From contig VCMS01000109.1 of assembly GCA_022539475.1 (NCBI GenBank), positions 62,001-126,000 of the forward strand: 64,000 nt of DNA. The letters run 5' to 3'. The notes beneath the pieces are model-generated. The model was not told the origin of the DNA. It did no database searches and saw only the letters and a list, made by a program, of their open reading frames with translations. This DNA is from Gracilaria domingensis. Taxonomy: Eukaryota; Rhodophyta; Florideophyceae; Gracilariales; Gracilariaceae. Positions 1-64,000 of this stretch are shown in pieces; the first letter of the stretch is position 1; every line of letters begins with the position of its first letter. The position numbers and the translations under genes are program-made.

Positions 1-387
1 TAATATAGCGAAGTAGTGGTTAGCAAAAACGGTCGATAGAAGAATAGATACGAATAAAACGGTATGATTTCATAATGGACATCATCTGTACTAGCAACAG
101 TATTCCATGCGTTGCAGGGTATTATTCCGCAGGAGGTATCGTGTAATGTGCACCTTAATGGAAACTGAACCTAGACTTCGCGAAATACCGTTCAGGTAGC
201 CCTCGACTAAAGAACTAGCACGAGTGGAAAACCCACCAGTATTTACTGCACAGCAATTCTGGACGACCCAAGCAATTATCTTCAAATTTTGAAATAATTG
301 ATCTCGATATTTTTTCAAAAAATTTACTGGACGACCCTTGCCACTTTCTGGACGACCCTCGCCAAAAACTAGCATCTGCAAGAGACA
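1..387. other. Unidentified segment that truncates Ty3 copy A
   Basis: No credible gene is visible. Homology between copies A and B of the Ty3 element stops sharply at 388, so this is either the end of another insertion or a deletion junction. Its last bases end in CA, as an LTR would, and the next five (GACGT, 388-392) could be a target duplication, but the other end lies outside the window. A 13-nt word ending in TGGACGACCC occurs at 257-269, 325-337 and 346-358. Confidence 0.5.
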
Positions 388-3377
388 GACGTGGTAGAAT
401 TGACTGAAGAATTGTAAGCAACTTCGAATTGAATGAGGTGTTCATCCCAATTATTCTGCCTGTGGTTGACAAAACATCTGATCATCTCTTCAATCTTCTT
501 ATTCATTACTTCGGTTTGTCCATCTGTCTGTGGGTGATATGCTGATGATGGCTTCAATTTTGTGCCAAGTGATCGAAATACTTCCTTCCAGAACTTACTC
601 ATAAATATTGAATCTCTATCGGATACTATGGAATCAGAAAGTCCATGATGACGATAGATATTCTCCAGATATAACTTGGCTGTTTCTACAGCAGTGACAT
701 TCTTGGTTGTGGGAATGATGCGTATAAGTTTCGAAAGGCGATCGACTACTGCATATATGGCACTGTTTCCAGACTTAGTTCGTGGAAGTGGAGTAATGAA
801 ATCCATTGTGATCTGAGACCACTTCTTCAATGGGGGTTCTAATGGCTGGAGGTATCCATGCGGCTTCTTGGTAATTGGCTTCGTCTCCTGACACTTCTGG
901 CATGTCTTCGTGTAGGTGTACACGTCCTTTCTCAGGTTCTTCCAAAAGTAAGATTTCCAAATTCTTCTTAATGTCTTCTTAAATGCCATATGTCCTGATG
1001 AAGGGAGATCATGATTCTCGAATAAAATCTTAGTTCTGATTTCCCCACTCGGTATACATAACTTATTCTTGTAGTAGAGAAGATTTCCTTTTCGTTCAAA
1101 GGGAAGTTCCGGATTCAGGTAAGCAGCTGAAAATTCGTTGTCCTTCTTATATCCATCAGTGAATGCGCGCATATCCTTCTTGGATATTTCACAAATAAGA
1201 GATAAGGAGTTCAACGGGTTGGTTCTGGAGACTGCTTCATCTAATAGAGAGAGGTTACTAGCCAGCGGATCTTCAACATGCTTAGGATATCTTGAGAGAG
1301 CATCTGCAACTATGTTGGATTTTCCTTTGATTGGTTCGAAAGTGAAATCAAACTCAACGATCCTTTCGAGCCATCTTACTTGACGTTGGGAAAGATTTGG
1401 CTGTGTTTGCAGATACTTCAGTGGAAAATGATCTGTACGCACTTTGAAGCGTTTTCCATGTAAGTAGACTCTCCAAACTCTTAACGTGTCTACAACTGCA
1501 AGAAGTTCTCGCTCGTGGGCGGCGTAGCGTTGCTCGGCTGGGTTCAAGGTTCTTGAATGAAATGCAACAGGTCGGGCAATACCGTTTTCTACTTGTTCCG
1601 ATACTGCTCCTAGAGCATACTGAGATGCGTCAGTGGTTACGATGATAGGCAGTTTTGTGTCAAAATGACGGAGCACTGGTGTACTTGAAACTGCTTCTTT
1701 CAGATTTGTGAAGGCAATTTCTTGATCCTTTCCCCACTTGAATGGGTTATTTCCACACAGAGCGGTTAGTGGTTTTGATATTTCGGAGCAGTTCTTAATA
1801 AATCGTCGGTAGTAATTAACAACTCCAAGAAAAGCTTGAACATCGGTCTTATTCTTCGGTGTTTCCCAATTTGTGATGGCTTTCACTTTTTGTTTCTCTA
1901 CTGATATTCCTTCGGGTGTAACCACATGCCCGAGATATTCAACCTCCTTCTTCAGAAATTCACACTTTGAAAGCTTCCCATACAGCTTGTGTGCACGAAG
2001 TTGATCGAATACTTTTCTAATGTGTTCCATATGCTCCTCTACAGTTTTGCTGTAAATAAGAATGTCGTCGAGATACTCCAGGACAAATTTATCCAAATGA
2101 TCCTTCAGTATATTGTTCATTAAGCTCATGAAACTTGCGGGTGCGTTGGTGAGGCCGAAAGGTAGGAAAAGAAACTCAAAATGACCATATCTAGTTCTGA
2201 AAGCGGTCAGTGGAATGGAGGTATCAGAGAGTCGAATTTGGTGGTAACCCCACCTTAGATCGATTTTTGAAAATACTTTTGCGCCACGGAGTTGGTCAAA
2301 AATATCATCAATCCTTGGAATAGGGTAACTATTTTTGATGGTCAACTTATTGAGGGCTCGGTAATCAATGCAAAGTCTTAGGCTCCCATCCTTCTTTGCT
2401 GCGAAAAGAACAGGGGCACCCCAAGGGCTTGAACTAGGTCGAATAAAACCTTGTTCCAAAAGTTCATGGAGTTGCTTCTTTAGCTCTTTCAACTCTTTAT
2501 CTGACATTCGATATACGCCATTCTTCTGAGGTGTTGCTTCAGGAGATAACTCGATATGAAAATCTTGTTCTCGGTGAGGGGGTAATCCTTTTGGTAATTT
2601 CTCTGGAAATAGGTCCTTGTATTCTTCAAGCAGTTCTTTGAGTTTATGATCATTCGCTGGTTCATAGGTTTCTTCTTTTGAAGGCCGAAGTGCTACAACA
2701 AATACAGGTAGCTTCCTTCGTATTGACTTCTTGATTGTGTTCACAGAAATTAACTTCTCGTTCTTCTTAATGTTTGCTTTGATGAAAATGGTTCTGGAAT
2801 TGTGAACAAAAGATATTTCATTGGTTCGGTGGTTGATATAGGGGTTATATTCGTATAGCCAGTCTTTTCCTAAAATGACGTCATATCCGTATAATGCACA
2901 TATTGCAAAGCGTCTCTTTTCTCGTAGTTCTTCAATCTGGATATCTACTCCATCTTCTCGGGTTTCCTGGAGCACAGTAATGGAACCGTTGGCCATTTCG
3001 GCTTCATAACTAGTGTCAATGGTTGGGATCTTCATGCTTTTGCAGATGGCTTTGGACAAATAACTGATTTCGGAACCGTTATCGAACAGAGCCGTACATT
3101 TTCTGCCATTGATGAATACATATGCAAGGAGTAGTCCAACAGAGGGGGTTTCAAATGGTGACGCTAAGCGTGAGGTAAGAAGTTTATGTCTTCCATTGCT
3201 CAATATTTTTTCTTGGGTACGATGTTTATCTGCAGATTCAATGGGTACGGGGTTTGCTGGCTTAGTCAATGGTTGCGTTTCGATGGAATTCAGTGGGGTG
3301 CAATGGTGGTCCGGTGGAACTGACGTGGGTTCTTCAGATGACCCTGGAGTCAGTTCCTCTGGGAGTTTTTTGGGCAC
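388..3377 (-). pseudogene. Pol polyprotein of copy A (protease-RT-RNase H-integrase), C-terminally truncated
   Basis: Encodes about 990 codons of Ty3-type Pol. Visible in order: an aspartic-protease-like motif [12 protein letters not shown], reverse transcriptase with YLDD, RNase H beginning TTDAS, a zinc-binding integrase N-domain (C-X2-C in TCQKCQ), and the integrase core with SDRDSIF and GQTEVMN. The frame is open but runs into foreign sequence at 388, so the integrase C-terminus and chromodomain seen in copy B are missing. Expression would depend on a -1 frameshift from gag at 3365-3371. Amino-acid differences from copy B are few (for example LEYLDD against LVYLDD). The truncation makes it non-functional as a complete Pol. 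Confidence 0.9.
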
Positions 3378-4222
3378 TGTTTATCGCGTGCCATGTGTCC
3401 AGGTTGTCGACAGCGGAAACAGAGTCCCAACTTTCGACAGTTCTCGCGCTCTTCCTTGGTTAACTTCTTCAGCTTCATATTTCCAATATCCATGGGTACC
3501 GGTCCTTGAGATGATCCAGAGCCGCCAGGTTGCCTGCCAAATCGCGCCTGTCCACCCCTTCGGAAAGCAGATTCCACCCGCTCAGCCTCTTTCATGGCAT
3601 CAGTCAAAGATTTGTACTCATTGGTGCAAAGCTCTTTCCAGATGTAACTTTTCAAGCCTCTGGTATATCTGTCGATTTGCTCTTCCATACTGATGTTGGG
3701 GATTTCGAGCACAATCTTGAGGAAGTCTTCATTGAACTGTTGAACATCTTTGTACTGCTTCCACTTGCTTAGTTTGTCCCGAGCAAGTTTCTCTTTGTTG
3801 ACAATAGTAAATCGTTTCTGAAGATGTTCAAAGAGTTCCTCAAGGGTTTGCAGCTCCAGTCCATTTCTTTGCTGGGCGAGATACCACTCATGAGCAGCTC
3901 CACTGATGTAACTAAGCGCGATCGTTAATGCTTTGTCGTCGGGGGTTGCATCAAGATAATTGCGAATATGAGTGATCCAACTGTCAATGTTTTGCTTTCC
4001 AGTGAAGGTTGGGGGCTTGTTGATCTTTGGATTCGTGGCTGGGCTGTCCTTATTGGCTAGGACACTGAGTGAGGTTTCGAGAGCGGATATCTTCGTTTGC
4101 GCTTCTTGCTTCAACAATTCCATCTGAGCCCGTGTTTCATCAAGCGCGCGAGCCATGCTTTGGATCATTTGGCCTGCACGCACCTGTGGGGGTGTGCCTG
4201 GGTTGCCTTGAGGGGTCGTCAT
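3350..4222 (-). CDS. Gag of copy A
   Basis: Capsid/nucleocapsid polyprotein of 290 residues that packages element RNA into virus-like particles. The chosen start is the ATG at 4222 (MTTPQGNPG), in the same context as in copy B; the frame is open upstream but without another ATG. It contains a retrotransposon Gag-type central region ([20 protein letters not shown] onward) and a C-terminal zinc knuckle of form C-X2-C-X4-H-X6-C, two residues longer than the usual X4 last spacer. The stop lies 16 nt past the A-AAA-AAC slippery site. It differs from copy B at a few residues (DATPDD for DGIPDD). It is intact, although its pol is truncated. Confidence 0.9.
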
Positions 4223-4372
4223 GGTATAAGCTGCGCGAACGGAAAACCTTTGAAATTGGCTCAAATCGGGGGGTTGCCAAAATAAATTGTCTAATTTTTC
4301 GAAAAGTGCAAATCAAGCCTCGCGCTGCCACTTTAAAAAATTGCAATTTGCAGGTTGCAGACAAGCAGTGCC

Positions 4373-4445
4373 GCGCGCCTGGCCTAGTGGGTAGGCGGCG
4401 CCGGTGCAATTTCAGAGGTTCTAGGTTCGATTCCCTTCGCTGTAA
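4373..4445 (+). other. tRNA-like sequence with Pol III A and B boxes, antisense to copy A
   Basis: Box A TGGCCTAGTGGG is at 4380-4391 and box B GGTTCGATTCC at 4424-4434. Their starts are 44 nt apart, the spacing of a tRNA with a short variable loop. The D-arm pairs (GCCT/AGGC), but no convincing anticodon or acceptor stem forms. It is therefore a tRNA-derived or Pol III promoter-like sequence, not a working tRNA. It lies between the zinc-finger ORF and gag, on the strand opposite to the element. The same sequence is in copy B at 9406-9478. Confidence 0.55.
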
Positions 4446-4668
4446 GTTGCAATTGAAGCCGGAGTGGTTCAATTAAGGTTTCTTCAGTTCAATTACAAAG
4501 CGTCAAGCGACTGGGAAGATAGTAAGCCCTGTACGGCGACTTCTCCCTTGACAATGCTAAGTAATACGAACGTAGCGGAAACTGGAACACAACCACAAAC
4601 GGTAGCTTAAAGGGTAGAACAACCGATTCTTGGAAACTTTTGTCAACACAAGGTGTTTACGTTATAAT

Positions 4669-5291
4669 TTACTTGAAATAACGCTGTTGACGTCGGTTTT
4701 TCTTGTTGACAGCTGCTTGGTGCTTGCGTCCACCTCGGTGATCCTCGTAATGCTTCCAATTATTGAACGAGAGTATACCACATTCGTAACAGCCCGGTGG
4801 GGAGCGCTTGTTCTGGAGCTTGTTGCGGTGTCGGCTACCAGACAAATGTTCGCGAAGTTGCACTCGGCTATTGAAACGGAGTTCACAGTCGTCACACCTG
4901 GGGGTCTTCAAGCGACGTCGAAGGTTACGTACACGCCGTCGCTTGATTCGATCGGTGGCCACGCGAAGGATATGGATATTAGCCGCGTCGTCTATGCGGA
5001 GCAGATGACGTGGAGTACCCTCGGTAGCCTCGGTAACCGATCGGTTCCTTGAAATCGGATTGCTGTCAACAGGATCGGGTTGTTGATGAGCTGGTGACGA
5101 CGGTGGTGACGGTGTGTATGAAGGTGGTGTACTCGGTTCCAAGGTGGACACGGCAGCGGAAACAGGGGTTTCGGTGGTGCTGACAGGGGGTGGCGGCGGT
5201 GGCGGCGATGACGGCGGTTCGGTGGATATTTCCGTGTTCGTATAGAACGACGGCGATGACGGCGGTACTTGGGATCGGCGTATTGAGCTCA
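4669..5291 (-). CDS. Spliced zinc-finger ORF (ORF0) of copy A, main exon
   Basis: Counterpart of the ORF at 8560-9182 in copy B: 207 residues, with a proline/serine/threonine-rich N-terminal half, a basic stretch (DRIKRRRVRNLRRRLK) and two zinc fingers of the U1/matrin spacing (C-X2-C-X12-H-X5-H, then C-X2-C-X13-H-X5-H). No ATG exists in the exon; the start codon would be made by splicing the base at 5434 to 5291. One amino-acid difference (H for R after SPA) and one synonymous change (CCC/CCT) from copy B were seen. Its function is unknown. Fingers of this spacing often bind double-stranded RNA. Confidence 0.6.
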
Positions 5292-5433
5292 CTGGAAACA
5301 CCCAAATTGGGTCAGAAATCAACAGTCAGTAATGAGCTGGACGTCTGTGGCTCATCCAAACCTAGGGAATTTTGTATAGCAAAATCCACTAGGGCTGGAT
5401 GGTCACTCAGTTTCAAATGAGCGCAATACTTAC
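5292..5433 (-). other. Leader intron of copy A
   Basis: Mirror of the 142-nt intron at 8418-8559 in copy B, with the same GTAAGT donor, TACTGAC branch-like sequence and TTTCCAG acceptor. Confidence 0.6.
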
Positions 5434-5448
5434 TTGCGATGCTACCAA

Positions 5449-5965
5449 TGTTAGAACACTGGGTCTGAGGTTGAGAACGTGAACGATGGTGACTGCCGAG
5501 GAGAGTTCGGGCAGTCGACCAGGGTTTATATGGAGAATCGGACATTCGAAAATAAGGTCGCTAACGCAGATTTCTAGAATATCCCTCAAACTAATGCGTC
5601 TATGAGTACTGGCCCTTGCGTCGGAATTAGTGTAGAAACTGTGCGTAGAAATCGACAGTGGAGTCGTCTAGAAGCTTCTAGAAGTTCCTGCAACGTGTCC
5701 ATTTGTAGAAGTTCCAGCAAGGCACCGAAACTATGAAGTCAGTCATGACGTCAACTGACGAGGCAGACATCACACGTGACATGTCTTGGTAACATTATGA
5801 CAACTAATGTCAAACAAAGACTCTGAGGATCATTAGGGTATCAAATCGGATCGCTAGATCACGGGGAATTCAAAGAAAGCATCAAAACATTAAATGACTA
5901 ACTAAAAGCGTAGCAATATAACAAATTCAAATAAAAACATGACCAGAATTAACGAAATCCTAACA
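5449..5965 (-). repeat. 5' LTR of copy A (517 bp)
   Basis: Same length as the LTRs of element B and bounded by the same TGTTAG...CTAACA ends. It carries the TATAAA box (5525-5530) seen in B. Its outer edge at 5965/5966 interrupts the open frame of the protease-like gene. Confidence 0.95.
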
Positions 5966-6876
5966 GAAAGGCAGCAAGAAAAATATCACAATGTAAAGCA
6001 TCTGGGGCTCAAAAAGGGCCAAAACGGGCGGAAGCGGTGTGTGGGATAGAAAAGTTCATGGTATGGGATGGTTCGCGGACTAAAAAGAAGGTTGGAAAGG
6101 GTCATTTCGTCGCAATGTGTTCTGCCCAGAATGGCACAGAGTCTATGTTCCCAGTCGACATTGACACACTGCAGAGTCGAGGGTGGAAGGCAGTGAAGTT
6201 CAGTTTAACGGCCGAGACTCAGAGTGCTAAAAAGAAAACCATGCCGTTACCGCCAAAACCACGTATTCATCGAGGCAATTGGCGAAGAGCGGGCGTCGTC
6301 ATCAGAGAGAAGGTAATTGATTGGTGTTTAGAGAACCCGGGGTTCTCGCTCACCAAGGTCGGCTCCGGGAAGATAGGTCCAAGTGCAGGGGCGAAGCAAC
6401 ATTTCAAGGAAGGAAAGGTCTCAGTGATCGGCGCTCGCAAAGGGGGGGATTGTTTGATGTTCGCGGTAGTGAATGCGGTAGCCAGGGTTATCGATGTGAC
6501 AACCGCGAAGGAGTTGGAAGGCGTGATGCAGCGCCAGGGGGGAGGGTATTCATCGGTTGGAAGCCTCCAGAGGACATTGCATAATGTGGACAGCCGGTTG
6601 AATATGAAGAAAATCAGATGCCCATTGTTCGCCGAGAACAAATTTGCATGGATCGGGTCACGTAAAAAGGGTGTATTTCTGGTGCGGCTCAGAGTGCGAA
6701 ATATTGTGGATCACTGCGTGATGGTTGACGCGTCGCGACGTGAGATTTTAGACGTGGCGGAACGCAAAGTATTGATATTGTCGGAGACGGGGTTGTGCGT
6801 GTATAGCAGGGATGAGGGGGCTAGAAAGGCTTATGTGGCCGAAGTGCGCGAGGTGTATAATGCAAAGCCAGAATAG
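5966..6876 (+). pseudogene. Papain-like cysteine-protease-like gene, 5' end removed by copy A insertion
   Basis: About 300 codons open from the LTR edge at 5966 to a TAG at 6874. The first in-frame ATG is at 6058 (MVWDGSRT), but the frame upstream is open and the residues look continuous, so the true N-terminus was probably lost to copy A. The C-terminal half has a candidate Cys-His-Asp arrangement: GDCLMFAVVNA (Cys), then VDHCVMVDASRREILD (His and Asp), with QGGGYSSVGSLQRTLH between. This resembles the general plan of Josephin/ULP/C39-like cysteine proteases; I cannot assign a family. It ends 14 bp from the end of the Copia remnant on the other strand. It may be a host gene or an accessory domain of another transposon. 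Confidence 0.5.
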
Positions 6877-6889
6877 AAGAAAGCAGGCT

Positions 6890-7885
6890 TCAACCTCTAA
6901 GGATACATTGCTCGGGTGCAATAGAGAGAAACTCAGAAAGCACAATATTACGTAACGATGCTTGCTGCATGCGCTTTGTCGATCCGTCTGCAACATTCGA
7001 TGCGCTTTGAACAAAACCAATGTCAGAGATAAGATGGGATTTGAATCCTTCTCTGGCTGCCGCAATGTCAAGCATCATTCACTTCTCAGACGTTCTTGTG
7101 CCCTTTGATATGACGTCGAACAAACTTTTGCTATCAGTGAAAAACTGCACTGGTATGCGTTGTCGGAGAATAAGTTCCAATTCTTGCGCAACGGTGATTG
7201 CGACGTCAAAGAGGTCTGAAAAAGCTATCACTTCTCCAGCCATAGCTGAACGCGTTATTCGTCGCGCCTTGTAAGAATTGAAGCTGATGGGGATGACCGC
7301 ACCGGTCGCGTCGCCCAGTAAGCATATATGGCCCAACTGTGAGGAGAAATCTTCGTTGTTACCAAACGAAGAATCAGAGTACCCATTGACACGGAGAGTT
7401 TTGAGCGAAAGGGAAGGAAACTTAATAGATATGTCATTCGTCTTTGCATAACGAATGGCGCGATTCAGTTGGAAGATGACAGCAGTGCGATTCCGATGAA
7501 ATAGTTCATCGGTGACTTGCGTTATTTGCCAGATTTCGAAGAGACAGTCAGGACGTGAATTGGCAAGCCAAGCTAGCTTCATTGGCATCGATCGAAATTC
7601 CGAGAAGCACGCAGAGGGTTGCAGTTCTTCAAGTTTGCGCGGATAGCTTCGCTGATCCAGTTGTATGGTGCCGTTGAGGTCGCGCGAAAGACTGAAACCA
7701 GTGAACGGACTTGGTAGATGCTGGTCTTTCGTCATTTGGAATTTCTGCTTGCTTTTCTCGCAGATGCGTTTGAACTCGGCGTTCCCGGAGCGGATCCAGT
7801 CCTCAACGTAACAACCGGACAGTCCCTTTAGCAGACGCTCACCTAGCATGATGTAGAGTGCTGGGTCAGAGCGTAGTGGGGTCAT
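6890..7885 (-). pseudogene. Copia pol, 3' part: end of reverse transcriptase and RNase H
   Basis: Continues the Copia reverse transcriptase interrupted by element B: the last codons at 15201 join MTPLRSDPALY here across the duplicated GTCAT. The RT active-site motif reads YVED (7799-7810) where Copia normally has YVDD. RNase H follows (GYSDSSFGNNEDF, then FFTDSKSLFDVISKGTRTSEK). An in-frame TGA at 7079-7081 interrupts it, after which the frame continues with MMLDIAAAREGF and NVADGSTKRM, ending at 6890. The TGA lies where related proteins usually have Arg, consistent with CGA to TGA. Inactive. Confidence 0.9.
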
Positions 7886-8402
7886 TGTTAGGATTTCGTT
7901 AATTCTGGTCATGTTTTTATTTGAATTTGTTATATTGCTACGCTTTTAGTTAGTCATTTAATGTTTTGATGCTTTCTTTGAATTCCCCGTGATCTAGCGA
8001 TCCGATTTGATACCCTAATGATCCTCAGAGTCTTTGTTTGACATTAGTTGTCATAATGTTACCAAGACATGTCACGTGTGATGTCTGCCTCGTCAGTTGA
8101 CGTCATGACTGACTTCATAGTTTCGGTGCCTTGCTGGAACTTCTACAAATGGACACGTTGCAGGAACTTCTAGAAGCTTCTAGACGACTCCACTGTCGAT
8201 TTCTACGCACAGTGTCTACACTAATTCCGACGCAAGGGCCAGTACTCATAGACGCATTAGTTTGAGGGATATTCTAGAAATCTGCGTTAGCGACCTTATT
8301 TTCGAATGTCCGATTCTCCATATAAACCCTGGTCGACTGCCCGAACTCTCCTCGGCAGTCACCATCGTTCACGTTCTCAACCTCAGACCCAGTGTTCTAA
8401 CA
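7886..8402 (+). repeat. 5' LTR of element B
   Basis: 517 bp with perfect TGTTAG/CTAACA terminal inverted repeats. It contains a TATA box at 8321-8326 about 80 bp from its end, so R and U5 are short. Confidence 0.97.
8321..8326 (+). promoter_or_regulatory. TATA box of element B LTR
   Basis: TATAAA in CTCCATATAAACCC. Transcription would start near 8350, leaving a leader exon of about 65 nt before the splice donor at 8418. The ATG at 8306 lies upstream of this box and so would not be in the transcript. Confidence 0.7.
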
Positions 8403-8403
8403 T

Positions 8404-8415
8404 TGGTAGCATCGC
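8404..8415 (+). promoter_or_regulatory. Primer-binding site of element B
   Basis: TGGTAGCATCGC, one nucleotide after the LTR. The TGGTAGCA start resembles complements of initiator methionine tRNA 3' ends; the tRNA identity is inferred. Confidence 0.65.
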
Positions 8416-8417
8416 AA

Positions 8418-8559
8418 GTAAGTATTGCGCTCATTTGAAACTGAGTGACCATCCAGCCCTAGTGGATTTTGCTATACAAAATTCCCTAGGTTTGGATGAG
8501 CCACAGACGTCCAGCTCATTACTGACTGTTGATTTCTGACCCAATTTGGGTGTTTCCAG
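8418..8559 (+). other. Leader intron that creates the ORF0 start codon
   Basis: Donor CAA|GTAAGT at 8418, branch-like TACTGAC near 8519, acceptor GTTTCCAG ending at 8559. Removing these 142 nt joins A8417 to TG8560-8561, producing ATG followed in frame by AGC TCA ATA CGC, exactly the reading frame of the zinc-finger ORF, which otherwise has no ATG. The donor lies 3 nt past the primer-binding site, so spliced and unspliced RNAs share R-U5 and the PBS. Confidence 0.65.
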
Positions 8560-9182
8560 TGAGCTCAATACGCCGATCCCAAGTACCGCCGTCATCGCCG
8601 TCGTTCTATACGAACACGGAAATATCCACCGAACCGCCGTCATCGCCGCCACCGCCGCCACCCCCTGTCAGCACCACCGAAACCCCTGTTTCCGCTGCCG
8701 TGTCCACCTTGGAACCGAGTACACCACCTTCATACACACCGTCACCACCGTCGTCACCAGCTCGTCAACAACCCGATCCTGTTGACAGCAATCCGATTTC
8801 AAGGAACCGATCGGTTACCGAGGCTACCGAGGGTACTCCACGTCATCTGCTCCGCATAGACGACGCGGCTAATATCCATATCCTTCGCGTGGCCACCGAT
8901 CGAATCAAGCGACGGCGTGTACGTAACCTTCGACGTCGCTTGAAGACCCCTAGGTGTGACGACTGTGAACTCCGTTTCAATAGCCGAGTGCAACTTCGCG
9001 AACATTTGTCTGGTAGCCGACACCGCAACAAGCTCCAAAACAAGCGCTCCCCACCTGGCTGTTACGAATGTGGTATACTCTCGTTCAATAATTGGAAGCA
9101 TTACGAGGATCACCGAGGTGGACGCAAGCACCAAGCAGCTGTCAACAAGAAAAACCGACGTCAACAGCGTTATTTCAAGTAA
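8560..9182 (+). CDS. ORF0: two-finger U1-type zinc-finger protein of element B
   Basis: Predicted 207-residue protein starting from the splice-made ATG (MSSIRRSQVPPSS). Residues ~10-85 are Pro/Ser/Thr-rich with a run of prolines; ~115-130 are strongly basic. Two fingers follow: CDDCELRFNSRVQLREH...H (C-X2-C-X12-H-X5-H) and CYECGILSFNNWKHYEDH...H (C-X2-C-X13-H-X5-H), then a basic tail. U1/matrin/JAZ-type fingers with an X5 His spacing commonly bind double-stranded or structured RNA; binding of element RNA or host nucleic acid is inferred. Its place before gag is unusual for Ty3 elements. Copy A preserves it. Confidence 0.65.
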
Positions 9183-9405
9183 ATTATAACGTAAACACCT
9201 TGTGTTGACAAAAGTTTCCAAGAATCGGTTGTTCTACCCTTTAAGCTACCGTTTGTGGTTGTGTTCCAGTTTCCGCTACGTTCGTATTACTTAGCATTGT
9301 CAAGGGAGAAGTCGCCGTACAGGGCTTACTATCTTCCCAGTCGCTTGACGCTTTGTAATTGAACTGAAGAAACCTTAATTGAACCACTCCGGCTTCAATT
9401 GCAAC

Positions 9406-9478
9406 TTACAGCGAAGGGAATCGAACCTAGAACCTCTGAAATTGCACCGGCGCCGCCTACCCACTAGGCCAGGCGCGC
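9406..9478 (-). other. tRNA-like sequence with A and B boxes, antisense in the leader of B
   Basis: Box A complement at 9460-9471 and box B complement at 9417-9427, identical to the copy A instance at 4373-4445. If transcribed by Pol III it would run antisense to the element's leader, towards ORF0. Confidence 0.55.
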
Positions 9479-9628
9479 GGCACTGCTTGTCTGCAACCTG
9501 CAAATTGCAATTTTTTAAAGTGGCAGCGCGAGGCTTGATTTGCACTTTTCGAAAAATTAGACAATTTATTTTGGCAACCCCCCGATTTGAGCCAATTTCA
9601 AAGGTTTTCCGTTCGCGCAGCTCATACC

Positions 9629-10501
9629 ATGACGACCCCTCAAGGCAACCCAGGCACACCTCCACAGGTGCGTGCAGGCCAAATGATCCAAAGCATGGCT
9701 CGCGCGCTTGATGAAACACGAGCTCAGATGGAATTGTTGAAGCAAGAAGCGCAAACGAAGATATCCGCTCTCGAAACCTCACTCAGTGTCCTAGCCAATA
9801 AGGACAGCCCAGCCACGAATCCAAAGATCAACAAGCCCCCAACCTTCACTGGAAAGCAAAACATTGACAGTTGGATCACTCATATTCGCAATTATCTTGA
9901 TGGAATCCCCGACGACAAAGCATTAACAATTGCGCTTAGTTACATCAGTGGAGCCGCTCATGAGTGGTATCTCGCCCAGCAAAGAAATGGACTGGAGCTG
10001 CAAACCCTTGAGGAACTCTTTGAACATCTTCAGAAACGATTTACTATTGTCAACAAAGAGAAACTTGCTCGGGACAAACTAAGCAAGTGGAAGCAGTACA
10101 AAGATGTTCAACAGTTCAATGAAGACTTCCTCAAGATTGTGCTCGAAATCCCCAACATCAGTATGGAAGAGCTAATCGACAGATATACCAGAGGCTTGAA
10201 AAGTTACATCTGGAAAGAGCTTTGCACCAATGAGTACAAATCTTTGACTGATGCCATGAAAGAGGCTGAGCGGGTGGAATCTGCTTTCCGAAGGGGTGGA
10301 CAGGCGCGATTTGGCAGGCAACCTGGCGGCTCTGGATCATCTCAAGGACCGGTACCCATGGATATTGGAAATATGAAGCTGAAGAAGTTAACCAAGGAAG
10401 AGCGCGAGAACTGTCGAAAGTTGGGACTCTGTTTCCGCTGTCGACAACCTGGACACATGGCACGCGATAAACAGTGCCCAAAAAACTCCCAGAGGAACTG
10501 A
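9629..10501 (+). CDS. Gag of element B
   Basis: 290-residue capsid/nucleocapsid polyprotein. The start is the ATG at 9629 (context TACCATGAC); the open frame extends upstream to 9587 without another ATG. It has an N-terminal helix-rich region, a Ty3-like Gag core from about [19 protein letters not shown], and a C-terminal knuckle [16 protein letters not shown], whose last spacer is X6 instead of X4. A CAG preceded by pyrimidine-rich GTTTTCCGTTCGCG ends at 9620, nine bases before the ATG, and could be an alternative splice acceptor giving a gag-first mRNA. It ends just past the frameshift site. Confidence 0.92.
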
Positions 10502-13500
10502 CTCCAGGGTCATCTGAAGAACCCACGTCAGTTCCACCGGACCACCATTGCACCCCACTGAATTCCATCGAAACGCAACCATTGACTAAGCCAGCAAACC
10601 CCGTACCCATTGAATCTGCAGATAAACATCGTACCCAAGAAAAAATATTGAGCAATGGAAGACATAAACTTCTTACCTCACGCTTAGCGTCACCATTTGA
10701 AACCCTCTCTGTTGGACTACTCCTTGCATATGTATTCATCAATGGCAGAAAATGTACGGTTCTGCTCGATAACGGTTCCGAAATCAGTTATTTGTCCAAA
10801 GCCATCTGCAAAAGCATGAAGATCCCAACCATTGACACTAGTTATGAAGCCGAAATGGCCAACGGTTCCATTACTGTGCTCCAGGAAACCCGAGAAGATG
10901 GAGTAGATATCCAGATTGAAGAACTACGAGAAAAGAGACGCTTTGCAATATGTGCATTATACGGATATGACGTCATTTTAGGAAAAGACTGGCTATACGA
11001 ATATAACCCCTATATCAACCACCGAACCAATGAAATATCTTTCGTTCACAATTCCAGAACCATTTTCATCAAAGCAAACATTAAGAAGAACGAGAAGTTA
11101 ATTTCTGTGAACACAATCAAGAAGTCAATTCGAAGGAAGCTACCTGTATTTGTTGTAGCACTTCGGCCTTCAAAAGAAGAAACCTATGAACCAGCGAATG
11201 ATCATAAACTCAAAGAACTACTTGAAGAATACAAGGACCTATTTCCAGAGAAATTACCAAAAGGATTACCCCCTCACCGAGAACAAGATTTTCATATCGA
11301 GTTATCCCCTGAAGCAACACCTCAGAAGAAAGGCGTATATCGAATGTCAGATAAAGAGTTGAAAGAGCTAAAGAAGCAACTCCATGAACTTTTGGAACAA
11401 GGTTTTATTCGACCTAGTTCAAGCCCTTGGGGTGCCCCTGTTCTTTTCGCAGCAAAGAAGGATGGGAGCCTAAGACTTTGCATTGATTACCGAGCCCTCA
11501 ATAAGTTGACCATCAAAAATAGTTACCCTATTCCAAGGATTGATGATATTTTTGACCAACTCCGTGGCGCAAAAGTATTTTCGAAAATCGATTTAAGGTG
11601 GGGCTACCACCAAATTCGACTCTCTGATACCTCCATTCCACTGACCGCTTTCAGAACTAGATATGGTCATTTTGAGTTTCTTGTCCTACCTTTCGGCCTC
11701 ACCAACGCACCCGCAAGTTTCATGAGCTTAATGAACAATGTACTTAAGGACCATTTGGATAAATTTGTCTTGGTGTATCTCGACGACATTCTTATTCACA
11801 GCAAAACTGTAGAGGAGCATATGGAACACATTAGAAAAGTATTCGACCAACTTCGTGCACACAAGCTGTATGGGAAGCTTTCAAAGTGTGAATTTCTAAA
11901 GAAGGAGGTTGAATACCTCGGGCATGTGGTTACACCCGAAGGAATATCAGTAGAGAAACAAAAAGTGAAAGCCATCACAAATTGGGAAACACCGAAGAAT
12001 AAGACTGATGTTCAAGCTTTTCTTGGACTTGTTAATTACTACCGACGATTTATTAAGAACTGCTCCGAAATATCAAAACCACTAACCGCTCTATGTGGAA
12101 AGAACCCATTCAAGTGGGGAGGGGATCAAGAAAACGCCTTCACAAATCTGAAAGAAGCAGTTTCAAGTACACCAGTGCTCCGTCATTTTGACCCGAAACT
12201 GCCTATCATCGTAACCACTGACGCATCTCAGTATGCCCTAGGAGCAGTATCGGAACAAGTAGAAAACGGTATTGCCCGACCTGTTGCATTTCATTCAAGA
12301 ACCTTGAACCCAGCCGAGCAACGCTACGCCGCCCACGAGCGAGAACTTCTTGCAGTTGTAGACACGTTAAGAGTTTGGAGAGTCTACTTACATGGAAAAC
12401 GCTTCAAAGTGCGTACAGATCATTTTCCACTGAAGTATCTGCAAACACAGCCAAATCTTTCCCAACGTCAAGTAAGATGGCTCGAAAGGATCGTTGAGTT
12501 TGATTTCACTTTCGAACCAATCAAAGGAAAATCCAACATAGTTGCAGATGCTCTCTCAAGATATCCTAAGCATGTTGAAGATCCGCTGGCTAGTAACCTC
12601 TCTCTATTAGATGAAGCAGTCTCCAGAACCAACCCGTTGAACTCCTTATCTCTTATTTGTGAAATATCCAAGAAGGATATGCGCGCATTCACTGATGGAT
12701 ATAAGAAGGACAACGAATTTTCAGCTGCTTACCTGAATCCGGAACTTCCCTTTGAACGAAAAGGAAATCTTCTCTACTACAAGAATAAGTTATGTATACC
12801 GAGTGGGGAAATCAGAACTAAGATTTTATTCGAGAATCATGATCTCCCTTCATCAGGAAATATGGCACTTAAGAAGACATTAAGAAGAATTTGGATATCT
12901 TACTTTTGGAAGAACCTGAGAAAGGACGTGTACACCTACACGAAGACATGCCAGAAGTGTCAGGAGACGAAGCCAATTACCAAGAAGCCGCATGGATACC
13001 TCCAGCCATTAGAACCCCCATTGAAGAAGTGGTCTCAGATCACAATGGATTTCATTACTCCACTTCCACGAACTAAGTCGGGAAACAGTGCCATATATGT
13101 AGTAGTCGATCGCCTTTCGAAACTTATACGCATCATTCCCACAACCAAGAATGTCACTGCTGTAGAAACAGCCAAGTTATATCTGGAGAATATCTATCGT
13201 CATCATGGACTTTCTGATTCCATAGTATCCGATAGAGATTCAATATTTATGAGTAAGTTCTGGAAGGAAGTATTTCGATCACTTGGCACAAAATTGAAGC
13301 CATCATCAGCATATCACCCACAGACAGATGGACAAACCGAAGTAATGAATAAGAAGATTGAAGAGATGATCAGATGTTTTGTCAACTACAGGCAGAATAA
13401 TTGGGATGAACACCTCATTCAATTCGAAGTTGCTTACAATTCTTCAGTCAATTCTACCACGTCATTTACTCCATTCTTTCTCACATACGGAGAGGAACCA

Positions 13501-14100
13501 CGTGTTTTACCAATGGATGCAATCACTTCCCAGAATCAAGCCGCCTCTGAGTTTCTGACAAGTATTTCAGATGCTGTCAAGCTTGCTAGGAGCCAAATCA
13601 GCAAGATAAGCAAGTACTCAGAAAGCTACTATAATCGGAAACGAACGCCTTGCGACTTAAAAGTTGGTGACTACGTCATGCTATCGACAAAGAATCTCAA
13701 GATGAACGAAACAGGCCCACGGAACAAACTCGGAATCAAGTACTGTGGTCCATTCAGAATCACGGAACAAGTAAGCCCAGTAACCTTTCGACTTGATGTA
13801 GGAACTGTCATGAAGCAGAGAAAAATACATGACGTGTTTCATTGCCAACTACTCAGAAGATACCATGAAGACAATACCTTCAGAAGACCCCAGCCCAAGC
13901 CAACAGTCATCCAATTATCTGATACAACAGAAGAATATGATGTGGAAGCAATTCTTAATCATCGAAAACGGAAACGCAAGTCAGAATACCTTGTCAAATG
14001 GCTTGGTTATCCCGATCACGAAAATATGTGGCTCCCTGAATCCGAACTCAAGAACTGTTTTGACCTCCTCGAGCGGTATAAAAGAAGCCACAACCTCTGA
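10474..14100 (+). CDS. Pol of element B: protease, RT, RNase H, integrase, chromodomain
   Basis: About 1200 residues, reached by -1 frameshift from gag. Protease motif [12 protein letters not shown] near residue 99 has Asn where most Ty3 proteases have Ser or Thr. Reverse transcriptase includes FCAAKKDG-like and [10 protein letters not shown] blocks and YLDD at ~435-438. RNase H begins at [11 protein letters not shown]. Integrase shows a zinc domain (TCQKCQ), catalytic region [16 protein letters not shown] and [11 protein letters not shown] chromodomain ends the protein ([11 protein letters not shown]...[18 protein letters not shown], ~1155-1205), placing the element in the chromovirus branch; such domains steer integration to marked chromatin. 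Fully open. Confidence 0.95.
10480..10486 (+). promoter_or_regulatory. Programmed -1 ribosomal frameshift site A-AAA-AAC
   Basis: In the gag frame the codons are CCA AAA AAC, so the heptamer is in the X-XXY-YYZ register of classical retroviral -1 slippery sites. A -1 slip moves translation into the pol frame (K K L P E E L T P). The gag stop follows 13 nt later. Conserved in copy A at 3365-3371. Confidence 0.85.
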
Positions 14101-14135
14101 ACATCTCCGGGCCCAGTAACCACCCATCACCAACA

Positions 14136-14648
14136 ATGACGAACAACGGACAGCCGAACATCGCGAACAATCTGCAACTCGACAACGCCAGTCAGTTCTA
14201 CAGTCGTATAGTTCTTGGGGGACGAAGGATGCTTACCTGGTTTGATGGTATTACCGATGAACTTTTCGAGAGATTTCGTCTTGCATGGGCCTCATGTCAT
14301 ATTTGCTTTGCCTTTCTGCAAGTTCGAGGACCATTTCTAACCCCAGAGAATGCGATCATGCTAAGAAAGCTATTCAAAGCTTATGAAGATGGCACACTTG
14401 AAGATATTCATGAAGAGTTCGTTCTATTCCTATTCTCTTACCTCGTATCTCAGTTTGGTCACCTCTCGCCGGACCCCGGAGATACATTCTTGAATACAAT
14501 TGAAAGTGCTATTCTACACATCGAGGAATTTGGAGATAATACTGATCTTTCCATAACGTTTGAACCGCGTTCCGATATGGTTCTCTTCCCTAACCCTCCA
14601 GGACAGTTTGAAAATCATCCTATTCCGAATGGTACGCCCAACAACTAA
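14136..14648 (+). CDS. ORF3 of element B, unknown 170-residue protein
   Basis: Lies between pol and the 3' LTR on the sense strand and starts at an ATG in good context (ACCAACAATGACG). I recognise no family. It is acidic and rich in Phe and Leu, for example RFRLAWASCHICFAFLQV and EEFVLFLFSYLVSQFGH, with a soluble-looking helical middle and a Pro/Asn-rich tail. There is no signal peptide, no clear membrane span and no retroviral Env-like motif. Expression would need a spliced or internal message; a CCCAG ending at 14116 is a possible acceptor. Copy A is truncated before this point, so conservation cannot be tested here. Confidence 0.65.
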   Translation: MTNNGQPNIANNLQLDNASQFYSRIVLGGRRMLTWFDGITDELFERFRLAWASCHICFAFLQVRGPFLTPENAIMLRKLFKAYEDGTLEDIHEEFVLFLFSYLVSQFGHLSPDPGDTFLNTIESAILHIEEFGDNTDLSITFEPRSDMVLFPNPPGQFENHPIPNGTPNN

Positions 14649-14670
14649 CGAGTCGGGACGACTCTCCTTA

Positions 14671-14683
14671 ATGGGGGAAGTGA
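14671..14683 (+). promoter_or_regulatory. Polypurine tract of element B
   Basis: ATGGGGGAAGTGA directly abuts the 3' LTR start TGTTAG, the site where plus-strand DNA synthesis is primed. Confidence 0.85.
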
Positions 14684-15200
14684 TGTTAGGATTTCGTTAA
14701 TTCTGGTCATGTTTTTATTTGAATTTGTTATATTGCTACGCTTTTAGTTAGTCATTTAATGTTTTGATGCTTTCTTTGAATTCCCCGTGATCTAGCGATC
14801 CGATTTGATACCCTAATGATCCTCAGAGTCTTTGTTTGACATTAGTTGTCATAATGTTACCAAGACATGTCACGTGTGATGTCTGCCTCGTCAGTTGACG
14901 TCATGACTGACTTCATAGTTTCGGTGCCTTGCTGGAACTTCTACAAATGGACACGTTGCAGGAACTTCTAGAAGCTTCTAGACGACTCCACTGTCGATTT
15001 CTACGCACAGTTTCTACACTAATTCCGACGCAAGGGCCAGTACTCATAGACACATTAGTTTGAGGGATATTCTAGAAATCTGCGTTAGCGACCTTATTTT
15101 CGAAGGTCCGATTCTCCATATAAACCCTGGTCGACTGCCCGACTTCTCCTCGGCAGTCACCATCGTTCACGTTCTCAACCTCAGACCCAGTGTTCTAACA
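14684..15200 (+). repeat. 3' LTR of element B
   Basis: 517 bp, TGTTAG...CTAACA. It differs from the 5' LTR at about five positions, all in the last third. Followed by the duplicated GTCAT. Confidence 0.97.
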
Positions 15201-16906
15201 GTCATACCGAGGTCGTCGCAATGATGTCGGTCGAGTGTTCGATACCATAAGTTACCGGACTCGCAGAGGCCATAGAGTGGCATCAAGAGCTGTAAACATT
15301 GGGACGGGTCAAGCTCGAACTCGGGGACGGGTTTTGTAATGAAGATCTTACGAGAAATGGGTTCTGCAGATTGTAAGTATGCCTGCCGTATGTCCGATGT
15401 CCATACATCGAATCCATGTAAGGCTGCAAGAGCTAAAAGCAGGCGAATGGATTGTGGTTGAAGAGTTGCAGAGTTGTGAACCATCATATTCTTCAATTTG
15501 CCACGGTGTCCTCCTATCACGTATCTGGCACGGTACTTGATCTTGCCGTCCTCAGTTGACTTCAGAGCGAAAACGAAACGGCCTGGAAGGATGTTCGCGT
15601 TGGTCGGAACGTCTTCACGTAAGACGATTTTGAAAGTGCCTCGCTCAAGAAGACCTCTGATTTCGTTTTTCTTTGCATCCTCCATCTCTTTGGACTGCAC
15701 TCGAGGATCATTCTTATCCAGGATCTCAGTGAGGTAACAGTGATACCCATCCGGTGATTGAGTGGGGGATAGAGATTGATGTAGCTCGCTAAAGAAAGAG
15801 TGAGCTAGTTCTTTGGGCTGATAGTATCGTTTGACCTGAGCTAAACCGAAGGGTTTAGCAGTCCCAATGCGAACATCTTGAATGTAGACCAGTTTCTTGG
15901 CTGCGTCAACGGCCTGCACTGTGAATGGACCCATCCATTCACCTATGCGGTTATCAACTATCTTTTCACGCCAAACTAGTACGCTGTCGCCAACTTGGTA
16001 GCTTTGATCCGCTGCTGCAGGAGTCCTATGCTTCAGGGCACGTTCAAGCCTTAGCTTTGCCATGCATTTCGGCATTTCGGCTCGAGCAGTGTTAGCGATC
16101 TTCCCACGACTGGCCAGGGTTGCTCGTGCACTTGGGGTCTCCAAGCGAGTGTGAATGGGCGGGTACTCGCCGAATACCAAGGCGGATGGGACAAGATCCT
16201 CTGGACCTAGGGTATCGTTCATGGATTTGACCGCGGTGGCCAGAGCTACTTCAGGTTCTGTGATACTGTTTTCTGCCATTATCTTTCGGTATGTTTGACG
16301 AAGTGGGTGATGGTATCGTTCGCCAATACCAAGACTTGAGTGGGCTTCTACACCAGTTCGGTCGACTTGGATGTTGGACAAGGCCGTGATGTCAATGAAA
16401 AGTTGACCAAAAGCGCTCCCTTGATCTACAAGCATTCTGTTCGGTATTCCTGTGTAAATCGCTATCCAACAGAGCAGTATCTTCTTCCAAATTGTTTTCG
16501 TAGAAACATTGGGGAGGAATGCTGCGGCTTAGAAATGGGTTGCTTCGTCCACGACGTGCAAGATGGGTTTGCCATCGATATACATGATGTCAATAAGTAC
16601 GCGTTCATTGAAGCGTACATTTTCTGCTCCAAAAGATACACGGAAGCGGGTTGCGGCGTTTTGGATCCGTTGGCATGGGTCACATCGCTTGGTGAGGTCC
16701 TTTAGGATTGTCAATGCTTGGGGGGTGTCTTCTTCAGGTCTTGCCTTCTTAATCAGATTGAAGAGCTTCGTGGCGCTGGGGTGAAAGAATTGTCGATGCA
16801 ATTTGTGCAACGGCGTCCTTGTGAAGAAAATTCGCGCTGAGAAGAGAATGTCAACGAATACATGACCGCTTCTAGCGCGATACAGCGGTATGGACCAGTT
16901 GTCCAC
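15201..16906 (-). pseudogene. Copia integrase and reverse transcriptase (N-terminal part)
   Basis: Runs from an integrase zinc domain (HRQFFHPSATKLFNL ... KRCDPCQ) through the core (VLIDIMYIDGK; VDQGSAF; SSLGIGERYHHPLRQ) into a Copia reverse transcriptase (RGTFKIVLREDV, IKYRARYVIGGHRG, SDIRQAYLQS, LLMPLYGLCESGNLWY). An in-frame TAA at 16529-16531 follows DEATHF; the frame resumes with AAAFLPN. The RT stops at 15201 where element B is inserted and continues at 7885. One reading frame is kept throughout, so damage is by point mutation. Inactive. Confidence 0.92.
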
Positions 16907-16909
16907 ATA

Positions 16910-17425
16910 CTGTTCAGTTCCGTCTTCTAGGGTGATCCGTTCTCTGCGTGTAAAGCAGTTGGCGACAGTGTCCGCGATCAGAATTTGCGGTCCAAGACAT
17001 CCATACCGAGGAGGGCTGGGATATCAGCTTGGACGACATCCATGGTTACAAAGATGGGGGGGTACGTTGGGCGGCGTTTCAAGTGGCAATGTGATTTGAC
17101 CCACTGATTAAAAAGAGGCATCGGCGAATTTGAATCTGGTGCGTGATGTGAGCCTGCTGAGCTTTGGCAGTGTCATTCCGTTATTGGCAAAGAGACGACG
17201 TAGCTCTTTGATTCCGACGACAGAACGAGGTGCTCCAATATCAACGCAGAAGCCATCCATACGTGATCGTCTGCTAGTGTGGCGGAGCTTTGAGACGGGA
17301 ATGTGGGTTATATTAATTTCGACAATGTGACATGTCAGTTTGGGCTTCGGAAGAGAGATTCGATGCGAAGCTATCCAGCGGGCAGGGAGACGCAGCAGAG
17401 GCTTGGTACCGCGGCGCCCTAGCAA
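16910..17425 (-). pseudogene. Copia aspartic protease
   Basis: The active-site region reads FCVDIGAPRSVVG where D-T/S-G-A is expected; Thr to Ile is a single C-to-T change. An in-frame TAA at 17108-17110 interrupts it, after which the frame continues with SVGQITLPLETPPNVPP and PALLGMDVLD, typical of the protease C-terminal half. It overlaps the Gag tail in a shifted frame. Confidence 0.8.
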
Positions 17426-18020
17426 AACTCCTGACCATTGGGAGGGACATAGTTGCTTTCATTTGTGGTCATGGAAGCTGACAGGTGGTTTGTAAACCAT
17501 TCTTGATCAAGGGCCTCAATGTGTGATTGGGCTGAGTGCCCATCCTGGGTAGTGAGCTCATCAAACACACGAACCTCTTCGTCATTGACATCATCGTTGG
17601 CGACTGGGGCAGAGGCGCCTGAGCCAGAGGCGTCAGGGTCTTGTGTCATCTCTCCCTCCATTGCGAGAACGAGATCAGAGACAATGTGTACTGCCGATTC
17701 CCCGCTTTTAATACGGTGGCGGATGTGATTCCGAATGGAGCCCGGCTTGCATCGGTGGCCAGGGTGCCGAGAAGCATGGCACCTATGGCATTCGTTGCGA
17801 CGGCGGCTCTCTTCGAATAATCTCGGGAGGGATTGTGAACGGGAGGAGCGTCCAAGCGTCTTTGCGTCATTGCGAGGCGGGTGTTTACGAACGAATTTCG
17901 GATTTCTGCCGTACTGTTGGTACATGGTTTCTTCATCAGTAAGGTGGGTTTCAGTTCTACCAGTGACGGCTTTAATCTCCTCCTCAAGCTGAAGATTCTC
18001 TCTGAGTGCGGTGATGAAGC
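17419..18020 (-). pseudogene. Copia Gag, C-terminal part with zinc knuckle
   Basis: Starts at the edge of element C, where the duplicated GAAGC (GCTTC on this strand) joins it in frame to the N-terminal part: ...NGF from 29795 continues with ITALRENLQLEEE here. It contains a perfect zinc knuckle CHRCHASRHPGHRC (C-X2-C-X4-H-X4-C) and an acidic tail. The apparent MHHS start is LTR sequence and not a true start. Confidence 0.9.
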
Positions 18021-18877
18021 TGTGGTGCAAAACCCTCGACGGGAAAACAACAAGCCGCGTCGCGGACGAGCACCTCAGGGTGTTCAGGCCCTGCTCCCTG
18101 TGAAGGGCAGTCGAGCGGCAGAACCCTCCGATAGGGCCAACACGAGCCGGGTGTAAATCCGGGTGGCCCCGATCTGGGCGTGCAGTCGGAGGTAGAAGGG
18201 GTAGAATCGGCGTAGGTATCCGGATGGTTCCGGCGAGCCACAGCGAGTGGGGGTATCCAGCCCAACGGTATGGGACGACAAAAGATCAACAAACGAGCCG
18301 CACTGCGGAGCACTGACTCGCGATAAGCGGGAAAACTCCCGAGACAAATAAAACAAACCTACAATGTAGGGCAGAGTAGCGAAAGCCGTAAGACGGAAAT
18401 GAAAACAATAAAATAGATAAGAAAAGTGCCGTGACGACGGATTAGTACTCCTCAGGGACGGAGGTTGGTTGATCAGCCCGGAATTGCGGCGGTATTCCCC
18501 AGGATGGGGCTGGTGACCGTGCGCAAGCGGCAAGAAGATCAGAGCCAAAGGCCTCGTTGAGGTTTACTTCCCGTACAGTGGCGGCAAGTGCCGCCACTTA
18601 TATACGGCACTTGAAAATATCAATTAAAATATCTAACTATCCGGCGCTGCCGGCCAATACACTACAGGTGTGCAACCGTGGCAGGCTTGCCACGGCGCAC
18701 CCGCTATCGGGCCAACTTGGCACACGTGTGCAGAAATACTACCCTTCCTAGGCATAACCCAAAATAGGGCACTACCCCAGTAGCCTCTCATAACCTGAGG
18801 TGTCGAAGCCGATGACGGATCAACAAACTATGAAAAGCACCTCGGTGCATCCCCACAAAAGGGCGTTTTGCTCTACA
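18021..18877 (-). repeat. 3' LTR of element C
   Basis: 857 bp, matching 28938-29794 base for base except one position seen. Many short hairpins are visible. The accessory gene begins just outside it. Confidence 0.97.
18598..18605 (-). promoter_or_regulatory. TATA box of element C LTR (3' copy)
   Basis: TATATAAG on the minus strand, ~275 bp from the U3 end. It lies in a hairpin-rich stretch (CAAGTGCCGCCACTT nearby). The promoter copy that drives gag-pol is the equivalent at 29515-29522. Confidence 0.6.
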
Positions 18878-18892
18878 TCTCCCCCTTCTCAG
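18878..18892 (-). promoter_or_regulatory. 3' polypurine tract of element C
   Basis: CTGAGAAGGGGGAGA on the minus strand, abutting the LTR. An identical 15-mer occurs at 20858-20872, so the accessory gene lies between two identical tracts. Confidence 0.8.
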
Positions 18893-18937
18893 GCTGAGAC
18901 ACCGACTCCGTCGGCTCGATACGCCTCGCGATGGAGG

Positions 18938-18945
18938 TATATAAG
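18938..18945 (+). promoter_or_regulatory. TATA box for the antisense accessory gene of C
   Basis: TATATAAG exactly 60 bp from the inner LTR edge. Element E has TATAAATA at the same distance (51044-51051) and D has a decayed GTAAATA (39960-39966). The ATG at 18931 overlaps this box, so translation more likely starts at the conserved ATG at 19039. Confidence 0.6.
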
Positions 18946-19038
18946 GAAGTCTCCCAAGACGGGTCTGCCGAGAACTGTTCGGAGCCACCAACACCTCCGG
19001 TGTCAGTAGCGAACCTCGTCATCTCGAGCCCCTCCGCG

Positions 19039-20730
19039 ATGTCCAACGCACCGAACGGCCCTCCGTCCTCGACGGCACGCATGCAAGTATCGAACCCGCC
19101 GTTCCGGTCTGTTCCTCTCCCGCAGTCGGCGGCTGCCTCCCAGCCGGGTTCTTCCGGACAAGATCACGCTCCAGCTCAGGCCGGTCCCGCGCCCGTGTGG
19201 GATTGGTTCAACGCCGAGATGCCAGCTACGCTGGGTGGATGGCCTACCGCAGGCGCGTTACGCATCCGGGATCCGCACCGGCACAGTTTCCTTTTTGCCC
19301 AGGCTCCCTGGTTTGACGCCGAAGCCGTTCGGGATACGGAGCTCGTCGACTCGTACGCTGTCGACGGTCAACTCCCTGGTGGGCTTCCTGCTGACGTTAC
19401 CCGTTCATGGGACTGGATCCCCCGCGTTGCGGTTATACCGAGCTGCCTGTTTGTAGGTCGAAACGAGACGAGACAATTCGCTCGCAATGAGATGGCCCGC
19501 ATTGGGTACGCGCGACACTTCCGAGCTCCGAACGAACATCCGGTGCCGGCACAGTACCAGTACGATGTGGCACGTTACCGAACTTTCGGCGAGGTCGGCT
19601 ACGGCGACCATCTGGCCAACGCGTTGGACGAAATTGACCGATATTCGGATACCGTTCAGCCGCAGCAGGAGTTGATCCTGTGGGCGCGGCCGATTCTTCG
19701 CGCCGAGTTCCGGTTCCTTCGCCGTCCTGGACGGTCTCAATTTCATGAAGGCCTCCGCTTCGAGAGGAAATGGCGTTCCCGCTTCGGGGTACTGGTGCCG
19801 TACCAGTGCACGGAGGTGGAACGCATTGCGCGTCACTCCCATACTGGGCGATACCTGCCGCTGCCGTCATTCTGGCCTGCGGTCGAAGTCCCACGAGGGT
19901 GTCACGTAGAGCTACCGCCCTGCCTAACTTACATAGGCTCGTACTTCATGAATGATCCGCCTCGCGGCCTGTGGAGCATCCTGGCAACAGAATGGACCGT
20001 CCGCGTTGCGGCTTTCCTCCTCATCGAGGCATATGACTCGTACCGAGTTTGGTTCATCCCGGAACTCATCCGGCAAGCGATCCGAGCGTTGGATTTCTCC
20101 GAAGTGCTCGGCTCGGTCCGCACTGCGCGCGAAGCCACCGCGTTGGTGGACGTCATTGACCAGATTGACTGGAATGAGGTGCCTGCTAGTCAGGTTTCCG
20201 ACGGGGTCCGTCGGCAGTCGGACCGTTCTCCCGGACGGAACGTCAACGCCGGCGACTTCGTATACTTTGACCCATGGATTTGGGAGGTAATTGGTCCCGC
20301 TGAGGCGGCTGGTCGCCGCCGAGAGGAGCGATATATCCCAGAAGGGCACCCGCGTGGGTTCGTATACGTCGACGATGACGGTGATGACCCTGCAGAGGGA
20401 GGAAGTCCCATGGATGAGGGGAGCCCAGTGGGGGTTGCCTCGGAGCCCGACGCTACGGGAGATGACGACGAAGTCGTGATCGTTGACCCGCCCGCTGTAG
20501 CGGCTCCCGCTCAGACCGGCCCGTGGGCTCAGGATGTAGCATCCGCCGTGGGCGGCAGTTCTTCTCTCACTCCGCGAGCGGCGGTCATTCGCGACTTCCT
20601 TCGAGGCGTGGGAGTGGCCGTTCCCGATACGGTGACCGACGAGTCGGAGTTGCAGGCAATAGCGGCACAGCGCTTCTCCGGGGCTCCCGGTAGTGGGGGC
20701 ACCCCAGGTGCTGGACCGTCCGGCGCGTAA
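19039..20730 (+). CDS. Antisense accessory protein of element C (563 aa), unknown
   Basis: Encoded opposite to gag-pol and convergent with pol. The start is the ATG giving MSNAPNGPPSS, which aligns with MS- starts in D (MSGTN) and E (MSESN); the frame is open back to an ATG at 18931. It has a low-complexity Ser/Pro/Ala N-terminus, a conserved core of about 330 residues, an acidic linker and a Gly/Ser/Pro tail. Blocks shared with D and E include APWF, LPGGLP, YRTFGEV.YGD.LA, RPILRAEFR, RFERK.RSR, VELPPCL.YIGS, RVAAFLL.EA, FDRSPGR-like and GDFVYFDPW. No known domain, signal peptide or membrane span is recognised. Its conservation across three families that differ elsewhere implies a selected role. 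Confidence 0.85.
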   Translation: MSNAPNGPPSSTARMQVSNPPFRSVPLPQSAAASQPGSSGQDHAPAQAGPAPVWDWFNAEMPATLGGWPTAGALRIRDPHRHSFLFAQAPWFDAEAVRDTELVDSYAVDGQLPGGLPADVTRSWDWIPRVAVIPSCLFVGRNETRQFARNEMARIGYARHFRAPNEHPVPAQYQYDVARYRTFGEVGYGDHLANALDEIDRYSDTVQPQQELILWARPILRAEFRFLRRPGRSQFHEGLRFERKWRSRFGVLVPYQCTEVERIARHSHTGRYLPLPSFWPAVEVPRGCHVELPPCLTYIGSYFMNDPPRGLWSILATEWTVRVAAFLLIEAYDSYRVWFIPELIRQAIRALDFSEVLGSVRTAREATALVDVIDQIDWNEVPASQVSDGVRRQSDRSPGRNVNAGDFVYFDPWIWEVIGPAEAAGRRREERYIPEGHPRGFVYVDDDGDDPAEGGSPMDEGSPVGVASEPDATGDDDEVVIVDPPAVAAPAQTGPWAQDVASAVGGSSSLTPRAAVIRDFLRGVGVAVPDTVTDESELQAIAAQRFSGAPGSGGTPGAGPSGA

Positions 20731-20857
20731 TTCCCCGGCTCGCGATCCCCGACGGGCTGTAGTAGTCCGTAGTAGACCCTGATGATGAGGGGCGAACTCA
20801 ATAGTTAGAGGTAAACTTCACCAGCCTTGCTGGCTTGGCCCACATTTTTCTTCCTGT

Positions 20858-20872
20858 TCTCCCCCTTCTCAG
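20858..20872 (-). promoter_or_regulatory. Second, identical polypurine tract of element C
   Basis: An exact copy of the 3' tract, placed between the ends of pol and the accessory gene. Shorter related tracts lie in pol at 22579-22590 and 25783-25794. It could prime extra plus-strand DNA synthesis. Confidence 0.45.
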
Positions 20873-20881
20873 TGGGCAATA

Positions 20882-21216
20882 CCTCGTTTGAGGCTGTTGC
20901 GAATGGCCCACAAGAGAGGGGTAACTTTTCCGCACAAGCGGCTGTAGCGATAAAACTTCTTAGTCTTCCTTCCAGTGTCCTGGCTTCTTCTCCTTCTTCT
21001 TAGGCTTCTTTCTTCTTTATCTTCTTCTCCACTGTAAGTGGCTTCCGCATTTCGCGGCATGTTTGTTCAGCGAAAAGCTGTCCGCTTAGAGCGGCCTGGT
21101 CCGCCTGAGGCGGCTAAGTGATCTCGAGTTAACTTCAAGTTGCATCCGCTTGACGCGGCATATTCTTGCGTAATGCAATACTGTCCGCATGAGGCGGCAT
21201 ATTCCGTCTGGGACGG
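20882..21216. repeat. Array of ~13-nt palindromes between accessory gene and pol
   Basis: At least ten perfect mini-hairpins with 4-5 bp arms and 3-5 nt loops: CCTCGTTTGAGG (20882), CCGCACAAGCGG (20930), CCACTGTAAGTGG (21029), CCGCATTTCGCGG (21045), CAGCGAAAAGCTG (21068), CCGCTTAGAGCGG (21082), CCGCCTGAGGCGG (21101), CCGCTTGACGCGG (21146), TTGCGTAATGCAA (21166), CCGCATGAGGCGG (21185), CCGTCTGGGACGG (21204). A CTT-rich stretch lies within it (about 20975-21030). It sits where the two convergent transcripts would end. Confidence 0.8.
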
Positions 21217-21241
21217 CTGTGCTCAATAGAGACGTGGGTGG

Positions 21242-24200
21242 TCAACCCACTTGGGCCTTGTCCAGCGTAGCCGGTATCGGTGTCCGTGTGCGACGGTGGT
21301 ACTGCAAGACCTTCGAGCGAGGCAAGTGCTCAATGGGCTCGTGCGTATCCTCTGAAGAGGCGTAGCCGTACCAACGGACTCGATACAGTAGTTCCCCGTC
21401 AGGGGCGTAGCCGTGACTTATCAGACGGTCAATGACATACTCCTCATCGAGGACCTTCCGCGCAGGATGCGGCTTTGTCGATGTATCCTCTCTCGAGGTG
21501 TCGTTGTTACCTCTCCCGTCGTGGGCTTCATTGGTTACTTTCGGCTTCCGTCCTGACGGCAAGACATCCTGTACGCCAGGCGAAAGCCATTTTGACCATG
21601 GTGTTTCCATGTTATTCCGGCTCCCAGAGTTCTGGCTTTCCTTCCCGTATTGTCGGGCTGTTACCGAGCTTCGGTGTTCTCGAATAGCGAGCTTCCGGCG
21701 TTCCGGCAAGATCTCCCGAAGTGAGGGTGAACGGTCCGCAATGCGGTGTGCCAGCGAGTGGTGCCGTGGCACGTGCCGAGGCAACGCCTTGCCAAGCATT
21801 GCTGGCGGTGGGGCCTGCGCCGTTGCACGGCTGTGCGTTGCCGATTCAAATTCGGAATTTCCGTTTCCGGCGGCCGCAAGCCTTACAGCGGGCACGTGCC
21901 CGGCCCGTGTGTTGTCACCCTCCACTGGAGGCGGATCGCCGGCGAAGCCAGACACTTGGCGCAGCGTGCGCGCGTGTGCAGCGTTGGGCTGCTGCCCACC
22001 TACTGTGGCATGTCGGCCTGCTGTTACGGCGGTTGCCTCCGTGTTTTCAACGGCTTCATCACTCGATGCTTCAATAAAATCTCCCGAAATCGGGTCTGCC
22101 GTAACAACACGGTCTTTCTGGACAGGCTTCTTTTCCGGTCTTCCGGCTTCTCTTGACGCGAGTGCGCTGCCGCTGCCGGGCTCCGACTGCGGCGGGCATG
22201 TACTTTCCGCATTCGACGTGGCTGCTGCGGTGGTTACCACCCTCTTTTCCGGCGTACCGGTCTCACGCTGCACAGCTGGGGCAGGCTCTTGTCCTTCCGT
22301 CTGTGACGGCCGTACAGTGCTATCCGCGGGCGAAGCGGCGACTTCTGCAGCAGCTACATCCTGGTGTTCTTCCGGTTCTCCGGCTTCGTGCTCCACCAAA
22401 GTGGTGCGTTCCTCTTTAGGCTTCCGCGATGACTGCGCGTTTCTCGCTTCTTTCCGAATCTGCGGCTCTACGTCGCGCGTCCGCGTGCTTTCACCACGAC
22501 TTGCGTGCGGCCCGGAGGCCTGCAAAGGCACTTCCGTCGACGACGGCGACAACGAGATCGAGCGACTTACCTCCTCCTCCCCCTCCTCAGTTGGAGCGTC
22601 GGGGGTGGTGGTGAGTATCCCCTGAGGGGCCAGTATCCGCGTGTGGACATGTGCGGCGTTCGAGACTGGCGGGTTAGCTTCCGGCTTTGCCGGCAAATCA
22701 GCAAGTCCGCGGCTAGGATGCGGCAGGACTGGCAACGAAGCGCGCTCTCCCGCTGTCGCGGCTTGGTCCACAGTAGGCGTAGCGCTGTCCGGCGTTTCCG
22801 GTTGCTTTTCCTGACGAACAGGCTGTGGCGCAGGCGTTACGCGATCGCGCGAAAAACGCTCGTGTTCACCCTCAATATCGAGGACAACCGTTGTATCGGT
22901 GATAGAAATAACCCTGTAGGGGCCGTCCGCGATAGGAGAGAGCTTATGCCTCTTCTCCTTTTCCGGGTTATAGTATTCCTTCCGTAGGAAGGCGTAGTTA
23001 CCTTCCCTGATCTGAGGGGCATCCCTGCGCATTCGTGCGTCGAAATTCCGCTTGTACGCGGCTTGTGCCTTATCGATGTTTTGCCTAACTGTAGGAATGA
23101 TGTTCTTAAGCCAGGCCTTCCAGGCGTCTCTGTGTAGACGAGGCGAGGGGAACTTATCCAAAGTTGGCTGTGGCTCGATAGCCACCGAAGGTGGAACGCG
23201 TGATAGCACAAGCTCGAACGGCGAGATCTGAGTAGTGCGATGAACCTGCGTATTATAGGCATATGTCACCGCATCGGTGTATTGATCCCACTCCGACGGA
23301 TGTTCGGCAACGAATGTCCGTAATGCATTGAGCATTGTGCGGTTAAAACGTTCAACCTGCCCATTACTCTGGGGGTGGTATGTTGTCGTAAACCAGTTTT
23401 GGATCCGCAAGATGCGGCAAACGTCCTGAAAGAACTTAGCCGTAAACTGCGGTCCATTGTCCGATAACAGGTCAATCGGCGGTCCGTAGACAAAAACCCA
23501 GTGTGTAACGAAAGCTTGGGCGACCGCACTGGCGGTAACCTTCGTCAAAGGCACAGTCCGTACCAGTTTAGAAAAACGGTCGGTGATCACAAGTAGAAAC
23601 CGGTTTCCCCGGCGAGTGCGGATAAACTCACCGAGCAAGTCAATTGCCACGAATTCAAGTGGAGCCCTAGCAGGGAAGAGTACCAACTTCTTGGAGTACT
23701 TCCGCAGTTTGACGCGGTTCTTCGCGCAGTCAGAACATCCACGAACAGTGGCATACGCGTCGAAAGCCATTGCTGGCCAGTAAAAGTCCTTCCGTAAGGT
23801 GTAGTACAACTTCCTGCCACCAGGGTGGGCTGACAACTTCGCGTAGTGCGACAAATGCAGTACTCGTGACTGAAGTGAGTGCGGAACCACAATCTGTGGC
23901 CTGTTTCCGACGGTTCGGATTAGAAATCCTTGGTCGTTCTCGACGAAAGGCAACTGTGCTCCACCGTTTAGGCGACTACGAATCTCCGTACAAAAACGGT
24001 CGGTGTGCTGCTCCCGGATGAGTTCCTCCGGCTTGATCGGTACGAAAGAGCCCGGTTCGGGTTGCGTGTCTGACACGGCTAAAACAGCATCGTAGATGTC
24101 CCATCCTTCCGATTCTTCATCGGCATCGCTCGAGCCGTCTTCCACGAGGAAGCACGGTATCTCCAGATCATCGACTGGCGCAGCTTCAGCCGCTGTTTCC

Positions 24201-26772
24201 AAGCGGGACAGTGCATCAGCCTGAGTGTTCAGGAGTCCTTTCTTGTAACGGATTTCGAAATCGAATTCCGACAAGCGAAGTCTCCACCGCATCAAGCGGC
24301 CAGATGGCTCTGCTATAGAGAGTAGCCAGCGTAATGCCGAATGATCGGTATGAACAATGAAGCGGGTCCCCATAAGATAGGGCCGCAGTGTCTGTAACGC
24401 CCAGACAACTGCCAAGCACTCCTTCTCGGATACCGAGTAATTCCTCTCGTGAACGTTGAGGCTTCTTGACCAATACCCAATTGGCAATCGCTCGCCATCA
24501 TTGGTGGTCTGGAATAGGGCACAGCAGACTTGGTAGTCGCTCGCATCCGTATCTACTGCATATGGCAAACCAGCCCTAGGCAGGGATAAAACAGGTGACG
24601 ATGTCACCGCGTCCACGAGCGACGAGAAAGCCGCGACCTTGTGGTCGTCGAATTCTTCCAGATCGACTGGCTGTCCTTTGCGAAGAAGCTCGTTCAGGGG
24701 TGCAGCGATATCCGCGAAGTTCGGAATGAAGCGGCGATACACATTGCACAAGCCGAGAAAAGATCGGAGTTCCGTCTGCGTCCTCGGATGCTTAGCCTCT
24801 TTGAGGGATTTCACGCGTACTTCGTCAATCGAAAGCCGTCCCGGACGGATAACATGGCCGAGATACCGGACGGTTTCGGTAAAGAACTCACACTTCTTGA
24901 GCTTGAGCGTAATGCCTGCATCGCGTAGGACTCGCATCACATCCCGTACGTGGGTCAAGTGCTCATCCAGGTTGCTGGAGTAGACAATGATGTCATCCAG
25001 GTATACCAGGCAAGTCTTCCACTTAAAGCGGGCTAGCAAAATATCCACAGCTCGTTGAAAAGTGGCTGGCGCGTTCGTTAACCCAAAGGGCATCCGATTG
25101 AATCGGTACAATCCTTCATGACAAACGAAGGCTGTCTTGTCACGATCCTCAGCCCTCACGGGAACTTGCCAATAGCCCCAATTCGCGTCTAGGGTTGTGA
25201 ACACTTTCGCGTCGCCCACTGAATCGATGCATTCATCCATTCGTGGGATAGGATACACATCCTTGACCGTAGCCGCGTTTAGCTTGCGGTAATCGATGCA
25301 AAATCGCCAAGACCCATCAGCTTTGGGCGCGAGCACCACCGGCGATGCCCAAGGTGACTGAGCCGGCTCGATAACTCCAGCGCGGAGCATCTTCTCAACT
25401 TGAGCTTTCTCCTCCTGCCGAGCTGTCGGTCCTGCCCTGTAAGGGTGCTGTGAAATGGGCCGAGTATTCGGTAGCAAATCAATCCGATGTTCGGTAATAC
25501 CAATCTTACCCAGTGTGCCATCCCACATGGGCGTGAACTCCTCAAGCATGTGCCGCAATTTATCGCGGTGAGTCTCTGGGACATGTTCAAGATCCAGAGA
25601 CTCCAGTTCCTGTACTGCCTTATCCTTCGTGTCAGCAGCACTCAGGTCCGTATCATTACTGTCCGACGAGGTCGGCATTGCCTCCTTCGACAGGCTGCGG
25701 TTATTTGCATCCGACGAAGTTGGCGTAGCATCTTCCGACGAACTGTTCGGTCCAGTCGTTTCGGAATTGTTCCGTTCCGCCTCCCCCTCCTCAGCTTCGA
25801 GGATTCCGAGAACCTCGGCAATAGAAACCTGAGTAGGCACTATAGCCGCAGGATGCGGAAGCAACGAACCAATAACTTGGCTCCTAACCAACCGTTGAGA
25901 AAAACGGCTGAAGTTCGCAACCAGCACCTGAAAAGGCTTCTCGGGTTCGACGAAAACAATCCCATTAGCGAGGGCAAGCTGATGCTTCTCCTGTAACGCA
26001 GGCAACGGTTGTACCGTTTGTAAGCCACATTGTGGGGAGGTCACAGTAACCCAGACCTGTGATTCAGGCGGGATGGAAATGGGCCGAGCTACTCGGAGCT
26101 TTGTAGACTTCCGTTCATCGGCTGTAGGCTTCTGCGCAGCAGACAATGGCACTTGCTTCTTCAGAGCCCTTCTAAGGGGTCGCCGAACGATCGGTACAGT
26201 AGTCCCATCTTCCATCTCGATGGTTCGCTTCCGCGGTCGAATTGCATCGACGAAGCGGTCACAGAAGTCGCAGCCGAGGATAACCGGCGCAGCGAGTTGC
26301 TTGCAAACCAAGAAATCGAGCTTCGCCACGTAGCGGCCAAGCCTGACAAGCAGGTCTATCACTCCCACAGTTGAAAGTGGCCGATTATTCGCATCCGCTA
26401 TATCAATCTGCGGCGCCGCACGAACGCGAGACCGCAAGTGCGGCGGAATCATAGACTCAACCAAAAAGTTTGGCCCAGCTCCTGTATCGAGCACGGACAA
26501 CTGCCGAACCATGTACTGGTCGGAAACACCTAGGTCGGCGTAAACTTTGTAGTTACGTTTCGCCATGACCAGGACTCTATCCGGGAACCGGCTGTTATTA
26601 GACCGTATCCACGGGCGATGCAAGACACCAAGGTGCTCAGAGTCCACGTCTGTAGTGGCCAGTTTCCTCGAAAGGATTGTGACCGGGGAGCGAGGCTTCT
26701 CAGCCTCAGGCGCACTAAACCCCGTCGCTGGGGGCGCCTCTCCATTGCTGGAGGCTCCCTTGCTCAGTTTTT
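21242..26772 (-). CDS. Pol of element C: protease, RT, RNase H, integrase, chromodomain
   Basis: More than 1800 residues, entered by a -1 frameshift at the end of gag; the -1 frame is open from the gag stop through GTG 26647. Counting from 26647: protease VLDTGAG at ~54; RT with FCIDYRKLNAATVKD and YLDD at ~549-552; RNase H from DTDASDYQ at ~698; integrase with a C-X2-C (GCSDCAKN), AIDLLGEF (~1000), SDNGPQF (~1060) and NGQVERFNR. A linker of ~500 residues rich in Pro, Ala, Glu and Thr follows, then a chromodomain at ~1731-1785 (EEYVIDRLISHG...YRVRWYGYASSEDTHEPIEHL). The linker is unusually long for Ty3 Pol. No inactivating change was seen. Confidence 0.95.
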
Positions 26773-28773
26773 CTGAGCGTCGCCGCCAATCTGCGGAGGT
26801 TGCGATTCCGCAGGGGCGGCTACAGTTCCACCATTCGATGGCACCGTTTCCTGGTTTCCAGGCTGAGTCTCCGCCTTCGCACGAAGGTACGATTTGTCGG
26901 GAACACGTTCCCGCTCGGCGGGCGTCAACGACTCATACTGAGGCACTATCTTCGCCATATCCCGTATGGGCATTAAGCAATTCGGAGCGATGTGCCCTGG
27001 CCTGTAACAGGTATGACAAATAAGGTGACGAAGAAGATCCGCGTTGGGCGGCCGGCGCTCCTGTCGAGGAGGATACGGGTCCCTCCATCCAGGGCGTTGG
27101 CTTCGATATCCGCCAGAGTGCGGCACGGGCAATGCCGGGACTTGACGTCCGGCGTACAGAGCGGGGTCTGCATCCACTGTAGACTGCTCCGTCGTCGACG
27201 GCAATTCCGAACTCGGCATTGAACCATCGTCCTGTAACAGGTGCAGGTTATCATAACCCCCTTGAACAGAACCTCGCGAATGAGGCAGTGAGGAGTCTCG
27301 GCCTTCTACATGAAGGAGTCGGCGCGTGCGCGCCTTGATGCCAGTGCGTGCTCGAGCTGCATCTCCCTCCGCTTGGGCAAATTGAACGAGTTCCAGATAG
27401 GTAATCCGGCGTTTGTTCTCCCGATAATGGGCTACCAACGTCCGAATTGATCGGTCCAGTCCATCAACAAACATCGTACACCGCTCGGCTGCGGAGAACA
27501 CGTTGCCACATCTGTGGAAAGCCTTATTGAGGCGGGTCGAATAAACGGTTTCCGACTCTTCGGCTCCTTGCTTCGTGTCTCGTAGCGCGAGTATGGCACC
27601 TTGTATCGCATTGCCTGTCGCGTAAGAGCGCAGGAGATATTGTACCGCTTCCGGCCAGCACGTAACTCCTCCTTCGGAGGCGCGAGACGACCCACGAACC
27701 GAATTGAATTGATCTTCGGCTACACCCGTCAAAAAGTACGGCAGCGCGATGTAGGCCTGTGCCTCACTCATCCGAAGTACATCGGCTTCCGCTACGAAGC
27801 GGCTAAGAAAATCCAAGACCAGAATTGGATCTTCCCCAGAGAACTTGTGGGGCTTTAGCGTGAGCTCCATTTGTCGGAGATGATTTCGCACTTTGCCAGT
27901 CCCACGTGGGGTCCTCTGTGGCGTCGTGTCATCAAGCCGATAATATCGGTAAGATAGCAGCTTCCGATACAGTAAGTTTGTCGGCTTCAACTCCTTCAAT
28001 CCGAGGTGTCTCCGTCCTTTCGTACGGCCTCGTGCAACGCCAGAAGTGGCTTCAGTAGCCCGCGAACGGGATGCACGATAGCGAGAGCGCTCTTCCGCGC
28101 TGTCCGAAGAGTCGGTAGACGATCCCTTTTTGGGGCCCTCCTCATCAGAAGAGGATGAAGAAGACGAGTCAGACTCAACCTTGACCTTCTTCTTTGCCGG
28201 ACGGTCCCGGGAACGGCGCGAGTGCTGAGAACCCTCAGAAACCGGGGCTCCCGGCGCAACAGCATCAGATACGATGATTTGCTCGACCGTCTCCAGACGG
28301 GTAGCCAGGCGGTCCAGGCGTGCGGCAGCCTGCTCGTGCAGACCAGCCGACACCTGTCGGTGTTCCATAATCTGGTTGACATCAGACCGTAAAACACGGA
28401 CGTCGCTCGAAACATCCCGGACACCGGCTTCATCGAGCCGTTGTTGGAGCTTCGTAATATCCCGGATGAGGCCCACTTGGGAGTTCTGCAGGATGCGAAC
28501 CTGAGCCTCTAATTCACGGAGGGTATACTCGTCGGACCGCGACGACATAACGTCAACCGCTGCGGCGGCATCAGCCGCAGGTGCGGTTTCAGTTGGCCCA
28601 CGAGTGGGTGGGGTCCCGTTATCAGAACGGCGGCCCCGGGAAGCCGGTTTCGGGTCGCCATTGCCTGGGACCTCCAGTGCGTCCTTCGGCAACGGAGGCA
28701 AACTTGCCGGCAACCCGGACGAACCGGGCACAGAAGCGGCACGTGGCGCGCCACTCCTGCGACGGGACGACAT
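26764..28773 (-). CDS. Gag of element C (669 aa)
   Basis: Structural polyprotein starting at ATG 28773 (MSSRRRSGAP). It has a Pro/Ser/Ala-rich N-terminus, coiled-coil-like heptads (~85-190, LRELEAQVRILQNSQVGL), a Ser/Asp/Arg-rich acidic-basic region (~195-245), then GRRHLGLKELKPTNLLYRKL and the retrotransposon Gag core (KFSGEDPILVLDFLSRFV ... QAYIALPYFLTG). A zinc knuckle CHTCYRPGHIAPNC of C-X2-C-X4-H-X4-C type lies near residue 584. It is about twice the length of B's Gag. Intact; homologues in D and E are broken. Confidence 0.93.
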   Translation of the reverse strand: MSSRRRSGAPRAASVPGSSGLPASLPPLPKDALEVPGNGDPKPASRGRRSDNGTPPTRGPTETAPAADAAAAVDVMSSRSDEYTLRELEAQVRILQNSQVGLIRDITKLQQRLDEAGVRDVSSDVRVLRSDVNQIMEHRQVSAGLHEQAAARLDRLATRLETVEQIIVSDAVAPGAPVSEGSQHSRRSRDRPAKKKVKVESDSSSSSSSDEEGPKKGSSTDSSDSAEERSRYRASRSRATEATSGVARGRTKGRRHLGLKELKPTNLLYRKLLSYRYYRLDDTTPQRTPRGTGKVRNHLRQMELTLKPHKFSGEDPILVLDFLSRFVAEADVLRMSEAQAYIALPYFLTGVAEDQFNSVRGSSRASEGGVTCWPEAVQYLLRSYATGNAIQGAILALRDTKQGAEESETVYSTRLNKAFHRCGNVFSAAERCTMFVDGLDRSIRTLVAHYRENKRRITYLELVQFAQAEGDAARARTGIKARTRRLLHVEGRDSSLPHSRGSVQGGYDNLHLLQDDGSMPSSELPSTTEQSTVDADPALYAGRQVPALPVPHSGGYRSQRPGWRDPYPPRQERRPPNADLLRHLICHTCYRPGHIAPNCLMPIRDMAKIVPQYESLTPAERERVPDKSYLRAKAETQPGNQETVPSNGGTVAAPAESQPPQIGGDAQKN
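26767..26773 (-). promoter_or_regulatory. Candidate -1 frameshift site at the gag stop of C
   Basis: Gag ends CAG AAA AAC TGA. The same 12 bases end gag in element D (47610-47621). Pol lies in the -1 frame and is open at this point. The heptamer G-AAA-AAC is not a textbook slippery sequence, because the first base breaks the XXX triplet, but A-site slippage from AAC to AAA is plausible. Confidence 0.5.
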
Positions 28774-28916
28774 CGTTCACCGACACAGTCGGCCAATGGG
28801 CAACCAAAACAACTTCCGAAAACGGACAATGAGAAAACCGTAAGAACGGATATTCCCGACTATCTGGGCTCCAAACAAACGAACCAACTCCAACGAACGT
28901 TGGCCAATTAAGCCGA

Positions 28917-28934
28917 TTCTAAGTCGGGAGACCA
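28917..28934 (-). promoter_or_regulatory. Primer-binding site of element C
   Basis: TGGTCTCCCGACTTAGAA, three nucleotides inside the 5' LTR. The same 18-mer is in D (49901-49918), and with one change in E (61744-61761). Its complement ends GGGAGACCA, like some eukaryotic tyrosine tRNAs; that tRNA identity is an inference from memory. Confidence 0.75.
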
Positions 28935-28937
28935 GTT

Positions 28938-29794
28938 TGTGGTGCAAAACCCTCGACGGGAAAACAACAAGCCGCGTCGCGGACGAGCACCTCAGGGTGT
29001 TCAGGCCCTGCTCCCTGTGAAGGGCAGTCGAGCGGCAGAACCCTCCGATAGGGCCAACACGAGCCGGGTGTAAATCCGGGTGGCCCCGATCTGGGCGTGC
29101 AGTCGGAGGTAGAAGGGGTAGAATCGGCGTAGGTATCCGGATGGTTCCGGCGAGCCACAGCGAGTGGGGGTATCCAGCCCAACGGTATGGGACGACAAAA
29201 GATCAACAAACGAGCCGCACTGCGGAGCACTGACTCGCGATAAGCGGGAAAACTCCCGAGACAAATAAAACAAACCTACAATGTAGGGCAGAGTAGCGAA
29301 AGCCGTAAGACGGAAATGAAAACAATAAAATAGATAAGAAAAGTGCCGTGACGACGGATTAGTACTCCTCAGGGACGGAGGTTGGTTGATCAGCCCGGAA
29401 TTGCGGCGGTATTCCCCAGGATGGGGCTGGTGACCGTGCGCAAGCGGCAAGAAGATCAGAGCCAAAGGCCTCGTTGAGGTTTACTTCCCGTACAGTGGCG
29501 GCAAGTGCCGCCACTTATATACGGCACTTGAAAATATCAATTAAAATATCTAACTATCCGGCGCTGCCGGCCAATACACTACAGGTGTGCAACCGTGGCA
29601 GGCTTGCCACGGCGCACCCGCTATCGGGCCAACTTGGCACACGTGTGCAGAAATACTACCCTTCCTAGGCATAACCCAAAATAGGGCACTACCCCAGTAG
29701 CCTCTCATAACCTGAGGTGTCGAAGCCGATGACGGATCAATAAACTATGAAAAGCACCTCGGTGCATCCCCACAAAAGGGCGTTTTGCTCTACA
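28938..29794 (-). repeat. 5' LTR of element C
   Basis: 857 bp, TGTGGTGC...CTCTACA on the plus strand, followed by target duplication GAAGC. It carries the gag-pol promoter with TATATAAG (minus strand) at 29515-29522. Confidence 0.97.
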
Positions 29795-30637
29795 GAAGCC
29801 ATTGAAGGTATACTTGGATGTGACAATGTTACTTATGGGAAGCTTCGACCAGTCAACACCGAGCACGGCCTTACAGAGATAGCCAATCTTATGGTCTTCT
29901 GACCTGAAGTGTGGGGCGCACTGGGGAGAACGTTCCTCTATTGTGGTAACCAATCTTGTAAGCCCTTCAGAATGTGTGGTAAGTTCGTTTTCCATCATGA
30001 CTTTCTCAATTCGAAGAGTGTTCAAAATGCTGTACACTTGAAGTTGACGGGCGTTGCTGTTGTACTCAGCATACATCATGCTAGCCATTTGGGCGAAGGT
30101 CATATCATCACGGGTGTTCTGAAAGAAGAACGTGCGTGCGGGACCATCGAGAACGTGGACGAAGTAATCAGCGTTCTGTGCAGCAGACAAACGATGCTGG
30201 CGAGCACAGATGTTGTAGTCGCGTAGCTTGATTTCGATAGACTGCGACAACTCACCTGTGAAGCGGCTTTCTTTGACATGCTGCGAGACATAATTCGCCT
30301 TGCGAGTGTCCTCGGAGTTATGACTGTTACGGGCGGTTTTGCTTGACGGAATGTTACCCGGCATGTCTGCTTCGGTATCAGAGGTGCTCCGACAAGGATA
30401 GGCCTGGGTGGGTGGGTGGACTTCTTGCTCAGGGAGATGAACGGAACGACGGTGTGGTATGGCATCAGCGTGAGACATCGGGGGATGTTGTATGTCAGAG
30501 AGGTTTCCACCGGATTCTAGATTGTTCCCGGCGGGCGGAAGGTTCTCGTCAAGGCGGGAGGCGGTACGACTGCGACGGTAGAGGTCCATCCCGCCCTTCA
30601 TGATGTCAAATGATGCATGAAAGAAGTGCATAAACAA
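29795..30637 (-). pseudogene. Copia Gag, N-terminal part
   Basis: Contains a Copia Gag-type region (SQSIEIKLRDYNICARQHRL, DDMTFAQMASMMYAEYNSNA, QVYSILNTLRIEKVM). Candidate start ATGs lie within the first 20 codons (MHFFHAS, MKGGMD, MDLYRR). The frame is open to the edge of element C at 29795 and rejoins the C-terminal part at 18020 across the GAAGC duplication. Apparent residues beyond (CRAKRPF...) are LTR. Confidence 0.9.
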
Positions 30638-31292
30638 AACATGAGTGAGGAGAGAGCGATTCGAGCTTTCACGAGACTACAGCTGTATCGAAGATATGAT
30701 TCCAGCAGAAACTTTATCTAAGTCGTAAAGAGCAGCGACATTGCGAATCAATTGAATCAAAAATAAAAGAGCATTGAAGAAGGCGAAGTTGAAAGTTGTA
30801 TCAAAAAATGGAAGGAACCTTTTGAGCTTGGTCTCAACTTCTTACTTGCGCGCTGCAGTTATCGAGATAGGAGATCCAAATTCATCAACAATGAGGTACA
30901 TTGTAAGAGTGTATTTAGTAAAGTCACGAAATTGGCGGCCAACTTCCGTGGTTGGTTCAACCACAGAAATAGAGCGCTAGAGGCCATCATATTTGGCACT
31001 AAACTGAGACCGAGTACTTGTGTACATTTTCTACGAAAGGGCAATGTGATCACAAGCTGTAGCACAGTAATTTGCGAATATGAATCCGGATTGTCGTTTA
31101 AACGCACTTGTGAGCTTTAAAAGAATTGTCTTTGACAATGAAGACAACACAAAGAGGTTAAGTTTGGTAGGGGTGCGTCTTTTTGCGCTCTAAGAAATCA
31201 GACTTTTTTACTAAATAAAACTTGAATTCCGAACTAACTTGCTCCCTTGTATTGCCTTGCGCGTACGCACGAAGTACAAGTAGTTTCTACTG

Positions 31293-31322
31293 GAGCTCAC
31301 AGACCGTGTGGTCTGTAAGCTC
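31293..31322. repeat. Inverted repeat, 13-bp arms
   Basis: Arms 31293-31305 and 31310-31322 pair at 12 of 13 positions around a GTGT loop. Confidence 0.8.
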
Positions 31323-32592
31323 GTTGTTGAGCTCCGACGCTGCTGGTCTCCAACAATGACAATGACCGCAGCGTTCTACATAGTGTAGCTTAGAGCGCTG
31401 TCAAACCCTTCAATGAAAGAGAGGTGCTGAGTTGAATGAACTTCATTTTTTTGAAAAAATTAAGAATTCTAATGAAACAATCTTTGACTATATATTGCAG
31501 AAATAATAACGAAAGAGGTCTAAAAACTTTGAACCTAATGGAGCTTTACTTTTTGTGCTTGAATTTTCTTCATACAGCCATCATATTCATGGATTCTAAG
31601 CATTTAGATAATTATTTTAGAAGCTCTTCAAGCGTCTACTTCACTCTTTACACATTGTGTATTGCGCATAAATAGATCAATAACTGCGTTTTGACACACA
31701 AATGTTTCTCTTGGAAACCAAACCTCGATAATATGCATAAAATTAAGATAGAACGTTTTAATAAAATGCAATTCGCTTCGTAACTTCTGATTTCTGAATA
31801 GAATCTTCTTTTTAAAGTATGCTATTGTCCTATGAATATATGCTAGATAATGAAAAGAAAAACATTTTGAAAAAGCGTTTACAAAATATGTTCACTATAC
31901 TGAACTTATGGTGTACTATGCACTTTTGAAGGATTCTGAGGTCACTTCTTGAACTACTAGTGTTGCTCACTAATTGGAGAATTTCGACACCTGCAAACTT
32001 TGGTACACTATAGTGAACTTAAAAACACTACATTAGGGATACAGGTATGGCCCCATCTACAGTTCCCTATTCATTGCAACAGTCCAGCAAGCTCTGTCAA
32101 GTTATGTTACTCGCGACTATAGTGGCTGTTGAGGGAACGGAAATTTCAAATGATCTTTTGCGGAACCAACGCTCAGATAAAGGGTACTAATTCGTTCTGC
32201 AATCATGGCCTGCGGTCTCACAGTGCAACAAAGCAAGATTCGTGTTTCTTCAACATTATCGAAGAGCTGTCCTTGCCATAATGATATGAATGTTCTCAAT
32301 TGGACAGTGTGTAAGAAGAAAAGGACGGTACCTCTGGTATTTAAAGAAAGTATTTGCTGTCTGTCTGCAACAGCGCGGACAAGGGGGAGGTCTTAGCAAC
32401 GACAGATCACTGTGCAAGGCGTATCTATTTGCGAGAGACTGATAATGTTTGTCATTTTTTGAAGTTTTGCCGAAGATCAAACCGTAATTCGAAACTGATG
32501 GAACACACAAGGGTACACCAAGGGCACATGGCCGTTCGGGATAGAAGATTAAAGTTGTGCACGGAGTCGCCGTATAAAGTTTGAACTGTGTG

Positions 32593-32654
32593 GAGAAAGT
32601 ATTCAATGGGGCAACTGACCGCAAAGGTCAGTTGCCCCATTTGAATACTTTCTC
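32593..32654. repeat. Hairpin with 28-bp arms and 5-nt loop
   Basis: Arms 32593-32620 and 32626-32654 are exact complements except one extra T in the right arm; the loop is GCAAA. Confidence 0.95.
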
Positions 32655-32682
32655 AACAAAGAGGCGACATTCCAAGAACGGG

Positions 32683-32758
32683 GATTTTACCTCTTATGCC
32701 TATGCCTATTCTTGATGATCATTGATCAAGAATAGGCATAGGCATAAGAGGTAAAATC
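32683..32758. repeat. Perfect hairpin with 34-bp arms and 8-nt loop
   Basis: Arms 32683-32716 and 32725-32758 match 34 of 34; the loop is GATCATTG. It includes an internal direct repeat TATGCC TATGCC. Confidence 0.97.
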
Positions 32759-32760
32759 TT

Positions 32761-32781
32761 CTCATCATGATTCATGATGAG
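32761..32781. repeat. Palindrome, 10-bp arms
   Basis: CTCATCATGA / TCATGATGAG around a single T, immediately after the 34-bp hairpin. Confidence 0.9.
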
Positions 32782-33621
32782 TATTTGCACTACACCAGTA
32801 GAACTGCAATTGGTATCTGTAAGATCATCATTTCATACAAGATGCAGCCGACTGCTTCAAGGGTCTATAAATAACTGATGGATGAAATGTTCTTACGCTT
32901 CTACCAGTACCGGTTTCCGGGGCAGATACTGGTAAAAATACGAGACACGCTGGTATGCGAAACTCATGATTTGGAACAAGGTTTTTCTTGCAAAGCAATT
33001 TGCATCGAATATGTAACGGGTTGCAGTGAACGCGTGCGCGTGGTAGCAGCTTCATTAATAAACTGAAGCAGCTGCATTGCAGGAATATAATTCATATTGT
33101 TTCATCGTGTCGCCGGGCCAAGGAGGCGAAGCTTAAAAAAAGTAAAAGGCGGACCGGCCGATGGATATGTAATGGATGAGCGCAACAAGAGAATCTTCGA
33201 CTGCTTTGGCACGAAGCTGCTGCATGCTTACAATGTAATTACGTTTATCTGCATTGTGTGGGATATGCACGTTTGAATGAGAGCCCGATCAGAAAGCGAG
33301 CAAACTGCTTTATAGGCATTTACTGGTATCTTAGTGAGGACGCGTAGGCGAAGTGCACTCAGTAGCTTTTTAACTTGGCTTTGAAACATTGCAGTACAGT
33401 ACGAGTACGCATATGGTTACGCTCAAGCAATTGTTTTCTACGGCAACATGTTGACTCGAACGTACGTGAGGCAAAGCAAACGTGTTTATCGCAGTGGAAC
33501 GCGGCTGTATGAACCGCGTTCAGCGGTTGTTATATTCAAAATTTGCTTTGCTTCGACAGCGTTAAAGAAGCTGGAAGACTGGTGTGCGGTGTGCGACGTA
33601 GGACGCCGGCGGCGCTGGCCC

Positions 33622-33654
33622 AAGGCCGCGCGATGGCCGCCATCGCGCGGCCTT
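33622..33654. repeat. Perfect GC-rich hairpin, 15-bp arms, 3-nt loop
   Basis: AAGGCCGCGCGATGG and its complement flank CCG. It is upstream of the zinc-finger gene. Confidence 0.95.
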
Positions 33655-33684
33655 ACAGTTTATACCCTATGGGTAAACACAATG

Positions 33685-33705
33685 GACGCGCGCCATGCGC
33701 GCGTC
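33685..33705. repeat. GC-rich hairpin, 8-bp arms
   Basis: GACGCGCG-CCATG-CGCGCGTC, perfect arms, 30 bp after the preceding hairpin. Confidence 0.85.
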
Positions 33706-34153
33706 GCAGTGTTTCCCCCTCCCGCTCGCTGCGCGTTATACCGCGCGCATCTACCGCTTGCACCGGTGCGCTCGGCGCTTCTTAAAGAACGGCGCCCTGC
33801 CGCCGGCGTGCTTGTCTCTAGTCTCACCTCACCGGCTTTCCGCCGCGCCCCCGCCCGCGCTCAATCTCCCGCTCCTTTCGACTTGGGCCCTGTTCCTTCT
33901 CCTTCCCCTCCTTGAGTCTCCAACCCCTCCAAACTTTCCATTCCTACACGCTGTGATCGCTTCCGTCACGGTGTAGCCAGGCAAAGCGCTCAACATCACG
34001 CTCGCCATCAGCCGTGCGCTACCCCCAAATCCGTCGAGCCGCGTGAGCTGAGTACATCTCATCGGGCGCATCTCATCTCAATCACTCATCAAGCAAACAG
34101 GAAGCCAATCGCACGCATTTGCATTGTCACAATCAACAGCCTCTTCTCAACCC

Positions 34154-35002
34154 ATGGATCTTCGCAAGCTTGTCGGTGGTCAGAATTACGACACCAGTGC
34201 GCCAATGGAGGGCGTTATTCACTCCATGCCAAGTAGCGACAATGCATCGCTTCGAAGAACTATCACCGACGTCGGACGACCGCCTTCCTCGAGCAGTTCG
34301 AGAGGACGAGCGTCGCATGCCTCTTCGTCGCGCGGCTTCTGGAATACGGTACTCGATCGCCCACAGCCTTCCTCAGCATCGTCTGCTAGCACAGCGGGAG
34401 CGTCGTCTTCTTCTGCTTCTTCCGCACGCACGGGCGGGTCGTCAACGCGTACGTCCGTTGCGTCCATGAGCTTTCGTCTCAGTGAGGCGCCACCTACAGC
34501 TGTTCGACCGAGCTCTTCAGCGTCGCCCTACCCTATGCGCGTGCAGTCGTTCCACGCATCCATGCCGCGCACGCCGAGAAGTGCAGAGCGCTCTGGACCG
34601 AGTGTTTGTCCGCACTGCAACAAGCAATACAGCTCGCTGGCGCAGCTACAGACGCACATGCGCAGACACCACAAGGAAGGCGGTGGTGGAAATGGCAGCA
34701 ACAGTCGGTCGCCAAAGTTCCAATGCTCGTCTTGTCCGCTGCAATTCTCGCAGAGAAGTCATCTGAACCAGCACGTGAAAACAGTACATGCTGGTATGCG
34801 CCCGCACACATGTCCTGTTCCTAACTGCGACCGCGCTTTTGGAAAGCGGTCGGACCTCAAGTCACACGTATCGTCTGTGCATGAGAATGAAAGGCCGTTC
34901 GCGTGCGAGTTCTGCGAACGACGCTTTGCCAAGAAGAGCAATCTTAGTCGCCATCGCGAAAAGTTACACCGGGAGAAGTTGGAAATGGCGCCGAGAAGAT
35001 AG
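34154..35002 (+). CDS. C2H2 zinc-finger protein, four fingers (282 aa)
   Basis: Probable DNA-binding transcription regulator. The ATG at 34154 (MDLRKLVGG) is chosen because the upstream extension has no ATG. The first ~150 residues are Ser/Ala/Arg-rich and low-complexity. Four fingers follow: CPHCNKQYSSLAQLQTHMRRH (X12, X3), CSSCPLQFSQRSHLNQH...H (X12, X4), CPVPNCDRAFGKRSDLKSH...H (X4, X12, X4) and CEFCERRFAKKSNLSRH...H (X12, X4), with linkers close to the TGERPF type (GMRPHTC, NERPFAC). The basic tail (REKLHREKLEMAPRR) could be nuclear targeting. It is intronless and not related to the transposons around it. It is the only convincing host gene in the window. Confidence 0.85.
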   Translation: MDLRKLVGGQNYDTSAPMEGVIHSMPSSDNASLRRTITDVGRPPSSSSSRGRASHASSSRGFWNTVLDRPQPSSASSASTAGASSSSASSARTGGSSTRTSVASMSFRLSEAPPTAVRPSSSASPYPMRVQSFHASMPRTPRSAERSGPSVCPHCNKQYSSLAQLQTHMRRHHKEGGGGNGSNSRSPKFQCSSCPLQFSQRSHLNQHVKTVHAGMRPHTCPVPNCDRAFGKRSDLKSHVSSVHENERPFACEFCERRFAKKSNLSRHREKLHREKLEMAPRR

Positions 35003-36319
35003 GACAACGGCGCATGCGAGGACAAGAGGCGGGAAAAGGGTCTTTTCGTGGCTGGCGGCGTTCAAGCGCGGCAACGACGCGGGAAGACGGATTGTGACGG
35101 GGCAGTGAGCGCGAAGAGTATGTGCTCAGCGGGAGAGTTTGGCTTGGGCAGTTTTTTTTTTGTCGTTTGTGGGAGAGTCTCAAGTGCGTGCTCGATGGCG
35201 GGCGTGGCGCTGGGGGACGATGATGTGGGAACTAAACAAGTGATTAACTGTTTTGTTAGCAGCGGCGGTCGCGGCAGCGGCGGTGCATGGGCGCGCAGCG
35301 CCTCGCGCGAGCCAGCTGCGCTCACGAATTCCAAGTCGCTTTCCAGTGGGGCGGCACCGGTGCGGTGCCAACACGTGTGCGGTGGAACTGCCGTTCGCGC
35401 GCCGGAGGTGGTACCAGAGCAGCGTGCGCCGGCGCGCGCTTCGCCGTTTTCCGGCGGCAGCGCGGCGAGGCGCAGGTGCCCAGCGCTCGTAGATCAGTTT
35501 TGAGCTGCGCCGGCCCGTTTACACGCGTGTTGCACAGCCGTCCGCCGCCCCAGTCCGGGAGAAGGGCAAGGAGGAGGGAGAGGCGCAGAGATGGCAGAGA
35601 GAGAGGGAGAGACGAGAGCCGCGATTTCCGCCCGTGTGCGTGTCTTTGGTTCACTTTCGGTCGACTGGTGTATTGCGCCAGGCATGCCGCTGAATCAAAC
35701 GCCACACTTGCTCAATGACTCTTCCCGCGCGAGACAGCTTGCACCGCGCAGAACTTGGAACAACCGCCGCCCTCGCGCCGCGTAGCCCCCGCTCGCCATT
35801 AAAGAGTGGCCGCACACGCCTGTAATCCGCGGCTGTCATACAAGCCCCGCAACGCGCACATAGTGACCAGAGCACACACTTCATTGGCATTGCGTATATC
35901 TACTTCCGCTACCCAGTGGTTTTTGCCCCGAGGGCGGTTCCGACATGCGAATGACCAGGATGCGCTTGCACGCGTGCCTTTGTATCAACTAAGCCCCCGA
36001 AAACCGACTCATGCTTTTCTGCGCTTCTGGGGGCGCTGATTGCTTGTCTCGCCTCCGCTCGCTGTTTGGCTGCATCGCTCATCAATATTGTTCCACCCGC
36101 GTGTCGCCAGCTGTCCATCTTCAACATGCAACCTCTTAAAAAATCCTCTTCTCACCAACGCTTGCATATAACTTCATCCAATGTGAAGTCACTCACCAAC
36201 GTTTGCGAGCATACCGTACAGAATAACAGTTATGTTTCTCTTTATTTCATATTGATGATTACTTTTCTGTACACAATCGCATCTTCCCACCCTGCCAGGC
36301 AGTTTTGCAACTCAAGCAG

Positions 36320-36361
36320 CGGCAGACGCGAACTTCAAATTTTTTAAGTTCACGTCTGCCG
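36320..36361. repeat. Inverted repeat, 16-bp arms
   Basis: Arms 36320-36335 and 36346-36361 match at 15 of 16; the right arm is preceded by a run of T. It has the shape of a hairpin but position and strand give no assigned role. Confidence 0.85.
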
Positions 36362-36836
36362 ACCCGACCCCAAGATCGACCCACCGCTGTGGCCGCCGCT
36401 CAATGAGCTCTCTTACCATCATCACGGTCGCATTGCTACGACTACCCTTCAGTAGTCGAACGGGCCGATGCTATTGTATACCGTTTTCCATGGAAAGTAC
36501 GTGAAAGCAACTAACGTAATCTGCACAAAGAAATGCGATATGAGTTATAACAAGTTGCAGCATGTTCATCAATCTCGCCGACGGTCAGCGCTCTCCAGAG
36601 AGTCTCCGTCCACTGTGTCCAAGCCAACATTCCATCCAAAACTTCCAAATGTCAGTTTCAAAAATCCAGCACCAGTACTTTTGGTTAACAAGTCACACAT
36701 ATTGAGACATGCAAGCCCTTGCTCACGTTTACTGTACTTCAAACGAAAATCGGACTCGTGAGAGTTTACTGAATTAGAGCACTGCAATGTGAGTGGACCT
36801 ACGTATTAGAGCTCTTATAGTATGCCACCCTTGGTA

Positions 36837-36863
36837 AAGACATGATGTTCAATATCATGTCTT
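36837..36863. repeat. Inverted repeat, 10-bp perfect arms
   Basis: AAGACATGAT-GTTCAAT-ATCATGTCTT. Confidence 0.8.
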
Positions 36864-38112
36864 CAATATCACCCCGATTGAATTAGACATCGGCAGGCCA
36901 GTCGACAGTATTATAGCACACTATTGCAAACAAAAAAAAAAACAAAATATATCTCAGGACTATTATATTTATATTGCTTGTTGCTTGTTCGTTAGAACAT
37001 ATTCCAGGCCAGTAGACATGACTAACTAGTCGAAAAAAGTGGTCCACGAAGCAACTAACCATACTTTGTATCTAGTTAGTCACTCGTATGAAACGTGTAC
37101 ACCGTGCACTATATGCACCGTGTAATGCGTGTTTGAGCCGCCGCATGGCTTTTAGCGAAGAAGACACAAGTGTTTGAATTTAGACTGTCTCTGTTCTAGC
37201 AAACTTGTTCATACACCTCCGAAGCGATCAAAGTGAATATTATGAACTCAATGTAAATAACTCATTTCAAACTGTTGAGCATAATGCAGTTTTGGTGACT
37301 AAGAAGCAAGAGTAGCAGCAAAACAAGAAGCAAAACCCTGAAAAAAGCAGGCCCGTATGAATGACTGACTAACTATATCTTTTTCCCACCTGAGTTCGAC
37401 TGACTCACTGTGGCATTGCTTTTGAGTCATAAATTGTAGTCAGCGTGTTCTAACCCCGCCGCATACAACCTGAGTTGATCTTCGGGAGGTTCCCTTTTTT
37501 AGCCGACTGATACGTTGATTAAAGTATGTACAGTTTTGATTTTCATGATCTGCATAATCTTTTCTGTCATCATTCTTTTTTTTTTATTACGTTCTATCTC
37601 TACGTCAGTTGTACTCAGAATGCAGAAAAAAAGTTGTTCGCTTGACGTCTGTGACTCCACTGCCACAAAATAAGGGCAGCAATTATAGGCCTCCAAACTA
37701 AAGAAAATAGCTTTAATCTTCAAACAAAATGCACATAATCCACAAATGCTTCTTACCAGGCACAAAGAGCAAATAATGCGACAAAGAGATAAGCTAAAGT
37801 CAAGCACATTTTAATACAAGACTTCCCTCTAAATTATTTATGCAGCTCGTATTTTTACGAACAATGGAAAAGAAAATTTTGAATACTTGATTTGCGACTG
37901 GTAAAGAGCGATAAATCAGAAAGACCTAACCTCAGATATTATTAAACAATACCAAATCAAGCAACCGATAAGTACATGAGAAACTCCAGATCTAACGAAA
38001 AGATGACTTAGATACACTTGGATAAATCAATCGTTGCGTATTTTGTAAAGGTAAAGCCTCTCTTTTCTTACTACATCCGGTTTACTTAAGGATCAACTGC
38101 CAGCTCCTTTCT

Positions 38113-38923
38113 TGTAGAACAATCTAAAGAAGAGAAAAACCAGCGAGCCAGTTCGAAAACCTGCTCTTAAGAGATATTCGCGCATCGACAGTGCACACCG
38201 TATCCTTCAGTGTAAGTGTAAATCCAGGAAGACTTTAGGTTATGCCACAAAGTTGAGAAAGAATGGCCAAACGAAAACAAGTGACAGAAAAGACGGGCAC
38301 AGTAGTGTAGATCGCAGGTGGACAATGACGGTATCTGTAGTCAAATGTAGACATACAAAAGTGAATCAACCAAATAAAAATAGGTGTTAATGATGCAAAC
38401 AAATAGAAAAAACAAAATAAAGAACAGAGACAAACCCAAGTACTTGCGCGGAGAGAAAGTAACTCCCGGTAAACAAATATATGTGCACTCTCCGAGTCAC
38501 AAGAGAAACAAAAGAAAAACAAGACCAATGATGGTATGCACTGCGTGGCATCTCTTGGTTGGAGCCGGGGGATAACTAGACCGTGCTGCGGTAACTCGCT
38601 CCGCGAGGAGTTGGAGTCGTCCCGCAGGCGAAATAGTTAGAGCCGCACACCGGGGTACCTTTACTAGGTTGGTGATGGCGGTGAGCCATCACCTAAGTAT
38701 TAGAATTAGCGGCCCTGTAGAGGGTTATTAAAAATATCTAAGTAATAAATTAATCTAGCACCTCATGTGCACCTCCCATTCCGGGCAGTCCTGACAGTGT
38801 CGGACCAAAACCTACGAGGAATTTCTAAAACTTTTGAAAACATTCACTCCATCCAAACAAACAAATAGTGGCACACATGTACACATTCGGGGTCCGGATG
38901 CACGTCTTCGTGCTACTTATAAC
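38113..38923 (-). repeat. 3' LTR of element E, outer part
   Basis: Begins TGTAGAAC and is interrupted at 38923 by D; continues at 50901. Alignable with 61765-62658. Confidence 0.9.
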
Positions 38924-39897
38924 TCTGGGGCAAACTCGGAAGAGTGAAACCCACCAGACTGTCCGAAGGTCCGCTCTCGTAAGAGATGGCAGACCAGTGA
39001 CAGAGCCCTCTGTACCACCGTAACTCGGTTGTAAGGCCGAAGTGGCAACTGGCTATACCTACAGAGGTGCTAGGCCACGTCGTGAGGAAACGATGAGAAA
39101 CTCCAGAGATGGGGTGGCATCGGCAACGATGAAACACGACCAACGACAGGTGTAGTCCCGAGAGGGAAAGCAACAGAAAACAACAACCAAACAACACCCA
39201 CACGCGACGGGTAGGGCCTCCTCGGCACTGTGCCCGGAGCGGGGCGAGATCCTCCAACGGTAATGCACGGGTTTCCTTAAACACGGCAAAACTCTATACA
39301 GAGTCGGATCACTTCGTAATCTAGTTCTATACCTCCTCGGTACGACCCTCAGGTCCCGACGTCAACGACAGATGTTCCTCAAAGGTACCGAGAGGGTAGG
39401 ACCACCGTAACCAGACGTGGCTATACTCGCGAGAGTGATAACCCACGTAGGCGGTTGACGCCAGAGCCTCACTCGTGTAGAGTCCACTCAGGAGAGCGCT
39501 ACTCGACAAAGAGTTCACTTAGAAGTGCTCGGGTTGACTTTACAAAGGTGCTCGCGACGACGAGGTCGAGCTCACCTAAGTAGGTCTAAACTAACTATGT
39601 ACACGTGGTGCACACCCGCAGGGGTCCGTACACGTGGCTAGCCCAGTGTCAGGCACCTCAGGTGCACTACCTATTGTCCCGTAATATGCACACACACGGT
39701 GGTGTAGTACACGCGTCCACCTAGCGGTATTGGCCAGCAATGGCAACCCTGATTACAGGTAACTGTGGGAAAGCCATTCCAAAAGTAACCGCCAAAATTG
39801 GGTCCAACTCATAACTCTTCGAGTGCATCCTCGTATCACTCCCCTGAGTATATGAGGCGCATCATCCTGATAACCACGCAAATTGCGTTGCTCTACA
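38924..39897 (-). repeat. 3' LTR of element D
   Basis: 974 bp. The outer end reads TCTGGGGC where the other copy has TGTGGGGC, so the terminal dinucleotide is mutated. The inner end is GCTCTACA. Confidence 0.95.
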
Positions 39898-39912
39898 TCT
39901 CCCCCTCCTTAG
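39898..39912 (-). promoter_or_regulatory. Polypurine tract of element D
   Basis: CTAAGGAGGGGGAGA on the minus strand, next to the LTR. The 12-mer CCCCCTCCTTAG (plus strand) recurs within pol at 43491-43502 and 46626-46637. Confidence 0.75.
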
Positions 39913-39976
39913 AGCCGAGAACGACTTCGAGGCTGAAGTTTTGTGCGAAACGTAAGTACGTAAATACGTCACAGTC

Positions 39977-41830
39977 ATGAGCGGTACCAACTCCTCGGTT
40001 TCTATACCTCGCAAGCGCGATACACACTCAAGCGAACAGAGTATTCAAGTATCCGAACTCGATCACAGTACATCATCTGTCATTCCGATGAACCCGAATC
40101 AGTTTCCTCATCACCCGACGGGTCAAGCGAGCGCGTCGAACTACCCTCAGCCGGGTTCTGCGACGGCTCCACTGCCTCAGTCTCAACCGATGGTCCCGGT
40201 GAACGTTCCGTTATGGAATTCAGCGCAAGCGATGCCGCTGATGGCGAACCAAGCTGGTTGGATATCGAGGGAATCTCTCGCAGTACGCGATCCACTCCGT
40301 GATGGGTTTGCGTTCAGCCGTGCACCGTGGTTTCATCCGGTAGCTGTTAACGATGTCACTCTCCTGGAGTCGTATGCCGAAAACGGCTTCCTACCGGGCG
40401 GTCTGCCGTTAGCGGTAGTGCAATCCCCAGAATGGAAAGTTCGTATAGCGATCGACCCGATGCTCCTCCGGTACGATACCCGCGAGGGTGAGAACCTGAA
40501 CACCGCGCGCGCGGAACACGCGAAGTTGGCGTACAAGAGACTCAGTCGAGTGCAACTCGAGCACCTGGTTCCACCGTCATATGGGTTCGATACTCCGTTC
40601 TACCGTACTTTCGGTGAAGTCCGATATGGAGACAATTTGGCGGCGTTCGACCATGCGCGGTACGCTGGCGATGGCCCGACCACATCGAGGTTGATGTTGT
40701 GCTGGAATCGGCCCATACTCCGAGCGGAGTTCCGATATCTTCGCAAGAACGCTTCCCAGGGTGGGTTCGTCAACCGCATTCGGTTTGAGCGGAAAGCTCG
40801 TTCCCGTCATGGGTATCTGATTCCGTATCCGAATATCGAGACCGAGAGGTACAGACCGCAGGCCCTTGTTGGACGGTTCCCTCCTCTACCAGATTGGTGG
40901 CGTGATGTGGAGGTACCCAAAAGGTGTTTTGTAGAGCTGCCTCCGTGCTTGAGTTACATCGGCTCCCGATTGATCAACGATCCGCGTTCAGGATGGTGGG
41001 GTCCCTTAGCCGGCGAGTGGGTGGCACGCGTAGCAGCGTTTCTCCTCTGGGAGGCTTAGGACAACTACCGTGTTTGGTATATTCCGCCGATGCTTCACAG
41101 CATTATCCGCTCGCTGGATTTGCACACTCCCTTGGGGTCCGAAGAGAACGTGGATGAGATCCATTACATCTTGTATGTTATCGATGGAATCGATTGGGAA
41201 ACGGTGCCCCGTTCGCAACGCGGGAAAGGTCCCCGTCGTCACTTCGACCGCTCACCCGGTAGGAGACATCCCACCGCAGGAGATTTCGTGTATTACGACC
41301 CATGGGAGGGTACGATGACGACTAGCGCGTATGCCGAGTGGGCAGCGAACCAGCCACGGTCGATTCCAGACAGTCACCCCGTTGGGTTCATGTTCAGTGA
41401 CAACTGGGTCGCCCCAGTGGATCTGGATGATCCGAACATGGATACTGGTGGAGAGGCGGCGGGAGCACTCGTCGAGATGGACCAGAAGTTGGTGAACGAC
41501 CTACCGGCGGCGAATCAGGTGTTGCACGCCAGCGGCGGGGTACCCCAGGCTCCTGTGGGTTGGAATGTTCCGACTCAAGCGAGTGATCCGGTGGTGGGTC
41601 CGGCCCCTGTAGCGGCTACCGTTCCTTCGGTCCTTCCGGCCCCGACAGCTCCGGTCGCTCCGGGAGATTCTCCGGCGACCATGGCGATGTTGCGCGCCAG
41701 TCTCCAGAACGCTGGAATTATCGTGCCCGATCATCTCACCACTATGGCAGGGATACTGGCTTACGCCATTCCGCACCCTTCGCAGGGTCCCTCCGGTAGC
41801 GGCGGTGCCGGTCCCTCATCGGGGGTGTAA
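39977..41830 (+). pseudogene. Antisense accessory gene of element D, one nonsense codon
   Basis: 617 codons in one frame from ATG 39977 (MSGTNSSVS) to 41830, broken only by TAG at 41057-41059, where C has Tyr (EAYDSYRVW against EA-stop-DNYRVW). It shares with C and E the blocks APWFHP, LLESYAENGFLPGGLP, FYRTFGEVRYGDNLA, RPILRAEFRYLR, RFERKARSRHG, RCFVELPPCLSYIGS, FDRSPGR and GDFVYYDPWEG. The Gly/Ser/Pro tail is also shared. Upstream, the position equivalent to the TATA box of C and E reads GTAAATA. No known domain. Readthrough or a recent mutation could explain the single stop. Confidence 0.8.
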
Positions 41831-42216
41831 GATGACCAGCAGGGCTGGAGGACTTGGTCCTTAGTATAAGGTAGAAACAGTAAAACCATCTAGTGGTAAC
41901 TTTCCCTTCACCCTTTTGCCTGTTCTTCACGAACTTGATCGATCTTCGATTACTTCTTCACTCACACTGTGTTCAAGTGTACTTCACTTCCCTGGTGCTT
42001 CACTTCTTTGGCGCTTCTTCTACTCTAACCTTTTTAAATCGGTACAACCGGCATTTCGGTATGCTCTTCTTTCTTTCTTCTCACTTCCTCTAGTTCAGTC
42101 TCAACCGCTTCATTGGTCTTCTTCCTTCATTCATCTCCCACACAGAAGGGGTCAACTCTCCATTCTGAGTCTTCCGCATCGCGGTATAGTTGAAAGCTCC
42201 TCACCGGGAACGGTTC

Positions 42217-45200
42217 TTATCCCACCTGAGCTTGGTCCAGGTTGGACGGCAAGGCTGACCGAGTGGGACGGTGGTATGAAACGATCTTCGACCTAGGTAT
42301 GTGCTCGACCGGCTCCATGGTGTCCTCCTCGGCGGAGTAGCCATACCATCGCACTTGGTACAGTACCGTCCCATCGGGGTCTACAACATGACGTACGATA
42401 CGTTCGATCACGTATTCCTGCGGGTACACCTCGGTGTTTGACTGCTCTCCTTCACCCATTGTGGTTTCGTACCTTCGAGGGTGGCGAGGTGGTGGCCGGC
42501 TAACCTCTAGAGGGGTTCCTCTTGGACTTAACCAGTCACGACTCACTAGGAGTTCCTCGCTGCGCGACAACTACAACTTACGCCAGGAGCGTCCAATCTT
42601 CAATCTGAAAGGTTTTTCTTGAAGTACTCTCCTTCTTGAGTTTGACGAGCTTCGGCTCGTCTTGGTTGGGCTTCCGACCGTCCAACGGTAGCTTCGGGAT
42701 TCTGAGCTCCCTCTTGCTATCCAGAAGGATCGTCCGTGCGACGGAGAACGGGCAGGGTCTCGCTCGTGCGCCATGGAGGCGGATTGACCAATCACGGTGC
42801 ATATCGCGGCCTTCTGGTTGGCCAGGCGATGGCACGTGTGAGCCACGAGTTACCCTAACAGGTGTCCGTTCGCCTACGGTTGGCGACCGTACATCGTGCA
42901 CCGTTCACGTGTGGTACTCGCGCACGCGACTTACTGTCAGCAGTTCCCCGCGTCGGCGGTGCTTTCAGTACGTCACCACGTCACACAACGTGTTACTCTC
43001 CATTTGGGTGTGTCATGAGTCGTCTGCCACGCGGCGTGGGTGCACCATCCACGGTTTCCAAACTCGTACTTTGTACTTCACCTTTCCAAGGTTCTTTTCC
43101 CAAATAATACGCGGGTAAGTACGACTTCTCGTTTCCTCATACCACGGCGTGGTTAACACCGGTCGGTAACATTGAGCTGATCTACCGCTTGCCGTTCTGC
43201 GTTCTCCGGAAAGCCCGGGTCTACAGATACTGTCTTCTCCGCTCTGCGGGTGGTGAACTCACTCAGTTGTGGTGTTCCCGACGGGGTTACGTTATCCACA
43301 GCGGTATGTACCCCCTGGGTGGGTCGTGTCGTTTCCTGCGCATTGCTCAACGAACTCGACGGAGTATCACCACGAGGTACAGCGCCTCGGCGCACCACAA
43401 CGCTATCGGTAGAGACCGCGAGATTGGTTGCGGTACCTTGCGACACAGTGTGACCGTGCGACGCCGGTGTAACGGGTTCCGTACTTTCCCCCCCCTCCTT
43501 AGGCCGTGGCACGGGAGCCACGACGTCCGGTGGGGGGTCAACTCTAGTTGAGTTTTCCTCTTCGTCTCCCGCAACGGGTTGTGCTACCCGCGTGGGTGAT
43601 TCTGACTTCGGTAGATCCGATAAGCCGCGATCAGGGCGGAGAGTCGCAGGGCGCGAAGATACGACCTGTTCGTCCCCTGTAGCTTCACCCAGTTGGGTGT
43701 TAACGTGAACGTAGGGTGGTGGGGCCAGCGCGACACGGTCTAACGATATCCGCTCGTAGAGATTATTGTTATCCAATACTACGGTATCTTCCGTGACGGA
43801 AATAACCCTGTAGGGTCCTTCTGCGATAGGCGAGAGCTTGTGGCGGCGTTCCTTCTCCGGATTATAGTATTCTTTGCGGAGAAATACCATATCGTCTGGT
43901 TTGACCTTTGGTAATGGGGTCTTAACCTTCGCATCGAAGTTGCGCTTATAAGCGGCCTGCGCCTTATCCATAGCTGTGCGAGCGACCGGTACCATTTTGG
44001 TTAACCAATCCTTCCAAGCGTTCCTGTATAACCCAACAGACGGGTACGTAGAAAGCGTTTCTTGAGCCTCGATTGCAACCGGTGGTGGCACTCTTGACAA
44101 TACCAACTCAAAAGGTGCTAGCTTCGTTACCCGGTGGACTTGGGTGCTGTACGCATACGTAATAGCGTCCGTATACAAATCCCAATCCTTAGGATGATCT
44201 GCCACATAAGATCTTAATGCATTTAGCATTGTTCGGTTAAATCGTTCTACCTGACCATTTGTTTGGGGGTGGTAGGTGGTCGTAAATAGATTCTTGACAC
44301 TGAAGATCCGAGAGACCTCCTTGAAAAACTTCGACGTGAACTGTGAACCGTTATCTGATAATAGATGAGCCGGTGGACCGTACACAAAGACCCAGTGGGT
44401 GACAAAAGCTTGTGCAACCACGGTGGCCGTAATCCGTTTCAGCGGGACTGTCCGTACCAACTTAGAGAACCGATCGGTGATAACCAGAAGGTATCGATTA
44501 CCTCTTGCGGTTCTGATCAATTCACCGAAGATATCGATAGCGATAAACTCCAAAGGAGACCGTGCTGGGAACAGCGTTAACTTCTTCGCGTACTTACGAA
44601 GTTTCACGTTATTCATTAGCGCACTCGGTGCAAGAGCGTCGTACTGCGTAGCAGTCCAATGCCATTGACGGCCAGTAAAAATCCCTACGCAGGGTCAAGT
44701 ATAGTTTTCGACCTCCTGGGTGGGCTCCTACCTTCACATAGTGTGTCATGACCAACACACGGTTTTGCAGCGAGTATGGGACCACAATTTGGGTATACGC
44801 TTCGACCAACCTAACCAGGTACCCCTGATCGTTAACCTGAAAAGGTATACGATCTCCTCCATTGAGACGAGCGCGAATTCGCGTACAAAACTCATCCGTT
44901 TGCTGTTCTCGGATCATCTCCTCGGGAGTGATGGGTACAAAAGATCCAGTCAAGGGATCCAACTTCTCAGAAGTGAGCAGGATGTCGTCACAGATGTCAT
45001 CCGACAAAGATTCGACCCAACCTGCTTGTTCTTCCACCATAAAGCATGGTATGTCCAGACCGTCAACTGGTGCCGCTTCTGCATTTGTTCCCAAGCGGGA
45101 GAGTGCATCTGCCTGCAGATTCAACGTTCCTTTTTTGTACGTAACTGTGAAATCGAACTCCGATAACCTCAAGCGCCAACGCATCAAGCGTCCTGATGGT

Positions 45201-47618
45201 TCCGAGATTTCCATGAGCCATCGGAGAGATGAGTGGTCCGTATGTACCGTAAAATGGTTGCCCATAAGATATGGCCTCAGTGTAGTTAGAGCCCATACAA
45301 CGGCTAAGCACTCTTTCTCCGAAACTGAGTAGTTACGTTCGTGTACGTTCAAGGATCGCGACCCCAATATCCAATTGGATGTCTCACGCCGTCTTCCGTG
45401 ACCTGAAACAGGGCGCAACCAACCTGTTGTGCACTGGCGTCAGTGTCTACTTCGAATGGAAGTCCTAGCTTAGGCAAAGCCAAGATTGGCTGTGACATTA
45501 CTGCGTCAATTAATGCCGAAAAGGCAGACGCTTCCGCGTCGCCTAGGGGTTCCAGTTGAACTGGTTGACCTTTCCTCAAAAGGTGGTTAAGAGGGGTCGC
45601 AATATCTGCGAAGTTCGGGACAAAACGCCGATATACATTACAAAGACCCAGAAAACTGCGGAGTTCCGTTTGTGTCGTAGGGTGTTTCGCTTCCTTCAGC
45701 GACTTCACGCGAACTGCGTCAACTGAGAGCTGTCCAGGTCGAATGATATGCCCTAGGTATTTGACAGAATCTGTGAAGAACTCGCACGTCTTGAGTTTCA
45801 GCGTAATGCCCGCGTCCTTGAGGACTCTCATGACGTCCCGGACGTGTGTTAAGTGGTCATCAAGGTTATCGGAGAACACGATGATATCGTCAAGATACAC
45901 CAAGCAGGTCTTCCACTTGAATCAAGCCAAGAGGATATCGATAGCACGTTGAAACGTAGCCGGTGCGTTGGTTAATCCGAACGGCATTCGTTTAAACCGG
46001 TACAAACCTTGGTGGCACACAAAAGCAGTTTTGTCCTTATCCTTTTCACGGATCGGAACTTGCCAGTATCCCCAATTGGCATCCAAGGCGGTGAACACTG
46101 TAGCACTCCCAAGCGAGTCAATGTATTCGTCCATCCTGGGTATGGGATAAACGTCTTTGACGGTGACCGAATTTAGACGACGGTAATCAATACAGAATCG
46201 CCATGATCCGTCCGCTTTCGGAACTAGCACCACGGGTGAGGCCCAAGCGAATTGAGCCGCCTCTATGACGCCAGCGCGTAACATCTTCTCAACCTGAGAT
46301 TGCTCTTCTTCCCTAGCTTTGGGACCAGCCCGGTATGGGTGTTGGGAAATGGGGCTAGTACCTGGAAGTAGATCAATACGGTGTTCCGTGATTCCAATTG
46401 TCCCGAGGGATCCATCCCACATGGGTGTGAACTCCCTCAACATTTCTCTTAGCTTACCTCTATGAGATTCAGGTACATGATCAAAATTCAACTGTTCCGG
46501 TTCCTTGACAGGGTCTGTATTTTCCGTTCCTGGTGGCAACGCTTTACCCTCGGTGGGTGCCAGCGATTCGGTGACTTCGCTCGCCGGGGTAACCGATGCG
46601 GTAAAAGCGGTTTCCGCTGATCCCTCCCCCTCCTTAGCATCGGTTATACCGGGAACATCCGCAACGGGTATCTTCGTCGGTAGGATAGCAGCAGGGTGTG
46701 GGAGAGTGGTACCAAGGATTTGGTTTTTAGCTAACCACTGTCGGGTTGTGCCAAAGTTGGAAACCAAAACTCTGAATGGTTTGTCGGGTTCCACCGAGAT
46801 TACTCCGTTCGCCAAAGCGAGTTGCTTCTGATCATACAATGATGGCAATGGTTGTACCACACGTAGACCAGACTGCTTAGTAGTTATGGTGACCCAAACT
46901 TGGGATTGCGCAGGGATTGCGATGGCATGAGCCACATGGAGCTTAGATGATACCGGGTCGACGGTTGGAACGTCCTGTGCAGCAGGGAGCGGGACGCGCT
47001 TGCGTGTAGCTCTCTTTAGCGGTTTCCTTACAATCGGTATTTCGGAACCATCATCCATGGTAACAACTCGAGCTCGAGGTCGAATCGCTTCAACAAAACG
47101 ATCACAAAAGTCACAACCGATTATCACCGGTGCGGCAATGCTTTTGCAAACCATGAAATCCACTTTAACCATACAGGTTCCTAATCGTACCATGAGAGGT
47201 ATGTACCCAAGAGTACGCAACGGGTTATTGTTGGCATCCGCGATGTCCAAACCTGGGCCATGACGAATTTCATCCCGTAGCGCGGGTGGCACCAACTCAA
47301 GGTGATTCAGGTTCGGTGCAGTTCCTGTATCCAACACAAACAACTGTCGAACCATGAACTGGTTAGACAAGCCAAGATCGGCATAAACTTTGTAGTTTCT
47401 CTTGGCCATCACAAGAACTCTTTCCGGAATACGGAGATTACGGGACCGTATCCACGGACGACGTAGAACCGAAAGGTGTTCTGAGCTCACGTCAGTTGTA
47501 GCCGCTATCCTTGAAAGGATTCTAACAGCTGGGGAGCGAAGCTGTGACGCCTCGGGCGCCTTCAACTTTGGCTCGGAAGGCGCCCCTCCCGTAGGGGAAA
47601 CTCTCGAAGTCAGTTTTT
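42217..47618 (-). pseudogene. Pol of element D, broken
   Basis: Entered by -1 frameshift from gag at 47613-47619. Protease is VLDTGTAPN (Thr after DTG where C has Ala). RT is intact to LLA, then TGA where C has Arg (LLARFKWK), then YLDD. Frameshifts fall near 45355 (before SRSLNVHERNYS) and 44612 (at CTEC/NNVKLRKY). Integrase core has AIDIFGEL, SDNGSQF and NGQVERFNR. After about 43153 the linker has many stops; the chromodomain remains at 42220-42450 (YVIERIVRHVVDPDGT...YQVRWYGYSAEEDTMEPVEH). Non-functional as it stands. Confidence 0.9.
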
Positions 47619-49677
47619 CTGAACGGGGCTCACCGAATTCGGTGCGTGAACTCCGTTCGGGGGGCCTAACTGAACCCCATGCATGGGTACTTCGCCTTGA
47701 ACCTGGTTCGAAGGTGCCTGTGCCGGAACGGAGGGCTGAGCATAAACCGGAACCGGTAATCCCAGTTCGGCTCTGGCCTTATCATATTCCTTTCGTGGAA
47801 CAGATTCCTTTTCCTCGGGCGTGAGGGCGTCGTAATACGCAATAATTTTCGGCCTGTGCGACGGCGGAAATACGCACTGCGTCGATACGTGACCTGGAAG
47901 GTAGCACTGGTAACATATGACCGAGGCCGGTTTGTCGCGAGGGCGATTGTCCACTCGACGTTGTGGTGCTGTGTCCTTCCACCCTGGACGCTTCAGAGGC
48001 GACGAATTGTTAGCGAAGGCAGCGGGGCTGCAGGCACCCGGACACCTTGGGCATACAATGCGGGGTCTTCTTCCGTGCTCGGAATCGAGGTTGACGGCAG
48101 GTTTGTAGATCCGTAAGAATCGGGGTTACTTCCGATGAAGTGGACGTTATCAGCATCACCGACAGCGGTTTCACGTCGCAAAACCGACATCGATCGTGAC
48201 GAACTCTCCGCGAGTAGCGCTTTCGAGCGGCGCTGGCCCGGGTTGCGGGCTCGATACGTCTCTCCTTCCGCCTGGGCGTAATTAACCAACTCTAGGTACG
48301 TCATTCGGCGTTTTTCCTCGCGTCGGCGAGCGACCATCGACCAAATGGTGGGGTCCAAACCATCAACAAACATGGTACACCGCTCCTGTGCGGAATACAC
48401 ATTACCACATCGGTGAAACGCTTTGTTCAACCGCGTTGAATAAACCGTTTCAGATTCTCCACTCTTCTGTCTAGTGTCGCGAACAGCAAGAGTAGCGCTG
48501 TAAATCGCGTTGGAAGTCGCGTACGACCTGAGAAGGTAGTTCACGGCTTCCGGCCAACACGTGACTCCTCCTTCCGAGGCTCTCGAGGTTCCTCGAACTG
48601 AGTTGTACTGATCTTCCGCAGTCCCTGTTAGGAAGTACTGCAGTGCCACATATGCCTGTGCTTCACTCATACCGAGTATATCGGCCTCCTGGACGAACCT
48701 GGCAAGGAAATCCAAGATAAAGATAGGATCTGTCCCCGAGAACTTCCTTGTTTCAAGGATAACATTCAACCTTCGAATGTAGTCCTTCACCTTACCGATT
48801 CCTCGCGAGGAGCGATTCGAAGTAACATCTTCCAACCGATAATAGGGTACGACAACAGCTTTGTGTAGAGCGGGTCCGTCGGCTTTAACTCTTTGAGTCC
48901 CAAGTGGCGCCGTCCTTTCACGCGTGATCTCATCACTGCCTGAGTAGACTGCGTCGCTTTCGACCGTGTCGAACGTGACCTATGACGGTTGTCATCACTA
49001 TCAGATGAATCTGACGAACTGTCTTCAATCATGCCGCTCGAGTCAGAGCGCGATGAATCCGAATCATAGTGAACTCGTTTTGGGTGTCGACGTTTCTGCT
49101 TCACCGAACGATGGTCTTCATCCGCAGATGGATTTCCTTGAGGAACCTGTGCGTCCACAGCTTCATCCATACGGATTGTATCCTCGAGCGTTTCCAAGCG
49201 CGAACGAATTCGACCGATATCGGTGCGCATTTCCTCGACAAATGCCCGGTACTCCATGACGAAGACGTCTGGGGTACCCAGATTTTCCATAATGGAATTC
49301 ACGTCCGTTCTCAGAAGACGTAAGTCTCCTGAGACATCCCTCACCTGGCCATTATCAACCTGCGTCCTCAACGAGGTAACATCCTGTAGGAGTTCCACGT
49401 GAGCAGCGTGATTAATATCCAAGCGGGATTCCAACCTAGCCAACTCGGCTACGGTAGCAGCGTTAGGATTAACCATGGATAATGTCTCAACGACGGGTTG
49501 AGCAGAACCCACATTTCCCTTGGGTGCTTCCGTAACTGAATGCGTTCTCCGGGGGCGGGGTACGACCTCAAGAGGTTGCGTCTCATCTGGGATAGACCGG
49601 GACGTCGGTGCAACGGGTGGAACCGCAGCTGACGACCGCGCGGAACCAGCTCGAGAACCTCGAGGCGGTTGCGGTAT
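47610..49677 (-). pseudogene. Gag of element D, two frameshifts
   Basis: Homologous to Gag of C (GRRHLGLKELKPTDPLYTKLL; KFSGTDPIFILDFLARFV; zinc knuckle CYQCYLPGHVSTQC). Single-base frameshifts lie near 48840 (after KLLSY) and 48000 (after PSLT). No ATG opens the frame at the expected position: an ATA at 49675-49677 (followed by PQPPRGSRAGS) may be a mutated start. It ends CAG AAA AAC TGA, as in C. Confidence 0.85.
47613..47619 (-). promoter_or_regulatory. Candidate -1 frameshift site of element D
   Basis: G-AAA-AAC followed directly by the gag stop TGA, identical to element C. Confidence 0.5.
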
Positions 49678-49900
49678 ACTGAAAACCAGTAAGCAATCTG
49701 ATCCAGATGATCCAGTTAAACTCGTACACGAGTCTCCAAAGAACAAGAAAACTCAATAAACCTTCTCGGTAAACCACCACGTCAGCGGTTCACGTTCAAA
49801 AGTTGTCAACCTCCAAAACTCTAAAGAGTCCCCTGATCGTTGTCAGAAAACGGTGATCCGTCAACAATCAAGTCAATTCCACAACAGTGACCTAAAACGG

Positions 49901-49918
49901 TTCTAAGTCGGGAGACCA
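49901..49918 (-). promoter_or_regulatory. Primer-binding site of element D
   Basis: Identical 18-mer to that of C, again three nucleotides from the LTR. Confidence 0.75.
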
Positions 49919-49921
49919 CTT

Positions 49922-50895
49922 TGTGGGGCAAACTCGGAAGAGTGAAACCCACCAGACTGTCCGAAGGTCCGCTCTCGTGAGAGATGGCAGACCAGTGACA
50001 GAGCCCTCTGTACCACCGTAACTCGGTTGTAAGGCCGAAGTGGCAACTGGCTATACCTACAGAGGTGCTAGGCCACGTTGTGAGGAAACGATGAGAAACT
50101 CCAGAGATGGGGTGGCATCGGCAACGATGAAACACGACCAACGACAGGTGTAGTCCCGAGAGGGAAAGCAACAGAAAACAACAACCAAACAACACCCACA
50201 CGCGACGGGTAGGGCCTCCTCGGCACTGTGCCCGGAGCGGGGCGAGATCCTCCAACGGTAATGCACGGGTTTCCGTAAACACGGCAGAACTCTATACAGA
50301 GTCGGATCACTTTGTAATCTAGTCCTATACCTCCTCGGTACGACCCTCAGGTCCCGACGTCAACGACAGATGTTCCTCAAAGGTACCGAGAGGGTAGGAC
50401 CACCGTAACCAGACGTGGCTATACTCGCGAGAGTGATAACCCACGTAGGCGGTTGACGCCAGAGCCTCACTCGTGTAGAGTCCACTCAGGAGAGCGCTAC
50501 TCGACAAAGAGTTCACTTAGAAGTGCTCGGGTTGACTTTACAAAGGTGCTCGCGACGACGAGGTCGAGCTCACCTAAGTAGGTCTAAGCTAACTATGTAC
50601 ACGTGGTGCACACCCGCAGTGGTCCGTACACGTGGCTAGCCCAGTGTCAGGCACCTCAGGTGCACTACCTATTGTCCCGTAATATGCAAACACACGGTGG
50701 TGTAGTACACGCGTCCACCTAGCGGTATTGGCCAGCAATGGCAACCCTGATTACAGGTAACTGTGGGAAAGCCATTCCAAAAGTAACCGCCAAAATTGGG
50801 TCCAACTCATAACTCTTCGAGTGCATCCTCGTATCACTCCCCTGAGTATATGAGGCGCATCATCCTGATAACCACCCAAATTGCGTCGCTCTACA
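49922..50895 (-). repeat. 5' LTR of element D
   Basis: 974 bp, TGTGGGGC...GCTCTACA, followed by duplicated ATAAC and the remainder of E's LTR. Confidence 0.96.
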
Positions 50896-50900
50896 ATAAC

Positions 50901-50983
50901 CTCGAAGTTCTCAGCGATGGGCGTCTCAATAATTTATGATTGTCACTACCGAAACGGTATCGCTGAGGAGTGTTTGCTCTACG
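50901..50983 (-). repeat. 3' LTR of element E, inner 83 bp
   Basis: Continues the LTR from 38923 after element D. It shares GATGGGCGTCTCAATAATTT with the right LTR at 62594. The inner end reads CTCTACG for CTCTACA. Confidence 0.92.
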
Positions 50984-50999
50984 CATCCCCCTTCTTAAG
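50984..50999 (-). promoter_or_regulatory. Polypurine tract of element E
   Basis: CTTAAGAAGGGGGATG on the minus strand at the LTR edge. Confidence 0.7.
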
Positions 51000-51043
51000 A
51001 GCAAAGGACCCTGGTTGACGACGAGTTCGGTGGCGGACATCAG

Positions 51044-51051
51044 TATAAATA
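51044..51051 (+). promoter_or_regulatory. TATA box for E's antisense accessory gene
   Basis: TATAAATA, 60 bp inside the LTR, the same spacing as in C. The ATG at 51062 is only 10 bp downstream, so the ATG at 51224 (MSESN) is the more likely start. Confidence 0.55.
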
Positions 51052-51223
51052 TCCGACCGCGATGGCGGGTTCCGAACGCTCGGCTTTCATACATTCACAC
51101 CCGGACATCACACCAGTCTCTCCAGACCTCTCGAACGCGAGTGCGGACATCACACCAGCCTCTCCAGACCTCTGGAACGCCAGTGTACCTATACCCTTCC
51201 TACTTTCTCCTCCGAAATCTCCG

Positions 51224-53799
51224 ATGTCGGAAAGCAATTCTAACAAACAGATTCCTCCGTCTTCCGGACAGCAGACTCCGTCCGCAGCGGGACCTTCCCA
51301 GAATACTGGACCTTCTCCTGCTGCGGGGCCTTCAAATCCCCTGATGGGTCAGATTCATATCGGTTTCCGTTCGGTTCCTCTGTCTCCAACAGTACCTCTT
51401 GGTCAAGCCATGGACGTGGGGGCGTGGAACGCATCCGATCCTGTGCCTACTGTAGAGCAAACCGACAAATCGGTAGAATCCCGTGGGATTGTTATCATAA
51501 CCACTATGGTGATCCCGGAACATTAAGAAGTAAAGCTATGAGATGCACGGATGTTGTGGATCCCGTATGGGAAGGTGTACAGGTGTAATTCTTTTTATTG
51601 TATCAGAAGTTGGTGTACCACTATTCGGTTGTCAGGGAGGTTTGGATGTTGTCATAAGTTTTAGAAATTCCTCGTGGGTTTTGGTCCGACACTGTCAGGA
51701 ATGCCCGGGATGGGAGGTGCACATGAGGTGCTAGATTAATTTATTATTTAGATATTTTTAATAACCCTCTATAGGTCCGCTAATTCTACTACTTAGGTGA
51801 TGGCTCACCGCCATCACCAACCTAGTAAAGGTAAGGTAACCCGGTGTGCGGCTCTAACTATTTCGCCTGCGCGACGACTCCAACTCCTCGCGGAGCGAGT
51901 TACCGCAGCACGGTCTAGTTATCCCCCGGCTCCAACCAAGAGAGTGCACGCAGTGCATACCATCATTGGTCTTGTTTTTCTTTTGTTTCTCTTGTGACTC
52001 GGGGAGTGCACATATATTTGTTTACCGGGAGTTACTTTCTCTCCGCGCAAGTACTTGCGTTTGTCTCTGTTCTTTATTTTGTTTTTACTATTTGTTTGGT
52101 GCATTACCGCCTATTTCTTTTTGGTTGTTTCACCTTTGTATGTCTACATTTGACTACAGATACCGTCACTGTTCACCTACAATCTACACTACTGTGTCCG
52201 TCTTTTCTGGCATTTTCCCCGTTTGGACATTCTTTCTTAACCCTGTGGTATAGCCTGAAGTCCTCGTGGATTTACACCCACACTGGAGGATACGGGGTGC
52301 GCTGTCGCTGTGCGAACCTCTCTTGAGAACGGGGATTCGAACTGCCTCGGTGGCTTTTCCCTTTCTGGGATTGCTCCACACCTACCGTGCCGGCAATTCA
52401 AACTTGGATTCTGCGTAGCGTACTGATCAACCTTGATCCCTTGCAGAACTCCCGATTGTATTCCCGGGCACCTTGGTTCCATACGGTAGTAGTAAATGAC
52501 GCCGCATTGTTGGACTCGTATGCCGAGAATGGCGTACTCCCTGGTGACCTTCCATTTGCGGCTGCCCAGTCTTGGGATTGGCCCGTGCGCGTAGCGATAC
52601 CTCTTGGTCATCTCCGTGTGAGACATGGTCAGACTCGTGACGACGCAAGAAGTAACATGGCGAGAATCGCATACCAACGCTTGGTCCGTACCACTGGTAA
52701 TACCCTCATTCCACCCGAGTACGGGTTCGATGTTGCCATCTTCCGAACTCGCGAAGAAGAATCTTACGGTGCCAACCTGGCTGCCCTTGCGGGGTGTATC
52801 CAACGGTTTGATGGATTAGCACGACCGGTCGTCCGTGAGGAATTGTTGTGCTGGGAGCGACCGTCGCTCCGTGCCGAGTTCCGGTATATGCGAAGCAACC
52901 CGCGAGGCGATTTCTTGCATGACCGCGTCCGGTATGAGCGCAAGGCTCGTTCCGAATTCAGATTCTTGGTTCCTTACCAGAACGTGGAAGCTTGAGCGAT
53001 CGCAGCACGATTCCTTCATGGTCGTTATCCAGCCCTGCCCGATTGGTAGGGTATGGTGGAAGTTCTTCGTGGATGTCTCCCAGAGTTGCCTCCATGCTTG
53101 ACCTACCTAGGTTCGAAGCTCTTGGCCAACCGATATAGCGGTTACTGGTCGGTGTTTCTTACCGCATGGATTGCCCGTGTGGCCGTGTGCCTCCTATGGG
53201 AAGGGCATGATCAGTGCCAAATCTGGTATCTTGCGATGGCACTACGGAACAATATTCGTACGCTCGACCTCCGAGTTCCCCTTGGGGGTGAGTCCAACTT
53301 GAAAGAACTCAGATACTTGGTCGATGTCATTGACAGCGTGAATTGAGACACCGTGCCTTATAACCAGCGTGGTCGTGGCGCGCCTAGGGTCTTCGACCGT
53401 TCTCCAGGACGCAGGAGTTACCGAGCCGGTGATTTCGTCTATTAAGATCCCTACGAGGGCGTGTTGTGTTCGCCTGCTCAGGCTGCGGCCATTCGAGACG
53501 CACCGCGTATCATTCCTCATGGACACCCGAGGGAGTATTTCGATGCTGATGAGTTCGCACCGCCGGCCGATCTCGACGATCCAATGATGGACCACGATGC
53601 AGTAGACGTTGACCAAGATGGTGGAATGGGCGCTCCCGTTGCGGACTTTGGTTATAACCCAGCTATCGGAAATCCTGTGGTGGCTGACCCAGAAGCGGTT
53701 ACCATCCACCAGTTCCTGATCTCAATGGGTGTGAACATTCCTGGGAACGTTTCCATGACGGAAGAATTACGCGCATTCGCGGCGCAGTACTTCCAATAA
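51224..53799 (+). pseudogene. Antisense accessory gene of element E, split by a solo LTR and stops
   Basis: Homologue of the C and D accessory proteins. The first part ends at the solo LTR (51450); the second resumes after 52385, and the reading frame joins exactly across the CCTAC duplication (DPVPT then VPAIQTW). Shared blocks include RAPWFHTVVVNDAALLDSYAENG, RAEFRYMR, RYERKARS, ELPPCLTYLGS, FDRSPGRR and GDFVY. In-frame stops fall at about 52993 (TGA), 53048 (TAG), 53344 (TGA, at a position that is Trp in C and D) and 53443 (TAA). No frameshift is needed in the second part, so decay is by point mutation. Confidence 0.85.
51451..52380 (+). repeat. Solo LTR, E-type, inverted relative to E (930 bp)
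   Basis: TGTAGAGC...TGCTCCACA with target duplication CCTAC at 51446-51450 and 52381-52385. It is related to the E LTRs in reverse orientation (shared stretches around GGTGATGGC...GCCATCACC and CTCGCGGAGCGAG). No internal element sequence remains, the expected product of LTR-LTR recombination. Confidence 0.93.
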
Positions 53800-54235
53800 T
53801 GAAGAACTTCCTTTGTGAGATGCTTGGGAACGCTTTGCGTTGATCCACTACATGACCTGAATGATAGGTAAACGAAATAAACAAACCAACAACTAGTGGT
53901 AAACTTCTGATAAGTCTTCGTTGCTTCTTCTTCCTTGAATCTTCTTAATGACCATTATCGGTAAATCTTCTCTTCAACCGTTTATAGGTAATCTTCATGA
54001 TCATAATTGGTAAACCATTCCATGGTAACTATCCTTCAACTTCATTCGCAAGTTCATCTTCTTCTTCTCTTCATAGAGCAACTACTTCAAGTTCTTCTTC
54101 TTCTTCTCGAGCAACGAGAGTTCCCTCCACGTGCTACGGGTGTAATCGCTACAGTAGCGTCACTCAGCTTGGGCTTCGCCGATATTGGGTGGTAATGGTG
54201 TACCGATGCGTCGGTGATAGCGAACAATGAGAGAC
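53800..54235. other. Non-coding region between accessory gene and pol of E
   Basis: Corresponds to the hairpin-array region of C. It contains CTTCTT-rich stretches (about 53920-54110). No gene. Confidence 0.6.
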
Positions 54236-57200
54236 CTACGCAGGTGTCCGACAGGTTCGTGGGTGTCTTCCGATGACGGAAATCAATACTATGGCACACG
54301 ATAGAGCCACTGTCCATTTGAAGCTTGTTCGTGATTCACGAGTTTCTCCACAACGTACGCACGTGGATTCACCGCTTGGTCGGTCGTTGAATTCACCATG
54401 CTGTCTCCTGACGGAGTTCCCAAGATGATGCGAGTATAAGAGTCCAGCCCGCACGGCGTACTGGCTCCTCCAACAACCAGTAGTGGTTCGACAATCAAGC
54501 ATCGATGCGTCGATTTAACCGTCATATTTTTCGGTAATCACAAGTGTAATTTAGCCAAACAAGGTATTCCCTGAAAGAGAGCGACGAGCTGATAGTCCCA
54601 AGCTAAATTTCATACAAATTGGACAACGTAGTACAAAGTTATCCCTTCTCGAACACGAGTATTTCTGTCGATATCACGGGCGTTGACCGTTCTGACGATG
54701 GAGCTCGGCGGTTACGCGCCGTGTTGCCTGCAAGTGCAAAGTAATTCCATTGGCTGGAACACCACACAAGTGGCTCTGTGCCACTGATTCCCATTGGGGG
54801 AACAACTGCCAAGTGGCCATGTGCACTTCCAAACATTCCTGTTGTGCAACACCATCTAATTGATTCGTCCATCTGCCACGTGGAAGTGTGCAAACCATTT
54901 TCATTGGTAGTGCACTCAATCCACATTGGACATGATTTCTGACTGATGGGTGTGTGCAAAAGAATCCCATCGGTTGGACAACACACCAAGTGTCCTTGTG
55001 CCACGTCCCTCGTTGCGGTGGGCGACGGCGGCACCGTAATGCATCAAAACATGCCAAAATTGGCAGATTTTCATTGCGCAATGCGCTTCTTCCAAACGTA
55101 CAAGACTGTTCGACAAGGGTCGGTTGTTAGGTACTGCAATCGTCGGTCAAGCCGGAGAACACGCCGTGTCGCAATTCCTGACGCTGGAGCGTAGTGAGCG
55201 AGTGGTCACGTGCTCTGCGCGTGTGATGAGTCTCCCACGAGGGTGTGCTCCGTAGCATTATGCATGACCTGAACAAGGTAGACCTTGGTGAATTCATGGC
55301 GGTAAGCGATAAGCCAGAGTCCGCGAATACCCTCTTCGTAGTCGACGAACAATTCCTAGCGGAACTAATCAATTGGTTCTGAGGATTTCCACGCTGTGGC
55401 AACTGATCGCCCCGACATGCGGGGCTCGGTATCGAGGAGAAAACAACGTCATGCCTCTCTTCTCCGTTCTCACTCTGAGATACCGATGCAGTAACAATCT
55501 CTGGTGTTGGGGTTACACGGGCGTGTGGATCCACAGGATTCTCTAATAGAGTGGATGAAGAATTAGCAAACTCCTGCGGCAAATCGGTCAAGCCTCGATC
55601 CGGATGCGGAACTGTAGCGGGCCGTGGCGGCGAGGTAGCTTCAGTTTCACTTAAATTACACTGTGGAGGTACCGTGATAGTTTCCACAGTAGAATGGGGA
55701 GCAACACTGACGCGATCGCGTGAGAGCCGTCCATGAAGGCCATTGATATCCAGTACGATAGTGTCCGTTCCGGTGGAAATTACCTAATAAGGTCCCTCAG
55801 CAATAGGAGAGAGTTTGTGCTTTGGTTCCTTTCCAAGAATGTAATATTCCTTACTGACAAAAACAAGGTCGCCAGGATTAAGAACCGAGGTTAATGGTGT
55901 ACGAATTCGCTTGGCAAAGTTAGCCTTGTAGGCAGCTTTTGCTTTAGACATAGCCTTACGAGCGACCGGAACCATCTTTTCTAACCAAGCCTTCCAGGTA
56001 TCCCGATATAACCGGTGTGAAGAGAACGTTCCCAACTTTGGTTGAGACTCGAAAGCGACCGTAGGCGGTATCCTCGATAGTACGAGCTCAAACGGAGATA
56101 GACCGGTGACGCGGTGAACCTGTGTATTGTAGGCATACGTAATAGCGTCTGTAAATAAGTCGCAATTCTTAGGGTGATCCGATACGTAGGATCGTATTGC
56201 AGTAAGCATCGTACAGTTGAACCGTTCAACTTGACCGTTCTCTTGGGGATGATAAGTAGTGGTAAACAGAGTCCTGACATCAAGGATACGACAGACGTCT
56301 TGAAATAATTTCGAAACGAATTGTTCTCCATTGTCGGATAGAACCTGAATACGTGGGACATAGACAAAAATCCAATGCTGGACGAACGCTTGCGCTATCG
56401 TCGTTGCAGTGATTGTCCTTAGAGGAACTGCACGAACCAATTTGGAAAACCTGTAGGTAATAACCAAAAGAAAACGATGACCACGAGCGGTACGGAGTAG
56501 CGATCCCAGAATGTCAATCGCCACGAACTCCAGTGGAGCCCTTGCAGGAAAAAGCGTGAGCTTCTTCGAGCATTTCCGGAGAGGGACATTGTTCTTCCAG
56601 CATTCCGTACAACTACGGCGAACTGCATAGCAGTCTACCGCCATTACGGGCCAATAGAAATCTTTGCGTAGAGTCAAATACAACTTCCTTCCACCAAGAT
56701 GAGCACCCAGTTTCACATATTGCGACAGATGTAAAGCTCTCTGCTGGAGAGTACGAGGTACCACAATCTGTGGATGTTCCTTATCAACGAAACGAACCAA
56801 ATAACCTTGGTCATTCATAGCGAACGGAATCTGAAAACCTCCATTGAAGCGAGAGCGTATCTGTGTACAGAATGGATCGGACATTTGCTCTCTGATCATC
56901 TCCTAAGGAGTAATAGGCACAAAAGAACCCGACAAGGCTTCCGTGGATTCGGTAACAAATAAATCGTCACACACGTCATCATCTATTGTCTCGATCAAAC
57001 CATCCTTGTTCATAACTATAAATCACGGTATCTTCAAGTCTTCCGTGGCGGACGTATAAGCGTTAGACCCTAGACGAGAAAGGGAATCTGCTTGGCAGTT
57101 GAGAGAACCTTTCTTGTAGTGAACTTCGAAATCGAATTCCGCTAAACGCAGACGCCAGCGCATTAACCTGCCAGAGAGTTCCGATATTCCGAAGAGCCAA

Positions 57201-59581
57201 CGGAGAGCCGAATGGTCGGTATGCACCACGAAGTGAGTACCTATTAAGTAAGGTCGCAGTATGTTCAATGCCCAGACGATGGCTAAACATTCTTTCTCAG
57301 ATACTGAGTAGTTCTTCTCATGAACATTCAGTGTCCTAGACCAATAGCCAATCAGTCCACGAGTTCCGTCTTCCAATGTTTGGAACAAAGCGCAACCAAT
57401 TTGGTAGGCACTAGCGTCTGTGTCAACCGAAATATGGTAGACCGAAGTTGGTAAAGCCAAAACTGGTGGTGACGTTATAGCGTCCACAAGGGACTGAAAC
57501 GCGGAAGCTTCCGCTTCCCTGAAGGGTTCCAGTTCAACTGGCCTGCCCTTCTTCAATAGCTCGTGAAGGGGAGCCGAGATCCAGGCAAAATTCGGAACGA
57601 ATCTACGATACACGTTACAAAGTCCAAGAAAAGAACGGAGTTCCGTTTGATTCGTCGGATGCTTAGCTTCCTTCAAGGACTTCACACGAACTTCGTCCAT
57701 CGAAAGCTTTCCGGGACGGATCGTACGTCCAAGATACTGATTCGAATCGGTGAAAAACTCGCACTTCTCTAACTTCAGAGTTATTCCGGCATTGCGGAGA
57801 ACACGCATGATTTCTCGCACATGAGATAAATGATCATCCATGTTGTTGGAGAAGATGATGATACCATCAAGGTATACCAAACAGGTCTTCCATTTGTATG
57901 GAGCCAGAAGAATGTCCAATGCTCTTTGGGACGTAGCGGGCGCGTTTGTGAGCCCGAAGGGCAATCGTTTGAAACGATACAAACCTTGATGGCACACAAA
58001 ACCGGTTTTGTCACGGTCTTCCTTGCGGATAGGAACTTGCCAATATCCCAAATTTGCGTCGAGGGCTGTGAAAATCTGAGCACTCCCAAGTGAGTCAATG
58101 CATTCTTTCATTCGTGGAATCGGGTAAACGTCCTTAACTCTAACCGAATAGAGGCGACGGTAATCAATACAGAATCACCACGATCCGTCCTTCTTAGAAG
58201 CTAGTACTACCGGTGATGCCCACGGGGAATGGGCCGGTTCGATGACTCCAGCCTTAAGCATCTTCTCACTTTGAGCTTCTTCTTCTTCCCTAGCCTTAGG
58301 GGAAGCCCTATAAGGGTGTTGCGGTATCGGCCGAGTGTTCGGAAGCAGACCAATTCTGTGCTCGGTAATCGAGATCTTTCCTAGGGAATCATCCCACATC
58401 GGGGTAAACTCTCTCAGCATGTCACGAAATTTCTCACGATCAGTGTCTGATACATGTTCCAGATTCAATTCTTCCAATTCCTTAACAGGATTCTTCTGCT
58501 CTTGTCCAGGGGGACTGGCCTTTGTCTCAGGCTCTAATGATGCGTTCGGCGTACCGACATCCGAAACGGTTGCAATTATCTCCTCTTCTTCCTTCTCAGG
58601 GTGTTGTACACCGAGAATGTCCGAGAGGGTAACCTTTGTAGGTACTACAGCGGCCGGATGCGGCATTACTGAACCAATAACCTGGTGTAGGGTTAACCAT
58701 TGAGGTTTAGGCCCCATATTGGCTATCAAATGCTTAGAAGGCTTCTGAGGTTCAGTATGAACAACTCCACTAGCGAGATCAAGACGGCGAGAATCATACA
58801 CTGATTGTATCGGTTGTACGACACGTAAACCATGTTGGTCCGAGCTCACAGTGACCCAAGTTTGGGATTCCGCCGGAATCGACATTGAACGGGCGCACCG
58901 TAAACGAGTAGAACTTCTATCCATGTTTGGATTATTCTGTGCGGCAGGGAGAGGAATTTGACCCTTGAAAGCTTGCCGAAGCGCCTTCCGAACAATCGTT
59001 ATGGTTGAACCATCTTCCATTTCCACACATTTGGAACGTGGACGAATCGCTTCGACGAACCTGTCGCAAAAGTCGCAGCCCAGAATAACGGGAGCAGCTA
59101 GTGATTCGCATACGAGAAATTCCAATCGGACTGTACATTGGCCGAGCCGAACCATCAGATCAATGAAACCTTCTGTCCGCAACGGATTGTTGTTTGCATC
59201 GGAAATATCCAGCGATGGACCTTGACGAATCAACGACCGTAACAAGGCAGGTAACAAACATTTAACCAGAATGTTAGGACCAGCTCCTGTATCTAGAACA
59301 GATAACTGTCGAACCATAAACTGGTTAGACAAGCCAAGGTCAGCGTAAACCTTGTAGTTACGCTTGGCCATGACCATAACCCGATCCGGGACATGGCGAT
59401 TTCTATACCGCACCCACGGTCGACGCAGGACACCAAAGTGTCTAGAGTTCACGTCGGATTCAGCCGATTTCCTAGTAAGGGTCTTGACCGGGGAGCGAGG
59501 CCATGACGCCTCGGGCGCCACACTCCTCGACTTTGTCGGCGCCCCTCCGTTCGCGGAGACTCCCACAATTTGTTTTTCCAA
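54236..59581 (-). pseudogene. Pol of element E, decayed by nonsense mutations
   Basis: One reading frame persists from 59581 to about 54674 despite stops at about 58175 (TGA in GSW-stop-FCIDYRRL, Arg in C), 57023 (TGA), 56905 (TAA), 55784 (TAA) and 55127 (TGA). Protease VLDTGAGPN; RT with VYLDGII in place of YLDD (second Asp to Gly); RNase H DTDASAYQ; integrase AIDILGSL, LSDNGEQF, NGQVERFN. The linker near 54720-55010 contains degenerate tandem repeats. A chromodomain remnant (YVVEKLVNHEQASNGQWLYRV) lies at about 54290-54370 in a shifted frame. Confidence 0.9.
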
Positions 59582-61582
59582 GGCGAATCCACCGAAGCGG
59601 TTTTGCCTCCATCTGAGGACTCAACGACCGCAGAGGTTTTAGCTCCTTGAGATACCGGCGCCGAGTTGGAGACCGATGCAACGGTATTCGACAAGAACAT
59701 CGAACAGATCTGTTGTCATGACAAATTCGGAACAAGCCCACATTCTTCTTCCCTAAGGGACTCATAAGCTTCGATAATCTTCGACATATCTTTCAGATTG
59801 AACTGACAGTGGGTCGAAACATGACCACGATGCTAGCAAACATGGCAAATAGGCGGTGAACTATCGAAGGGTGAACGGGTATCCGTACGGTTATCCATCT
59901 GATGTTGCGGAGTAGTGTTATCCGGCCAACCGGGTCCACTGAAACGTGTGGTGTTGTTGGCGTATGGGACCTTCGGTGGTACGATCTGTGTTACCGCGTA
60001 CAGAGCCGGGTCTTCCTCAGAGGGAATTGAGGTTGACGGGAACCCCGTACGAAGCAGGAACTGTCTGCTATGGCTTTGAGCCAAATGAACATTTTCCACA
60101 CCTGGATTTTCCGTAGAACGGTGGACTAACGAGAGTGATAGTGAGTTCTCCGCATGGAGTATCCTATAAGACCGATGTTTCGGGTGTTGGCGAGCACGCA
60201 AAGCATCTCCCTCTGCATGGGCGAACTGAACCAGTTCCAGGTAGTTTGCCTTCCTGTCAGATGCCCGATACCGGGACACAAGTGTCCTGATGGCAGGATC
60301 TAAACCATCGCAACAAAGATCATCGCTCATGGTGAGAATACACATTTCCACAACGATGGAAAGCCTTATTGAGGCGTGTCAAATAAAGCGTTTCCGTTTC
60401 TCCGGATTTCTGTTTTGTATCGCGTAAAGCCATGATGGCAGACTGGATCGCAGTACCAGTGGCGTATGACCTCAGAAGGTATTTAACAGCTTCCGGCCAA
60501 CAAGTTACACCTCTTCCTGAGGCACGGAAAACTCCCATGACGGAGCGAAACTGATCTGCAGCCATTCCTTTAAGGAAATACGGTAGTGTCAGGAAAGCCT
60601 GGGCTTCACTCATCATGAGTATGTCGGTTTCCGATACGAAACGGGCGAGAAAGTCCAGTACCACAATTGTGTCTTCAACACTGAAAGCGTGTTCCTTCAG
60701 CGTGAGGTCCATCCTCTTGATACAGTCCTTCAAATGACCTGTCCCACGGGGAGTGCGATCAAGTAACGAACCGTCTAAGCGATAGTATAGATACGATAAC
60801 AGTTTCTGAAACAGGATGTTAGAGGGCTTCAACTCTATGAGTCCAATGTGCTTCCTACCCTTCTCGCGGGTCATGATGGTGCCGTGCGCAGCATAGGTTA
60901 CCTTGGATCGTGTTGGTCGTTCGCGGCGGTCACGATATCCATCATTGGACGAGTCAGATAACGAAGTAGTAGAACTGTCCGAGTCGGAGTCAGAACGAAC
61001 CAAACGGTTTTCATACGTAGTCGGCCAGTCCTTTCGGAACTTCTTTGAAGAATGACGAATTGAAACCCGAGGTCGGGCATCTTCCCTCGCTTGGTCAGCA
61101 ATGAACTCTTCATCTGCCCGGAAAGTAGCCTCGATCGTATCGATGCGACTCTGGGCTCGCTCCATCATACTCTGGAGAGTCTCGAAACGAGTTTCAATGC
61201 TAGATACGAATATGGTCGGAGCACCAAAATCTTTCAACATGGAATTAATATCCTTACGCATGATGCGTAGTTCTGCATTAACATCCCTAACTTGGGCTTC
61301 CTCAAAACGAGCTCAGAGAGTCTGACTATCCTGCAGATGATCGCTATTCGATATACGGAGAACCTGCACATGGGTCTTTAACTCTTCAACCTCATGTACG
61401 AGAGAACCCAATTGGGTAGATGTCACAGCCAACCCACCAGCCTGGGTAGCCGGGACATCCGGGGTCTGTTTCACTTGGGCCGATGTCGGCTTTCCCTGTG
61501 TAGGATTCCGCGACACATGCTTCGACGCGCGGGCGGCGGAGCGGTTCGAACCTTCACGAGATCCCTCTGAAGGGCCAGCCAT
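59572..61582 (-). pseudogene. Gag of element E, broken
   Basis: Starts at ATG 61582 (MAGPSEGSREGSNRS). TGA at 61313 where C has Arg-like context (LRARFEE), a frameshift near 60325 (after CGNVYS), TAG at 59833 inside the zinc knuckle (CHVC-stop-QHRGHVSTHC), and TGA near 59715. Core homology to C: GRKHIGLIELKPSNILFQKLL and LDFLARFVSETDIL. The C-terminal AAAAAC is kept but the following stop is not. Confidence 0.85.
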
Positions 61583-61743
61583 ATCAACTGAACGTGGTCC
61601 GACTGATTACTTCAATACAAGTAACAAACCAAGGCCAAACGATGGCAACAAAAGCAACAAAGATATCCAAACTGGACAAAAAGAAAACAATCGAAAGCGA
61701 TCAACAACAATTCACACCAACTGTGGTTAACCCGTTCTTATGC

Positions 61744-61761
61744 TTCTAAGTCCGGAGACCA
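61744..61761 (-). promoter_or_regulatory. Primer-binding site of element E
   Basis: TGGTCTCCGGACTTAGAA, one change from C and D, three nucleotides from the LTR. Confidence 0.7.
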
Positions 61762-61764
61762 ATT

Positions 61765-62658
61765 TTTGGAGCAGTCCCAGGAAGGGAAAAGCCACCGAGG
61801 CAGTTCGAATCCCAGCTCGCAAGAGAGGTTCGCTCAGCGACAGTGAACCCCGTATAATCCAATGTGGGTGTAAATTCACGAGAACTTCAGGCTATATCAC
61901 AGGGTTGAGAAAGAATGCCCGAACGCGAAAAAGTGCCAGAAAAGACGGACACAGTAGTGTAGATCGTAGGTGAACAATGACGGTATCTGTAGTCAAATGT
62001 AGACATCCAATGGTGGAACGACCAAATAGAAAGAGGCGGTAAAGAACCAAACCAATGGTAAAAACAAAAGAAAGAACAGAAACAAACCCAAGTACTGGGG
62101 CGGAGAGAAAGTACCGGCCGGTTAACAAATACATATGCACTCCACGAGTCACAAGAAAAACAAAAGAAAAACAAGACCAATGATGGTATGCACTGCGTGC
62201 ACTCTCTTGGGTGGGACCGGGGGATAACTAGACCGTGCTGGGGTAACTCGCTCCGCGAGGAGGTGGAGTCGTCGCGCAGGCGAAATAGTCAGAGCCGCAC
62301 ACCGGGGTACCTTTACTAGGTTGGTGATGGCGGTGAGCCATCACCTAAGTAGTAGAATTAGCGGCCCTGTAGAGGGTTATTTAAAATATCTAAATAATAG
62401 ATTAATCTAGCACCTCATGTGCACCTCACATCCCGTGTAGTCCTGAAAGTGTCGGACCAGAACCCACGGGCTATTTCTAAAAATTATGAAAAGATTCACT
62501 CCATCCAAACAACCAAATAGTGGTACACATGTACACATTCCGGGTCCGGATCCACGTCATCGTGCTCCTCGTAACCTCGAGTTTCCGATCGATGGGCGTC
62601 TCAATAATTTATGATTGCCAATACCGAATCAGTATCCCTGGGGAGGGTGTGTTCTACA
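61765..62658 (-). repeat. 5' LTR of element E (894 bp)
   Basis: Inner end mutated (TTTGGAGC for TGTGGAGC); outer end GTTCTACA, followed by target duplication TTTCT. Confidence 0.93.
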
Positions 62659-62739
62659 TTTCTTAGACTTTTTGACTTCAGAGTGAAAGAAAATTGTAGT
62701 CACGGATACACCCCTCGATTAAGGTAAAACTTCTTGCAC
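62659..62739. other. Short spacer
   Basis: Holds the TTTCT duplication of E; nothing else recognised. Confidence 0.5.
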
Positions 62740-63580
62740 TGTAGAGCAATTTGCCCGAATTTATGGTCGTTTCCGATCTGATTTTTGCAAGTGTAATGCG
62801 TTTCTCGTATTGTTGCCTCAGAATGGTGATGATTGAGTTGAAGATCGCAAGAAAAAATATAGTTCATTGGTCTGGATGGCGTGGACACATTAGTTGTTTT
62901 CGTGGTGGATGTTTTCGCTCACGCGATAAGCCTTTTTATCCGAGGGTCACGGTACACGCGTAGAGCAGTGATCGGATGTTTACCAGTATAGTTGATACAG
63001 TAAGATAGTTTCCTGATCCCTACTTAACGGTGGCCTCATGTCCACCCTCTTGGGAAGTAAAGATAACCGAGTGTTCGGATCTAAGTATTTCGCCTGCGCG
63101 GGATCGCGACTCCTTCTCGGAAAGCTTTCGTGCTGTCCACAGTAGTATTTATCCATCTCGAGTCGCTGAAGAGTTCTCGTTTACCTATGGTTATATTTAT
63201 TGTTTGTTCCGTTGTTTTCTGTTTTTTGCCCGTTCTTACGGTTGCTCTCGGCCCGGTGTGTACAGCTTTCTTGTTGTTGTTCTTATGTTGCTCCTCCTTT
63301 TGGGGTCTGTGTCCCGTACATACGGCCTGTTTTCCCCTTTATCTCCCCCATTCTTTTGGGTTTCCCGTTGATGCGGTTACTACCGCATCTCTTCGGTTCA
63401 TTCCTTAACTCCGTCTGTAAGTCAGGAAGAGCTCGCCCTGAGTTGCGCCCGACTAGTGTCGACCTCATCGGAGGGCTCTTCTGCTACGCCATCATTCATA
63501 GGGATCACGTCTGGACACCTTGAGAGTACCGCGCACGCGGGTGGTTGTTGTCTCCTTCCGCGGAGTGGTTTTGCTCCACA
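62740..63580 (+). repeat. Diverged E-type LTR-like segment (about 840 bp)
   Basis: Starts TGTAGAGCAA like the solo LTR at 51451 and ends TTGCTCCACA like its 3' end. The middle shares ATTTCGCCTGCGCG with the E-type LTRs. Flanking five bases (TGCAC, ATCAC) do not match, so it is a decayed solo LTR or the end of an older element. Confidence 0.5.
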
Positions 63581-63984
63581 ATCACAAAGGTTTCCATATA
63601 GAGCACGCCTGCAACTTCCATCCTACCAATCAGTAAGGGTGCGAGAAAACCTCTGGACCGCATTGGATGACTATCATTGTGACTGACTACCCACAAATAG
63701 TAAATAATGACTTACTACACAGCTTATGTAGTTAATCATGTATACCGCCATGACATATTCTACCCAAAAGGCCTTTTCAACCACTAACTTTTTTAGTGTA
63801 CACGAATTACTCGTTCCCATTCAACGCTGCAATGCAATAACTATTCTAATTGCAATCATTGCAATGAAAGCCTCTGCCGCCGTTTTGCAGCAATAATAGC
63901 CGGAAATAACACGTCATTTTTCTCAGATGGTATCATTGCATCTAAAATCCGTCATCTCATAGAAGACTAACTCTCCAAAGTTTC
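63581..63984. other. Unassigned sequence
   Basis: AT-rich; no gene or repeat recognised. Confidence 0.5.
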
Positions 63985-64000
63985 TGTGGTGCAAACTCGC
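63985..64000. repeat. Start of a further C/D-type LTR
   Basis: TGTGGTGCAAACTCGC is intermediate between the LTR starts of C (TGTGGTGCAAAACCCTCG) and D (TGTGGGGCAAACTCGG). The window ends inside it. Confidence 0.6.

What the first reader, a model, noticed from the sequence alone, without database searches (positions are those of the whole stretch)
18938..20730. Conserved antisense gene in a family of Ty3/chromodomain elements (ambisense retrotransposons)
Elements C, D (39977-41830) and E (51224-53799) each carry a 560-620 codon gene opposite to gag-pol, tail to tail with pol and ending near it. The proteins share more than ten ordered blocks (APWF, LPGGLP, YRTFGEV, RAEFR, VELPPCL.YIG, FDRSPGR, GDFVY) although LTRs and surrounding DNA are not alignable by eye between C, D and E. 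I recognise no known domain. Antisense ORFs are known in a few plant Ty3 elements, but this protein is unfamiliar to me. It could be a host-interaction, silencing-suppression or assembly factor; that is speculation.
Basis: partly seen in the sequence, partly recalled or inferred. Interest (0 to 1): 0.88.

Follow-up and report, generated by a model that had tools for sequence, protein, structure and literature searches.

The report
Antisense accessory gene in algal retrotransposons
A family of jumping genetic elements in what looks like a red seaweed carries, on its opposite strand, a second gene for an otherwise unknown protein, probably with its own start signal, and close sister elements spread without it.

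Summary
Element C (18021-29794, TSD GAAGC, LTRs 1 difference in 857) carries an antisense ORF at 18931-20730 between pol and the 3' LTR. Relatives sit in the same place in D, in the relic E and in a fourth family, F; the D and E copies in this window are broken. At about 40% protein identity the frame is kept, with dN/dS 0.20 (0.15-0.27) in C and 0.15-0.41 in D, so it is a protein gene. Refinement: the true start is probably Met37 (19039); the codons before it hold a TATA box, and a TATA-like box lies 61-63 bp inside the LTR end in all four families, so the gene probably has its own antisense promoter. New: among 73 C-type pol segments, 48 have the gene or remains of it, 12 have an unrelated non-coding module plus a different U3, 13 are unresolved. 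The gene is thus an exchangeable cassette not needed in cis. No Pfam, NCBIfam, PDB or fold match; the C and F proteins almost lack lysine. Antisense ORFs at this place are known in plant Retand/Grande/RIRE2 and fungal Boty elements, so this is a new protein family in a new host, of a known kind. Function is inferred only.

The parts
18021..29794 (-). Element C, complete LTR retrotransposon (gag-pol on the minus strand); TSD GAAGC at 18016-18020 and 29795-29799
   Evidence: self-BLAST; boundaries read
18021..18877 (-). 3' LTR of C (TGTGG...TACA on + strand); 99.88% identical to the 5' LTR
28938..29794 (-). 5' LTR of C; primer-binding-site-like TGGTCTCCCGACTT just inside it
   Evidence: PBS reading is by eye
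18597..18604 (-). TATATAAG on the gag-pol strand inside the LTR (same at 29514-29521): probable sense promoter; U3/R boundary inferred near 18568
   Evidence: homology between C and gene-less sister elements resumes at 18568
18878..18892 (-). Polypurine tract next to the 3' LTR
   Evidence: motif recognised by eye
18938..18945 (+). TATATAAG, TATA box proposed for the antisense gene, from the 61st base inside the LTR end
18931..20730 (+). Antisense ORF of C, 599 codons from its first ATG
19039..20730 (+). Probable true coding sequence (Met37 onward, 563 aa)
   Evidence: codons before it look unconstrained; start aligned with those of P0004 and P0006 and with D M38
20731..21241 (.). Spacer between the two convergent genes; second copy of the 15-base PPT sequence at 20858-20872
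21242..26647 (-). pol of C (RT, RNase H, integrase, chromodomain at about 21293-21439; a DTGA protease-like motif by eye only)
26764..28773 (-). gag-like ORF of C (669 aa, no Pfam hit)
38924..50895 (-). Element D, LTRs 38924-39897 and 49922-50895, TSD ATAAC; inserted inside the 3' LTR of E
   Evidence: ends and TSD read by eye
39977..41830 (+). Antisense gene of D, broken in this copy by TAG at 41057-41059; likely start 40088; TATA-like GTAAATAC at 39960-39967
51224..53799 (+). Relic of the antisense gene of E, interrupted by an inverted LTR-like repeat (51613-52378); TATAAATA at 51044-51051

Best explanation
This is a genuine accessory gene of a group of chromodomain-bearing Ty3 LTR retrotransposons in what is probably a gracilarialean red alga. 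It is encoded antisense between pol and the 3' LTR. Shown by sequence: it is a protein gene kept by selection; it lies in the same place in four element families; elements with nearly identical pol exist in which the gene, the PPT and the U3 are together replaced by something else. Inferred: an mRNA starts about 30 bp after a TATA box located 61-63 bp inside the LTR end, translation starts at Met37, and transcription converges on gag-pol. Such an mRNA lacks PBS, LTRs and the gag-pol strand, so it cannot be a genome template and can only make protein (or dsRNA with the genomic RNA). Inferred and less certain: the product is a trans-acting, non-virion regulator (S/P-rich arm, conserved lysine-poor core, acidic tail, C-terminal helical hairpin) that tunes expression or silencing of its own elements, like the antisense proteins proposed for plant Retand/Grande elements and HBZ of HTLV-1 in position, not in descent. 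Sister elements without the gene would either be helped in trans or not need it because they carry another U3.
For: Frame: dN/dS over codons 37-599 is 0.20 (bootstrap 0.15-0.27) between C subgroups and 0.14 within the main group; codons 121-452 give 0.14 and 0.10; D against four diverged copies 0.19, 0.41, 0.15, 0.41; F 0.35. In wrong frames (120 of the 264 subgroup pairs) 1.38-2.35, except the antisense frame that shares wobble positions (0.27), which has 14 stops. 53 of 73 scored C matches hold no internal stop. Families C, D, E, F share 39-48% protein identity. Promoter: codons 1-37 vary evenly over codon positions (18/24/20 variable columns) against 65/54/134 in codons 121-470 (chi-square p 0.005, columns taken as independent); dN/dS of codons 1-36 is 0.57-0.97 with intervals including 1; TATA-like boxes start at base 61-63 in C, D, E, F. 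Start: P0004 begins MDPN and P0006 MNPN, as D M38 does. Cassette: L078, L083, L085; 12 of 73 pol segments have the other module. No transmembrane stretch stands out (best 19-residue hydropathy 1.5 in C).
Against: No RNA evidence was available, so transcription, start site and protein are unproven. P0001 (G. chorda) is annotated from an upstream ATG and stays similar to C there (...DGSA-NCSEP...), so the upstream start may be used, or that DNA may be conserved as promoter or leader. D's TATA-like box is weak (GTAAATAC), and the most AT-rich 8-mer of its 130 bp lies elsewhere. The regulatory role rests on position, charge layout and analogy; no DNA-binding domain was found and the models are poor (pLDDT 43 and 47). 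Gene-less elements have spread (17 of 42 module matches are full length at 99% or more), which argues against an essential role in cis. E gives dN/dS 0.61 (0.33-1.25). The C copies used for dN/dS were chosen among the best protein matches, which biases dN downward.
Confidence: 0.55

Rival explanations
1. Silencing suppressor: convergent transcription makes dsRNA with the genomic RNA, and the antisense protein counters the host small-RNA or chromatin silencing that this would trigger.
For: The antisense transcript would be complementary to the 3' part of the genomic RNA (anatomy). The protein is kept by selection in C and D.
Against: No credible match to any family in Pfam. Gene-less sister copies are young too.
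Confidence: 0.2
2. Particle or envelope-like component: the protein is structural or helps assembly, nuclear import or cell-to-cell spread.
For: Same location as env in other elements (recalled); length and conservation like an integral element protein.
Against: No transmembrane-like stretch (best 19-residue hydropathy 1.5 in C; signal peptides were not tested with a tool); no zinc knuckle seen by eye; no blastp similarity to gag pieces at E 1e-3; expression from a separate antisense promoter is unusual for a structural part.
Confidence: 0.15
3. Ubiquitin-pathway adaptor: the near absence of lysine protects a factor that recruits a ubiquitin ligase to a host restriction protein, as lentiviral accessory proteins do (recalled).
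For: 1 lysine in 563 aa (C) and 0 in 681 (F) against 7.7 and 10.6 expected from base composition at the codon positions; pol of the same element has 77 in 1801. Conserved lysine deserts are frequent in ubiquitin-proteasome components (PMC10169902, start of the abstract seen in the listing).
Against: D has 9 in 580 against 13.3 expected; the eight database homologues carry 1 to 9. No adaptor motif was searched. The strand is A-poor, which explains part of it.
Confidence: 0.12
4. Passenger: a captured host gene or chance ORF with no function for the element.
For: Gene-less sister elements amplify.
Against: dN/dS 0.15-0.41 in two families, open frames at about 40% identity in C, D and F, same position and orientation, similar TATA position.
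Confidence: 0.05

Closest known systems
Antisense additional ORFs of plant Ty3 elements (aORF-3R: maize Grande gene23, rice RIRE2, Silene Retand ORF4 with TRP28/PF04195)
   Same: Between pol and 3' LTR, opposite to gag-pol, present in most copies, conserved, function unknown; in Grande an own promoter upstream of gene23 (PMC7264820, sections 5-8 read; PMC11963269, abstract and discussion read).
   Different: Retand elements are non-chromovirus and were found in Eudicotyledons and Liliopsida only (PMC11963269); here pol ends in a chromodomain, the host is probably a red alga, and the protein has no match to PF04195.
Boty of Botrytis cinerea/Sclerotinia (antisense ORF in a fungal element)
   Same: Named in PMC7264820 (section 5) as a non-plant element with an antisense ORF at this place.
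   Different: Protein not compared here: no sequence at hand.
HTLV-1 HBZ (antisense protein of a retrovirus)
   Same: Antisense gene at the 3' end; regulatory by analogy. PMC7264820 section 8 mentions the antisense promoter of HTLV; the name HBZ and its role are recalled.
   Different: HTLV's antisense promoter lies in the 3' LTR (PMC7264820); here the TATA box is outside the LTR. No sequence test was made.

Membership tests
Ty3/chromodomain LTR retrotransposon (chromovirus-like) | RT-RNase H-integrase order and a chromodomain at the C end of pol | tested here: met
   C pol: RVT_1 441-600, RT_RNaseH 695-795, H2C2 921-978, rve 996-1092, Chromo 1737-1785, each above its cut-off; rve_3 below
Ty3/chromodomain LTR retrotransposon (chromovirus-like) | LTRs, PPT, PBS, target-site duplication | tested here: met
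   LTRs 857 bp, TSD GAAGC, PPT at 18878; PPT and PBS recognised by eye
Ty3/chromodomain LTR retrotransposon (chromovirus-like) | RT tree places it among chromoviruses | not tested
   No tree was built
aORF-3R class (antisense ORF between pol and 3' LTR) | Antisense ORF at this place in most copies of the family | tested here: met
   Same layout in C, D, E, F; 48 of 73 C-type pol segments carry it or remains of it, 12 do not, 13 unresolved
aORF-3R class (antisense ORF between pol and 3' LTR) | Antisense transcript from an own promoter | not testable with these tools
   TATA box found; no RNA data
Retand TRP28 antisense protein | Match to Pfam PF04195 (Transposase_28) | tested here: not met
   No PF04195 match at the limits used (E 0.1, 1 and 0.5) in the proteins scanned
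Ubiquitin-pathway lysine-desert proteins | Lysine poverty beyond base composition | tested here: inconclusive
   Seen in C (1 against 7.7 expected) and F (0 against 10.6); weak in D (9 against 13.3)

The most novel reading that the evidence does not exclude
The antisense gene and the adjacent U3 form a matched regulator-target cassette. Each element family encodes, from its own internal antisense promoter, a lysine-poor trans-acting protein that recognises that family's U3; recombination during reverse transcription moves gene and U3 together, and elements with an unrelated U3 and no gene are a rival regulatory lineage on the same gag-pol.
Probability: 0.2. Interest if true: 0.75.

Novelty: new variant of a known kind. 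Interest (0 to 1): 0.56.

Why it matters
Reviews say that the role and origin of antisense ORFs in LTR retrotransposons are unknown (PMC7264820, PMC11963269). Here is one in a probable red alga, outside plants and fungi, in chromodomain elements, with a protein unlike those described. That suggests the arrangement arose more than once, or is old, and so is useful to the element. The genome holds a natural experiment: nearly identical pol backbones with and without the gene, with different U3s and many young copies, so its effect on transcription and copy number can be compared. Nine searches of the open-access library listed no paper whose title or abstract start reports such a gene in red algae; most subscription papers are not held, and one set of LTR elements that includes two Rhodophyta genomes (PMC8282616, passages seen) does not use the word antisense in its main text.

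Tried and rejected
Sense-strand coding as the cause of the open frame: rejected; minus frames hold 6, 14 and 16 stops, and the low dN/dS of one minus frame (0.27) is explained by shared wobble positions.

Domain identity: Pfam, NCBIfam and PDB sequence searches gave nothing credible (scattered hits at E 0.03 to 8 were ignored; the Pfam ones lie below their cut-offs). AlphaFold models from 8 and 13 sequences were poor (mean pLDDT 42.8 and 47.0); Foldseek had no match at E 0.001 or better for the second model, and the first was not searched. PHROGs, PADLOC and the prokaryote genome collection were not searched. The gag and pol pieces tested show no blastp similarity to the antisense proteins at E 1e-3.

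Relatives outside: no phage record; in viral contigs 23 stretches matched a pattern but none encodes a relative. Rfam: none in the window.

Frameshifts as decay: 10 elements were chosen by pol order. Three (L078, L083, L085) have no antisense gene there. L084 lacks 586 bp of it; L081 has one 1-bp indel. L079, L080 and L082 show many scattered 1-bp indels that look like uncorrected long-read errors (alignments seen). L077 (cut by its contig end) and L086 (only the last third matches) have 74 and 19 gap bases in the matched part; their alignments were not looked at. Frameshifts in this assembly were therefore not used as evidence.

Hairpins in the spacer: 5 against 1.9 expected in C (shuffle maximum 5), 6 against 1.5 in D (maximum 6); also high in pol (59 against 27.8); not pursued.

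Full report
WHERE THIS IS. The window is G000:C109:62001-126000 of an unnamed 77.9-Mb, 680-contig genome. No tool names the organism. The closest named homologue of the antisense protein is Gracilariopsis chorda BWQ96_10156 (65%, whole query covered) and two others are from Agarophyton chilense, so a gracilarialean red alga is my inference.

ANATOMY. Element C spans 18021-29794: LTRs 18021-18877 and 28938-29794 with 99.88% identity, TSD GAAGC, gag 26764-28773 and pol 21242-26647 on the minus strand, pol ending in a chromodomain. The plus-strand ORF 18931-20730 lies between pol and the 3' LTR, tail to tail with pol. D (38924-50895, TSD ATAAC) sits inside the 3' LTR of E: the E LTR pieces are 38129-38914 and 50897-50982, matching 61781-62657. 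A fourth family, F (L072), has a 702-codon antisense ORF, tail to tail with a pol that ends in a chromodomain-like stretch (by eye and by blastp to the C and D pol ends), and begins beside a PPT and LTR end.

COPIES. Counts are lower bounds from capped lists. With the C protein 73 places were scored, 53 of them without internal stop; with the D piece 114 matches. With the E piece 150 matches were listed, of which 19 at 61-100% are E-like and the rest, at 43-52%, D-like or F-like. The D gene in the window is broken by TAG at 41057-41059 and E is a relic; both were searched piece by piece.

A PROTEIN GENE UNDER SELECTION. In 50 C copies (30 best matches plus 20 others, of 73) third codon positions vary most (236 of 496 variable columns). 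dN/dS over codons 37-599 is 0.20 (0.15-0.27) between six diverged copies and the main group and 0.14 (0.10-0.20) within it; codons 121-452 give 0.14 and 0.10, codons 453-545 (acidic tail) 0.42 and 0.32, codons 546-599 0.26 and 0.27 (L053 left out). D against L067, L068, L069, L070 gives 0.19, 0.41, 0.15, 0.41, F against L073 0.35, E against L075 0.61 (0.33-1.25, so inconclusive). Several of these partners carry stops, which raises the ratio. In the 30 best C copies the gene has 0.08 and the end of pol 0.74, but those 30 were picked by antisense-protein score, and five of them carry a different pol tail, so this contrast should not be leaned on.

START AND PROMOTER. Codons 1-37 vary evenly by codon position (18/24/20 variable columns), and the dN/dS intervals of codons 1-36 include 1. 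They contain TATATAAG at 18938-18945. Of 50 copies 40 hold TATATAAG, 9 hold GATATAAG, and one (L053) is different there. Counted from the LTR end, TATA-like boxes start at base 61 (C TATATAAG, E TATAAATA) and 63 (D GTAAATAC, F TATTTAAG). Such AT richness at this offset in all four arose in 4 of 20,000 shuffles, but the offset was chosen after seeing the sequences, and D's box is weak. Met37 of C (MSNAPN), M38 of D (MNPNQF) and the E start at 51224 (MSESNS) resemble the starts of P0004 (MDPN) and P0006 (MNPN). Against this, P0001 is annotated from an upstream ATG and stays similar to C there (MSGYKRTSLDGSADNCSEP against MEVYKEVSQDGSAENCSEP): either the upstream start is used, or the DNA is conserved as promoter and leader (the shared YK is where C has its TATA box; the DNA of P0001 was not seen). 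A TATATAAG on the other strand in the LTR (18597-18604) is the likely gag-pol promoter. Transcription was not testable here.

THE PROTEIN. C from Met37 is 563 aa: an N-terminal arm of 88 aa, S/P-rich by eye, a core of about 325 aa, a tail of 150 aa with net charge -17, and a C-terminal pair of helices predicted with pLDDT about 80. The core has 11% arginine and 0.3% lysine. Lysines: C 1 of 563, F 0 of 681, D 9 of 580; gag 24 of 669, pol 77 of 1801. Base composition by codon position predicts 7.7, 10.6 and 13.3 for C, F and D, so the deficit is clear in C and F and weak in D. Eight database homologues were found in three searches, with 1 to 9 lysines each. No credible family, PDB or fold match was found.

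EXCHANGEABLE CASSETTE. To avoid choosing by the antisense protein, I took pol segments (73 scored, 10 with stops) and looked at the expected place of the gene, allowing 700 bases and not checking strand. The lists used were all 73 rows plus 16 further places, and 24 of the 42 rows. Result: 48 of 73 have the antisense gene or remains of it (seven of these rest and are deleted, partial or indel-bearing), 12 of 73 have another module, and 13 of 73 match neither list (one, C461, runs wholly off its contig and C83 partly; the lists are capped). The other module (L078, L083, L085; 99.3-99.6% alike; pol open frames of 1899, 1565 and 1698 codons) is about 1.27 kb, with no significant similarity to the antisense proteins tried. 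Its longest open stretch is 122 codons in L078 and 129-168 in four older copies; substitutions show no clear codon periodicity, and indels are often not multiples of three (2 of 2, 2 of 3, 37 of 45, 2 of 5). It ends in a PPT and a different U3 (by eye); identity with C resumes at window position 18568, 36 bases downstream of the start of the sense TATA box, where R should begin. That is what reverse transcription of a recombinant RNA gives: R-U5 from the 5' end, U3 from the 3' end (established retroviral mechanics, recalled). The module has 42 matches, 17 full length at 99% or more and others down to 70%, so gene-less elements include many young copies and are not new. The gene is therefore not needed in cis; help in trans from intact C elements is possible and untested.

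COMPARISON. Antisense ORFs between pol and the 3' LTR are known in plant Grande1, RIRE2, Retand, PvRetro13 and fungal Boty (PMC7264820, sections 5-8 read), and 97% of recently active Retand clusters encode TRP28 there (PMC11963269, abstract and discussion read). Those papers give no established function. The position, orientation and probable own promoter are shared; the protein, the chromodomain and the host differ. I file it as a new variant of that kind, not as a relative of TRP28.

VERDICT. The gene is real and selected (about 0.9). An own TATA promoter outside the LTR is likely (about 0.65, lowered from 0.7 on checking because of P0001). A trans-acting regulatory role is the best guess (about 0.4), with silencing suppression, a particle role and a ubiquitin role as rivals.

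Noticed in passing
G000 loci L078, L083, L085 (C14, C283, C12): C-type elements with long open pol frames but a non-coding module and another U3 in place of the antisense gene; 42 matches of the module in the genome.
   Followed up: yes
window 21440-22230 and L012, L019, L024, L025, L032: The stretch of pol before the chromodomain exists in two very different alleles (about 71% DNA identity, about 65% protein) joined to nearly identical antisense genes, a sign of recombination and fast evolution there.
   Followed up: partly
window 38129-38914, 50897-50982, 61781-62657: Element D is inserted inside the 3' LTR of element E, splitting it.
   Followed up: partly
window 51613-52378: Inverted copy of an E-type LTR (about 89-90% identical) lies within the antisense gene relic of E.
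   Followed up: no
window 20858-20872: Exact second copy of the 15-base polypurine tract between the antisense gene and pol in C; none noticed by eye at that place in D.
   Followed up: no
window 388-5965 and 7886-13463: A 5.6-kb inverted repeat (99% identical) of another retroelement; tblastn finds no relative of the antisense protein there.
   Followed up: no
L079, L080, L082: Parts of the assembly look like uncorrected long reads, with many 1-bp indels, so frameshifts in single copies are unreliable.
   Followed up: partly
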